The translations under genes were made by a program, and so were the position numbers. From Ceratodon purpureus (taxonomy: Eukaryota; Streptophyta; Bryopsida; Pseudoditrichales; Ditrichaceae), in assembly GCA_014871385.1 (NCBI GenBank), contig CM026422.1, forward strand, positions 18,468,096 through 18,532,095: a stretch of DNA of 64,000 bases. The letters run 5' to 3'. Shown in pieces: positions 1-64,000 of this stretch; position 1 is the stretch's first letter, and each line of letters opens with the position of its first letter. Below the pieces are notes generated by a model. The model was not told where the DNA came from, did not search any database, and was given only the letters and a program-made list of their open reading frames with translations.

Positions 1-1637
1 ACATGCCTTGAATACTCTTGAACGTTATCGAGTTTTATATGCGACGACTTGAGGTCTGTGTGAAGAATGCCCTTCCTGTGCAGATCTCTCATGCCCTTCG
101 CAATTTGAACCATTAACCTCAGCATCTCTTCAAGCGTAAATAGGACAAAGTTGTGGCCCTCTTCGATGTGCTCGCGTATTCTCCGATCCAGCAACTGGCG
201 TAAGTCACTCGGGACTACCTCGTTATCAGGGGAAACATACACCCACGACTCGTACAGAGAGCCACCTGACCACAAGTCACGTAGCGCTTGTACAATTGTT
301 GTGAATACAGGTCTTTGAAGAGGATCATCGTGCCAACACCTGTGCACCAAGTCAACCAACGTCGGACTCGTATCATCTGGTAATGTAGGTCTTCCTCCAC
401 CAAGCACAAAATCATAATCGTTGGACCGATGGCCATCAAAAGGTACACAACCCGTGATGACTTCAAAGCATGTCATGGCGTAGCTGTACACATCGCTCTG
501 ATGTGTGAACACCTCTTCTTTTACTCTACGTTTGTTGTCGGCAGCAAGCCGAACCTCACGCAGAACCTCGGGGGCTCTCCAGAATCCTGTACCTGCAATC
601 CCTACTGAGGACTCAAAATCTGCCACTAAAACACTTGTCTTTGGGTAAAATGACTTGTTGATGTCGCCCTTGTCAACATAACTGGCTCCATTGCCCACGA
701 CAAGGACGTTGGATGCTTTCAAGTCTCTGTGGAGGAGGCCAAACTTGTGCAGTGAAGCCATGCCCTCTGCAATTTCGAGTAAGATTTGGAGGGTAGTTTT
801 AAAACGGAATGGTGGAGCAGTGTTGCAGCTCAGGACCATTCGCTCATCAATCAACTTGCGCAAATCACCCCAGTGCCTCTCAAACACAAATGCAAAACGG
901 TCATCCTTCAACAGCTGCACATCCACGGCCCAACACAGTTTTGAATATAGGAATGTGTATGACCCTGCATTGAAGTATCGGTTCGGCAATGTTGCCTGCG
1001 CTAATCCAGGAGGCCACTGGCGTTGCAGGTCTCGAAGAAAATAACCTTCTTTGAACACCTTCACTACAAGATCGATCTTTTTGCCATCGCGCCAGCCTGT
1101 CCCAGAAGCTGCAAAGATCTCAGCCTGCCCTCCCTCTGCGATCTTTTCGCCTATCACCAAGTCATACCATGACCGACGAAAAAATGTACCCCATTCCGGA
1201 TCCTCCTTCAGTCTTTCGAATGCTTCGCTGTTCGAGACCCGCTCCAGCCCACACTCGGAATCCGATGTCGAACAAGACGGTTCAGTCCAGTGGGATCTGG
1301 AGCACATGATATCGAAGTCCACGTCGTTAGCAAAGTTTCCCCTCTGCTTACTCAACCTGTCGATGCGTTCAGAGAGGTAAGGAGATGAAGGCATATCAGC
1401 TGACAGCATCGTTGCGGCAGCAGCTTTGTTCTTTGCTGTGAGTGTGCTAGGGCTCACGGCTTTGGACGGAGTGCACTCCTCGAGGACCATCACTTCTAAC
1501 GATCCAGTACTTGCCGTGACAATCGCATCCTCCTGAGCCATCACGACGGAGTAGCTCTGCTTCTTTGTTTTCTCATAGTCGGGCTTTGGTTCGCTTACGA
1601 GCCTAATCTTAACACACCCAGACATGATGTTCCCCAT
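1..1637 (-). CDS. Protein kinase with duplicated C-lobe, copy A (3' end cut by window edge)
   Basis: The frame is open from an ATG at 1637 to the window edge (545 codons visible); the C-terminus lies outside. It is a near-identical relative of the kinase at 4474-6411, collinear with it at a constant offset of 4870 bp. The first domain has a glycine-rich loop (GEKIAEGGQAEIF), the VVKVF lysine, an HRDLKASN catalytic loop and RAPEVL. The DFG position reads DFE. A second kinase C-lobe follows, and the window cuts it at its TDLK segment. The upstream ATG at 1637 is in frame with the internal ATG at 1541 that matches the start of copy B. Using it gives the N-terminus MGNIMSGC, a plausible N-myristoylation plus palmitoylation signal. 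A possible 60-bp leader intron (GTATGT at 1701, AG near 1641) precedes it. This would be a cytoplasmic or membrane-anchored Ser/Thr kinase; the substrate is unknown. Confidence 0.85.
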   Translation of the reverse strand, partial: MGNIMSGCVKIRLVSEPKPDYEKTKKQSYSVVMAQEDAIVTASTGSLEVMVLEECTPSKAVSPSTLTAKNKAAAATMLSADMPSSPYLSERIDRLSKQRGNFANDVDFDIMCSRSHWTEPSCSTSDSECGLERVSNSEAFERLKEDPEWGTFFRRSWYDLVIGEKIAEGGQAEIFAASGTGWRDGKKIDLVVKVFKEGYFLRDLQRQWPPGLAQATLPNRYFNAGSYTFLYSKLCWAVDVQLLKDDRFAFVFERHWGDLRKLIDERMVLSCNTAPPFRFKTTLQILLEIAEGMASLHKFGLLHRDLKASNVLVVGNGASYVDKGDINKSFYPKTSVLVADFESSVGIAGTGFWRAPEVLREVRLAADNKRRVKEEVFTHQSDVYSYAMTCFEVITGCVPFDGHRSNDYDFVLGGGRPTLPDDTSPTLVDLVHRCWHDDPLQRPVFTTIVQALRDLWSGGSLYESWVYVSPDNEVVPSDLRQLLDRRIREHIEEGHNFVLFTLEEMLRLMVQIAKGMRDLHRKGILHTDLKSSHIKLDNVQEYSRH

Positions 1638-2360
1638 CTCTGCTGGCAACTCATACAGAAATGTGAGGGTTAGTGGTATGAAAAACTCGCTCCGAACATA
1701 CCTTAACCTAAGCAGGGAAGTGTAACATCACATCCCTGCAGTTTGTAGCTGAATTTCTAAATTATCATGTCGCTGGTAAGAACAGCGCATGAAAAGAGAG
1801 TGATGTATGATTAGGTCATGCGTCAAGCCTTCAAAATCAAGATCTAGAGGAAAATGATCCATACCTGAAACGACGGTAATCAATCCAGCAGTACCATTGT
1901 CAAAGTACAAGCGCACTTAGATGAAACTTCAACCGCTGAATCCTTCTCCTCTTACCACCTAACAAATCTGAAATCGTGAACTTCAAACTTGCACATGCAA
2001 ACCCTGGAACAGAAATACCGTCAAGTAGTTCCAACGCTGAATCACGCTTCGACCCACACACACGCCGTTGGGATATACACCACTTCACATAAGTTCCACC
2101 AGAAAGAGGAGCACCAGAATGGAAATGCGAACCAGAATGGCTCGCGAACTACACTAGTGTCGGCAAGAGCCATGACCTTCCCAAGTTCCCACCATATTGT
2201 CGGCACGAAGCACAGGCAAGTTGCGAAGAGAAGAAGCTGGCTCGCAGTAGCATCTGGCGAAACCGAGGATTTGAGGGTGGAAATTCCTGGCGTCGACATT
2301 GCTGCGCTCTTTCCACGCATTGAGTAAAAAATTTGAAGCAGTTTCTGACATGAAGAATGG
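1..2360. repeat. Tandem segmental duplication, unit A (partial)
   Basis: This stretch is homologous to 4474-7180 at an offset of about 4870 bp. Similarity covers the kinase gene and continues through about 700 bp of upstream DNA; for example, the tract with GTCATGCGTCAAGCCTTC is at about 1814 and again at about 6645. It fades after the shared tract with GACATGAAG near 2350 and 7170. No net length change is seen across the coding part. The left end of unit A lies outside the window. Confidence 0.85.
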
Positions 2361-4197
2361 CCATTGCGATGAAGTTGTCATGAAAACATCGGTTTTGCAA
2401 TGAAGCCAGGCGCATCGAAGTGCACTAACTTGAGACCCTCTTCAAATCGCAGGCAAAAGTAGGGGTAGAGTGGATGTGCAGAAGTTGTTATATATTTTTC
2501 AGGTGATGTTGGACTTTCTGAGATGGAGTTGGGAGGCGGACTCTGAAAATTTCTGATCAAATTAATGGGAGAGTTTTGTCTTTCAGGGTAGAAAGGTACA
2601 TTAAAATACACCAATTGAAGTTTATGGATAGTGTAGTGTGAAGGTTTTGAAGGTTGAGTTTAATGTGTTAGATTTATGATGTGAATATTGAAATATATTC
2701 GTAGAAGATTTGGAAAGAAATGGAAAATTTTGAAATGATACATGAAGGTTTAGACACTAAGGAAGAGGATGTTGAAAAAATCAGAAATGGGTTTGTTGTT
2801 ATAATATTGTTATAGCTAATTGAAATTTTGCTTATTTTGGACTCGCATAGGTCTAATGCCAATGATTGTGAAAAACGTGATTAATAAAGCATGTCTAGGC
2901 TTGTGGAGCATGATTAGCCTTTAATAGCTCAAAAACCTTGTATTTTGTGTATATTTTCTTTAAGAGCCTTTTGAAAAAAATTTGGTCACTAAAATATGGC
3001 AATCCAAATTATCCTTAAGAACTTGTCACATAGGCTTGATAACTTTATAAAAGTGTTACCATATAGGCTTCATGAGAGGCGATAAATTTTTGATTTTAGG
3101 CTTTAATACAGAGGTCAGAAGGCCAAACTTCAGAAACTATGGCAATTTAATTTGTAGAAATTTGACGGCCTCTCAAAACATATCCAGAGAGGAAAGTGGC
3201 CTTTGGAGGCATGAAGAAGTTCAAACTTTAGAACATACAAGATAAATTCTCCATTAGAGACTTGTTCCCTCTCAAACAAGATAAACAAAAAATATGTAAC
3301 ATTTTGGTGTTTAAAACAACATGAGTCAATTTTGTGCTAAAAAACAAAAATCAAGAAATCAATTCCTTTAAATGTGAACCTTATTTTTCCAAAAAAATAA
3401 ATACTTATCCAACATGTTGTAAACCTTGTTATGGTGCTATAATAAGTACACAATACTTTTACCACTAAACCGAGTATCCAAATCCTCATTTGAAACCCTA
3501 ATTCTATGAATGCTCTCCACCTCACCATTCAAGGAACCTTTAGCATGAGGAGGGACTCAAGTAGGTACCCTGACTCACCATCCACACCCCACAAGTCTCA
3601 AAGTGTCCGAAATGCAGGAAATGCAAGGCTGGAACACGGACCATCGACACTCGGAATGATCGTTAGGGATATCAAAGGCGCTCCGTGGGCAACTGAATAT
3701 TTTACAACTTATTTATTTATTTCTTGCAGTTGATACCATTTTGCCATGTCAGGGTCAGGATTGAAATCTTTCTTTGCATTGAATTATTCCCCAAATGTGC
3801 ACATTGCAGATGTAGTACAATTTCATCGAAGACAACCCAGTCGCTAATTTGGAGCCTCATCGATCAGATGAAACCATGAGATTACGATGCAAAGAATTCC
3901 GACTGATGTTGTAAGAAGGGCATCCGTGTGCAATTTCAGAGTATTTCAACTCAGCTAGAGTGAAGCCTTGGAGGCGCAAGCATTCCTGCTAAGAGCAGTA
4001 AACTTAAGCGTATCCAAGACTGTGGATGTTGAGGTGAAAGTATGCCCTCGGATATATTGGTTGATGAGGAAGAGTTCTTAGAGCCTGGCAACATTAAGCT
4101 GGACTCGGTGTTTTTCGCAAACTTTTGAGAAATCGCTGCACATTCGACTGTGGCTTGACTGCTACAAAAGAAATCCTTAGAACATTGCTGAGTGTGA
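2361..4197. other. Intergenic, no gene seen
   Basis: AT-rich DNA between the two kinase copies. I see no ORF with recognisable protein character, no terminal repeats and no array. The short open frames here lack any family signature. Confidence 0.6.
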
Positions 4198-4363
4198 TCA
4201 CATATATTTGAGCATTATTGGCTCAACTTCACCATCCTCTGGAGGTTGATATTTCTCAGGATGCAGTGAACGGATGATGCGAAGGTCATCCTTCTTTCCA
4301 TTCTTATAAACCTCACCAAGAACAATCCACAAAATCGCTAGGACTTCACCAAACCTACGACAA
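4198..4363 (-). CDS. Possible coding exon of unknown gene
   Basis: A short minus-strand frame ends at a TGA at 4198. It is preceded by an acceptor-like tract (TTTGTCGTAG) near 4364, which suggests a terminal exon of about 54 codons. The peptide is hydrophobic at first (FGEVLAILWIVLGEVY) and then charged, ending EPIMLKYM. It lies just downstream of the kinase stop at 4474, on the same strand. No family is recognised. It could be a remnant exon, or a chance ORF. Confidence 0.2.
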
Positions 4364-4473
4364 ATAATGAATCGATCAAAGCAGCACAATATTTACTGAA
4401 AATTCTCCAACCAAACTCATGATTCCCAGCTGATGGCGTCTTCTAGAGAGCTTCTGCACAAACCATAACTATG

Positions 4474-6411
4474 CTACAGAACTTCAAACTTGCAACAATA
4501 ACTGAGCCTGTCTAGCTTTCTCGTTATCACTTCAAAGCTAGGCCTCTGAGATGGGTCTGAATGCCAACATTCCCCGATCAGATTGCTCACAGGATCAGGC
4601 AACCAGTCAGGTAATGTTGGTCTCTCACCACGGAGGACTCTATCATGGTCACTTTGGGATGGTTGATGGCAACCAAAAGGTACCTCGCCTGTAATAACTT
4701 CGTAGCAGGTCATGGCGTAGCTGAACACATCAGATTGTTTTGTGAAAACCCCCGTCTTCAAAGGGCCTTCCCGGAGTGCAAGCAAAACCTCCGGAGCTCG
4801 CCACAAGACCGCATCTACAACGCCTTCCGAGGGTTCAGCCCTTACTATGCGAACAGATCTGCACTCGAAAATATCTCCTGAATGATGTCGAAAGTAATCA
4901 AGTTTTACTAACGACAGCTTCAGGTCTGTCTGAAGATAGCCCTTCCTGTGCAAATCTCTCATGCCCTTCGCATTATGGACCATTAATCTCAGCATCTCTG
5001 GAAGAGTAAATGGGACAAAGTTCTTGCCCTCTTCGATGCGTTCGCGTATTCTCAAATCCAGGAACTTGCGTAAGTTACTCGGGACTACCTCGTTACTACG
5101 ACAAACAACCACCTCCGACTCGTACAGAGAGCCAGATGACAACAAGTCACGCAATGCTTGTACAATTGTTGTGAATGCAGGTCTTCGAAGAGGGTCTTCG
5201 TGCCAACACCTTTGCAGCAAGTCAACCAACGTCGGACTCGTATCATCTGGTAATGTAGGTCTTCCTCCACCAAGCACAAAATCATAATCGTTGGACCGAT
5301 GGCCATCAAAAGGTACACAACCCGTGATGACTTCAAAGCATGTCATGGCGTAGCTGTACACATCGCTCTGATGTGTGAAGATATCTTCTTTCACTCTACG
5401 TTGGTTCTGCGCAGCAAGCCGAACCTCACGCAGAACCTCGGGAGCTCTCCAGAATCCTGTTCCTGCAATCCCTACTGAGGACTCAAAATCTGCCACTATA
5501 CAACTTGTCTTTGGTACATGTGTCTTGCTCGTCTCTTCCTTGTCGATATATCTGGCTCCATTGCCCACAACAAGGACGTTGGATGCTTTCAAGTCCCTGT
5601 GGAGGAGGCCAAACTTGTGCAGTGCAGCCATGCCCTCTGCAATTTCGAGCAAGATTTGGAGGGTAGTTTTACAACGGAATGGTGGGGCACTATTGCAGCT
5701 CATGCCCATTCGCTCATCGATCAACTTGCGTAAATCACCCCAGTGCCTCTCAAACACAAATGCAAAACGGTCATCCTTCAACAGGTGCACATCCACGGCC
5801 CAACAAAGTTTTGAATATCGGAATGAGTACGACCCCGCGGAGAAATACCGGTTGGGCAATGTTGCCATAGCCAATCCAGGAGGCCACTGGCGTTGCAGGT
5901 CTCGAAGGAAATAACCTTCTTTGAACACCTTCACGACAAGATTGATCACACTGCCATCGCGCAAGCTTGTCCCAGAAGCTGCAAAGATCTCAGCCTGCCC
6001 TCCCTCTGCGATCTTTTCGCCTATCACCAAGTCGTACCATGACCGACGAAAAAATGAACCCCATTCGGGGTCCTCCTTCAGTCTTTCGAATGCTTCGCTG
6101 TTCGAGACCCGCTCCAGCCCACACTCGGAATCCGATGTCGAACAAGACGGTTCAGTCCAGTGGGATCTGGAGCACATGATATCGAAGTCCACGTCGTTAG
6201 CAAAGTTTCCCCTCTGCCTACTCAACCTGTCGATGCGTTCAGAGAGGTAAGGAGATGAAGGCATATCAGCTGACAGCATCGTTGCGGCAGCAGCTTTGTT
6301 CTTTGCTGTGAGTGTGCTAGGGCTCAAGTCTTTGGACACATTGCACTCCTCCAGGACCATCGCTTCTAAAGAACTAGTACTTGCTGTGAGAAACGCCTCC
6401 TCGTGGGCCAT
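4474..6411 (-). CDS. Protein kinase with duplicated C-lobe, copy B
   Basis: A complete single-exon frame of 645 residues. Residues 1-125 are a Ser-rich leader. Residues 128-420 are a full kinase domain: a glycine loop near 131-143, the VVKVF lysine near 165, HRD at 271-273, DFE instead of DFG at 308-310, and RAPEVL near 322. Residues about 460-640 repeat a C-lobe that has QTD in place of HRD (near 494) but keeps RAPEVL, DVFSYAMTC and the CWHSDPSQRP tail, so this second unit is probably a pseudokinase. The family is TKL-like by its SDVYSYAMTCFEVITG helix-F region. Unlike copy A, the position of the upstream ATG is ACG and the leader is shifted out of frame, so copy B lacks the MGNIMSGC N-terminus. 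The start at 6411 is the first in-frame ATG. Confidence 0.88.
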   Translation of the reverse strand: MAHEEAFLTASTSSLEAMVLEECNVSKDLSPSTLTAKNKAAAATMLSADMPSSPYLSERIDRLSRQRGNFANDVDFDIMCSRSHWTEPSCSTSDSECGLERVSNSEAFERLKEDPEWGSFFRRSWYDLVIGEKIAEGGQAEIFAASGTSLRDGSVINLVVKVFKEGYFLRDLQRQWPPGLAMATLPNRYFSAGSYSFRYSKLCWAVDVHLLKDDRFAFVFERHWGDLRKLIDERMGMSCNSAPPFRCKTTLQILLEIAEGMAALHKFGLLHRDLKASNVLVVGNGARYIDKEETSKTHVPKTSCIVADFESSVGIAGTGFWRAPEVLREVRLAAQNQRRVKEDIFTHQSDVYSYAMTCFEVITGCVPFDGHRSNDYDFVLGGGRPTLPDDTSPTLVDLLQRCWHEDPLRRPAFTTIVQALRDLLSSGSLYESEVVVCRSNEVVPSNLRKFLDLRIRERIEEGKNFVPFTLPEMLRLMVHNAKGMRDLHRKGYLQTDLKLSLVKLDYFRHHSGDIFECRSVRIVRAEPSEGVVDAVLWRAPEVLLALREGPLKTGVFTKQSDVFSYAMTCYEVITGEVPFGCHQPSQSDHDRVLRGERPTLPDWLPDPVSNLIGECWHSDPSQRPSFEVITRKLDRLSYCCKFEVL

Positions 6412-7180
6412 CGTTACAGAGTAGGTGCGCCTCTTGTTAAGTTGTTGTCGGGCTCAGACATGATAATCCCCGTCTTTCCTGGGAACTCATGTAGGAATGT
6501 GAGGGTTCGCGGTAAGGAAATCTCGCTCCGGACATACGTTAACCCGAAGTAGCGAAGCGTAGCATCATGTCCCTGCCATTCCTAAAACAATTTCCAAATC
6601 ACATCGCAAGTAAGAAGAGCAGAAAAAAGAGAAGTCTGGTTTAGTCATGCGTCAAGCCTTCAAAATCAAGAGCTAGAGAAAATTGATCAAGGTACCTGAA
6701 ACGACGGTAACCAGCACAGTACCACCACTATTAAAGCACAAGAGCACTCATGTGAAGCTTGAACCCCTGAATCCTTCTCCTCTTAGCAGATCTAATCGTG
6801 AACTTTAAACTTCAACACTCATACCCTGGAAGAGAAACACCGTCACGTAGTTCCAACGCAAAGTCACGCTTCGACCCACACATACGCCTTTGGGAGAGAC
6901 GTCACGACACACAAGTTCCACCAGAAAGTGGAGCATCAGAATGGAGATGTGAACCAGAATGGCGAGCGAAGTCCACTAGTGTCGGCAAGAGCCAAGACCT
7001 CCCACCGTATTGTCGGCACGAAGCACAGGCAAGCTGCAAAGAGAAGAAGCTAGCAGCTGGCTCGCAATAGCATCCGGCGAAGCGGAAGATTAGAGGGTGG
7101 AATATTCCTGGAGTCGACATTGCTGCGCTCTTTCAACGCATTCAGTATAAATTTCGAAGCAGTTCCTGACATGAAGCATT
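4474..7180. repeat. Tandem segmental duplication, unit B
   Basis: The second copy of the kinase unit. It shares coding sequence and about 750 bp of upstream DNA with unit A. The 5' leader has diverged by small insertions and deletions and by loss of the upstream start codon, while the kinase body stays collinear. Confidence 0.85.
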
Positions 7181-7997
7181 CGGTGTAGCACTAACTGCGG
7201 GATTTCGTGGGTCTCTACCTAGTTAAATTCCGGGGTCGAGATTTGTTGCCTCACGAGCGGAATCCTCTTCTGCCGCTGTAGGCTCTCTCCTGCCTCCGCT
7301 AGACTGAGGTGAGCTGCAAGTTGAAGTTGATTGAAATTCAGATGCAGGAGTAATAGGAACCAAATGAGAGTGCAAATATAAGATCATTGCCTGTTCAAAA
7401 CGATCAATAATCCGAAGATGATTGAAATTGACATTCAACACGGTTATTTTCAAACTTGCCTACTTTCTAATCCCAGATTCTAATGACATCGAGTACCTTC
7501 TAGTATTAATTGCATTACAAGAATTATCAAACATCTCGGTGATGAAGAAATTGCAGAGTAGATATCTTTATGCATTGAATACCTACAACTATCAATAAAA
7601 ACCAGCTCAATCGCAGTCTGTAACACACTAACAAATCACAGGCAGACGGATATCAGATATGATCCTTAAATTGTCAGAGACGAATATGCTCAAAAATAAA
7701 GTTCAATATAATTCATTGGACCCCTCTCCAATTGAAGGGCAATACAATTGTCCAACCCTTTATGGGGCAAGATGAAGAAGTAACTCAGGTTTGTAGTTGG
7801 ACTAACGAGAGCTCAGAATGAGAACCAAATGAGAGACCACTACCTGTACAAAATCTTGGAATCGTGCGTCCGACAATCTTAAAAGAAGTGCGTTAGCTGT
7901 TAAGCAACTGAACTAGACTGAGCTATGTTTCTTTCCTCAGTGAAGAATCATTGATGAGCAACAAATTAGGCCATCTCAAAACAGTAATTTGCTGTTT
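7181..7997. other. Intergenic, no gene seen
   Basis: The region between the duplicated kinase promoter and the 3' end of the DeSI gene. Nothing beyond AT-rich sequence was recognised; part of it is probably the 3' UTR of the DeSI gene. Confidence 0.5.
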
Positions 7998-9324
7998 TTA
8001 GGCAGCATTTTGAGGATGCCCGGAAGAGACACCTCCCATTCTATGTCTCTCCAGAACCCGTCGAGCGGCTAGCGCGGCGGCTTCACTGGCTCTAAAGCTC
8101 CCTGATGCCATGATGAGTGCGAACTCTTGGGTAATTTCTTGTGTGACTTTGGCCCTGGCATTGTTCAGATCATGGCCTGCAGGCGGGGCCGGCGCGGGCA
8201 GTGATGTTTGTAGCTCCTTACTGCGGCTTTCCTCACTTTTCTCAGTAGTCAAGGTCACACCTGCCAAAGATACCAAATATTAGTATACAAACGATAGTAT
8301 GTCAAGTTGAAAGTGATGACTGGAAAATAATAAAGTAGCAAATTAACTTGTAGACCTTCATTTAATCAGGCAGCAGAGGGATGGCAATGTCATCTCTGGT
8401 CATCAGAGACAAATGCAATAATTGAAATTTTTGAAACAGGTCTAAGTAGTCATACCCATCGGTTTTGAGGGTGCTGAGATTCGGGCAGGCGAGACATGAG
8501 GAGGCACATCCGCTATGCCGATCGATCGAGGTGAAGGTGAAGATGAGGGTGGAGTGGATGCACAGGACGAAGACTGACTTGCAGAATGTACTGGACCGGC
8601 AGACCTGATGGGAGCTGCTGGAGAGGGCAACGACGTCGGCAACTGAACATTGGCAAAATTAGGCAGCGCCTGTCCAGAACCAGGTTGATATGGTGCTCCA
8701 GGAACTCCTCCGTTTCGCAAAGTAGTCTCTAGATTCTCTATCAATGGTCCTGTCATAACCACAAACAAGTAAGACAGAGCTCAAAGATAGCTTGAAGGAA
8801 GCACAATTAGATTCTAAATGTAAAAAAAAAAAAAAAAAAAAAATCATGAAAAAATAAAAATAACACACAACACCAAGCAGACAATGAATTTTAAACTCAC
8901 TTAGTAGAGGACCCATGGGGCTGTTCATAATTTCCTCAGGCAGCCGCAAGATGTACTCTGGAATGCTCGATCCCACTAGAAATTGGCAGATCTCATCGGA
9001 GAAATTGTTGCAGTTGTGTTTCATGAGGTTATATGTCTCCTGCGTGTACCGTGGCTGAATATCTTGCAGATACTCTTCAAAAATCTCCTGAGGAACCTGG
9101 GTAGTACCAAGCTCTGCTACTTGAACAGGTTGCCCATACGGGCTTTGTTTCAATGGTACGCTCTGTATCCCACCTCCAAAGTAGTATTCCTTTCCATACA
9201 CTCCAACGCCTGTATGCCAAATGCCATCAATTACTTTACCCAAAAATTGGGAAGAAAGCTGCCGAGCCAACCCTTGGCTGAGATCGTACACATAAAGCTC
9301 CACCTTCCATCCATCCTGAGCCAT
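7998..9324 (-). CDS. DeSI-type (PPPDE) desumoylating isopeptidase
   Basis: Three exons: 9324-8901, 8749-8456 and 8260-7998. The phases agree at every junction and give 326 residues. Residues 5-140 are the PPPDE cysteine peptidase fold. The catalytic His is H37 in IWHTGVGVYG and the catalytic Cys is C105 in KHNCNNFSDE, the usual pair of this papain-like family, which removes SUMO or ubiquitin-like tags. A Pro/Ser-rich linker follows. The C-terminus has the plant-typical helical block ASGSFRASEAAALAARRV. The start is the only ATG that leaves the N-terminal strand (WKVELYVYDLSQG) complete. Intron 1 (8750-8900) contains an A-run near 8821-8844. The protein is likely cytoplasmic or nuclear. Confidence 0.92.
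8821..8844. repeat. Poly-A tract in DeSI intron 1
   Basis: An uninterrupted run of about 23-24 A on the plus strand, which reads as poly-T in the transcript of the minus-strand gene. Confidence 0.9.
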
Positions 9325-10430
9325 CTTTTCTTGATTGATTCCTCAAGTCAAATTAAATTATCACACCTGCATCGAAAGACCACAGCGTCAGCATCCTCCC
9401 AACATACGCAAGCAAACACTGCAATACAAAACATATAAGTCTAAGATCTGCGTTCCTCAACCGAAAAAATCACTCATAGAATCACATTGCAAAACTGAAC
9501 ATATAAGCTCACAACCCAATACATGCATATTCCCAAGACCTTAACCAAAACCTCTTATCCCAACCATACCCCCACAAACAAGCACCCAACTGCAGCAGCT
9601 AAACACAACTGCTTTAAACTTATGAGAAATCATAAAACCATTCCTACACCAAAGACGGCAGCAAATCTCACAAGCCAAGAACAGCTAAAACGACTACGCT
9701 TACTTTCCTACCACTAGCCACTCCATATCAAAAAACGAGCACCCACACTCATCACACAAAAACCAAACCAACAATTCACAAATCACTCCCAACAATTCAC
9801 AGACCTTCGAGCTAACCAACCAACTCACGCTCACTCCCACACTACACCAAAACGCATACCCACAATCCCCAAACCACCTAACCACTTCCCCCACAACCCA
9901 CAAAAACTCCTCACTACCAGATTGAAACAAAACGAAAAAAATCAAAAAATCAATAAACCAGACTTTCAACAACCCATAAAAAAAACTAAAAAATCAAATT
10001 ATCAAAAAATCAAAAAATCCCACAAACCAACTTCCAAGACCCACAAAACTCATCACACACTGAAAAAAACCCAGAAGCGTACCGACACGAATCCCAACCG
10101 CCTCGACTCAAATCACAACGAACTCTCCTCTGCTCTGCTCTGCTCTGCTCTGCTCTACTCTGTTTTAGTCCCTGATAAGCCGAGTTAACTTGAAGCTGAG
10201 AACGCAAGGGGAATGGAGACTCACCGAGGGGTTGCGGTATATCCAGGCGAGGGGGGCGAATCCGGAGGCGCCAGACGGGCGGGCGAAGAAGGGGGCGAAG
10301 GTGAAGGTGGTCGGAGACTGGGAGAGTGTGCGTTGCGAGCACGGTTGGTTGCATTGGCTTTGATAGGTCGGGCAGCCAACGAACCCTAATAATAATACGG
10401 GGTGAAGGCTCGGAAGTGAACATTCCAGAA
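9325..10430 (-). promoter_or_regulatory. 5' UTR with leader intron and promoter side of DeSI gene
   Basis: Upstream of the DeSI ATG there is an acceptor (GATGCAG at 9373-9367), with 42 nt of leader between it and the start. About 860 bp upstream a good donor reads CTCG/GTGAGT with GT at 10224-10223. The GC-rich block 10225-10430 upstream of that donor is the likely first, noncoding exon and core promoter. This exon is inferred from splice signals and composition only. The intron holds the pentanucleotide repeat at 10130-10160 and an A-rich stretch near 9920-10020. Confidence 0.5.
10130..10160. repeat. (TGCTC)n microsatellite
   Basis: About six tandem copies of the pentamer TGCTC/CTCTG with minor variants at the edges, inside the proposed DeSI leader intron. 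Confidence 0.9.
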
Positions 10431-10485
10431 CCTCGGAAGTTACCAACTTACAAGGCCCCGGACTCTCTCGAATGTTCCTGCCCGG

Positions 10486-10706
10486 GGTTTCTTTGAGGGT
10501 GCGTGTGTGAACGGGGCTTTTGTCAAGGGTGGGTGTGTGAATGGGGTTTCTGGAACGGGTTTGAGGTTCTTGGCGTGGCGTTGGAGCGTGGGAGAGGGGT
10601 TTGGGTGCGTGTGTGAAAGGGGGTTCTTTGAAGGTGCGTGTGTGAACGCGGGTTTCTGGAACGGGTCTGATGTTCTTGGAGCGGTTTGGGTGCGTGTTGT
10701 TTTTTT
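10486..10706. repeat. G/T-rich imperfect minisatellite
   Basis: Recurring blocks of TTCTTTGARGGTGCGTGTGT (near 10489 and 10628) and GTTTCTGGAACGGGT (near 10546 and 10649), with a repeated GTGCGTGTGTGAA core. No coding character is seen. Confidence 0.65.
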
Positions 10707-11305
10707 GTTGCAAGGCGGTGGTGTTGAGGTCTGGGTTTTCTTTGCTTTTGCTTTTTGGGTTTCTTTTTTTATTTGGGATGAAAAGGGGTTTTTATGTGTT
10801 CATTTTGTTTGTGTGGAGTGATTTTGAGGTGCCTGGGATGGAATGTGTGTTGTGATGAAGTGGATGAATTGTCAGAGTTTTAAAGTATGTACTCCAAATT
10901 GGACGCATGAATGATGTGACAAAGGGGGTGGAATTGAAGGTAATGTTTTGGATAAGAAAGATGTTGGATTTATATTATTTGTGAATTGTTGGTTTGGAGT
11001 TTGGGTATTTTTATGGATTTCTTTTGTTTGAGTTGAAATATACACTATATTTTATGATTTGTATTTCAAGAGCTTAAAAAAGAATTAAAAAAATGATTGT
11101 AATAGTATTATGCATTAATAATTAGATTATTACTACAATGTAGTCCTTGTTTTACCAATATTTAATGATTAAAATTGCTTTCATCATCTAAAAATCATTT
11201 AGTAGTGTATATGTTTATATTGTATATACTATATATTTGATATATTACCATTTTGTGTCTTAAACCATGAACTATTATCTTCTAAAATACCAAAGTTATA
11301 TATTA

Positions 11306-11523
11306 CTTCCTCTGTCTCACTAAAAGAACATGGTTTGCTAATAATAACAAATTTGAGGGTAGTTTTAAATTTAAAAATAAATTGGACAAATTTAGATATA
11401 AGTATCCAAATTTTGAAATAAGTGGCCAAATTTAAAAACAATTTGGCCAAATTTAGAAACCACTCTTTTTTTTTGAGACAGATTATTTTACTAAACCATG
11501 CTTTTTTAGTGAGATGGAGGGAG
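11306..11523. mobile_element. Stowaway-like (Tc1/mariner) MITE
   Basis: A 218-bp non-coding element flanked by TA on both sides (11304-11305 and 11524-11525). The left end starts CTTCCTCTGTCTCACTAAAA; the reverse complement of the right end starts CTCCCTCCATCTCACTAAAA. The inverted similarity continues inward over about 35 bp through a CATGGTTT block. A TA target site plus CTCCCTCYGT-type termini is the signature of plant Stowaway elements. It has no coding capacity and is presumably mobilised in trans. Confidence 0.85.
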
Positions 11524-11966
11524 TATGTATTAATTTTTGTAGTTATTTTTTCAATAATCACTTACAATTATTATTAAAATGCTTATTTAAATATACTTAA
11601 ATAGTGATCAAATCATCAATGAAGAAGATTTTTTAATGTATACATACATAGGAGAATAAAATGGAAACATTATATAATCAAAAGTCATTTATATCACTTT
11701 AACATCAAATCTAAATCTAATAGGAGTATTTATATTGGATATGTTTCTTGCATTTTTAGCAAATATTTTTTAATTAATTTTAAATTGTTGATACACTATT
11801 GAAGAATATGATGAACTTTGGAATTTTTAAAAATCTAAATAATAGTGAACTATTATTGGTTTGTATTATGCATGAAATACTATTAAAATCAGAGAGAGGA
11901 TTCTACATCAAGCTTAACTGTATAAAGATCAATTTCTAATTGGCCACTTCAAAAAGGTTGGAATTA

Positions 11967-11970
<4 letters not shown>

Positions 11971-12008
<38 letters not shown>
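11971..12008. repeat. (AT)n microsatellite
   Basis: About 18 tandem AT dinucleotides. Confidence 0.95.
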
Positions 12009-12011
<3 letters not shown>

Positions 12012-12944
12012 ATTCGTAGACTCCACGTTTAAACCAAGTTTTGAAAGTTGATGGCAACATTATCATCAAATCAATACATGATGTTTTTAAATCAAAGCTA
12101 TAAGAATTTATTAAATGTCAAATTATATTATTATTAAATTCACTAAAAATACTCCATGTTTAATCTTATTATTATTACTAATATTTGAAGATTTTTTTCT
12201 ATAAAAATCATGGCAATTTAGATTCTAAAGATCGAAGAGTGTGTTGATGGATATGAATATATTTGCTTCCGAATTCCATAAATGTAAATATAAGTCAATA
12301 TCTCAATTTCTAATTTCAGCAAAAATTCAGTAAAAATAACCTTAAATAGGTTAGAAATAACAAAACATTACAAAACTACTTAATTCTTTTTCTTCATAAT
12401 TTTTTTATTTTTATGTTTTTATTTTTAGAATTAGTATAAAGCAAATCTGCTATGGTACTACGGTACTCACTCTAGAAAAAAAGAGCTTGAGAAGATCCAA
12501 ATGTCATCACATGGGAACTTGAAAACTTGTACAGAGAACAACACCATAGGGAACACTTTTCATTTGACTGCACATCTTTGTTGTGAACGAAGAGGGATTT
12601 TTAACAAATTAATAATTTAAACCTCTATCCATTTAATTCTTAAAGATTATCATAATGAAAATTCTTGTTAGATATGGTTTTCAGCAAGTCTTTTATAGTT
12701 TGAAAAAAAAAAAAAACAATTCCACAAATCTTCATATCAAACACTGTTGACTTGGGATCTGAAGCAGTAGATTAGAGGGATAAGAAAACTCTAGGGGAGC
12801 AGTAAAACTGTTGTTACTGGGAGGGGGAGGGGAAGTAAACTGTTAGTAACTGCCTTGGCCTGTAGTAACTCTGTTTTGGATGAAAACTACTAGAGGAAAG
12901 AAATATGTCAGTTGGATGAAATCTGGTGGATAGATGAAAATTAG

Positions 12945-13003
12945 TGGCGGCTAGGGTTTAGGAGGTGGCGGCTAGGGTTCAGGCGGCGACGGCTAGGGTT
13001 TTG
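12945..13003 (+). promoter_or_regulatory. Triple GGCTAGGGTTT (telo-box) direct repeat
   Basis: Three near-copies of GGCGGCTAGGGTTT (the third reads GACGGCTAGGGTTT) spaced about 20 bp apart. TAGGGTTT is the plant telo-box motif, often found in promoters of translation and growth genes. It lies about 500 bp upstream of the ORF at 13495 and supports a promoter or leader there. Confidence 0.45.
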
Positions 13004-13405
13004 GAAAAGACTATAAGGAAGAGGTTGTCATAACCCATTTACTCTTTTTTTTTCTCTCTCATAGTTCAGAGCTCTCAGATGGTAGTGGGTGTGTGGAATT
13101 AGTAGGTAGGATAGGTTGTTGGACACCAGTAGGAAGCAGGATATTGTGCGGATTTGCAGCAATTTATAGAAAGAAGTTGATGAGAATTGTGTGTAAATGT
13201 ATGGAGGTGCAAATTTTAGGGATTTGAGGGACAAGAAAGTCAATTCGTCTAGTGGGTGTTGTAGATCTGGTGTAATAACTAGTGGTATGGTAGATCAGAC
13301 CAAGAGGAGTAAGAATATGTATCAGATCTGAGAACTATGTTTGAGTAGATCAAATCAAGCTCCAAGGCTTCTACTGTAGCTTCTATTGGAGTGTCCACTA
13401 GGACT

Positions 13406-13423
13406 AAGAGAGAGAGAGAGAGA
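13406..13423. repeat. (GA)n microsatellite
   Basis: About nine GA dinucleotides some 70 bp upstream of the ORF at 13495. GA tracts are common in plant 5' leaders. Confidence 0.85.
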
Positions 13424-13494
13424 CTGGCTTAAAAGTCGAGCTTAACTTAGTTAGCATTGGTTCACAGTTTTAGGAGAAAAGTAGCACATTAAAG

Positions 13495-14052
13495 ATGTCG
13501 TCTCGACAGAGAGCACGTCGGCAGCCACCCCGTCGTGTTCCCGTCGGACAATCCATAGCGAGGCGTCAGCGTCGACCTCCCGCAATATTAGAGGCCCCCG
13601 TCACGTGGGCTGAGATATTGGAATTGCTGCCACCTCTTCCACCTGATGTCTTGGAAATGATAAGAAGAAGGTGGGACCCTCCTGTGAATTGGGCTCGGCG
13701 ATCGGAATCTGCTCGAGAAGAAGAGAATGAGCGCCGGAGGAGGCGAAGGGCTCGGCGGCAAGCAAGAGTCCAGTTGGGTTTTAATTGCCGAATCGTACGG
13801 ACTCTACCGTGCATATGTTCAGAGGGACGAATTGGGATAACCTGCGGGCTGCCGCTCAACTGCCCGAATACTAGAAGGCCAGTAAAGATCCACTTCCAGC
13901 GAGGCACCGATGAGCGAGGGCGCGAAATTGCTATAATGATGTACGAGATGATGGGTGGAGATCACGCTGGTGATGATTACGAGGTCTCCGCGGACGAGTA
14001 CCATCCCCGTAGCACTGAAACATCATCAGAGGAGAGCGATGTCAGTGTATAA
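13495..14052 (+). CDS. Arg-rich protein with Cys cluster, unknown function
   Basis: A single-exon ORF of 185 residues. Residues 1-30 and 67-92 are very rich in Arg (a run of RRRRRR near 80-86), suggesting nuclear localisation or nucleic-acid binding. Residues 98-123 hold five Cys (98, 106, 108, 117, 123), a possible metal site. Residues 150-185 are acidic and Ser/Glu-rich. The ORF is GC-richer than its surroundings, and GA and telo-box motifs precede it. No family is recognised. It may be a lineage-specific gene or a domesticated transposon or virus-like fragment; a chance ORF cannot be excluded. Confidence 0.5.
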   Translation: MSSRQRARRQPPRRVPVGQSIARRQRRPPAILEAPVTWAEILELLPPLPPDVLEMIRRRWDPPVNWARRSESAREEENERRRRRRARRQARVQLGFNCRIVRTLPCICSEGRIGITCGLPLNCPNTRRPVKIHFQRGTDERGREIAIMMYEMMGGDHAGDDYEVSADEYHPRSTETSSEESDVSV

Positions 14053-14636
14053 GCAGGTAAGTGTTTTTTTGGTAACATATTGTAAAGTATGCTTTTATAG
14101 GAACTGTGACCTTGTGTCTTGCAGGAATATAAATTGCTATGGTAAGCAATAAAGTGGACACGATTAGTGTATGCGTAGAAAAGCATGTCCACAACTTTGT
14201 TGACGGTGGCAGGGCAGTGCCAACTTGAAATCGAAGCTCTTTGCATCGAAGACTTTGCAAATTTGTATATTTAATTTGTGATATATCCATTAGTATACTT
14301 TGATACTTTGATATATTCAAATGTGTAAGTAAAATTGATGTTTTGGCACTAAAAGTAAATTTGATGTTTTGCATTCAAATGGATATTTGGCACTTAAAGA
14401 ATGTCATGTTGTACCATAGGACACAGAGCACAAAAATTATATCATAAAAATTGTCGTAACATAACACTTCAAAAAACAATTTGTTCTCTCCCACCACGTT
14501 ATGGACTTTACTTCACGAACTTGCAAACCCCTTTCCATTCTGAAAACATGACATTTACTTAAAGTATCCCACAGTCAATAAGTGTGTAATAATGGTGGAG
14601 CCCCTTTAGGATGATGGACAAGTCTTGAATTAAAGC
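14053..14636. other. Intergenic, no gene seen
   Basis: AT-rich DNA downstream of the Arg-rich ORF. It presumably includes its 3' UTR. No other feature is supported. Confidence 0.5.
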
Positions 14637-15259
14637 ATGGTTGGTGCACCTAAAACCACCAAATATTTTTGGCATTGCTAAATTCAAAAAAAATATGACT
14701 AATTTTTTATTTTTTTTACTAGGATTCCTAAAAATTGCAACATCCAATTCGCATTTGTCAATTTTATAAAAAATTCTAAAGTGGAAAGTATCTTGTCACC
14801 TGTATATCACATACAATTTCCTAATTTCACACTTCATTGTTCCTAAATTCTGCTCATGAGCTAACCAAAAATCTTCAAATCCTTGGTGTAAAAACATAAC
14901 CTAGATAGTAGCAAAAATGAGACTAATGTACCCAATTATTATGTATAATTGAGAATCTAAATGTGACCTTGATAGTATCCAAAACCGCATTGGCGCAACT
15001 GAAAACCATAGTGGGGCCCATGTACCAACCAACCTCTCCAATGTTTTTACACTTCTTCCTTTTATAATATCAATGAGTCATCACACCAACTTTAGTTCTA
15101 TCCAAATATGGGCCCACCATCATCCAAAACCGCATTGCTACATACCAAATATATGCACCAGTCTCCCAAATCACGGAATTCGGCTCTAGAAGTGGCGATT
15201 ATAGATTAGGTCAAACAAATCATTTTAGGGGGTGTGGTGGTTTTAGTTGCACCAACCAT
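14637..15259. mobile_element. Inverted-repeat element (MITE-like), about 620 bp
   Basis: The ends are inverted copies of one 25-bp sequence that begins ATGGTTGGTGCA and ends CTAAAACCACCA, with one mismatch (C versus A) between the two ends. They occupy 14637-14661 and 15235-15259. The interior is non-coding and AT-rich. I see no clear target-site duplication, so the superfamily is unassigned. Confidence 0.65.
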
Positions 15260-15603
15260 ACATAGCAAACCACAACGTTCTTGGCTCCTCATAAAATTGC
15301 TTCTCCTTCCTGCATGTTATTTATTTTTTAGTGTTTGGTGTAACACAAAGTTAGTTTTACCTATAGCATTGAATGTGCGGTTCATTTTAGTAATTTTGAT
15401 ATTTTAACAAAACCAAGGATCCCAAATTAGTTCAAGGGGACCCATGTAGGTAATTTTATGTAATTCATTATATATATAATCAACAAAATATTTACAAAGA
15501 GTATTTTGTCCCCTTCAATGAATGCTTTTGTTGGTGGATCTCATCATTAAAATGACGGTAAGGTTTATCCTAAGAGTATAGCACATCATCAGTATCCATC
15601 TAA

Positions 15604-16023
15604 GAGCATCCCTAATCGTCTCGCTAAGTACACACGCTAATGGAATTAGCGGGCCCTCCGCCAAAAAAATTGCTCTAATAGCCTCTCCATCGTCCTTGCT
15701 ATCCTCGCGAGCCACGGCAAACATGCCCCGCTTTTCTCTATATGAAGGGAGATAATTTCAATGCTCCAAAACCAATCAATGGTTGCTTCTGCCCAAGCAT
15801 ACGCCGGGATCCGAAGGACCACAAAGGGGCCCAGAGCCACATCGCGAATTTCAAGGCCGGCGCAGCCGATCCCCAAGTGACAAGACAACACGAGGCTTGA
15901 TCTCGGGACCTTTAACCGCAGAGCCATTGAGGCTTCTGCTCGCCACAATTGCGCGCTGCTATGTGAAGAGCTTGCCAAGTGCCCTTGAAAGGACTAATCG
16001 ATGGTGGACAACTGCGGATGCTC
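15604..16023. mobile_element. PIF/Harbinger (Tourist-like) MITE
   Basis: A 420-bp element with termini GAGCATCCCTAATCG and, on the other strand, GAGCATCCGCAGTTG. It is flanked by TAA on both sides (15601-15603 and 16024-16026). A 3-bp TAA/TTA duplication with GAGCATC-type ends is typical of Tourist-like elements. The interior is GC-richer than the surroundings and non-coding. Confidence 0.75.
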
Positions 16024-16358
16024 TAACCTTCTTGACAACACAATTCACTTCAATTACTGCTATTGGATGATATTATTTTTAGTAAATCAGTGCAAAATGT
16101 AATTTTATCACCCTGACTATAGGTGGTTGGAATCATTGTACACTTCTTTTATTAATATAAATTTGTACATGAGTAATAAGAGTTAAATACTGTGAAAGAT
16201 GACCAAGTAACCATCTCTCTATAAGTGGTAATGGTTAACAAAGCCTAAGATTTAATTTGAACTATATTATGATCTTTTGATGTTTATTTTCTGAACACTT
16301 CAATATATGTACAGTTTGCGACCGATTCATACATTTTTGAAATTATATAAGAAACGGA

Positions 16359-16396
16359 ATAAATAGATAAATAGATAAATAGATAAATAGATAAAT
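16359..16396. repeat. (ATAGATAA)n microsatellite
   Basis: About four to five tandem copies of an 8-bp AGATAAAT unit. Confidence 0.9.
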
Positions 16397-16399
16397 ATG

Positions 16400-19300
16400 T
16401 AAATTAATTAATAAATGGCACTTGTAGATATGAGAGGAACAAACTCTTATCTCTCACCTTCTATGGAAGAACCAAACTGGTAAAAATAGAATTTTTGGAC
16501 CCTATCATCAAAAATCCAATCTAACCTTAAAACTCAATTTCTATGCAATTTAGCAGATGCATTCGATGATTTTTCCACGGAAGATGAGATCTACAACAAA
16601 GGCAGAGCAACCCAAAATCAATAATGCACCCATAGCTGATTTATCGAATATCCTGTGAATAAAATTAAACCATTTTCTTGGCTTTTGTTTCAAGCAGTTC
16701 TTTTAGCTCCCTAATAGTTTATGCATCTAAATTTGAAATGGTGAATGAAAATTATAAATAAGACTTCATTCATTGAGGCACTGTTGTAAACCAAAAATAA
16801 ATAAAAAATAATATTCTGTGAAAATTGTATTTTGTGAAAAAATGATTTTATACATATATATGTGCTTTGTAGAAAGAAGATGGTATGTGGATTCTCTATG
16901 CTTTGTTTCATCATGTTATGATTCACCATAATTTCTAAGAATTTAGTTTAATAATACTCTTTTTGAAATAAATGTGTGATATGAAACAATCAATTTTTAT
17001 ACTTTTAAAATCACCGAGTTTGCTTAGTTGCATTTTAATCCATGACGACATATTTTGTTCACACATCCAACTATATAGATTAGTCTAAAATTAACAATCT
17101 ACATCTTTAATTCATTCATTGACTTGAAGATCTTCCTTCTTAAATATATTTTGTTATAGGTCCATCCAATTTTGGAATTTAGGAAAAAGATTATTCCTCT
17201 AAGGTTTAAAAGACATTCATGGATAAGAATCCATCGAATATAAACTAATGTGAGATGGCCTAAGACTACAACAATACCAAATGCAATTTTTCTGCAAGCA
17301 TTGCATAAAGCAATTTTTATTGAATAAGAATAAGGTTTGAAGAACAATCATGCAACTAAAGTCGGTAATCTTTGATTAAAATGAAATTGGTTATGAGTTT
17401 TTAGAAGGGCTTGGAGCAAAATCTCCATGAATGTTAATAGATCAATCCATTTTGCACGTAATCAGCAATCAATAATTGCTATTTATTGTTACAAAACCAA
17501 TTCAAATCCATTCACAAACCACCATAATAAAATCTATAATCAACACATATTTTATTTTAAGAACATGAATTTTTATTTTTTATTTTTTATTTTTTATTAC
17601 CACTACACTTTCACCAAATTGCATAAAATTCCTAAGCTTAACCACAATTCTCTCATCCATTATCACTACAACTTTAATTTGGTGGTTATTGAATATGTTC
17701 TTGGCAATTCTAGACATTATTTAGCTAAGGCTTATGGATCAATGATGTTGATAGAATACTTTACCTTAGATTCCTTGTTGACTTGTCCCAATAGTCTTTC
17801 TCAAAATCCTTAAAATAGTTTAGTTTAAGAAGAATCAAATGGTCTTAATCCCTAAATGCCTAAACAACCAAAAACTCGTTGATATTATTCTTTCAAGTTC
17901 CATAACTATCATCCAAATCACAAATTTTCATCAATTTTTTAATTTGTTTAATTTTTTTTATTCTTTATTTTTAATGTTGTAAAGTTGTGAAAAGTCTATC
18001 TAATTTTATTGATAATTTCTCTCAATAATAATCTCATAAATTTTGGTGCCTCCTTAAAGTCTAAAAGATCAATACTGTGTGTATATTCAAAAACTTCTAA
18101 CTAGAGCCAGCTGAAACACAATTTTGACTCTTGGAATGATCTTTTTTGCATTTGAAGTAATTTAATGAAATGTAGCTTGGAAAAAAAAAATTCCAGTCCA
18201 ATTTGAAATTTTGAAAAATCTCTAAAATTGAGTGATTTGTAGCTGGTATAAAATGAAGGGGTATAACCATGGTTACTTCTTGATTTTCCACAATTTTAGG
18301 TTTTTTCAACATATTTTTGAATCAAAGCATAATTTTTGAGTACATTAACTAATATAAGGTTTTTGGTTGTCATATACATCTATGGCAAATATTTCATAAT
18401 GTTTTAGTATAAACTACATTTGATATGAATGTTCTTTGTTTGTGTTGATTTGAAAATTACATTAATTACATGATGAAACCATTAGTTATGATAAAATTAT
18501 TGTTTATAAATAACATGTGTATCTAGCTAAGAAAAATTTAAAATATTTTAAATTATTTATAGTAGCCAAATAGAGCATCTCGAATTGAAGATTATTTGGT
18601 TAAGTTCAACTTCCATTAGGTTCTCACCTATGTCTGTTTGGGTCATCATCCGAAGTCTCTGGGTGATGGACTTACTACACCGGAATTGCAGTAAAAATTC
18701 GGGTTCCATAATTTAGCATATTTGATACTATACAGCTGGGTAAATTGCCTTATATTTGCAAGAGTATATAAGGCATGCTCATGTGCAAGTTGCAGTCTTC
18801 ACCATTCATTAGTATCAACAACTTGTTAAATTGGTCATTCTATTTCATTCTCATGCTGACAACACTGTTAAGCAGGCATACTGACAAGCAATTTTTAGCA
18901 ACCTCCATGTTCCGGGGTTCCCAAATTGCATCCCATCCATATCACCTCCCTTCTATAATTGACAACAAGTGCATAACCCTCACGTTTATTGCAAAAAACA
19001 ACCTCCTCTCTCTATCTCTCTCCCAATTGTGATGAGCAAAAGTGTCCAAGCTGCACTGAGTGCATTCACACAACTTAACCACCAGCGCTTTTGTGTGCCC
19101 CTTTTTTCCTATCTTCCTTCATAATACGGTTTCCTTTTACATTATTATACACATGAACTGAATTCATTCACAACTGAATGACAGCGTACTTTCACACAAG
19201 AAACATGTTCGAGCACCTCAACCTCTGTCTGACTCTGATTGACCCCAACAATACCCTGCTTTCCTGGAATACTGACCAAGACTTCACCTACACAAATACC

Positions 19301-19532
19301 ACACTCAAAACATGGGTCCAAATTGCTCCAAACCACGGCATCACCCACTGGCATACTTATGCTGCCATACTCTTCCCCGTTCATACACCACAGTTATTAA
19401 TATTCCCTCAGCAGTAATATCCCTCACAAAAAGTCTCACCATCAAGTCAGTCGAGACCCTTCATGTAAGGGTCACTTCACACTATGGACCACTAAGATTG
19501 GCAAAGAGAACTATTTATTTCCATGGTGATAA
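16400..19532. other. AT-rich intergenic region
   Basis: No gene recognised. It includes a TTTTTTA heptamer repeat at 17569-17598 and scattered A/T runs. Open frames near 17.4 kb and 19.2 kb have no family signature or splice support. Confidence 0.6.
17569..17598. repeat. (TTTTTTA)n microsatellite
   Basis: About four tandem heptamers. Confidence 0.9.
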
Positions 19533-19791
19533 CGTAGCTTACTAGCAGCTTTGTCCAAAAACAATTCTTAAAATAGTAATTTTTAGAAAATTATGAAGTT
19601 AAAAAAAAAACGAAATTAGAATAAATTAATTTTTGCAATATTTTGTTGGTTCTAAGCCATTTAAGGTCATTTTTACTGATTTTGGGCTAAAACACAAAAA
19701 TTGAGAAATTCAATTTCCAAGAGACGAACATCATTTTTCCAAAATAATTAAATATTCGCCGGTGTAGGTTCGAAGCTGCTAGTAAGCTACG
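19533..19791. mobile_element. MITE-like element with 21-bp terminal inverted repeats
   Basis: A 259-bp segment. The left end is CGTAGCTTACTAGCAGCTT and the right end is its reverse complement; the two match at 20 of 21 positions. The interior is AT-rich and non-coding. No clear target-site duplication was found, so the family is unassigned. Confidence 0.65.
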
Positions 19792-20379
19792 GTAGCTTTT
19801 GGCCTAGACTCTGATCATGAAAATCAAAAACCATTTTGCAAGGGCCTTTGTTATTTCATTAAGTGTAAAATGGATTTGAACCATGACAAATATGAAATGT
19901 GGGGTGATCTTATGATCTTGGTCCCCATTAAATTGACCTCTTCGGATCAACCCTTTGAATATCAATTGGACCAAAGAACATTATCCATCAAATAGAAAAT
20001 AACACATTTATCCAACTCCAATTCCCATGGTCAATCTCTTTCGAAGATAGTGGAAACTGAACTCAAACTAAAACGGTTATTTAAACCAATAGCAAATTTT
20101 ACACCATTGTAGTCAATCTTTCTAGTCCATAGTGCAAAGCGTCCCTTAGTAACAAACCACACCATCCCCTACACCCTAAAACCTTCCCCACACAAATGGA
20201 TTGAGTAGAAACTAAATTATTCCCCCAATTTCCGGCAACAAAAAGGAGAAGAGAAAACTCCGTGCCCCAAGTCAGTCAATCATTCACAGAATCGAATTTT
20301 ACTGTGGCCCCTCCCACTTCCCTGATTGCCATCTGCGATCCGACGCGGCGTCCACCTCAGATTTTAGCAGCCACGACGA
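19792..20379. other. Intergenic, becoming GC-rich near 20.3 kb
   Basis: No gene seen until the GC-rich block that starts near 20.29 kb, which is probably the promoter of the transcription unit ending at about 22.4 kb. Confidence 0.45.
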
Positions 20380-20590
20380 ATGGCGCACGTCCTCCCTAGA
20401 TCCGACATGGCAGCCACCTCGGATCTCACCCTGTCGGGCCCAATGAGGCGTCGTCTCTCTCCTTTCGGAACGCATGCGCGCGGGTGGCCAGAGCTTGCTT
20501 ATAACGGAGCTTTCCTCCGGGAAGGACTCGCATTGCCGGGCCATCGTCGTCTTCATTGCGCTCTGCTTGCTCTCGCCGGCAAGCATCCAG
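20380..20590 (+). other. Likely 5' leader exon of the small basic protein gene
   Basis: A GC-rich block followed by a good donor (CATCCAG/GTACGC at 20590/20591). An ATG at 20380 opens a frame of about 70 codons to the donor. That frame does not join in phase with the coding exon at 21970, so I read this as a noncoding leader or an upstream ORF. Further leader exons between 20.6 and 21.97 kb are possible. Confidence 0.35.
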
Positions 20591-21996
20591 GTACGCGGAC
20601 TGCACTTCTCATCACATCTTCTTGTACTATGCATCTGCTCAATGTGATTAGTGTCGTGGAGTTTAGTGCAGCGGATTCGGCGTAGTGGCTGGTGAGTTTG
20701 ATCTTGCATTGTGGAGGTTCTTTGTGCTCCAAGCGACAGAGAGTGCAGTGCCCTGGAGAGGTTTATGTGTAGCGGCTGATGATCGTAGTCTCGCAGTTTG
20801 GAGGTTTCTTTGTAGATCGATTTCGTTGTGAACGTTCTTGGTAGGATCCTGCAGTGGTTTTTGACTGGTTATGGTTCTTTACGCTGAGTTGGTGGTGTAT
20901 AGAGTAGGTTCTTTCGTGGAGTTTAGTTTTTTTCTTCCTCGTTTCTTGGTTGCGTGAGCAGCCGAGGTGTTTGATATCCCTGGAAGTAGCGAGGTGTAGT
21001 GACTGAGCGTCTTCTTTGAGACCTCTATTGATATTCTTGATGTGATTCGGAGTAGCGATGAAGAGTGTTGTTCGCATTAGCGCAGGGTAGAGGTTACATC
21101 ACGTTTTACGCTGTAGCGTCTGTTGGTTGTAATCGGGTGATTACGTTCTTTGAGAAGACTGGGATCGACATTGTGAAGGTTCTTTGTAGATCTCTTTATC
21201 TTTTCTTCCGTTTTACCGTTTTTTTTCCTTAAGAGTGCCGGTCGCACAGGGTACGCTTGTTTTGGAGTTGATTGAGTTTCCGAGTTGATCTTATTGTATC
21301 GGCTTTGGTTTCCTGTTTGAGAGATTATTCGTTCACTGAGAGAGAGGGAAGAAGAGCGAAATTTGTTCCAGCGGGATCAGATGGACATTTGGACAGAACG
21401 ATTATTACAGAGTATGACGTAGAAGGTGAAGGTGATGCTTTACGGTGGACGATTTGTGTTAATGGATTGATCGTATGCCCAATGGAGGAGGCTCTTTTTC
21501 TTTTACCTCGCACATGTTGCAACAACTTGCACAGAATATTTGGATCCTTCCGTCTTGTCTATACCCGCCACAACTCGTCCTCGAAGTTCCTCGTTTGTAA
21601 TAGATTCGTCTACATAGCTCTAGTGATTTTGATTTGTGCGGCCTTCCAATTTTGTTTCGGTAAAGCTGGTATAATGTGGAGCGAAGTGCACGTTGTTCTT
21701 ACTCATAACACCTAGGAATGTACAATCGAGCCCTCGCTTCCTCCTACTTGTGATCTCATTGCATAATGTTCGTTTTTTGCTTGTCAATGAAGCTTTTGTC
21801 ATCTTACTGTTAGACATTTGTGTCCCTGTTGGCTGAAGCTTCCAAGAAACTTTCAGAGTTCAGTTGAAATATGTCAATCACGTATTCTGTGCTCAAGACA
21901 TTGTGAAGTGTTTTTTGGCAAGCCCGGTGATCGACGAACTGATTTCTTCTCGTTTTTCTTCTTCGACAGGCATATTCGGAGGCGTCAGTAACAAAG

Positions 21997-22233
21997 ATGT
22001 CTACTTACGAAAGGCAGGATTCAAACGGTTGGGCAGACCAATGGGATAAGCACTTCGACGAGGGAGGTCCCCCGGGAGGGCGAAAGAGAAGCAAGATGGC
22101 GAAGGTGAAGGCTGCAGCCACCACCAGTGTGGAGAAGACAATGAGCGCTGCCACTGTGAGCGCACAGAAGGTGAAATCGGGCACATCGACCAGCCTGCGT
22201 TGGATCAAGGATAAGGTTCAGCGAAAGAGGTGA
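21997..22233 (+). CDS. Small basic protein of 78 residues, conserved-looking, function unknown
   Basis: The ORF starts 27 nt inside an exon that begins at 21970, after a strong acceptor (TTCTTCGACAG). The N-terminus is DSNGWADQWDKHFDEGGPP, followed by a Lys/Ala/Thr amphipathic stretch (roughly 28-65) and a Trp-Ile-Lys-Asp-Lys ending (SLRWIKDKVQRKR). I associate this layout from memory with small plant proteins that end in W-I-K-x-K, without being able to name the family. An upstream frame in the same exon reads through with no ATG, so the start at 21997 is well supported. Confidence 0.6.
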   Translation: MSTYERQDSNGWADQWDKHFDEGGPPGGRKRSKMAKVKAAATTSVEKTMSAATVSAQKVKSGTSTSLRWIKDKVQRKR

Positions 22234-23613
22234 TTCTGTTACAAGTATTGTGTCTGGATGTCCTACACAAGCCATGCTATGTCACTCTCTTCTTTTTGGC
22301 TTTAGAGATGGTGAAAGTTCACGGATGATCGTACATAGTGCCAAATTTCTCATCCTTCTTGTTAATTTCACCCTAGACATCGAGTATGTCTCAGCGTATT
22401 TCATACTGTCGCTGTAATTGTAACTTTCAAATATATTGCGGGCCGTCATTCATCCGGGCTCGATGAGAATAAGGCGAAGATGTCTGCTGTCCTCTCACAA
22501 GGCGCAATACATCAGTCCTAACAGACAATATGGACGGCCCTACTTGAAGGGTTCAATTCACTGCAATTCAACGAACTATATTATGTTCTGTAAGTAGCAC
22601 ATTGTTTTCTTGAGTGCTACCGTAGTTATATAATCGAAGGGGATATTTGAGACATATATGAGCTTAGGAGACTTCTCTTGTAATTCGTAAGAGATTGTCT
22701 TCGTTGTTGGCCTGGGCTGGTGCGTATTTAAGGATACGGTGCTTCATCCTTAGAATTTGAAATTTGCTTTGCAATATATCTGTTATGAAATTTAGTGATG
22801 TAAGGCTTTTCTTTTCCAGTCGGAGATCAGCTGCGCTTTCGTGAACTATGAACATGAAAGAACAAAATTCTGGTTTCTTTTTGCAATTTATCTGCAACCT
22901 GATATCTTAAGAAGTTGGTGTTGACTTCGAAGTAGATCTTTTCGGAGGATGTCTGCTTTTCTTATGACATCCCCGTTCTCCCCTTCGTGTGAGCATATTA
23001 TTCCGTTTGTGGATTTTTTCGGTGTTATTCTGTTTCAGTGTTTCTTCCAAGTCTAGTGTCCTCTGTGCCTGCTCTCTTCTCTCTATTTGAGTTATCGTCG
23101 CTTTGTAAATCATTTTCTGTAGTGTAGCAATGAAATGTCTTACGAGCCTTGAATTTCATTTTTCTGTCTAGGTTTGCTGTAACTCTCTGTGCAAGGAACT
23201 CTGCTTTGTACATGTGGACAGGTCTGTTGTATACCCGAACCCTTAGTGGGCCCAAATTCTACATTGATTGCCTTCTAACATGCAAGTGTTGTGAAACACC
23301 TGTAGAAATGTGAAAGAAAGTCTTTGTACAATTTCCGTGGTGCACCAAAGCAGCACGGTTCGTAAAAATGAACAGAAGCTCAAACCACAAAAAAAGGGCT
23401 GAACCTTGTCACAGCGATCCAGCCGCCTAATTTCTACAGTATTATACAACACTATCTTTGCACTATCCTCTCACTACCAATTGAGAAATTTTCCCTTTCC
23501 CTTGAAACGATTGTAACAATCAGTCAATGAAATCACTCCCTCTCCGAAGTAGATCTAATTTAAAATAAACGCTCTTGAGAAACCTTCCCCTACCCTCCAT
23601 CACCCACAACGAA
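22234..23613. other. Intergenic and 3' UTRs, no gene seen
   Basis: This holds the 3' UTRs of two convergent genes (small basic protein on plus, membrane protein on minus). No further coding region is supported. Confidence 0.55.
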
Positions 23614-24708
23614 CTAAATTTCCACGCTGGCACCTGATGCAGGAACAGGCTTGTAAGCAGCCAGCTCCAGATCCAGGCCTACTCTGTCATTCCCAGAGCA
23701 GCAACAGAAGTAGACTAAGGTGCCCACGCCAGTAGCCAGGAGGGACACAAAGATGACGCTGCCAAGATAGCTGAGCACAAAACCCAGAGGCACTGCCAAC
23801 GTCGTGGGTCCATCGTGCAGGAATGCCCGACAAAATGCTTCAAACCTTTCATCAGTGCTGGCATACACATACACCGAGACAGAGATCAGCGCAGTGATGG
23901 CAGTCATCTTCCTCCCTCGCACCAGAGCTCCAGATCTTCTGATTGCTGCCATGCCCCACAAGTGCTCCATGGTGGCAACTGGCCGGGTCAGGCTCACTTC
24001 GAGCGTGAAATGGATCACCCATATCATGAAGGCGATGGTCTCGAACTCCATCGTGTAGGAGAGGACCGGAATCCAGATGGTGATGGAGTTTGACATGACG
24101 AGGTTGATCCATATGATGAATGTGATGGTGAGGATTATGGTGAAGAGGAAGCTGGCGAGGGAGAAGATGGCGAGAGTGAGCATGTCGGTCAGGAGCATGC
24201 GTCGTGCGCTGTGCAGGGAAGCTGTGAGGAGTTGCTGATTGGATTCTGGAGTGCGGTCGGAGTCTTCGAGTGGGCTGTGGAATGGAGCTCCCCAGACGAG
24301 AATCGTTGCCGCCAGCTGCAGGTAGTAGAGTGCAACGTAGAGGACGAGAATTAGGGTCACGGTGATGAGAAACAGAGGGTGGTGAAGATTGAAGAGGCGG
24401 GGAACGTTGAAGAGGCGGAGAGATATGCAGGTGAAGGTAGCAAAGGGTAAGTAGAAAGCTAGGAGGAAGAAGGTGAGGCAGCGCCAGTGCTTCTTGAAAA
24501 ACCTGCCTGACTCGATCACAATCTCCCTGAGCTTCATACAGTCCCTCATCAAATTTTCCCCAGTAGTTCCACAACAGTGTCGCTCCATCGTGTCTGTGCC
24601 AGATGTTTCCGAGATGTCTTTGTAATCTAACAGGAATCTAACTGAGGCACTTCTCCCGGGGAACTTATCTAGCCCTGATCGACTAATTGTTTCTTGAACA
24701 GAATTCAA
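23614..24708 (-). CDS. Multipass membrane protein, plant family of unknown function
   Basis: A single-exon ORF of 364 residues. After a soluble N-terminus of about 70 residues there are roughly six hydrophobic segments: about 76-100, 112-138, 172-200, 205-235, 268-285 and 300-335. The stretch with LEVSLTRPVATMEHLWGMAA and GALVRGRK between the fourth and fifth segments resembles the conserved cytosolic loop of a large uncharacterised plant membrane-protein family (pattern E...G..A...S..L..G+). A CCCC cluster follows the last segment and could be palmitoylated. There is no catalytic motif. It is likely an endomembrane or plasma membrane protein. Confidence 0.75.
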   Translation of the reverse strand: MNSVQETISRSGLDKFPGRSASVRFLLDYKDISETSGTDTMERHCCGTTGENLMRDCMKLREIVIESGRFFKKHWRCLTFFLLAFYLPFATFTCISLRLFNVPRLFNLHHPLFLITVTLILVLYVALYYLQLAATILVWGAPFHSPLEDSDRTPESNQQLLTASLHSARRMLLTDMLTLAIFSLASFLFTIILTITFIIWINLVMSNSITIWIPVLSYTMEFETIAFMIWVIHFTLEVSLTRPVATMEHLWGMAAIRRSGALVRGRKMTAITALISVSVYVYASTDERFEAFCRAFLHDGPTTLAVPLGFVLSYLGSVIFVSLLATGVGTLVYFCCCSGNDRVGLDLELAAYKPVPASGASVEI

Positions 24709-27700
24709 GCAGAATTCTGCTTAATACTGACTCGATCGTAGTTACAAAACTTTCGTTGTAGGTTTTTGTTGAACGACGTAGGAGTATTTTTAAAAGAAGA
24801 TATTCATTGGTCTCTTGATAGTTTTGAAAGTACAAAGTACAGTAGTAGTCAAGTACACGGCGTTGTACATGTGGTCCTAAAGTCTTTCACGCGTCCCGAC
24901 TGGTCCCGACTCCCTCAGAAATTTACCGACTTCTGTGTCACAGGAAGTCCATGGGAGTTTGCTTTTCGATTGACATCCACGATAGGTGGGTGATATTGGT
25001 CTAAACGTGCATGATATTCTGATGATCTTTCTTAAAAATGGACACATAATTGACATAAAATGAACATATTTCTTTGAATCGAAATCTTGTCGTGTTAGGA
25101 TTGAGGTTCAATTGAGCTCAATTTTGTTTGATGGGCACTGGGGAAGAAAATGAGAACCCGAACTCTCTTCTCAGGATTTAATATGTCCAAGCACAGGCGA
25201 AGTAGATAAAGATTATTCACTGTCGTGACGAATATCTACACTAAATTAACGTTCCAGACGAAAGTTCCAGAATGAGCCTCTTTCAACATTCTGCTCAGTC
25301 AGGAGTAAAAAAAGTCGGTGTCTGGGACGGTGTTCGGGTTTTCAACAGCTAGAGCAGCCGAGAATTGTATCAGAATCCAGGCCCTCTGCAATCGCTCTTC
25401 ATATCCAGTGCTCTCATCCATTTTTTTACACATCCTTTCCTTTCAGCTGGCGCCTAATACTTCACTAAACCTCTTGAGTGTTATTGAAAATGCGTTCAGA
25501 AGTTGGCTGTTCTCACCCAGAACATTATGCTGTTACACCTCTAACTCATGAGTATGTCAACTGCATCATGCCTTGAAAGATATCTGTGCTCACTCCTCAC
25601 CTCACAGAAACATGCTGCTCGTGCACTGGCATTTACAAACCTAACATCGAGCCTGAAAATTAAACCTTGTTTGGAGGTGTATAGATTCTGTTGACACAAA
25701 ACTCACGGATTCATACCCACCTCAAACAGTTCAATCCTAGCTCGTCTGTCCTAATCGGTGACCACCAAATCGTCAAACTCTGACATCGACTAATGAGCTG
25801 AATTGATTGAGGTTTCCATTTTCTACCAGTGACATGGACATTGACGGTGGAAGGAATATGAGTGCTTATCTAAGTCGTGATTTTGAAAGGGAGCTGCAGT
25901 TTGTCGATGGCATACATGTCCAACTTGATCACCGTCATGTGGACTATGTCCAAGATACAGCCATCACACAATGTGACCGCCTTAGCAAGCTCCTAATGTA
26001 TACAGCCACCTTGAATTGATGAGCTCAACCTTGAGTGATTTCATCATTATTTTGAGTTATTACATCTTTTAAAGAGAGTAAAACTGGTAGTAGCTTAAGG
26101 TGATCAATCAAATCACCTCGTCCATGGAATCTAGTGTGGTACAGTGGAAATGGAATTCTTAGTTCCTAGACCTGTACAGTGGTGCATCAGCGAGACTACT
26201 GATAGAGAATAACACAGAACCAACATATGAAGACGCTTGTACGTTTAAGTATTAATAGAGCTACATGGATACCTCTCTGATTGTAATGAATGACATAGTT
26301 GTACACATCAAGGTCAACAAATTATTTTGTTGGGTATCAGTTTCAGTATTCAGGCACCGCTTCTTCCTGTGCAAGTTGTCCTGAGTAGGATTTCCACTTT
26401 ACTTTCGCGACCAAGAGCATGTTATTCTTCAATGACATGAGCATGGAACAAATTCTACAAGTTGCACAGTGTGACAGATTCATCAAAATTCCTTTCCACC
26501 AACCTTAGTGCTAAATTGTAGACAATAAGAGTTACATCAACTTTCATGGAAGAAAAACTAGGAGCTGTTGTTTGGACAAGCGCCCATACACCTAAGTTGT
26601 GTCTGACCACACATATTTGATACTGAGGTAGAGTTAATTCTACTTCAAAGTTGATGGGAAAAGGCTGGCTTGATGTATTGCTTTTTGTATTCCAAAGGAT
26701 TGGCAATGTGCAAGAGTAGTGAAGTAGGTAATGAAAAGTCTAGATGAATCTTTTCAGAGTGAGCATATGGCTTTCACACTCCATTATGTTCATCACTGTT
26801 TCCAATGACAATGGCATTATCATGTGTGGATAGATGTTCCTCCAGGCTCCTGCCTTGCACACTGTGATGTACAGGCCAGAACCTGCAGTGCTGCACATCT
26901 AGATCCAAACCCCACTTTTATTGCATTGTCATCTTCCGTCTGGACTCTGGACTCTGGAACTCACATGGTGCATAGCTTTGGATAAGTATTGGTGATCTCT
27001 AGATGGATTGTAGACAGACTTTATTTTCACAAGTTGCTTGAATAATTGGCAACATAGACTTCCTGGCACTTCATCAGAGAATTGAGGTGCAGCAAATCTC
27101 CTGATCAAGAGTCAGCTCAAAACAAATCAATTTAAGATATTAAAAACTCTTGACTGTTGGAAGATCCAGTATGACCTCAAAATTCGATTGCTGACTCCTA
27201 CCCAACAGGTGGAATTTCAGAATCCAAATTGTCTTTAGCCTCTACCAGAGTTTTGCATCATAGTCAAAGTCAAAAAATCTGGGTGAGTCTTGTCAAATTG
27301 TCACAACAATGTGAAGTTATCTTGTGAAAGCAGAGACTTTGCTTGTCTTGCAGAATTGCTGATGATGCTTGGTTATGACAAGTTACTGGAATGTTTGTGC
27401 AATGTCCTTCAAAAGACTTGGATTGCACCTTCCTGGTCGTTGGTCCTTCCAGATTCATGAAGAGTGTGCTCTTGTATACCCAGTTCTGCAATAAAATACA
27501 TTTATATTTATGTGGTAAATTATTTAATGATTTAGGTCAAGAAGAAACCTTGAATTGGAATTAAATCTCGAGCCATTGAATTTTCAATATGTAGATGAGC
27601 AGTGGCTCAGGACTTGAATTTTTCTTAGTCAGGGATTCATGCAAGTTTCCTCGATATGACCTAGAATCCTCTTTGGGACTCTTGTAGTATAGGACACTCA

Positions 27701-30700
27701 TGGTACAAGGAAGAATAACAAATAGCAAATTATTTTTTGATATTTGATTTTTCAAATGTTAATTTTGGGTCAAAAGATGCGTAGAAGGTTAGAACCAAAA
27801 ACTTTAAAAATAAAATTTAATCAAAAAAAAATTTCGGGTTGAATTCGCAAATCTTGACAGTAATTGTTCGAAAAAAAAAAAAAAATAAATAAAAAAATCT
27901 TGACAGTTATTAAGCCACGTGGATGTTGTTTAAAAGAATTTTAGAGAACCATCCAGGAAACAAGTTGGCAAAATAGGGGAGAGTTTGTGGAGGCTCCTTC
28001 AGCATGTGTCAACACCCCAATCAACTCACGTTGAGTCCCAACAAACAAGAAACTGTGTCTTCGAGTTCTTTTTAATCCCATATTTCTTTTTCCTGGTCTA
28101 CCCAAAGGACTGATTCCAGCTGTGCCAAGCGCGGCCTTTGTGCACCTCCACTAGTGAACAGTAGCCTAAGCTACGAAATAAAAACAAAAACAATTTATTA
28201 AGGACCTCCAAGAGCCCTGTCCTATGCTCCTGGCCCTGCAGGTTGTGCCAACCTCCTCTTCAAAAAATATTAAAAAAAGAAAGTAACAAATTTGTATATT
28301 TATTTCTTCCGGTTACTGAACAGCACATTTGTGTTTCAAAGAAAATGAGAAAAAAGAATGGGGTAGGAAATTAGGCTTGGTGAAGGAGGTGCTTTCAGCA
28401 GAGAGTAACTTATGTGCAATTTACTCCTCAGCTGGGGTGACGGGTGGCTTGGAGGTTCATCTGGGGATATTAAAGTTATGTATATAAAGTTAAGTTGAGT
28501 TAAGCTACACCTGTGCATGAGCAGGCCCACTGCTGTCTCATGTGATTATACAGTAAGCTAAGCTAGAAGACGGCCGCAAAATTTCCAGAGAGCCAACTTA
28601 GGCCCACTTTATACACAGTCTGGGGTTGCCCGGAGGTGGGCTGGATTATACATTTTTCCAGCCTCCGATCTGGTCCAAGTTCGGACACAAATTGACAGTT
28701 TGGGACAAGAGAAATCATGTTTTAATTGTATCAAATCCCTCAAATATTTGGCATCAAAATAGTGTAATGTAGGATGCTACATAGGATAAGTTGAAGTTTT
28801 AGTCAAGCCTTATTATAAAACCTTTGGCGCCGATTTGAAACATCAATCAATTCTATTGATTAAAATTTGAAAAGTTTGGGCTGATCTTCATTCCGGCCTT
28901 CATTCCGGCTTGGAGTAAAAAATGGCCATTAAGGTCAAACCAACCATACCTAACATTATTGATACCAAACCCATAAATGAACAATAAACTTCTCTATTTT
29001 TGAGAAGTTTTGATCAATTCATTTCAAAGAAGGTTCAGAGCCAATAATTAGAGAGATACAGAAGGTATCAAGCATGATTGGTTGAAAGGGAACTGTATAG
29101 AAGCATTTTAATAATAACACCATAATCAAGTTATGGTGTCATGGTGGTTGGTTTTGCATTAGAGTAGTACATCATGATTTCAACTTTTTGACTCCAAATA
29201 AATATAATTATTTCAATATTGAGTATAAGATTAGAAAACTTTTTGCATTCAACAAGAACATCCTCTTTGTACACATGAAAAATCCTCTTCAAATTATACC
29301 CCTCTAACACATATACTAAAATCCTTATTTGATCGGTTATGGGTGGCTCAATTCCAGGCAGCTGGCTCAGCGAGTCTCCTCCAAGACTCCACCATTTGTT
29401 CAATATTGACTTCTTCTCACCAAATGAGGTCAACCCGGACACACAGAACATGGCGTGGGCATACTTGTACCGGTGTTTCACAGCCAAGTTGAACAGAGTA
29501 GGTTATGACTGTACTTCTTTCTCTACCAATTGTTCAAGCACGTTGGAACTCTTAGACGAGTTCCTTGCGAACCAATCATTGTATCACAGCAGAGTTGCTG
29601 ACTGTCGTCACGTTGTCCAAAATACCCCCATACATATATTGGCTCCATTTGTTTCAAAAAAAATAAAAAATACCCCCATACTTATGTAGGAGTTGTAATT
29701 ATGAACAGCAGAGATTAAAAATAAGAATGTAATACTGTATCATACTTATTCAATAGATACAAAGTGCATGTGGCAACTCAATAGTGTAACAGTATAGACC
29801 GCGTATAACAGTATGGGTATAACGAAATATTAGTGCATATAACCATGTATAGATTAGTGCAGAATGTGTAGTAGGAACAGATTTTTATCACGATCATCAT
29901 GCAGTATACCTATCTTTGTAGATCTAGTTTGACCATTTTAGGTTCTCTTTCGATTCCCATGCAGCTAAGATGTTCAAAGTCTTTTGGGCTGCCATTTGCT
30001 TCAAAAAAAAAAAAAAAAAAAAAAAAAGTCTTTTGGGCTTTTTTTGACTCTGGGGAAAAATTATTTCACTTTTATTACAAAATCAAATAAAATAAAAAAA
30101 TATTTTTTCATTGATTCAGTGTTATATTGCAACACTGTGACCACTTTGGATCCCGGAGTAGCTACAATGTCATTTTGGGCTCCCTGGTGGCTACAGTGTC
30201 ACCACAAGTAGGTGTACCCACTTTGCAGGGTCTCGTCTGGGAGAGGGCTCATCAGTGGCCACTTCTCACGGCATTCATGATCTCGGTGAATTATTGTACG
30301 CGATAGTGTACGTGAGGAATTTTGTAATGTCCCAGATCGACCCCCTGTACCAAAATTCTCCAGAACTATACTATCGGTTGGTAATTCCCCTGTTCACTGC
30401 TACCCGCTGATCGACCGGGGCGATCACTGGTTGAAAAGCAGACAAGTGACAGAAATGCCGGACATTTCTCTGGGGAGGTCTTCGATCCAGCTGCGAATCA
30501 TGAACTGTAGATCAAAATGATCTCACGAGCTACTGTAGCGCTGATCATGAGCAATTTAGCATCTCACCCTTGTAGCATACGAAAGCCGATGACATATTCG
30601 TGAGAGTAGTTGAAGCATGCACAAAAGAGAGTACTGTAGCCTATTGCCAGAGGGAAAAGATACTATGCTCTGAGACAGAGCCATCTCCTTTTGTTGTTTA

Positions 30701-31853
30701 ATGTCCTAACTACAACTAAATTTATTCATTTATTTTATTATGATTTTTGATTACTTTTTATGAACAAAAGAGTGGCCAGGGTTCAGTGCTTACAACAGCC
30801 AGCAGGGACATTCAGACACCGCAGAAACAGTACTACAGCGGATGGCCGGGATGGTTGAACAACCGGCCGCAACAAAGTTTTGAGCCGCAGCTCGCAGAGA
30901 CAGACGCCGGTTGAAGCTGGAGATACACATGCCCATATCTCCGGAGCCTTTACCGTTGAATTTCGATTTTGATTCGCTAATCAGTTCTCTTCAGCGTTGA
31001 ATATTGGCCGTCAATCGGAGTCGACGTCATGCTCTCCACTGCCACGTCGAGTGGTCTAAGCTTCTAAAGGAGGCATAATTCTTCGCTTTTGTAACCAAAT
31101 TTAGACTTAAGGGGAAGGTAAACTCACTGGAGCCTGATCAGAGTTTGCTGTGAATGTGCATTTCTAATGCAAGTCACCGTCCCAAGCAAGGACGTGGATT
31201 CAACGTTATTGACCAGCATGAGCTAGCATACCGAGTCGTGTGCTTGCTCCTCAATCAGTGCTGCTTTCGCCGTTGTTGTCCTTGATACATCAACGTACGT
31301 ACGTGACTCGCTTTGTGAATCTTGTGTAAGTTTTTGTGCAAGATAGTAAAGTCATGTAGCAGCTTGATCAGTGCAGTGGCGTGGTGCTTCTTCTTTGGGG
31401 TTGCTGTACTATCATTGCAGACAAGTCTGGACAGGGAGTAGTGTGCAAGTTCAGTATTGCAGGCCCGCCTCTCTGAGTAGTTGGTTGTCAGTTTGGTTTC
31501 ACATGTACTTTGCCTTGTCTATTGCCTTGTTTCACGTCAGGCTGACAAGGATGGGATTTTGTCAGTACACTTCAAGCGTTCATGATCACTGAGCTAACTT
31601 AGCTAGGGGATTGACACGCTTAATTCTTTAGTGATATTTTTTTTAACGCAATTCTTCTCCATTGCAGAAATTGTGTGCACAGCTGGAATTATACTAGTCT
31701 CGAGGCCCACTGAAACATTGACTGATGACTCAACCGTGAGTACTGACTGCCCGGTGAGAAGTCTGCCTGTTTTTTGGTGGGGTTACCAATAAATCTGTAA
31801 GGCTTCTGGGAGTCTAGGGAGGAGAAAATAATCATTCATAGCAACTGTGGAGC
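24709..31853. other. Intergenic region
   Basis: About 7.1 kb with no gene recognised. It contains an A-run near 27870, a poly-A tract of about 26 bp at 30002-30027, and the promoter and leader of the glycosyltransferase at its right end (about 30.8-31.85 kb, GC-richer). The scattered open frames have no family signature. No terminal repeats were found by eye. Confidence 0.5.
30002..30027. repeat. Poly-A tract
   Basis: About 26 consecutive A. The flanks (CTTTTGGGCTGCC.. before, CTTTTGGGCTTT.. after) share a short direct repeat, TCTTTTGGGCT, which could be a target-site duplication around a retroposed A-tail. This is weak evidence. Confidence 0.7.
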
Positions 31854-34116
31854 ATGGATACTTTGAAGTACCTGTCCAAATGGAAGTCTTTTACTAGGGA
31901 AACGAGTTTGATCACCACCACCTCCTCTCCAAGATCAATGGGTTCATTTTTGAAGAACCAGTTCCTGGACGTGTGGCTAGTCCGTGTAGCCATCGGTGCT
32001 CTTGTGCTAGGCTTGGTTTTCCTCTTCAAGCTCTTGCTGGATTCACAACCAGGTCTCATACCAGTCGATTTCAGAATAGGATCCTTGAACCCTAGTGCAG
32101 AATCCGCAGCGGAGGACTGTCTCAAAGGTTGTAGTAACCCCAGTGATCCAAACGCAACGAGACTACCACCTTCCATTTTTCCTAATTCCTATCTCCCTTG
32201 CAAGGATTACATCAAACCTGGAAGCAGCACCCATGACTTGAGCAACGTTTCCAAGTTTTTCCATACCGCGGTGGAGGATTCTGAGCTCCTCCATGCTGCC
32301 CAAGACGCTGCTACTCAGCCTCTACCCCCTGGCAAACCCAGGATTGCATTTTTGTTCATTACGAGGGCGAGTATTCCACATGAGGCTCTGTGGGAGCGTT
32401 TCTTTGCAGGGGCAGATGAGGAGTCTTACTCGATTTATACACATAACAGCTCCGTATTGGGTGTCGATTACAGCAACACGTCTGTTTTCTACAACAGATC
32501 CGTTCCAACCAAAAACACGTGGAGGTTCACCATCACCTTGGTGGATGTGTTTCGAAGGTTGATGGCATTCGCTTTGTTGGACACTGCAAAAGCCAATATG
32601 TGGTTTGTGCTGTTGTCTGAGACGTGTATTCCAGTTCGAAGCTTTCCTTATGTTTATGACTATTTCATGAACTCCACCACCAGCTTTGTAGAAGGATTTT
32701 CCCCACAAGAAAGGTAAACCTTATTCTTATGCCTGATTTTTTTCTCTGCTTCGGGAATTTATTAGAGCCATTTCTGCTCACGGGAAATTTTTGTGTGACA
32801 ATTTTGTCAAGTTCACTTTCATTGCGTGTGAGTGACTCAACAGTTTCTTTTGATTGTAGGTTTTTGAAATATGAGAAGTGGGAGCCTGTGGTTGAAAAGA
32901 AGGATGTGAGGAAGGGTGAGCTATGGATGTCAATGCACCGTCGCCATGCAGGGATGGTTGTTGGCGATGTGACATTCTACCGGAAGTTTAAGTTGGATTG
33001 TCACACTGAATGCGTCAAGGATGAGATGTTCGCGCAAACGCTTCTTCATGTCAAGGACCCCCAGGTAAGAACCAGAGCAATCCCAATGTTTGGTAAATAA
33101 TCTGTGCATTAACAGCAACTATCATTTTTACACCATCAGTCTATACCTGAGGTTATGAGAGAATAGGCTTTCAGGAAGAAAAATAAAAACCCCTGAATCG
33201 ATGGCTAAAAGATTGCCACTCTACCCACCTTTTAATGTTCCAGGAGGTCTACAGTGAAACCATGTTGGAGGGGTGTTTCAACTCACTCTCTCCTTTGTGA
33301 ATTTCTCTTGTGCATAATGTTCAAGCCGGTCATGCGAATTATTTCGTTGTGGACCCAGCTCATGTAGAGGCTAGTCCCTTCTTGCTCACACCATTAGTGC
33401 TGGATCATTCCATGCCATGAAGTTATTAAGAACCGGGTCCAGTGCTGTCACGGACTTGTCACTTTGTGTGTGCATCCACGTCGCTACCGTCAGTCTTTCA
33501 AATGTATATGTGCCTTAGCAACCTTTTGACTACATCTGACAAGTCAGTTTTCGAGTAAAACCCTTCCACGTCCGTACCCACAATCATTCTTGCAACACTT
33601 GCTAATCCATAATTTAGCTAAGTTCGATCATTAGCCATTCACAAGTTCTTGCTTCCTTGTCACCAATGATTAGTGCCAATTAGTGATCTGCTTGTTGAAG
33701 GATTGATTTTGAGACCCACTTTGGAAGACACAATGCTAATCCTGTTAATTGTGTCCTGTTATGTCAGACTCTGCTTTTTAGATCCTGTTTTTGATCGTAT
33801 TACATTGGCTGTGCAGGGGATAGCCAACCGGTCTATCACTTATGCGGATTGGCACTATAATCATCGTGGATCTCCTCGGCTGCACACTGCTCAGCTGATA
33901 AACTCCACTTTGTTTACAAAAATACAGAACAGGACAGAGAATCTAGATGGGCAATACTGGGATTCTACAGATGAGTGGGACCACAAGTTATTGAGAGACT
34001 GTGTGTACAACGGACGGCCCCACTCACCTTGCTTTCTGTTTGCACGGAAATTTTCAGGCGAGAAGGAAGATGTCCAAGCCTTGCTCAACATTCCAAAGAC
34101 GGTTATGGGCTACTAA
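31854..34116 (+). CDS. Core-2/I-branching (GT14-like) glycosyltransferase
   Basis: Three exons, 31854-32713, 32860-33064 and 33817-34116, with phases agreeing, give 454 residues. It is a type II membrane protein: a short cytosolic tail, then one hydrophobic anchor at about 41-62, then a Golgi lumenal domain. Diagnostic blocks are PRIAFLFITRASIPHEALWE, LLSETCIPVRSF, a WMSMHRRHAG block, the SITYADWH segment and the C-terminal DRDCV-type block (HKLLRDCVYNGRPHSPCFLF). This is the plant DUF266/Core-2 family, thought to add sugars to cell-wall glycoproteins or polysaccharides; donor and acceptor are unknown. The start is the first ATG before the charged tail. Intron 2 (33065-33816) is 752 bp. Confidence 0.92.
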
Positions 34117-37100
34117 ATGAGGCCCCATTCTTTGCTAGAAATTAGACTTTTAGAACCAAAACAGTATGGGCTGTTATAGATGATACCTTAGAATGTTCCT
34201 ACAATTGCTTTGGCACATCAGCATGCCAAATCAAAGAGCAGCTAAGTTGTGAAAGCAATCATGATTTTTTAGTAAACCGCAAGGTTCGGTGGAACAGTAG
34301 AGATGATCTGAGCTGGAATTTGATTAATAACTAGCTTGGGCTAGCAGAGAAATAATCACTAGAGTATTATCATGCAGGCGGTCACGATTCTTGCATAATG
34401 AACTGTACATAAATTTTCTTTGTATATAAGCAAGGCTTTGAAGTCTGCAGAACATGATGCTGCTGCGCTCACCGATTCATTGAAAGAGTCTCACATTTTC
34501 CTCTGTTGTTGCAATTATTTTTCCGTATCATGATTCGAGAAGATAGTGTAACTAAGATTTTTCATGGTGGAAAGTTAAAATGATTGATGACACCAAAATA
34601 TGTAGTACTCGCTGTGCTAATCTTCTCACCGAAACTGCGAGTCTAACCAGATTTGCTCATGGACTGCTGCGTGTGTAGAATTGTAATCAACCACCAAAGC
34701 CATTACAAATGCGGGAGTCTTTTCATGGTGCAACTCAGTTAAAGTTCGAACAGTTAGCAGTTTGCAGTTCGTATTCACGAAGTCCTTGAGCCGCAGCGTG
34801 TAATATCAAAAGTTCAAACCACATTTTCTGATATTAACACAACTTATTACAATTGGCCGGGTGATTTATTTTATATATATTTTTGATACAATGGCCCGGT
34901 ATTTATCAATACCAAACAAAATACACCTGCCATGGATCTCAATGGAAGCCAGATCAACACCTAACAAAACCTGCAGAACAGCCAAAGCTAAGAACCACAG
35001 ATTCACAGCCATTGAAACAAATTAGAATCAATTAAAAAGACTCTAAACGGTGAGAAAAGGAGAGCATGGTCTTCCTCTTCGGTCGAGCCGGGCGGAATTG
35101 GGTCCACACGAAGGGTGGTTGTGCGGCAATCAAACTGGAGCCCATTACAAATCATTTCAGAGTTTTGTAATTTATAAAAAAAATGTTGCCTGCCTTGTAA
35201 TTTGGCCCTATGATATTGCCACTCATTCTGCATGATTTAACACAGTCTGCATGCGTTCAACTATTGTTCTTGATATTTGAAGTCTACCAAGTCATATTTC
35301 TATTTAATTGTTTTAGAAACATGCATGCCATTCATTGTGTGCTTCACATTATTTTGGCAAAAAGGTGGCAACAGTATTTTTTTTATGAGATTCTGAGTTC
35401 AGTGCGTCAGAAAATAGTCCAGTGCAAAGGCCCAACGGGGTTGGCCATCTTCCAAGTCGAAGATCCCCTCGTGTAACAAGAAATATATGAGTTGGTGATG
35501 GCCCATGATGTCAGGTGGCCGAAACTTAGGTGCCTGACCCAGCCTTTTATCATATTGTGCCTCTTTCATTAGACTCGTATTTTATGTTTGATTCAATATG
35601 TTTCATCGTCTCAGTTCCGGGACTGGCAATGTGGCTTATCAGAATGCAAAGTCCTCGAGCACTCTGCCAAGTTAGGGCTGCTTTCCTTGTGAAACACAAC
35701 CCAACATCAAATACCGTAAGTTAAATGCAGGTATTTGAGGTGATTTTAGTAGCTAAGTGTATCTAGAGAGGTGATTTCAGCTTTGTTGTTTCGGCCATCG
35801 TTTTTGTCTTCAGTAAACAGACCTAATTCTATCCGTTTAAGCAGAATTATTATAGTTAAAGCTGAGTTATGGTTATTAGTTAATTTCTAGTGGATCCCAT
35901 CCAGAAGAGGGAGAGGTTCTTGTGCACTGTAGAACATATTTTTTGGACACCACAAATTGAGTATACGTTCCTAGTTCTTACCGCTTTGCTATTCTTGCTC
36001 CTCCACTGCAGTGTAAATGGATTTTGAAAGATACAATTTTTAGTTTCATATAAAGAATTGTTCTTCTGAGCAGTTTGGAAATTCGGGATTCTGTTGATTG
36101 CCACGAGATTCGACAGGGACGTCGAACTAAGTTTGCAGGAACTGAGTGCGCTTGAAGAATACAGGATTGCTCCGATCCTGTGGAGATTGAAGTTAAGCTT
36201 CATGCTCCCAGTATAAGATTAACTACTACTCTATACAGAAGTGGATACTTCCAACCATATTTAAGCAAAGCGTAGGCCTCTATGGAAGATTTAAGTAAAG
36301 GACATAGCATTCTTAGGCTCCCAGACTATTGTGGGGGAAGATTAAAGCAGGCAGGCCAAACAGAGTTTGCAGATTGGCAATGATAGCAAGCCTAGCATTG
36401 GTCATAGCATCCTGCCAGTCTAGCACTCTGTTTTGTGCACCCGCTTCAAACTACTCACAACCTAACTCTGAAGTAGTTTACCGGAAATTCAGAAAGGGTG
36501 AAAAAGTTAGAACCTGAAGCAGATCAAGCATGAAGCTGTTATTCCAATTTCCAGTCCATCATGACATGGAAAGTACTATCTGTATTTTTTTATAAACAAG
36601 AAGAAAATAACATGCTTATTTCTACGGAACCACATGGGTGATAGCAGCTTTGTTCTGAAAATCCTGAACAAACCATGCTAAGTTGCTAACGGTAGCACAG
36701 TCATAGTTCATCACTCTACACAACTCTTTCAATCTACGAGTGTGAAGCAAACAGCAGAACAGGCAACAATTGAAGCAGCTCGACTCCATGCTTACTGGGT
36801 GACGCATGTAAAGTGAGCATGGCAGGTTAGTTATCAAGGTCCTGGTCTATAGTAGCCTACCAAAGGTTCGGAGGAGTAGGGGAACTATGACGTGCCTTAG
36901 TTACATCTTCCTGAAAATGCAGCCATGAATTGCATGTGGGCTCCCTCTTGGCTGTGTTGCAGCAGCTCAATTGTGTGAGTATAAAGTGGGGCCGCGGTGA
37001 AGTACCGGCAGTTAGTTATTCCGATAAGGAACAACTTGCACATCATTCAGGTCAGAGATTCCCGAGAGCTTCAGAGAGCTCACTTCATCAGAGTATTTAA

Positions 37101-37561
37101 ATTTTTAGAAAAGAGAACTTCGATAGGACAATCGAGGTACGAAACCATCCAACCTATCAAAGCACGGATTCACTGGTTTCGAAAACTGCTGTGAGACAAT
37201 TATTACTCTTTCTAGAATATGTCATAAACTAGAGATCGTGCTTTGAATTAACATGTCTAGATAAAACAGTGCAACCAAAAGAAGTCCATTCAACATATTG
37301 CCCTTTAAGAAGATCAAATTTCTACTATTTTCTAAAACTTCGCTTCGAGCTAAGGCTTCATCTATTAAATGACAAATATTGAAGCTGTGGCAGTAATGCT
37401 ACTTGTGTGGCATCTAAAGAATTGGAGTTCATAACCCAGTTTGTATCATTTTGCAGATTCATTAAATGCCAGTGCTCAGTCGACGATAATCAACTCACTT
37501 GCACAAGGATCATCCTTCTACAACCTTACCGTAAAACTTGCACATCAGCAGGACCGCCAAG
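34117..37561. other. Intergenic region and LOX leader
   Basis: No gene is recognised between the glycosyltransferase and the lipoxygenase. Poly-A signals and the 3' UTR of the former lie at its left, and the LOX promoter and leader at its right. A sequence with TATAAAGT at 36980-36987 is a possible TATA box. Confidence 0.5.
36980..36987 (+). promoter_or_regulatory. Candidate TATA box of the lipoxygenase gene
   Basis: TATAAAGT about 580 bp upstream of the LOX start codon, followed by a GC-rich stretch. It is a match by eye only. The distance implies a long leader, possibly spliced. Confidence 0.25.
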
Positions 37562-40500
37562 ATGGTGGCCACCACAGACCCTTCCAAAAAGGAAGATCTC
37601 TTCCTAAAATCTCCGAGGGAGCTGTTCATGCTCTTTTCAGGCGGTGAGGTCACCACAGCGAAGCCAAAACCGGACCCAATTCCAGACCCAATCCAAGAGA
37701 CGGTCCAAATGGTGGTGAAGTCAGCCTCGCAAGCAAACACGGTGCTAACAAACCTCTTCGGGGAGAACGGTGTGCTTGGAGCCAAGCAGCAAGACTTGGT
37801 TATCAAAGATCCTGGGCTTGTGTGCTTCAAAGCCTTGGTTACCATAGAGAGGCAGAATGTTGGTGGCATTGATCTCGCCAACCCTGTTTCTGACATCCTT
37901 GAATTGCAGCAGGAGCTCATCAATAACCATGTCACCTTGCAACTTGTCAGCAATGAGGTCGATCCTCGTAAGTTCTGGGATACCCCAACCATGACCAAAA
38001 TATTTAAGGAAAAAATTGTGTTTCAAGGAGGATTTTCGGTCTTGAATAGCCGAGGCTTGATACGTTTTCTAAGGTTTTTTGGCTGGAATTTTGCAGAAAC
38101 TAAGTCGGGAAAACTGAGTGGGAAAGTGACGTTTGAACACTGGGCCAGAGCCAGGGACCTTCTGATACCGACACTTTTTGATTTCAACATGGACTTTTTC
38201 GTGCCCAAAGATTTTGGAGTCCCTGGGGCGATACTTGTGAATAACGGACACAAGAACCTTGTGCTCATCCTTGGGAAAATCACTATGACCACAGAGTTTA
38301 GGCTTGTGAAAGCCCAGGTCACCATGCCCGACCAAAACGTCATTAGATTCCTCTGCAATTCATGGGTGTATGCATCAGAAATGAGCAAGGATGGTCGGGA
38401 GGGTCGGATATTCTTTGCCAACAAAGTAACATCACGACCTCGAACAGCATTCTTAACATCTTTCTGCTTAATCTACTAATATCAGTTACAATTTTAAATT
38501 CTGAATCAAGAAGAGGAACTGATCAATGATTCACATATTTTTAAGCTCGCTGAGAACTGGTTCACTCATTAAATCAACAAGCTTACGAGCTCTGCTCTAT
38601 CGTAAAGTATGTAAGAACTCTGTATATCATTAAATTTTCATAGTAAATTATGTTCCGCTGCTATTGTTTCAGGAGTATACCCCTGCTGCCACTCCACCCG
38701 GTTTGCTGAAACTGAGGCAAAGTGAGTTGAAGGAAATTCAGGGAGATGGAACGGGAGAAAGGCAAGAAGGTGACAGAATATATGACTATGATGTCTACAA
38801 TGACTTAGGCAAGCCTGACGATCCTAGACCAACTCTCGGTGGGTCAGCAGAATACCCATATCCACGACGGTGCCGCACTGGCCGAGCCCTCCACCCAGGT
38901 ACTACAGAGAATATTTTAGTTTTATCTCCTCCAGCTTCTAGAGCTTCAAGTGTATCGTAAAACGGAAAAACAGATAATAAATTCTAATTACGCATATTGA
39001 GATTGTTTTAGTTACTACTGGACTATGTTCGTGGACATACAGATGGAAAAACAGAAACCAGACTGAGTGGTGCCTTAGCGAACCTGTACATCCCAAGAGA
39101 CGAAAGATTTGATGAAGTGAAGAGGTCAGGCTTCATCGCCAATAATCTCAAGGCAAAGAAGCACAGCATCGCCTCTACCTTGTTCGACGATGGGTTGGAC
39201 TTCCACGGCTTTGATGAGCTGAGAGCCCTCTATGTGCCAATTGGAGAGGAATCAGTGGTCGAGACTATCGTCAATAACCAACGGCAGCCATTCGAGCTCA
39301 TTCGCCAATTTGTGAAAGCATCTGGAGACAGCAAAAATGATTCGTTTCTGTACCCAACGCCAAGAATTATCCACGGTAACTACGTTCTCATAGATACAGT
39401 TTCAACATCCACTTTCTACATTTGCTTCTGCAGAACACAGGTACCAAGTTGTAATTAGACAACAACTACCGGCTATCATTATTTGATTTGATTGTGCCCA
39501 ATTGTGACACGTCCCGGCAGTTGAAAAATGATGGCACCATCTGAAATATTTTTGATAACTTGTGAGAGACAGCTGATAAGGATGCTTGGTCCAAGGACGT
39601 TGAGTTTGCACGTCAGGTGCTGGCCGGCATGAATCCTTTGATCATTGAAGCACTCAAGGTACTCTCAGCACTTGCAAATTCACTTTCATTTCCAACTAGC
39701 AACTAGTTGACTTGCAATCTTATCATTAACAACCCTTAAGAGTTAAATTATTAACTGGGCGAGTAACACATGAACTGTGAATTAGACTGATGTTCGGTAC
39801 TCTGGTTAACAGGAATTCCCACTCAAGAGGCCTTCTGCCGTCACTGCAGAAATGATAGTGCCTCAACTCGAAGGGCTCAGCATTTCTGAGGTGAGCATTA
39901 AAACCTTGGATTCCAGAACATGCACTAATATACTATGAAACTAATGTCACTAGATTCGGAGCAGATTATGGTGCAAACTGTGACAATTGTTTCGATACAC
40001 TCAAGAGTTCAAAGATGGTGTAATTGCTTACCTCAGGCCTTGTCGAAGAAGAAGCTCTTCGTGTTGGACTACCACGAACGGTTCCTCGGCTACATCAAGC
40101 GCATAAACGAGCTCAAATCTAGTCAAGCATACGCATCATGGACGCTCTTCTTCCTCTCCAAGGACGGCACCTTGAAACCCATCTGCATTGAGCTGGCTCT
40201 TCCAGGAGCCAAGGATGGAGACCGACCGATATTCCGGGTGTTCCGCCCTTCTGAGAAAGACGCAGGCAAGAACTGGGCATGGGAGCTTGCAAAAGCCCAT
40301 GTCCAGTGCAACGATGCGTCCTGGCACCAAGTCATCAGCCACTGGTACCCACATCAAACCAGCATTCTCAGCTCAATGCCTCAACCATCTGAACACAAAG
40401 AGCTCTATTCATCAAACCAAAATTCGCACACATTGGACCAACATTGTGCTTCAAATTGTGATGCAGGATGCGAACGCACGCAGTGATCGAGCCCCTCATC

Positions 40501-41710
40501 ATTGCCACCAACAGACAACTGAGCATCATGCACCCCGTGCACAAAGCGCTCGTCACCCATTACAAGAACACAATGGATATCAACCAGTCTGCCCGAAAGG
40601 CACTCATCAACGCAGGCGGGATTGTAGAACAAACCTTCGCTCCACAGAAGTACACCATGGAAATCTCATCAAAGGTGTACGCAGGATGGCGCTTCGTCGA
40701 CCAAGCTCTGCCAAATGACTTAATCAAGAGGTAAAGAACAAAATTCAGACACGATCCAGAGAAAATTTCAATGCTCTCATGAACAATGCCACCATGCAGA
40801 GATGGGTTTAGGGTTTATGTGACTAACAACAAGCTCTGTGAGCAGAGGAATGGCGGTTCCAGATCCCACAGCTCCATATGGACTGAAGCTTGTGATTGAG
40901 GATTACCCATATGCAAAAGATGGTCTTGATCTCTGGGCAGCAATCCGCACATGGGTGAAGGAACACATCGACATCTTCTACGCTGACGACAAGGCGGTGC
41001 AAGGCGACGTCGAGCTGCAAAGCTGGTGGAGCGAAGCGCGAACTAAGGGTCACGCAGACATCACCGAGGGGTGGATCATGGCGGACTCTAAGGATAATTT
41101 GGTCCAAATCGTGACCACCATCGCATGGGTCGCTTCATGCCATCACGCTGCCGTGAACTTCGGCCAGTACCTCTACGCGGGGTTCATGCCGAACCATCCC
41201 TCCATGACGCGCAAGCTCATCCCCGAGGAGAACACCCCAGAGTGGGAGACCATGCAGCGAGAGCCTGAGAAGTTTCTCCTCTCCATGCTCTCGAATGCAG
41301 TCCAGTCCAGGGTTAACATGACCACGATTGAGATTCTCTCCACTCACGCAGCGAATGAGGAGTATCTCGGCCAACGCCCCGAGAATTGGACCGACAACCC
41401 AAAGGTGTGTTTCTTCCACTCTTCAAACTCCAGAGCATTTTTCCATCAACATGCTTAGATTCGTTCCAGAGAACAGACCTTGAATCGACTTAACTCTGAG
41501 TGAATTGATCTTGTCAATTGGCAGGTGTTGGCAGCGTTCGATAAGTTCGGGAAGAAGGTCGACGAGATTGACGCGCTCATCAAGTCAAGGAATGCGGATC
41601 CGTCACTGAAGCATCGAAATGGTCCGACGAAGGTGGCATATGAGCTTCTGCGACCGAAGTCTGGCGAAGGATTGACCAACAAAGGCGTTCCGAACAGCGT
41701 TTCTATCTAG
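37562..41710 (+). CDS. LOX: Lipoxygenase
   Basis: Nine exons: 37562-38425, 38673-38898, 39043-39375, 39573-39658, 39813-39890, 40037-40344, 40467-40730, 40846-41404 and 41525-41710. All phases agree, giving 967 residues. It dioxygenates polyunsaturated fatty acids to hydroperoxides (oxylipin pathway). An N-terminal PLAT-type lipid-binding region precedes the catalytic domain, which begins near the [13 protein letters not shown] and [11 protein letters not shown] blocks. All five non-haem iron ligands are present: H631 and H636 (SHWMRTHA), H820 and N824 ([10 protein letters not shown]) and the C-terminal I967 (GVPNSVSI). An in-frame ATG at 37538 would add eight residues; 37562 is preferred because the context fits better (AAGATGG). 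An extended N-terminus of about 40 residues could be a plastid signal, but this is unclear. Regiospecificity cannot be read by eye. Confidence 0.95.
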
Positions 41711-42732
41711 GCTGCTTCATGCTGTTTGGAGATGGTTTCAAGGACTCTGAACTGTAATATTTAGTTTCATGAAATGTACTAATCGCAAACCACAACAGTA
41801 CTAGGTTATCTCCTACATAGTGATAATGTATAAAGAAATAATGAATAGGCCGGAAGTGTGGGTATGGAGGCATTAACTTGCCAAAGGGAATGTTTATGTC
41901 AACTGACGGGGGCCCATAATTGTAGAGCATGTTGATTGAAATGTCAAGATGTTTGACCGGAATATTTGTATGTCAAGATGTTTGACCGGAATAATTCGGA
42001 ACTTGTACCAAAAGCTCTGTTCTCGATATGTAACAAGAGAGCTGTATGGCAATGGTCACATTAGGGAGGAGGAACATGGAGTTATAATTTTGTGGGGATC
42101 ACAACAGGACCTGAATCATTTGTAAGACTGCCTAATCAGTGTTCAATTCCCTCTTGATGGCCCAGGTCTCCACTCTCTGTCAAGATCTAATCGCTCCGTT
42201 ACCTCACTTCATTGTGCCTCATTACATCGTGTCCGCAATTTGGAAAGCAGGCTGGTCATTCTCTAAGACAGTCTGCATTTACTCATTGCTGTGCCAAGTT
42301 GAAATTATTCATGTGTTGTCTCTCTTGACAACTTGGGGGACGCCACACCTCGAAGGAGGTGAGCAACCTGAAATAACAAAAATAGATGACATACATCACT
42401 TACAGTGAGCATCTCGAGATCCAGAAGCCCGGTCAACAATCATGTCTCGATGCAGTAATCGTAGAAACAGTAAAACTTAGCAGCGCCGAGGTGCAAAATA
42501 ATGAGACGAAAACACAAATAACATAATGTACATGTGGTTATATATTCAGAAGAACGGGAAAAATATGTACACGCCAGGTTTGAGGAAAATATGTACAGTG
42601 CAACCTCAACCTTCCGGCTCTGCTCTTCCAGTATCAGTCTGGTCCAAGACTATAGAAAAAAATTCAGATATCCTCTAATTGAATAAACCATCTATATCTA
42701 AAAGAGATCCTACCGAGAACTCGATCTCTGTA
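41711..42732. other. Convergent 3' region of LOX and NPF
   Basis: About 1.0 kb between the 3' ends of the plus-strand LOX and the minus-strand NPF gene. It holds the 29-bp duplication and presumably both 3' UTRs. No gene is seen. Confidence 0.55.
41941..41992. repeat. 29-bp tandem duplication
   Basis: Two copies of a 23-bp core (starts ATGTCAAGATGTTTGACCGG) at 41941 and 41970, downstream of the LOX stop. Confidence 0.85.
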
Positions 42733-44716
42733 TCACAGATGCTCAGGGTTGTCATGGTGAGCTCTCTGCTCAAACTCGGCCTTCACTGGCAATTTATCTT
42801 CAGGAGCAACCACAGAGCTCTGGAGCTGGTCAGATGGGCTCATTGCCTTGAGGCTCGGGTATTTCTTATATCTATAGAAATGGGCAACAATGAGGAAGTA
42901 GACCACATTCAGGAAGCTCAGCACAGCCATGAGCCAGTAGAAGAGGTTCAGCTTCTTCCGGTTGAAGGGCAGGCTGTCGGAGAGCCACCCAGGCTGCGAC
43001 CCGGTGCTCGTGGCCTTGTTGACGATGTTCACAACGGCGGTGCTGATGAAGTAGCCCAATGAGATTGTGGTGAACGACAGGCCCGTGCTGGTGCTGCGCA
43101 TGCTGTCTGGAGCTTGGTCGTAGAAAAACTCCAGCACGCCGATGTAGGTGAACATGTCGGCGATCCCAAATGTGAAGTACTGCGGCACGAGCCAGAAGAT
43201 GCTCATGGGGATGGTGCCGCGCGGGTCGTCCAGGAGGCCATACTCTTTCGCCTTATTGGTGCGCTTCACCTCCACAAACGCTGCGATGATCATCGAAACG
43301 ACCGAGAGGACGAGGCCGATGCCGATTCGTTGGAGGAACGTGATGCCTCTGTCAAGGCCGGTGTAGCGGCGAGCGTAGGGGACGAAGACGCGGTCGTAGA
43401 GGGGCACCAAGATGGCCATGATGATGAGCGGGAAGAAGGGGATGGACGCGGCCGGGAATTTGAAGCTGCCCACGTTCCGCTCCATCGTCGCGCCTTGCTC
43501 GATCGTGAAGGTCTGCAGCTGCGCAAGCACGACATTCATGATGATGGTGCCCGCCCAGATGGGCATCAGCTTCACAATGGCCTTCGTCTCTTCGACTTGT
43601 GTCACGGTGCATAGCTCCCATTTGCTCGCCTCCGGCTGACGATCCTTCCTGTCGCCGTCCACTATCGCCGCTCTATCCAGAAATCTGCACTCAAATTTCA
43701 ATCAAGTCTGGCTTTCTCACTCTCGTTCTGTAATTAAGTGAAGGCTACATAAGCAGAAGAATAAACGGAGAATCTGGGCAACAAGGTAAGCCAGTCGACC
43801 ATGGCAGCACATTCGAGAGACGATACCTAAAGTAGTTTGTGTGGTCGATCTTTTGAAAACCTAGATGCGCAGCTTCTTTGTCATCCATCTCGAATAAGAA
43901 ATCCGGCGAGGGAGGGACTGGGCGATGCATCTTCCGAACCGCAGCTACAAACACTTGCAAAATTCTCGTCAAAGGGCTCCCTGACGGAAGCCTCTTTCTG
44001 AAACGACGGGTGCCAGCCAAGAAAACGGCCAACCCAGCTGCAACTAGGGCAAGACAGACGCCATAGCCCACTGCATTGCCGATGTTATCCTGAATGTACA
44101 CCAGCACGGTAACGCCAAGCAACCCCCCAGCCACAAAGCTGAAGAAGAACCAGTTGAAGTACACCGAGGAAAGACGGCGCTCTTTCAAATGTGTTTCATC
44201 GAACTGGTCTGCGCCAAGGCTGGACAAGCAAGGCTTGAGACCACCCGAGCCAAGCGCAATGAGGTAGAGTCCCACGTAGAGCACAGCCAGGTCGGAAGGC
44301 GTCGCGGATTCGCATGGGGGAGCAGCGCATTGTGGTGGTTGTAGTGATCCGATTGAAGCAGAAATTGTCATCAGCGACATGCCCTGCGAGACCAGTCCAA
44401 GCAATAGACTCGTCAAAAGGAAATTCTGGGTCGGAAAGAAGACTACACAAGAGATGATCTTAAAGCTTGATGGGGATTGTTTGGACACGGTTACGTACCA
44501 CGAGTTCAACGATTGCGAAGAAGATGATGGTGGAGAAGCGACCAAGATACGCATCGGCAATAAAACCTCCTAGAAGTGGGCAAAGAAACGCTGTGCCTGC
44601 GAAGTTCGTTACCGTGGTCGCGGCTTTCGTGGTGGCGAAGTTGAGATGGTTGATGAGGTACAGCACCAGGTCTATCTGCAGACCGATGAATGCCATGGTC
44701 TCTGCGAACTCGAAAA
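42733..44716 (-). CDS. NPF (NRT1/PTR, POT family) transporter, first exon unresolved
   Basis: Three confident exons: 44716-44499, 44383-43827 and 43684-42733, phase-consistent and giving about 575 residues. It is a proton-coupled major facilitator transporter (nitrate, peptides, hormones or other solutes). Diagnostic blocks are KAATTVTNFAGTAFL, LLGGFIADAYLGRF, the GSGGLKPCLSSLGADQFDE signature between helices 4 and 5, and the C-terminal half with FWLVPQYFTFGIADMFTYIG. The first exon starts in phase 1, so a short upstream coding exon is missing; a candidate ends at a GTAAGT donor near 45137 (peptide ending about PFTF). The usual E-x-x-E-R proton-coupling motif of helix 1 reads E-F-A-E-T, as also occurs in some NPF clades. 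Likely plasma membrane or tonoplast. Confidence 0.9.
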
Positions 44717-47700
44717 CTGCATCGCCACGAAGCAGGTGTGGCAAATTTTTGTTAGATCGTCTACAAAACCGTTCCAGCAATCTAGAATGGCTATGGTTCG
44801 CAGAAACACACAGCCATTTTTATTTCAAAGAAAAATTGACAAGGGGATGACTGAGGCGATCATCTGAAATTGTTTAGATACGGAAATAGCGAGACGATTG
44901 AAGGGCTGGCTTGCTGAATGCATTTAGCACGGCTCTGATTAACTATCATATGCTCCTCAGCACGTGATCCATTGATGGATTTGTGATGAATTACTTGAAA
45001 AGGAATTAAAGTGTGAGGTGTGTACAACAAATATTAAACAATTTGAGTGAGCTAGCTCTCTTCGGCGAGCAACGGACAGGTGAAGAAAAATCCGACTAGA
45101 GTCACGGAGGTGATGATGATGTCGTTCGGGAGGTAACTTACAAAAGGTGAAAGGGGAGCTTCGCCATCCTCCTGTCGTCAGTCTGTTGGCTGGTCTTCCT
45201 TTGTAATCAACCGACCCGTCCCCGACAAGCGCTGATTCCGCACCTTCCTCCTACAATTAGACCAGTTTGCCAACATTACGAGCAAGATAAAAAAAACTCG
45301 TTGCAGAGTACTCAGCAACTTAAGTGAACGGGGTAACGAGTCTCACTAGCTAGAATCCGACCTCTGGAACTTCGCACATAAGGTTCGAAGACGGAAGAGA
45401 ATTACAAGCAATGCCAATCTTGAACAAGTTTTAAATTCTTGTCCAACAGAACCCTTTTTCACAGTTATCGCTTCTTACCATCTCGGCGTGGCCCTCTACA
45501 AGTTCGCAGTGCAGAATCAATGAACTAATGCTGGCTGCAAAAACCTCCCGGAGCCCACGTTTGGAACCACGTCAAACGCACTCGCAAACCAGCAGGCTAC
45601 GACGAAGTCACAAGAACTGAAGCTAAATCATGGTCGTCGTCGTCGTCGACAGTGATTCGCTTGGAGGGCACTCATCAGAGTCGCTTCACTTGCGACGAAC
45701 TCACTCCTTCCCAGAGTCCTTCTCCGAAAACTTCAAAAGCCGAGTACGCATCTGCAATACTAGCCTAAGAGTATAAACAACTCAATATTTGTAACAAAAA
45801 ACTCCTCGATCTCTACAAAAGGAAACTTCTTCGGATCCCCCCCCCCTTAATCACTTTGAAAAAGCAGTGAGTCTAATTCCCAAGTACACTTCGTAACATG
45901 GCGCTTCTCACTGACAAGGAATCCTTGCACAAAAGTTCGACTGGTCCCATTGATCCGTTTCAGCTGAGAATGGCGATCGACAAAACTTTCCATTTCTCTA
46001 ACGCAGCCTTGCGGTACCTAGACTAGTAGCTAGCATGCAAGTAGCGGCGGACCCATCTGCACCAGACCGTCAGAAACGTTGTGACGGATTTAACCTGCAC
46101 AGACGCCAAAGTCTTCATCTGCCATGCCGCAATTATGCACTTATGCAAAGCCGTGACGGATAAACATAGAAATGCTTTCGAGAGGCGACGCCGTAGCCTC
46201 GTCGACAGTCATGCATCGCCACCTCACCCTCCTGGACCGACAAAAAAGAAAAAGGGATGAATTCACGGAGGACGGTCGTAGTGTACCACCACCCCACTTT
46301 TTATGTTTATACCATTCTCACTGGTGGTACTGTGCCTGCGAAAGCCGATCCTACACGACTGTGCCATCCCTGCTCCACCGAAGCCGCGGCGCTCGTGGTC
46401 CCGGGCCAAGCACCTCCATCATCGCATCTAGAAGTCACCAAAGCAAGTTCTGTGAAACAATGGAATGCATGATTTAACTAAATGCCTGGTAGTTAGCAAA
46501 CGGCCACCATTTTCAGCAACACTGACCTCGCATCTGGATTTCAAACAATGTGCGAATGATTCTCTCTAAGCTTCACAGTAATCTGCGAGCTTTCAAACTA
46601 ACTTCCAGCAATAAGTCAAGCTTGGTCGGCTGAAAAAATTCATTCAATATATGCAATATATTCTAGATAACGAGCTCTGAATATTGGAGTCCTGGGCCCA
46701 CACCAAAATCACAGACAAATCTCTCTCTCAATGAATACTGTGAAATGTCACGCCGTTGTAGATATCCGCACTCTTGCCTTCAAGAGCACATCTTATCACA
46801 GATCATTCAAAGGCACAATTTGATCATCCTAGAGATCACCATTGCCTGTACACCGAGATCCACAACTGTAGTACTGTACACCTGCAAGCGTAAGTGTATT
46901 GCAGAGTTCAATCAGAGCTGCACTAAGGTCATGTCAGAGAGCTTTGCCTGTCAATCCGGAAGAGTAGAATATCCACAAATTATCAGTCTATCGCTGTCTT
47001 CTTTTCTAGCATCACTTTTATCTGCACAACTTGCTTTGCCTGCAAGATAGCTAAAGATCCACCATTTTAAGGCCCGGAGAACACTGGCAGCTTGTTGGAC
47101 ATTGCTTCACGACTCAGACTCACGAAAGAGACCATCTTTCAGAACATATATTAGTTTAAGTTTAACACTGATTCTAGTGTACTAAATGGATGCCTGATTC
47201 GGGGGCTGCATGGATGGTGTCGTGCATGCAGAGCCCGTGAGTGAGTCTGCGGTGAAGGAGCACACTGACTTGTCACTCCGTCGGCTCCAGAGACGCTGTT
47301 TGCATGCGTGGTTGAACCATCTTCGAGGAGTCTACTGTTGCAGCAACGTTTTCTATGAAGTATTGATTGCGTTTTCAAGAGCCTGCCCTGTGCCCAAGGC
47401 AAGTTATCTGTGCAGGAATATCTCGAACGCAGATTCTGGATCCAGATAATGTGGGAACTAATGGGGCTTCGACATGCAACTCCCAGGTTTCATGGTCATG
47501 GAATACTAGTTTAAAGGTTCTCAGTCAGCTTCAACGACGTCAGTAAGGTCGACTGTCCTAAAACCACCAACTTAAGGATTTTGAGCATTTTTTTGCAGAG
47601 TTATTTTTGGGTATATTTTTGCCATGTAGGAAAGTTGTTTTCTAACACAATGCAAATTTTTTCAGAATTTTCTTCCCAATAGTGAAATAGATACAAATTT

Positions 47701-48381
47701 CTAAACACAAAAGTACTTCGTGACCCAAAACTGATCTGTAGACTTTCCCATTGTCACACCTAGCTGGTACTAATTTTCACTCATGTCGTGACCCAAAACC
47801 ACCAACTTTTTGAGTGCTCTGATTGGTTAGTTTGAATTAAGTGTTCTGACAATGCTACTGGCTACTAGTGGTGGTTCTGGGGAGACCTACAGGTTGGTGA
47901 TGGGGGCGGTGGTGGTTTTGGGGCATTCGACCTTAGCTCTGTCGGAGCTGGGACTTATCGTCTCTTCTTTAGAAATTAGAGGTGGTGGTAAGAGCATCCC
48001 CAGTCGACCCCTATGGGCATCCCCAGGACTTGTAAGCCCTTAAACCTCCATCCGGCTTCATCCGGGTTAGAGGCTTAAGGGTCCTCTGAGCTCCCAGTGC
48101 AGGAATGCTATCTTGTGAGCAGCGAGCAGGAGCAGCGAGCAGGGAGCACTGTTTTTTTTTTTCCAAATTTTTGGTTTTTTTCGAATTTTTTTCCAATTTT
48201 TTTCCGTCGCAAACTAATACAGTGTGTATTACCGCGGAATCTTTAAAGAATCTTTAGAGAATATTTAGGGAAATTATTATGAAGATTCCAAGAATATTCT
48301 TTTCAGAGAATTATATAAAAAGGGATATTTAGGTAATTCTGGACAAAAAAAAGTCCAGAATTCAAAAATGACCAATGCGAA
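44717..48381. other. Intergenic region
   Basis: About 3.7 kb with no confident gene. A possible first NPF exon lies near 45137-45170. A C-run of ten is at 45837-45846. A short MITE-like or hairpin segment is at 47992-48115. T-rich tracts lie near 48150-48205. The 17-bp palindromes begin at its right end. Confidence 0.5.
47992..48115. mobile_element. Possible short MITE with internal hairpin
   Basis: It begins TAA/GAGCATCCCCAGTCG, the same terminal type as the Tourist-like MITE at 15604. The right end near 48090-48115 (CTCCCAGTGCAGGAATGCTA) is only a loose inverted match. Inside, CCCTTAAACCTC and GAGGCTTAAGGG form a hairpin (11 of 12). It is probably a decayed element. Confidence 0.35.
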
Positions 48382-48606
48382 CTCAGCGGACCGCCGATGG
48401 ATGGAGACCACAGATGAACAGTGTCATTGTACATGAATACCACAGAATATGGAATGCAAAACTAGACATCGAGATGTGCATGGGCGGAATTTGCCAGTGA
48501 TGGATATATGAACCCGAAGATTGCGACATATAATGCAGAATAAGAGTTACAATGAATACTTTAAAAAATATCATGTTGATTCAAGTAATGAAATGTACAA
48601 TACAGA

Positions 48607-48623
48607 GTCGGCGACCCGCCGAT
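48607..48623. repeat. 17-bp palindrome copy, intergenic
   Basis: GTCGGCGACCCGCCGAT, one of the leftmost members of the family. It lies downstream of the NIF-like gene ending at 48910, as does the copy at 48827-48843. Confidence 0.85.
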
Positions 48624-48909
48624 AATAGAACCAGTAAACTAACTAGTCCCGTAGCACTTTGAGTCCTGAAGTCCTACAACATTAAGTCTACACCCAGCAC
48701 TATGTACCAAGTTCACGTAAATCCTATCACATTATAACCTACTCTGAAAACTATTTCCCTGAAAGCATAGCCGTAAGGTCAATGAGTAAATCATATATTT
48801 GAAGGCCGCACAAACGGGTCGACCAAGTCGGCGGGCAGCCGATGGAAGGTGTTCTGTTGGTCAGGAGGAGGGAAGAAGTGCAAATTGGAGGCGAAAAAGT
48901 CCGCCTAAC

Positions 48910-49587
48910 TCAGTCCCAGCAAACTTCAGTCCAGTCCACTCGTGCACGTCCAAACTTTCTCGCAGCTTCAATTGCCCAGTGCACTTGCCCCGGCCTACAC
49001 GCCTGCGCCATATACTCCGGTACAGATCCGAACTTGTGCAAGGGATAAACCAGAGGAAGGATATCTGTAGCAATGTTAGGTATAACGCCGTCATCGTTCG
49101 GAAAGTTTAGATGACCCTGAAAAGGCCAAGGAATGTAGCACATACAGTTTGGTGTCCTCCTCAATGACCTCGGGTCAACATCCACAAATAGCACCTGATC
49201 TAGTTTGCAGACGTTTCTAGACTGTACCTTGGAGCAAACTTGACCTAACGTCTTATAACTCCAGGGGAAATTCTCCCGGTCGATAAGGTCACTTCTGCTA
49301 TACACGAAGGACAACCTCTCCATTACACCGGCCGGCAGAATATGTGTGAGTAAAGGCTTCAGTTCTCCCAAGGGCATCTTCGACCACAGACCAACATGGA
49401 AATGCAAGAAAAGCATGTCGAAAAGCTTCTTCAAACCTGGGCGCTTTACTACATTCCGATGCGTATCCCATGGCAAAGCCTCTATCCTGGGATCCACATA
49501 GCAGAGAAGGCCATTGACGCATAGGACAATACATTTCTTGACATGATGAGGTGGACCGTGAAGGCATTTGAAATAAAACGAGGAACC
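48910..49587 (-). CDS. NIF/FCP1-like HAD protein, third copy, catalytically degenerate (5' exon unresolved)
   Basis: The exon opens after a strong acceptor (CATATTCTTCAG, exon from 49587) and encodes 225 residues to a stop at 48910. The HAD layout is recognisable: motif I region KKCIVLCVNGLLCY, RPGLKKLFDMLFLHFHVGLW for the helix and motif II strand, and DQVLFVDVDPRSL for motif III. The nucleophile Asp of motif I is Cys and the second Asp is Asn, so it should lack phosphatase activity. An upstream exon must supply the start codon; the region 49600-49800 has several splice-like signals but I could not settle it. It is third in a same-strand row with the genes at 49878 and 51233. Confidence 0.65.
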   Translation of the reverse strand, partial: GSSFYFKCLHGPPHHVKKCIVLCVNGLLCYVDPRIEALPWDTHRNVVKRPGLKKLFDMLFLHFHVGLWSKMPLGELKPLLTHILPAGVMERLSFVYSRSDLIDRENFPWSYKTLGQVCSKVQSRNVCKLDQVLFVDVDPRSLRRTPNCMCYIPWPFQGHLNFPNDDGVIPNIATDILPLVYPLHKFGSVPEYMAQACRPGQVHWAIEAARKFGRARVDWTEVCWD

Positions 49588-49877
49588 CTGAAGAATATGA
49601 AATGCAATCAGTGAAGGAAATCAAAGAACAGGACGAAGTATATGAAAGAAATGGACTACATTCAAAGTCGTCGATGCATTGAAGAAACCTCAAAGGTAAA
49701 TGTGCAGCAAGTGAAATGTCATGCACGCATCTACAAAAAGAAGTACCGAATTGCAGCACTGGAAACAATTGTGTGGTGCAGGGAAGTTCAGAAAGGGAAC
49801 AGTCTTAGCGTATTAAACTAAAGAGTGCAGAGTATCATATGTGATTTTTAAAACTAGTGGCGCCGATGATGTAGGCT

Positions 49878-50975
49878 CTAATCAGTCGGCTGCCCGCCGA
49901 CGATGGAACTACCAGGGGCCTCCGGAGGACAAGGTAAATTCACAAACCAAGATCCAGGATCACCCGGGACGTCGAACCCGCATGCATGAGAAGGAATAAC
50001 CTCCCTATACTTCTGGTATTCGCGAGATTCTGGAAAAAGACGTGGCTTCCCCACGCTAGAATTCCTCCTACAATACTCCTGGACATCCAATCCAGACTGC
50101 TTAAGTCCTGCAAGGAATGGTGTAACTACCCTAGTTAAATAGGGATTGGGGGTGGGTTGAGGTTCTTTGCACTCTGCAGAGTCCCAGAAAAAAGAATTAG
50201 GATGGACAGCGCTAAATGGATGATTAAGTACATTCCTATAAGGGCGGTCGTCTACCAGTAGGGTATTCTGGACAGTGGCACCTGATCGAGCCAGTAGCCT
50301 AGTGTCGCAGAAAAGTCTATCCAGACGCTTCAACAAGTACTCCCGTTTCCCATGCGGATTAGTCCTTGTTGAGATATCACACCAGAATCCTGGAAGGCGT
50401 CTGTAATTGCTCCTGAGCAAGGGATGAATGGCTAACAGCTTCTGGAAGTGACGATCGAGATTCTTTTCAGAAACCGTGGACCAAAAGACTACCTCGAAAT
50501 TCGCCGTGCAGAACTCTAGAAATGAAAGAAGTCCTGGTCTAGCCCGGATATGAATTTTTGTCTTCTGGTCATCACCGATATACCCGTGGTGCTCCGCGAT
50601 GAGCAATCCCTTAATGTCAAGGACAAGGTAGTATCGTTGGAGAGGTACCTCAATATTACGCGCAATAATATCAGTGCTGACACTGACGGAATCATCGCGC
50701 GGGGAACCGGTGCGCGGGATCGCGACGTTGGTCTCGACGAACGAGGTGGAAGCCATCGCACACCGGCCAGAGCTATGTGCAGCAGACAGCGTCGGCGGCC
50801 CGCCGACTGGATAGTCGTACTCGTCCTCCCCATCACTTTCATTCTCGGCTTCCGCTCCCGGAGACTCTTCTCTGAGAGCATCACCATCAGGAGATGTTGG
50901 GTACTCCTCCAAGAGCATACTAAGAAAGGAAGGTCCCTGGTGCACTTTAATTTCAGCGTCATCCTCCAGTGACTC
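49878..50975 (-). CDS. NIF/FCP1-like HAD protein, second copy (5' exon unresolved)
   Basis: The frame is open from 50993, but an acceptor-like tract (TCATTTTTCAG) just before 50975 suggests that the coding exon starts there and that an upstream exon holds the ATG. There are about 365 residues. An acidic, Ser-rich N-terminal third is followed by a HAD/NIF domain: motif I VLDIKGLL (first Asp kept, second Asp replaced by Lys), RPGLLSFLEFCTANFEVVFW, and motif III TLLVDDRPYRN. Two copies of the 17-bp palindrome lie in the coding sequence, both read Val-Gly-Gly-X-Pro-Thr: at 50791-50807 in the acidic region and at 49885-49901 as the last residues before the stop. The family acts on phospho-Ser of RNA polymerase II CTD and similar targets; this copy may not be active. 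Confidence 0.75.
   Translation of the reverse strand, partial: ESLEDDAEIKVHQGPSFLSMLLEEYPTSPDGDALREESPGAEAENESDGEDEYDYPVGGPPTLSAAHSSGRCAMASTSFVETNVAIPRTGSPRDDSVSVSTDIIARNIEVPLQRYYLVLDIKGLLIAEHHGYIGDDQKTKIHIRARPGLLSFLEFCTANFEVVFWSTVSEKNLDRHFQKLLAIHPLLRSNYRRLPGFWCDISTRTNPHGKREYLLKRLDRLFCDTRLLARSGATVQNTLLVDDRPYRNVLNHPFSAVHPNSFFWDSAECKEPQPTPNPYLTRVVTPFLAGLKQSGLDVQEYCRRNSSVGKPRLFPESREYQKYREVIPSHACGFDVPGDPGSWFVNLPCPPEAPGSSIVGGQPTD
49885..49901. repeat. 17-bp palindrome copy, in frame at a protein C-terminus
   Basis: It encodes Val-Gly-Gly-Gln-Pro-Thr and then Asp-stop of the second NIF-like protein. Confidence 0.9.
50791..50807. repeat. 17-bp palindrome copy, in frame in coding sequence
   Basis: Perfect dyad form (GTCGGCGG-C-CCGCCGAC). 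It is read Val-Gly-Gly-Pro-Pro-Thr inside the acidic N-terminal region of the second NIF-like protein. Confidence 0.9.
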
Positions 50976-51175
50976 CTGAAAAATGAAGGACAAATTCCAA
51001 GAAAATTCCGGTGATCAATCGCATGCTCACAATTCATACTTGCTCTAGTGTACAAATGGAGACACAATAAGACACCCACGACAGAATACACAGTCTTGAC
51101 ACTGAGTTCCGTTCTCATATATTTAAAAGGAGGAAAACTTTATTTACTGTAAAAGTCTAAATACATGAAGATCCC

Positions 51176-51192
51176 ATCGGCTGTCAGCCGAC
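51176..51192. repeat. 17-bp palindrome copy between two NIF-like genes
   Basis: ATCGGCTGTCAGCCGAC, just downstream of the stop of the first NIF-like gene (51233). Confidence 0.9.
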
Positions 51193-51232
51193 TGAATCAT
51201 GTGCATGCTCTCTAAAACAGTTTCTACATCTA

Positions 51233-52033
51233 CTATGTTCTCTTTCGTTTAGGGCAATCAATGTGTGGAGAGAAGACACTATAAGCTTCATCCCCCGGAA
51301 AAAGACGACGCTGACCGAATTCGGAATGTTTCTGGCAGTACTCGGGCACGGGGAGTTTGGATTCTTTCAAACTGGTAAGCCAAGGAATCAATTCTCCAAG
51401 CAGATAATTCCTCTTACTTTCGGACTCCTTCGACTCGAAGGTATATGGTGTAGGGTGCACAGCGTTCCAAGGAGTGTTTGCCACATTCTTATAAGGGGAA
51501 TCATCAACCAAGAGAGTGTTAATTGAAGACGCCCCCGTCCCCTTCAGCCCGTCATCGAGGTCAAAGAGGGTCTGGAGTCTCTTCAAATAAAACTCCCTAC
51601 TAGCCTTATGTACGCAAGTCTCGCAGAAACTCTGGTCGAACTTGTAGCGCACTTCGGCATCTAGACGAGGACAGCGCTGCTGCAACGCTTTCCACAGAAT
51701 CTGAAACCTCTTTTCCTGAACGCAGCTCCAGAAGACCACCTCGAAATTGTCCAGGCAGAACTCTAGGAACCTCTCTAAACCCGGTCTAAGCTTAGTATTC
51801 CACCTAGTACCCTGCTTCGTCTGGACTAATAGCAGGCCGTTAATATCCAGAACAAGAAAGTACTTCAGCACTGGATCGTGTACCTGAGTACCAGCCTGTT
51901 CCGGGGCTATGTGAAGTGGATTCAGAGGTGGAGGTCCCTGCTCCAGAACTGCACTGGGTCTATCTTCGTGAAGTTTTCCATGGACTTCCTTGTCCGCGGA
52001 CTCTGGAGTGACAGAAAACGAAGCAGAGGACAA
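51233..52033 (-). CDS. NIF/FCP1-like HAD protein, first copy
   Basis: A complete single-exon ORF of 266 residues with its own ATG. Residues 1-55 are a low-complexity leader. Residues 58-250 are a HAD/NIF domain: motif I VLDINGLL with the nucleophile Asp at D63 kept but the second Asp replaced by Asn (N65); LRPGLERFLEFCLDNFEVVFW (82-102) with S103 as the motif II residue; and motif III TLLVDDSPYKN with D177 and D178. The tail CPKRKRT is basic. It is the best preserved of three tandem copies. Loss of the DxD acid/base residue leaves activity uncertain, though plant proteins of this group often read D-x-N-G-L-L (recollection, not checked). Likely nuclear, on the phospho-protein side of transcription. 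Confidence 0.8.
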   Translation of the reverse strand: MSSASFSVTPESADKEVHGKLHEDRPSAVLEQGPPPLNPLHIAPEQAGTQVHDPVLKYFLVLDINGLLLVQTKQGTRWNTKLRPGLERFLEFCLDNFEVVFWSCVQEKRFQILWKALQQRCPRLDAEVRYKFDQSFCETCVHKASREFYLKRLQTLFDLDDGLKGTGASSINTLLVDDSPYKNVANTPWNAVHPTPYTFESKESESKRNYLLGELIPWLTSLKESKLPVPEYCQKHSEFGQRRLFPGDEAYSVFSPHIDCPKRKRT

Positions 52034-52053
52034 ACGTGACGGTTAGGATGACG

Positions 52054-52070
52054 GTCGGCGGACAGCCGAC
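52054..52070. repeat. 17-bp palindrome copy between ParB-like and NIF-like genes
   Basis: GTCGGCGGACAGCCGAC, 21 bp upstream of the first NIF-like start codon and 165 bp downstream of the ParB-like gene's stop. Confidence 0.9.
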
Positions 52071-52234
52071 TTGCAAGCAACATTATTTGAAAAAAGGGAA
52101 AGCGTACAACTTGGCATTTACCGAAAATTTATTCATACTTGGCAGTACAAACATCTAACACAATCCTAGAGCCCGATCACTACACTAAATTATCAATGCA
52201 GGCATTTAAAAGATGGACTGGGCCACCGCCTGAT

Positions 52235-55200
52235 TCACTGACCTCCACCTTTGTGCTTCTTCGGCCTAGGCTCCCGTTTGGATGGCCGCACAGGTGACAG
52301 AACGTCCTGTGGAGCGTCCACATTTTTGGGACTCATGTGCTCTTCCCCAGATGTGCCCTTCTTGGAGGAAGTCTTCTTCGAAGCAGCCTTCCGTTTGCCC
52401 TTCCCAGAGGACTCCTCCCCTTCCTGAACCCCTGAGGAATCACGGGATAAGTTACCCACAAGAGAGGAATCCTGCGTAGTACCATCGGTCTTACTTCTCT
52501 TCATTGATCGTGTATACACCAGAGGGTTCTCATCCGGGCCAATCATCCGAGTTGCGCCCTTCACACCTTGCGTGACGAATGCGATTGACTTCCCTGTCAA
52601 CTTGGTCTTGGCAGAGGGGTTAGATGAGGTTTGCTCGTCTGCCGTCGGCTGCCCGCCGACGGCAGCAGGAGGAACATGCCCTTCAATGCTCACTGCAGGC
52701 TCTTGGGTTGGCTTCTGGACACGGCGAACCACTTCATCGTCAGGCCTCGATGCTAGAGGAACCTGCATATTCTTTGGACGCCCCGCCTGGTCTAAATCAC
52801 GTTCTGGCTCGGCGGGAGGAGTCCCCTGCTCTTGAAATGTAGGAGAAATAACACCGAAGCTCAGGGAGTCAGTTCCGGTCTCCCGTAGAACTTGCGACAG
52901 CGGTGGGTTCACGTAACGAGGATTCGATTCTTCCAGTGGTAATTCGTCGGGTTCTGGTTCATAGTCTAAGTCCTCCGTGTCTTGCTCCTCTACCTCTGCA
53001 TCTCCACTTGGAATGCGAGCCTCAGCTTGGTCGTCCTCGTTTCTTGGCTGTTCCTCAGCATCTCCTGCTTCATCTTCAACGTCTGGGTCGGGTACATCTG
53101 GTGGCTCCTCGTCGACATCGTCGTCGGAGTCCAGAAAACTCTGTGAGCGAACCCCCGCAGTCTTCGCCGAACCCATACATCCACCCTTCCCGACCAAATG
53201 GGCCTCCTCCGCATTCACACCCAAGTCGGCAGCCGTGAGAGAGCCAGCCCTGCCTCTAGCAGAGGCGGGGACAGACGGCCCGGCCCCAGACTGCGTGGTC
53301 TGAACTGGAGCTTGGACGGGCACGTTATAGACGCCAGGAATGAACGTCATATTCCGAACCCGACAGTGCGCTTCGTATCTCTCTTCCTCGGTACGCACGA
53401 TCTCAATTACAGTCAAATGGTTTTTCTGCAGCAGAACAAGACGAAACGGTTAAGGACATCTTCTGCCCAAGAAACACGAAGGATTCAATCAGCGTCGGCT
53501 GCCAGCCGACGATCGGTGAGCAAACAGCGAAGGCACCAGAAGAGACTGCAGTAACTTACCAGAGCGAGGGCCGTGACGTTCCCCCCTCCCCAGCAATTGA
53601 TCACCCGAACGTCCTCAATCTGCATCGCTTTCTCCAGAAGAGATTGGAGGAAAGAGAAACTAGCGTGGCAGTGACCATTTGACCAATCCTCCCCAAGATG
53701 ATCTTCTCCTTCATCTACATAGGGAGGAAGCGGACGTTTCAAACCAGTGAAGTCTGAGAAGGTATTCCATGCATCCCCGGGCGTTGTTCTTGGATACATA
53801 ACGGACACATGAACCTTGGGTCTAGAGTCAATGAGAGAACTCCTTTGAAACCCGGCGGAACTATCAGGGAAGTAGTGCATAGTATGAACCGTCCACGAAT
53901 TAGTAGAAAGCCTTGACACGCCTTGAAGAGTGTGATTACACTCAGCATCGAGTAGCCACAAGGATGGGGTGACAAGCTTATTCACCTTAATTGTATCTAC
54001 CTCCCCATCCAGAATGACCTCCTCCTCCACCTCACGGTGAATCCTGTCAGCGACAGTTATAACGTGTTGTTGTCGCATGTTAGGCATCTCCTTTCCCGCT
54101 GGATCGTAGCCAAAGACCACGAACATCTCATACTGCGCCTTGTTGAAGGAGAATGCTCCGCGAACGTCAAGAGCTGTGCACACTTCACCCAGGTCCTCTG
54201 CAATCCGAACATCGAACTGTAGAGACGACTGCGAAGACTGGTCCACATCCGACTTACAGTATTTTTGCACAATGTCTTTGAAGAATTCTGGAGTTGGCCC
54301 TTGCAACGGCGTGAGCGGATGATTCCGTCCCTTAAGCCACTCCTTCCCCTCAGGACTATCTTCCAAGTCAGCCCGAATATTACTAACCATTGTATCATTG
54401 AACCCCTTCTCGACTTCAAGGGAATTCCAGTCATCCATGGTCCACTCAATCTGCTTCCCAGTCCCTGGTTTCCTCAGTGCAAAGCCCCTGTAAATACACA
54501 TGAGCTCGTTCCGGACAATATACTCGAATTTCACACGCTTACACCAATTCTCCACTGATGTTCCATCCCGTTGAACCACCTCTTTCCCAGTGACCTTGAC
54601 GTACACTTTAAGGTCCAGAATTTCCTTGGCCAGCCTCTTGCATTCGTGGTCCCGAAGACCGATCACGTACTGCATGTCGTTGAATGTTATGTCCCGGCGG
54701 GCTGGCTTTGGGGGAAATCCTGGTTTCAGACCGTCCTCCCCGATGATCCTCCCCTCCTCCCAGGCGTCGAACACCAGTTGCCACTCGTTGTATGTTTCAT
54801 CAGAAACGAAGACTAAGGGCAGCTTCAAGGTTTGGGACGTAGGGGTCTTTCCGAGAATCGGACTGAGGTACTCCTTGCAGAACTCCTGCAAGGAAGAAAA
54901 AAATGACATTGATAAAAAAATCCCACTTCGGCAATACGGAGAACCACTTGAGCGTCGGCTGTCCGCCGACGACTTTCAACTACTTCGAAACAACAGGAAA
55001 AGAGGAAGATGTGAATTACCTTCCATGCGCTGTAGTCATCTTTCTTGTCGATCCTCCCCCGCTCGATCCATTTGGCGCGCATCTTCGCCAGCTGGGACCT
55101 GAAACTTACTTCGGCGACTTTATCCTTCACCTCGATGTTTAATGCGTTAGAGACCTTTATGAGGGTATCCTTGTCATCAGAATATACAGGGATGATATCG

Positions 55201-57028
55201 TGGTTAAGGTAATACTGCCGCATAGGCGAGTCCAGTGGTTCCTTCTCTCCCAGTTCTCGACAAGCCTCAAACGTGTGCTGGCCCCCAATTATGTACCAGT
55301 GGATGCCCTCATCTTCATACCAAGGTACCTCCTTCTGTGTGCCGTCATCCTGTCTAAGTGAATACTTGATATTTAGGCCCATCCAAGGTCGAAGAAGTCC
55401 TTCCAAGCCTTTAAGCTTAACAATCTCGCCCGTCACTGGATCCTTTACTCTGGGGTCACCACTCATAGGAAGGCAGTACAGCTCGGGCTTCTTCCGGATT
55501 GCTCCAAGTCCTTTGTAGAAAAGACTTATCTGATCCTGCCTCTTCCTGAATATCGCTCTGTACTTGAATTCGTCGGGAGCTATGTGTATCCTGTTATATG
55601 GAATCTGACAAGGAAGGGCACGTTGCCCGTTGGGGAAGCAGTGCCCAAGTCCCTCCTCCAACGTCTGGTACATGGCAAGGACGTCGGTGTCCTTTGTTTT
55701 GGAAGTGAGATTGTTTGCGAGCATGAGAGCTTCCGCCACGGTCTGCTTCTTCTCTTCCTTCTTCCCACCTTTCTTCTTCGCACCCTCGCCCTCAGCAGCC
55801 GCTGCCTTTCCCTTCTTCCTTCTCGATGACTCCCCTGTCGTCTGTGTCTCTCCGGTCTCGGGGGTGACTGTACCAGTGCCCGCTTCTACAGCAGACTTGC
55901 GGCCGCCTCTTTTCTTTGCTGCAGGCTTAACCAAGTTCTTCGTCCTCTCTACCATCACTTTGTCCCCGAGCGAATCAATCACGTCGAGTATCTGATCAAC
56001 AGCTATGCTCTCACCCCTGCCCCAAGTAGCCGCATCCTGTACTTCTTTAGAGCACAAGTCGTCCATGCACTTCTCAACCGGAATTTCAACCGCGAAGCAG
56101 TCCACTGGTTGACCCTCCGCGACAGGAACCGATGCAAACACCAAGAACACGTAGCCTTCGTCATCGTCGCATTCCCTGGAACCAATAATCTCAAATCTTG
56201 GTCCACCTGCCATTTGCTTCTGACCTATTTTGGCCACGAAGCCCAGCGACATGGGAGTGTCACGCCAGGTGATGCCCCACTCCGTTATCCTCGAATCAGC
56301 GAGGAATGTCACCCTCGGTTTCAAGCCCCGTGCGAGTATTTCTACTTTAGGATCAACAACCTTGTCACAGAGCCAACGTAACCCATTCGGTTTTGCGGTG
56401 GAGGCGACCTTCGCCCTGCAAAATTAGAATCACAAGATTAGACCATCAGATTTTCACTCCATCGGCGGACAGCCGACGGGGGGAATAACCCATGTGAGAA
56501 AATAGAAAAATGAAGGACTCAGAAAGGGGTGGCGTCGGCGGTCAGCCGACGGAGGAACAACCCATGCGCCAGAACACAGAACATGAAGGGCAAACGAAGG
56601 GGTCACGGCGTCGGCGGACAGCCGACGGGAGGGACAAACTCATGCGAGAAAATAGAAACACGAAGGACAAAAGCAGGGGTGGCGTCGGCGGACAGCCGAC
56701 GGGAGGAACAAACTCATGCGAGAAAACAGAAACACGAAGGACAAAAGAAGGGGTGGCGTCGGCGGACAGCCGACGGGAGGGACAAACCCAGGCGAGAAAT
56801 TGAAAACTTGAAGGACTCAAGAAGGGGTGGCGTCGGCGGACAGCCGACGGGAGGGACAAACCCAGGCGAGAAATTGAAAACTTGAAGGACTCAAGAAGGG
56901 GTGGCGTCGGCGGACAGCCGACGGGAGGGACAAACCCAGGCGAGAAATTGAAAACTTGAAGGACTTAAGAAGGGGTGGCGTCGGCGGACAGCCGACTGGA
57001 CAACTTACCCACTCTCGGAGGCTGCCAT
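52235..57028 (-). CDS. Large ParB/sulfiredoxin-like protein, 1310 residues, four exons
   Basis: Exons 57028-57009, 56415-55020, 54885-53560 and 53425-52235; all phases agree, giving 1310 residues starting MAASESG. Residues 38-160 form an N-terminal globular region and 168-230 is Lys-rich. Residues about 275-470 look like the ParB/Srx fold: an NRIHI strand, then HWYIIGGQHTFEACREL (380-396), matching the GxxR/H-type G-G-Q-H-x-x-x-A motif, then DIIPVY. Residues 473-914 are a large unassigned region ending INCWGGGNVTALAL, which faintly recalls a SAM-binding glycine loop. Residues 915-1310 are acidic, then Lys-rich, probably disordered and nuclear. The palindrome is read in frame at residue 1170 (VGGQPT). 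All three introns contain the palindrome. Function is unknown; a DNA-binding or DNA-modifying role is inference. Confidence 0.8.
52644..52660. repeat. 17-bp palindrome copy, in frame in coding sequence
   Basis: It encodes Val-Gly-Gly-Gln-Pro-Thr (residues 1170-1175) of the ParB-like protein. Confidence 0.9.
53426..53559 (-). other. Intron 3 of ParB-like gene, 134 bp, carrying one palindrome
   Basis: GTAAGT donor and CTGCTGCAG acceptor. The palindrome (53494-53510) lies 49 nt after the donor end and 68 nt before the acceptor end, the same geometry as intron 2. The rest of the two introns does not look alike. Confidence 0.85.
54886..55019 (-). other. Intron 2 of ParB-like gene, 134 bp, carrying one palindrome
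   Basis: GTAATT donor and TTCCTTGCAG acceptor. The palindrome is at 54954-54970, with 49 nt on its donor side and 68 nt on its acceptor side. Confidence 0.85.
56416..57008 (-). other. Intron 1 of ParB-like gene, 593 bp, filled by a palindrome array
   Basis: GTAAGT donor and TTTTGCAG acceptor. Only 12 nt precede the first palindrome and 45 nt follow the last, so an intron with one palindrome would be 74 bp, equal to the array period. Confidence 0.85.
56461..56996. repeat. 74-bp tandem array, eight palindrome copies
   Basis: Palindromes start at 56461, 56534, 56610, 56684, 56758, 56832, 56906 and 56980 (spacings 73, 76, then 74 five times). Each unit is the palindrome plus a 57-bp spacer (with GGGACAAACC.. 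and ..GAAGGGGTGGC ends). The three copies nearest 56980 have almost identical spacers; the copies nearer 56461 diverge, so the array seems to have grown at the donor side of the intron. Confidence 0.95.
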
Positions 57029-58037
57029 GTCGTCGGCGGATGGCCTTTCACCGTCGGCGGATGATCCACGAACAGCAGCCGACGCGCGCAGGCGAAGGAG
57101 CCGACGCCCTCAACCCTAGCAGCCGACGCAGAAAAACCTAGCAGCCGACGCGACCTCTGCGGAGCGCTGAGAAGAGGACAAAAGAGAGCTGAGAAAGAGA
57201 AGGCTGGAAATGAGGAGGAAATGTCGGGGGTGGCGGGTGTATACCCTGCAGACCCCCACCTCCCGAGACTGAATCGTCACGCCCGATGGGTCATGACGTA
57301 TGGCTATGTACATACCATCCATGCATGGATGGTCATCCCTAACATCCGTCCCATCACGCCACGTAGGATGATGATGGGACGTCTTTAGACTTTTTTTCAA
57401 TCCGTCACCCAGTCATGATGGCCTGCGCATGTGATATGACAGCTGCTCCAATCGCCACGTTCAAATTCGTAATAATGAACCAACATTGTTCTGTGACGGC
57501 GGGGGCATCTCGCCGCCATGATGGGATCTTGATCTGTCCAAGGCGCGCAAAATTGAATTCGATTCTGGCGCCAATTTGTACTCCTGGGAATTCATAACTA
57601 ACCCCCCGTCAGATGCGCATACTTCATTCTATTTCTGTCATTGCACTTTCGATTCCCTCTGAGAGTGCTCCTGACGCACACGTTTCCTGAGAGGACCGTT
57701 TTTATTCCCGCATGTGCTTAACTGTCCCGCACCTTCTGTTGCCGTTTCTGTTCTCTTCGTCTATCGTTTCTAATTGGACGGTTGAGAGGAGTCTCTGATT
57801 GGACAGGTTAGGGACATCATACTGCTTCTCGACTCAGGTCCCCTGCAATTTCTGTCGGCGGACGTGTCCGTCATCGTCGGCGGATGCTATTTCTGTGCAC
57901 ACTCCGAGTCGTAGGATCCGCGTCGGCTGCCCGCCGAGTCGTCTTCGTTGTCGGCGGATACATTTTACTCCGTCGGCGGGGACACTTCCCGTCGACCCTG
58001 TCGGCTGTCCGCCGACGAGGTCTTCATCTCTTATCCA
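57029..58037. promoter_or_regulatory. Divergent promoter between ParB-like and DUF7869-like genes
   Basis: About 1.0 kb separates the two start codons. Both 5' leaders carry half sites or full sites of the palindrome: GTCGGCGGATG at 57032 and 57053 and several CAGCCGAC/GCCGACG half sites to 57150 on the left; half sites at 57854, 57876, 57950 and 57972 and full sites at 57922 and 58000 on the right. The middle (57.2-57.8 kb) lacks them. A telo-box-like AACCCTAG is near 57113. This arrangement suggests shared control of the two genes, possibly by a protein that binds the sites. Confidence 0.6.
57922..58016. repeat. Two full palindrome copies in the DUF7869-like 5' leader
   Basis: Sites at 57922-57938 and 58000-58016. 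The open frame runs through them in phases other than the Val-Gly phase used inside proteins, which supports placing the start codon after them, at 58038. Confidence 0.85.
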
Positions 58038-61000
58038 ATGGAAGTAGAGCCGATCCAGACGTTTCTAAGGAATGGCCGATCAGGGCGGTGGAAGGTTAAA
58101 AAGGGCGTTGTCGTGGCCCTTACTCATTCTGGGCTCTATTATGCAGGCAGGGCAGTGATCCAACGTGTTGTAGAATTTGATCCAATAGTGGTGGTGGTAA
58201 AAGTGATTGAGGTTTCAGACAGCATGGAAATGAATATACCATTTCCGGATGAGGGTGCGAAGTCCTTGAGCAACTGCTTAGGACAAATGATATTGTGGGA
58301 GGCGGCTGACCTCAGGCCTTTCGGAGAGGTGGAAGACGATGACATCAAGGCCGTCGGCTGCCCGCCGACGGATGTTGAAGACGATGTCAAGCCCGTTCAA
58401 GAATTCCTGGACCTCGCAGAGCAGATGGAAGTTGCGCTCCTCGAGGAATCCGGAGGCTCAAAGCGTTGTGTTGCCGCTGGAGTCATTATGGAGTGCTCTC
58501 CTAAAGGAACGTGGGAGGGGTTCTTGATTCCTCACAGCTTCTTTCTAATAGTGAGAGTGTCGTCCGTCAATCCAGAATTCTCTGAAACACCTGCTTTCTG
58601 CGAGTTACCGGATGTGTTAACGATCGGGTGTGCTGTGGGGCGATTGGTACTTTGGAGTGGATACAAGGTCTGTCCACTTGTGAACGGCGCGTTGGCTGGC
58701 ACATGTCCCGTCGGCTGCCCGCCGACGGAGCCTCACTTGGGGAACGAAGATGAAGAAATTGATGAAAGCAACTCCGCTCCGTCTGAGCAGGATCCGGGGA
58801 CTAGGTCTCCAATGAATATCAGCAGTGACGACGATGTGTCTAATCAAGGGGAATCCGACGTAGAAACAGATGATCATTGTTGGGGTCCGGATTCCGGGAC
58901 CTCGGGTATTCCTTCCACTCCCGATGCTTCTTATCCTGACCGCCACCTCTGGAGAAATCGGTATGTCGAACTTCTTAATGATGATCTATCAGTCCGTGGT
59001 AGAGCAATGATTCAAGTATGTTTACCGGACGAGGCATGTGATGATGAAGTCCTAGGGGATACAGAGGTTGGGGTTCTCTTCGTCTCTGAAGACGATCATC
59101 TGCAGATGACAACTCTCAGATGGCGTCTGACTCACGCTCGGTTAGAAGGGGGTCACCTCCTCTCTGATATAATTACTTACTGCTCCGAGAATTTAGCAGA
59201 CGCCGACGCGGACGATGGTCTGGATGGTGTCCCGAAGAATGCCTATCGATCGGTGCGGAGGAAAGTCCGCGAAAAAGATGACGTCTCTTCCACTAAGCTT
59301 CGTCGAATGGTTGTCCCTGCTGAATGCCGCTTAGTGAGCTCAAAGCGCTGTTGCAAGGACCGATGTTGCCAGACTTTTAGATGGGAAGATACTGTGAGTA
59401 TTCGGCGTAAATTTTACGCAACAACATTCCAGTCGAGGCGAGAGATGTCCTTCGCTGTGCAAGGGCACTTACATACTGTACCCGGCAAGCGGAAGCTCTA
59501 TGTTACTCTTGCGAACGTTGACGTATGTGAAGTGGCGTGGTATATCATTCACGGAGTATCGAAATCCGCGTACTACAGCTACAAGGCTGCGGCCCGAAGT
59601 GGTCGTGTCAGTGGGAGTCACGGAAATTCCGGTGTACATCGCCCCCAGATTCACACAATCCAGGCCCGCGCGACGTTGACCACTATCGTTAATGAGAATG
59701 CCGACCAAATGCCCAATGAGTTTCGGATGATTGGCAAGAAGAGAGTGGCCGCGCTCAAAGTACTCCCGTCTGCGATGAACTGGAACCACATGCGCGAAAT
59801 GGCCAACGCCGTAAGTTCCTCCTCATCTTCTTTCACTTTGGATAGTTTACTGAATTGTAGTGATTACTATCGTCGGCTGCCCGCCGACTGGATGACGAAC
59901 TTCCCAACTGATCGACCTCACTGTGTGCTATTCAGGTCAATGAGCAGTGCAACGCGAAGCTGATTTCGCAGTCCTCCGTTAGTCGCATGAGGAAGGAGTA
60001 CTTCCGCAACGTTGAGGTCAAGGCCGTAGGAAGTAATTTCTCCAAGTGCACTGAGTGTGACTTCCTCGTTGAACTCATTGCCAAGTATCCTAGAGGGTCG
60101 GACGAGTGGCAGAGCTTGACAGAGGATAGGACCAGGCATTTGAACTATCAGCGAGCTTGTCGCAACATTTATTACGGATGGACAACCCAATCTATACAGA
60201 GTCCTACTGAGTTCCTATGCATCATACATGATAAGATGGACACATCGAAAACAGCGATCCCCCGCATGCAACGTATCACGAAGGCTACGGCAGGGCTTGG
60301 TCAAATTCCGATTTCCTGTACTGGAATGCTGACTCACGGTCACGGAGATGGCGCCTACGCACACTATGCAACTGCCCTGTGGCCAGGAGACCCAAATTTC
60401 ACAATCTCCTCGTTGTGCAGGGTATTCCGTGCCTTGGAGAGAGTACCTGTCCGGGAAGTCAAAAGCACTCTTCGAGGCACCGCCACAGAATGAATTCTTT
60501 GCAGCGCTAATGCATGGATCGTCACGTTGCATCCCCTCAATTCCACCTTCTAGAGATGAGCCACTCACTCCACCTCTGCCTGGTAGGCCTGCTGTTCCTT
60601 TGCCGAAGAAGTTGTATCTGCAGCTTGACAATTCTGCGAAGGACAACAAGAACCGGTTTCTCCTAGCATTCTGCTCGTTGCTGACGGCGAGGCGAATATT
60701 CAAGGAAGTTACAGTTGGTTTCCTGATTGTGGGACACACACATGAGGACATCGACGCCCACTTCAGTCACCTATCGAAACTCATTAAGCGTAAGAACACA
60801 TACTGCCTTGCAGACCTTATGAAGGCATTCATGGATTCTCAGAAGACAGTTGCCTTTATTCCAGAGGTTGTTCAGGAAGTGGCAGACTTCAAAAGTTATG
60901 TTGCTGATTTTCATCACGACGGAGGTAATGCGATAGAAGGTCACAGTGAAATGCATCTTTTTAAGTTCTATGTGGTGGAGGATGGGGAGGATGCGGGGTG

Positions 61001-61949
61001 GCCCGTAATGAGGTACAAGAAGCGTGCAACTGATCCGTCATGGCTTCCACCTGGCAAACCCGTGAAAATGTGGAGGGCAGACAAAGAGGGTAAACCACGT
61101 TTGCCCGTCGGTGATCCCAAACCGGTTCCTCATAAGCACTTATGGGGTAGTGTTGAAGTCGATGAGGGCAAGAAGAACGCGGATAAAGAGGTGGCAAGGG
61201 CAGCGGAGTGTTCAGAGAAGAGAAATTTCATTAAAAGTGGATTATCTAAGTACATTGAGTACTGGAGAACTGGCATGGCTCGGGATAAGAAATACGCACA
61301 AGACATGTTACCATATGTACTGTATTGGGAACGAATTTTAAAGGAGGTCAACGAGCCACTGCCCCCCAATTCCGCCACCTTACAGGAAGGATTCTGGCCT
61401 ATCTCAGACTGGAAGCGGGACCACGTCACCACATTCGATGCACAGGACGAATATATACCGGATCCGGATATACGTCCCGGTGACGAGGATGAGGTGGAGC
61501 CCTATCCTTTCTGTGGTCCGAAAAACTCTAGGCCGAAGTCTGTGTTTAACCCATATCGTGACGTTTTACGTGGCGATTGGGTTTTCTGTCGTCCGTGTAA
61601 GGAAGACCACCTACCCATTTGGATGGGTAGGGCGATAGAGCCTGTTATTACAGAGCCTGGTCCTAATTACGGTAAGTTCAAGGTTGAATGGTGGACTCCG
61701 ATGAAGGGCAAGAAGGAAGGTAAGAAGAAGGTTGCGAGAGAGTGCTGGACAAGACGGTGGGAAAGGGAGTTGACTCTTGCGGAGTGGGTGGAGTGTAAAT
61801 CCGTTGTATACACTCATAGGACCAAGAAAACTACGCATGAGGGGCCCCCAAAGTCCCATCTAATACCCGAAGATGTTGTGATTGCTGCCATGGCAAACTT
61901 CGAATCGCATGGAATCTCGATGAACTGGAATGACGAGGAGGAAGACTAG
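58038..61949 (+). CDS. DUF7869-like protein, possible transposase-related (RNase H-like)
   Basis: Exon 1 is 58038-59810, exon 2 starts at 59936, and the last exon ends at 61949. Exons 1 and 2 join in phase. Between about 60428 and 60505 the frame shifts; a 76-bp intron (C/GTGCC to TTCTTTGCAG, 60429-60504) would repair it, but a frameshift is possible. Total is about 1236 residues. Exon 1 has an acidic middle and ends with a Cys cluster (RCCKDRCC, near 59350) and a helical region. The last exon has the conserved core: LYLQLDNSAKDNKNRF (near 60615-60660) and VGHTHEDIDAHFSHL (near 60730-60770), acidic residues that recall DDE/RNase H nucleases. The C-terminus has a small SH3/BAH-like stretch (GDWVFCRP, FKVEWWTPM). 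I recall this pattern from DUF7869 proteins of unknown role. Two palindromes are read as VGCPPT (residues 106 and 225). Confidence 0.75.
58353..58369. repeat. 17-bp palindrome copy, in frame in coding sequence
   Basis: It encodes Val-Gly-Cys-Pro-Pro-Thr at residues 106-111 of the DUF7869-like protein. Confidence 0.9.
58710..58726. repeat. 17-bp palindrome copy, in frame in coding sequence
   Basis: It encodes Val-Gly-Cys-Pro-Pro-Thr at residues 225-230 of the DUF7869-like protein. Confidence 0.9.
59811..59935 (+). other. Intron 1 of DUF7869-like gene, 125 bp, carrying one palindrome
   Basis: GTAAGT donor and TGCTATTCAG acceptor. The palindrome is at 59872-59888, 61 nt after the donor end and 47 nt before the acceptor end. 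Confidence 0.85.
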
Positions 61950-61965
61950 TCGGCTGCCCGCCGAC
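61949..61965. repeat. 17-bp palindrome copy overlapping a stop codon
   Basis: The first base of the palindrome is the G of the TAG stop of the DUF7869-like gene. Further copies follow in the 3' region at 62156-62172 and 62271-62287. Confidence 0.9.
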
Positions 61966-62863
61966 GATTGTGATCTTAGCTCTAGAAGATGTAGGTAGTG
62001 ATGGTTTCCTCTGTAAACGTTATAGTTGAATATTGTAAACACTGTGATTCCCTCGAATAAGAATTGTATTCTACCATTGACCCAATACTAGTCATGTATT
62101 ACACTTTGTCTTCTATTTGTGGTTCTGATACCTTACTTTTCCTTCTTCGGTGGTCGTCGGCTGTCCGCCGATGCCTCTAACCATGTTAGATAAGCATCAT
62201 GATCGGTGACTTTGTGAGGCTGGTCTATATTGTAGGGCCTGTGATTTTTACGGTGGACACTGTTACTCTAGTCGGCTGCCCGCCGACGCTTTCCACAACA
62301 TTGGTAGAAACCACTATGCGCTTTGAGAAACTGGGAAAAAATATTTATCCATTTCATTATATTCTTATCGGAGTACAACGGTAGTGTTCCGCCCTTTACA
62401 TGTTACTTTGTATTGTGTATACATCAGAGATGCCACTACTCCTAAAGCCTCAGTAACAAATACTAACCATGAATTCTACAACTATCCGAGTGTGTGAAGC
62501 AGCTCTATTGAAAACGAGCTGGACAGTTCTAACACACAGTAATTCACCCTAAAGCCAAAAAACCAACAAGCTGCAGATGGTCGCCAACGCCATGAAGCGA
62601 TCAGTCCTTCGAAGTAGACTTGGCTCGGACACACTACACCCAGTATCGACGGATGGATGCACGGATCCAAACGACGAATACGTGGACTGCGGGCTTGCGT
62701 TCCCATCCGCACCACTGATCTTGGCCAGAGCACCGACTTCCAGCACCCTCCAAGTTGTCGTATGCTTCGCCAACAATGCGGAGCCACCCTGCCGTTGACA
62801 TGGTCTGCGTTGACACCCTCCCCTGTGTGGCTGAAGTGAATGCTGCCAACACTCTCGGACTCC
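61966..62863. other. 3' region of the DUF7869-like gene, no confident gene
   Basis: It holds palindromes at 62156 and 62271. The latter lies in a 61-codon plus-strand frame (62199-62384), where it is again read Val-Gly-Cys-Pro-Pro-Thr. Whether this frame is expressed cannot be told. Confidence 0.5.
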
Positions 62864-63124
62864 TCAGACTCCTCGGACTCCTCGAATGTCATCGGGGAAG
62901 GCGATGCCGGAAGCGTCAGCGATCTCCATCAACTCTATGGTGTGAGCAATACTCCAAAACCACACCGCACCTGGCTGCAGAAGGCGTGTGATGTATCTGA
63001 ACGGAGGAATCGCTGTGTTGCGAGAACGGGCGACCACCGCCCTATACCATGGCCAGAGCTCCTCGAGGTCAGCCGGTGACTCCTGATAACCTAGTGGTCT
63101 CACATTGCTACCACGCCTCACCAT
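62864..63124 (-). CDS. Possible small ORF or exon, unknown function
   Basis: A frame of 86 codons with protein-like composition, including Trp-rich and ordered segments (LEELWPWYRAVVARS, PGAVWFWSIAHTIELMEIA). It ends where an overlapping frame with a Glu/Ser run (EESEESEESE) begins, so an exon junction or a frameshift near 62880 is possible. No family is recognised. It sits inside the palindrome-bearing region and could be a further gene of that element. Confidence 0.25.
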   Translation of the reverse strand: MVRRGSNVRPLGYQESPADLEELWPWYRAVVARSRNTAIPPFRYITRLLQPGAVWFWSIAHTIELMEIADASGIAFPDDIRGVRGV

Positions 63125-63305
63125 AACGACAAAATATTGGACAATATGCGACTAACTTCTACAGTATGCGACCTGCTTCTACAGTATTCGACCTTCTTCT
63201 ACAGTGGACAGCCGACGAGTTCGTCTAGTAAACTGGTAAACGTTCTAGTAATCCACTTCTCTAGGGTTTTTCTGGACGACTAATTGCCAACGTCGACCTA
63301 GTCTA

Positions 63306-63560
63306 GTAGCCACTACTCCCCTACTCGGCTGGTAGCCGACTAGGACTAGCCTACTCATCATTTGCATTATTAGGACTAGGACTTATTTACTCATCAGTAG
63401 GACTAGTAGCCCCTACTCTCCTACTTCGGCTGGTAGCCGACTAGGACTAGCTTACTCATCATTTGCATCATTAGGACTAGGACTTATTTACTCATCATTA
63501 GGACTAGTAGCCCCTACTCTCCTACTCGGCTGGTAGCCGACTAGGACTAGGTTACTCATC
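63306..63560. repeat. Tandem array of about 100 bp, three units, each with a palindrome variant
   Basis: Units start near 63306, 63409 and 63508; the palindrome variants (C)TCGGCTGGTAGCCGAC are at 63324, 63425 and 63525 (spacings 101 and 100). The spacers are rich in ACTAGGACTAG and TACTCATCAT. This spacer is unrelated to that of the 74-bp array, so arrays formed around the palindrome at least twice. Confidence 0.9.
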
Positions 63561-63890
63561 ATTTTTATCACGAGGACTAGGACTTATTTCCTCATCATCT
63601 TTATATGTATTTCAGATTCCAGAGGTCGGTTCAGTGAGGAAGAGGTTGGCTCTCCTAGTCGGCGGCCAGCCGACTACAAAGGACTTCCATTTGTTGTGAC
63701 CGTGAATACTGTTCATTCTAAACGACGACTCCGGAGTCCTCACAGACGGACACCCCAATGTGAGATTCTGGCAGTCGTGTCCACTCAGCGGGTCGCCGAC
63801 GATCTTTCCCTTCACCACCCGCTTCACTTCACACAGATCCACATTTGCAGAGCAAGTATTTCCTTTATTAGAACAGATAGATTTCTAAGG
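63561..63890. other. Palindrome-bearing region at right edge
   Basis: A palindrome at 63658-63674 lies in a minus-strand frame of 76 codons (63842-63612) and is read Val-Gly-Trp-Pro-Pro-Thr. A degenerate copy near 63784-63800 is read in the same phase of the same frame. Expression of that frame is unproven. Confidence 0.4.
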
Positions 63891-63946
63891 ATAGGGTTTC
63901 TAGGGTTTAGGGTTTCTAGGGTTTAGGGTTTCTAGGGTTTAGGGTT
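63891..63946. repeat. Interstitial telomere-type repeat (TTTAGGG and TTTCTAGGG)
   Basis: Alternating TAGGGTTTAGGG and TTTCTAGGG units, about seven GGG-containing repeats over 56 bp. TTTAGGG is the plant telomere repeat. The stretch is short, degenerate and followed by non-telomeric DNA with a palindrome variant at 63951, so it is not a chromosome end. Confidence 0.85.
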
Positions 63947-64000
63947 CTCAGTCAGCCACTCGCCGAGAGATTCGGCCATGACTGTGGGACTGGGATGTCC

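Follow-up and report, generated by a model that had tools for sequence, protein, structure and literature searches.

The last 15.6 kb of the window (the whole 64-kb stretch of DNA that was analysed) raise the question of whether a short near-palindrome, dispersed among a compact set of genes, belongs to a self-contained mobile element with recognition sites of its own. Directly visible in this block are its genes and the sites, including where the sites lie and how little they vary within an array. The literature search found no report of this element.

Distribution of the Site

The block and its sites are as follows.
48382 to 64000, no strand: candidate element block, left edge at about 48.4-48.8 kb, right edge beyond the window
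48607 to 63967, no strand: dispersed 17-bp near-palindromes, consensus oriented (A/C)GTCGGCTGYCCGCCGAC(G/T), 31 copies with at most two arm mismatches

The exact 17-mer, GTCGGCKGNCMGCCGAC, occurs 20 times in the 64-kb window, always between 49885 and 63674, and not once in 100 dinucleotide shuffles. Degenerate sites were defined by the arms GTCGGC-N5-GCCGAC with at most two arm mismatches; 31 of these lie over 48607-63951, and a single further match, with a centre of the wrong type, sits at position 537 in the first 48.3 kb. Control searches with arm spacings of 3, 4, 6, and 7 gave seven matches in total, five of them within the first 48.3 kb. With a weight matrix, 31 matches were obtained at or after 48382 (the first degenerate site by this measure), one weak match earlier, and a mean of 0.25 in 20 Markov sequences, a result that is partly circular because the matrix was trained on 22 of the same sites. 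The 31 sites are a non-independent set, and eight array copies were left out of the coding test described below and seven out of the base counts. The original prediction had placed about 31 palindromes in the last 15.6 kb and none in the first 48.3 kb. The former number is reached when mismatches are allowed and drops to 20 for exact copies; the latter holds for exact copies and gives way to the ill-fitting match at 537 for degenerate ones. Spread of the 17-mer through the host genome, named there as evidence against an element, is excluded for the 48.3-kb flank alone.

Evenness of the inter-site spacing was no better than random (P 0.33), and regular spacing was dropped as a property of the sites. 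Viral kinship through the site was likewise rejected: 54 viral stretches carry the exact site, one copy each, and were taken as unrelated. Two of these stretches share one contig, and several resemble the same phage type.

Extent and Composition of the Block

A Markov change point falls at 48814, with a soft dinucleotide shift near 48.8 kb. The block differs from the flank in GpC (0.82 vs. 1.03), TpG (1.08 vs. 1.19), and CpA (1.02 vs. 1.20). With the sites masked, CpG is 0.78 in the block, 0.68 in the whole flank, and 0.81-0.82 in the nearest 8 kb; since the nearest 8 kb are equally high, the CpG of the block lends no support to a lack of methylation, and CpG content was abandoned as a mark of missing methylation. 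The flanking genes are plant-like, and the long reading frames within the block are mostly open. Searches gave no Rfam matches and no tRNA. Judged by its sequence the block appears foreign. The proposal of a self-contained element with its own recognition sites is partly supported: it gains from the site distribution, the array variation, the composition, and the gene set, and loses from the terminal repeats and target duplications, none of which were found within the window, the right end lying beyond 64000.

Gene Content

Five genes were modelled in the block.
48910 to 49497, minus strand: NIF3, a NIF/HAD gene, the most degenerate, with motif I reading VLCVNGLL (PF03031, E 1.8e-5)
49878 to 50993, minus strand: NIF1, a NIF/HAD gene (PF03031, E 1.2e-9)
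51233 to 52033, minus strand: NIF2, a NIF/HAD gene (PF03031, E 2.7e-13)
52235 to 57028, minus strand: gene A, about 1310 aa in four modelled exons, with the ParB-like motif IIGGQHTFEACREL and a basic tail
58038 to 61949, plus strand: gene E, DUF7869, transposase-like by motifs (PF25273, E 1.5e-42)

NIF and DUF7869 are the only Pfam domains above cut-off in these models. The gene set that had been claimed for the block is upheld by Pfam for DUF7869 and the three NIF domains, and its ParB/Srx member comes down to a single motif. The three NIF/HAD genes are diverged (37% identity between NIF2 and NIF1), the frame of NIF3 extends upstream to about 49600, and no relative of NIF2 emerged among solved structures (best E 0.56, TIM50).

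Gene E comprises exon 1 (58038-59810) and exon 2 (from 59936), and near 60443 its frame is either broken or interrupted by a short intron; in the query for the DUF7869 comparison the two sides of the break were spliced manually, with an X between them. A transposase role is inferred from motifs judged by eye. There were no DUF7869 relatives of gene E among PDB structures, and two parts of the protein found no relatives among viral contigs in a single-protein scan, which reaches close relatives only. The literature search found nothing on DUF7869. A duplicated module within gene E, bearing the sites at 58353 and 58710, was discarded as not significant (10% of 300 shuffles did as well).

Gene A runs divergently from gene E, and its exons (57009-57028, 55020-56415, 53560-54885, and 52235-53425) are joined according to our own model. 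Its likeness to ParB consists of one motif of about 18 residues. Tested on two ParB-type profiles, this motif beat all 300 controls both times, the nearest controls in the second test scoring 24.0 and the motif 24.7. The hhalign probabilities are low (15.6% and 8.8%), and a global alignment scored just 7.6. No ParB match was found in Pfam, NCBIfam, or PHROGs, and no DNA-binding domain by Pfam. The GERR-type box II is absent, gene A having GGQHTFEA where the profile has GeRR. A structure model of the ParB-like part, built from a single sequence, was unreliable (pLDDT 32.5). In three tests of the tail for similarity to N4/N6 DNA methyltransferases, equally good controls numbered 8/300, 144/300, and 14/600; two of the tests show a marginal similarity and one shows none. 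No solved structure was related to gene A (best E 0.78), and tblastn found no relatives in phages or genome contigs, again in a single-protein scan with only close relatives in reach. One candidate relative (L055) was set aside, having matched solely around WYEDEGIH. Pfam detected no ParA-like gene in the five gene models, the right part of the block lying beyond the window.

Placement and Variation of the Sites

Several site-bearing features lie within or beside these genes.
56461 to 56996, no strand: 74-bp array of about 7.3 units, one site per unit, in intron 1 of gene A
57032 to 57149, no strand: half-sites ahead of gene A, four spaced exactly 22 bp (site scans)
57854 to 58016, no strand: half-sites and two full sites ahead of gene E, 22, 46, 28, 22, and 28 bp from start to start
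59811 to 59935, plus strand: first intron of gene E, carrying a single site, at 59872 (gene model and site scan)
63303 to 63598, no strand: 101-bp unit present three times, every copy bearing a variant site with centre TGGTA (repeat and site scans)

Coding sequence makes up 65.6% of the block and holds only 5/31 sites (p 2e-8), or 5/23 once the eight array copies are removed (p 2e-5). All five coding copies are read in one common frame, VG[GC][QP]PT. Each of the four modelled introns carries a site. NIF1 has one site directly ahead of its stop and one within its coding sequence, and the stop codon of gene E abuts a site at 61949. The prediction that palindromes lie within or beside every gene holds, and the gap between NIF1 and NIF3 contains none. 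Three arrays are built from the site or half-site (74-bp, 101-bp, and 22-bp half-site), the longest of the block in intron 1 of gene A, and the 22-bp half-site repetition adjoins both divergent starts, of genes A and E.

These positions bear on two alternatives. The block may be immobile at present, a gene cluster, either domesticated or the host's own, under joint control of a host factor, as the sites close to both divergent starts and the mostly open long frames would allow; the sites within introns and coding sequence, and a composition unlike most of the flank, make this improbable. Each half-site includes GCCGAC, the core motif that AP2/ERF proteins recognise in the DRE element of plants. 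The sites could also be bound by the transposase during synapsis and excision, with no anti-silencing function, much as TnpA binds subterminal motifs of En/Spm. Such a use would suit the transposase-like gene E and sites that are repeated and found in both orientations, but it is rather unlikely, as the sites are scattered along 15.6 kb, in coding sequence as well as in introns and gaps, and are not clustered at an end (the right end being beyond the window), and the longest array lies in intron 1 of gene A.

The symmetry of the site is incomplete, 16/23 classifiable collapsed sites joining a GTCGGCTG half to a GTCGGCGG half (p 0.047), and conservation of bases ends one base beyond the 17-mer. 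In the 74-bp array, differing cells number 2/119 inside the site and 51/427 outside (p 3e-4), a test in which independence is overstated since the units are related by duplication; by column, 15/17 positions are invariant in the site and 32/61 elsewhere (p 0.010). All 20 exact copies could form a 6-bp stem, which would fit an RNA hairpin or a small, self-spreading dispersed repeat. This explanation is very improbable: across 32 sites, array copies included, 15 of 192 cells are changed and none of them belongs to a compensated pair, conservation ends just outside the 17-mer as described, and half-sites stand alone at 22-bp spacing. For want of any compensated change a hairpin role was rejected. 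By their placement, their low variation in the array, and the missing arm compensation, the sites look like candidate DNA targets of a protein.

A Proposed Self-Marking Transposon

The explanation we prefer, tentatively and at somewhat under an even chance, is that the block belongs to a giant DNA transposon of plants, marked over its whole length by its own DNA-binding protein in the manner of VANC. The block would be the left and central part of such an element, with gene E as the likely transposase and gene A and the NIF/HAD genes as accessory genes. The 17-bp site would be the DNA target of an element-encoded protein. Gene A is the likeliest candidate, since giant transposons of algae encode ParB-methyltransferase accessory proteins that its ParB-like motif brings to mind. 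Bound to sites in introns, gaps, leaders, and array repeats, this protein may mark the entire element; occupancy might shield it from silencing by the host and govern transcription at the divergent A/E promoter. Mobility, the transposase role, the identity of the binding protein, and the anti-silencing outcome are what we infer. A bolder version is rather doubtful: a land-plant giant transposon whose ParB-derived protein recognises its own 17-bp sites over the full length of the element, some kept inside its proteins, thereby maintaining a self-specific chromatin or modification state, with the site as the missing DNA target of ParB-type transposon accessory proteins.

Comparison with Known Systems

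Bacterial ParB acts at parS, a near-palindrome present in many copies beside the ParB gene. The block resembles this system in having many copies of a near-palindrome of similar length adjoining a ParB-like gene, and differs in that gene A has GGQHTFEA in place of the Spo0J-type GERRFRA and in that no ParA-like gene is found in the gene models scanned. In En/Spm, the repeated target motifs of TnpA are subterminal, whereas the sites of the block run throughout. To our knowledge few transposons mark themselves by a dispersed motif that one of their own proteins reads; the clearest case is VANC of Arabidopsis. VANA-type transposases are Mutator-like; neither these nor a VANC protein were found above the Pfam cut-off in the five gene models of the block, which also lack any Mutator-type domain by Pfam, the right part being beyond the window.

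En/Spm with TnpA is named in PMC10398659. TnpA is an element-encoded protein linked to demethylation. VANC proteins target non-coding regions, often tandem repeats, and the VANC21 motif in Arabidopsis VANDAL21 is YAGTATTAY, according to portions of PMC5735166 and PMC10398659. The anti-silencing system VANDAL21/VANC21, as described there, and the block both carry a short motif in their non-coding parts, introns and intergenic DNA among them, often as tandem repeats; the motif itself differs.

Algal giant transposons with ParB-methyltransferase genes have already been published (PMC12477816), among them a 21.5-kb transposon in which a ParB-like and DNA methyltransferase gene is opposite in strand to the transposase. 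That paper suggests that ParB-type accessory proteins bind the element that encodes them and modify it; section 5 does not name a target site, and "palindrom" is absent from the main text. Sola1-1_Ec32, as it is described there, and the block are alike in exceeding 15 kb, in carrying accessory genes, and in having a ParB-like gene opposite in strand to a transposase or transposase-like gene. Unlike Sola1-1_Ec32, the block has a plant host by gene content, a DUF7869 transposase-like gene, three NIF/HAD genes, a dispersed candidate site, and a methyltransferase part that is at most putative. A concrete 17-bp candidate site would make the suggested self-binding of ParB-type accessory proteins directly testable, and the CpG within it allows methylation dependence of binding to be asked. 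What is new here is the dispersed candidate site, added to the published ParB-methyltransferase giant transposons.

Distribution and Form of the Sites

The right-hand part of the window (the block, 48382..64000) is interpreted here as one portion of a giant DNA transposon from a plant, with sites for its own recognition, and is marked by these sites and their placement, by lower variation within a repeat array, by its composition and by its gene content. The site is a near-palindrome of 17 bp. Its exact form, GTCGGCKGNCMGCCGAC, occurs 20 times in the window, every copy at or beyond 49885, and not once in 100 shuffles. With up to two mismatches in the arms GTCGGC-N5-GCCGAC, 31 copies are found at 48607-63951 and one more in the first 48.3 kb (the flank); the original prediction of about 31 palindromes at the right stands at this tolerance. 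A weight-matrix scan returned 31 matches at or beyond 48382 and one weak match further left, a count that is partly circular because the matrix was trained on 22 of the same sites. The 31 copies are non-independent, and array copies were left out of base counts (seven, leaving 24) and of the collapsed set for the coding test (eight, leaving 23). The oriented consensus is (A/C)GTCGGCTGYCCGCCGAC(G/T), with conservation ending one base beyond the 17-mer, and two unlike half types are paired in 16 of 23 classifiable sites (p 0.047). Telomere-like repeats at 63892-63946 (TAGGGTTT; unit TAGGGTTTCTAGGGTT, 3.4 copies), resembling interstitial plant telomere repeats, lie near the most degenerate sites.

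Placement of the Sites

The genes and the array of the block are as follows.
48910..49497, minus strand, NIF3 (NIF/HAD gene)
49878..50993, minus strand, NIF1 (NIF/HAD gene)
51233..52033, minus strand, NIF2 (NIF/HAD gene)
52235..57028, minus strand, gene A (ParB-like motif)
56461..56996, 74-bp array in intron 1 of gene A, one site per unit
58038..61949, plus strand, gene E (DUF7869 gene)
59811-59935, plus strand, intron 1 of gene E, modelled

Coding sequence makes up 65.6% of the block (approximate gene models), and only 5 of the 31 sites fall inside it (p 2e-8; collapsed set 5/23, p 2e-5), a site touching the gene E stop codon being scored as non-coding. All four modelled introns contain a site; a possible fifth intron (62 bases) and the gap between NIF1 and NIF3 do not. 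The five coding copies all share one reading frame, VG[GC][QP]PT. Within seven units of the array, which are kin by duplication, a relationship that bears on these statistics, 2 of 119 cells differ in the site vs 51 of 427 in the remainder (p 3e-4), and by column 15 of 17 are invariant vs 32 of 61 (p 0.010). Half-sites (single arms) adjoin both divergent starts, those of genes A and E, with start-to-start spacings of 22, 22, 22, and 21 bp at one and, full sites counted in, of 22, 46, 28, 22, and 28 bp at the other. Along the block, the sites are spaced no more evenly than random placement would give (P 0.33).

An RNA hairpin is disfavored as the functional form of the site, as none of 15 arm changes is compensated (192 cells, 32 sites). 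Because the arm changes are one-sided, a double-stranded DNA target would fit the sites better.

Gene Content

Gene E matches DUF7869 (Pfam, E 1.5e-42; exons joined by hand, with X at the frame break) and its motifs suggest a transposase. Its frame shifts near 60443; this break, which 47 GT-AG pairs would bridge, may be either an intron or a frameshift. To the right of gene E lies a coding-like fragment on the minus strand (62540-63120), an 80-aa piece of which has no Pfam match.

Three NIF-like genes had been predicted in the block, and matches of the three minus-strand genes to the NIF phosphatase family bear this out (Pfam, E 1.2e-9 for NIF1, 2.7e-13 for NIF2, and 1.8e-5 for NIF3). They are diverged paralogues, with identities of 37% (NIF1 vs NIF2) and 21% (NIF3 vs NIF2). 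Active NIF phosphatases carry a first motif DxDx(T/V); phosphatase activity is doubtful here, since the corresponding motifs (VLDIKGLL, VLDINGLL, and, in NIF3, VLCVNGLL) depart from it.

Gene A comprises four modelled exons encoding about 1310 residues. No part of it scores above the Pfam cut-off, neither NCBIfam nor PHROGs gives a ParB match, and a single-sequence structure model of the ParB-like part is uninformative (pLDDT 32.5). Profile comparison aligns its YIIGGQHTFEACRELGEKE to ParB box II. Local alignment to a first ParB profile, made from 43 of 90 sequences, scores 25.6 (probability 15.6%) and global alignment 7.6, and 25.6 is reached by 0/150 shuffles and 0/150 unrelated ORFs. With a profile of the ParB portion of phage ParB-methyltransferase fusions (32 of 85 sequences retained) the score is 24.7 (probability 8.8%), again equalled by 0/150 and 0/150 controls, the best of which reach 22.5 and 24.0. 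In the C-terminal part, VINCWGGGNVTALALKNHLTVIEI may be an eroded form of methyltransferase motif I. A methyltransferase profile scores 21.9, with 5/150 shuffles and 3/150 ORFs as good; the fusion profile yields nothing (81/150 and 63/150 controls as good), and in a post hoc methyltransferase test of the tail alone 9/300 ORFs and 5/300 shuffles are as good. By these comparisons a methyltransferase in gene A is unproven.

Composition, Edges, and Flank

The block is lower than the whole flank in GpC (0.82 vs 1.03, single flank pieces also being low, with 0.85 at 24-28 kb), TpG (1.08 vs 1.19), and CpA (1.02 vs 1.20). CpG, with sites masked, is 0.78 in the block and 0.68 in the whole flank; it was given up as a methylation argument because the nearest 8 kb of flank reaches 0.81-0.82. 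A third-order Markov comparison places a change point at 48814, close to the first site (48382). Among held-out 1-kb flank pieces 21 of 22 score negative, while held-out block pieces are positive at 52.4-56.4 kb and near zero at 48.4-52.4 kb, so that the left edge is soft. A short inverted repeat, ATTCTGGAC-A8-GTCCAGAAT, was seen by eye at 48337-48361, just before the first site. Genes of plant type lie in the first 48 kb and suggest a plant host, the lipoxygenase gene being a main indication; they include a core-2/I-branching enzyme and the following.
4474-6411, reading frame with two protein-kinase-like stretches
37538-41458, lipoxygenase gene in pieces, with two strong lipoxygenase segments and a PLAT-like N-terminal part below cut-off
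42733-44560, minus strand, POT/PTR2 transporter gene, ending a few kb before the block

Comparison with Known Systems

We infer that the block is mobile, that an element protein binds the candidate sites and that these sites may have an anti-silencing role. In VANDAL21, the nine-base motif bound by VANC21 lies in introns, intergenic regions, and terminal non-coding parts of the element; the targets are frequently arranged in tandem, and the element loses methylation along its length (PMC5735166; PMC10398659). The layout of the motif is like that in the block, whereas the proteins are unlike. The 21.5 kb Sola1 transposon of Ectocarpus carries a gene for a ParB-like protein plus DNA methyltransferase on the strand opposite the transposase, and accessory proteins of this type in algal giant transposons have been proposed to bind and modify the element that encodes them (PMC12477816). 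Gene A and gene E likewise lie on opposite strands.
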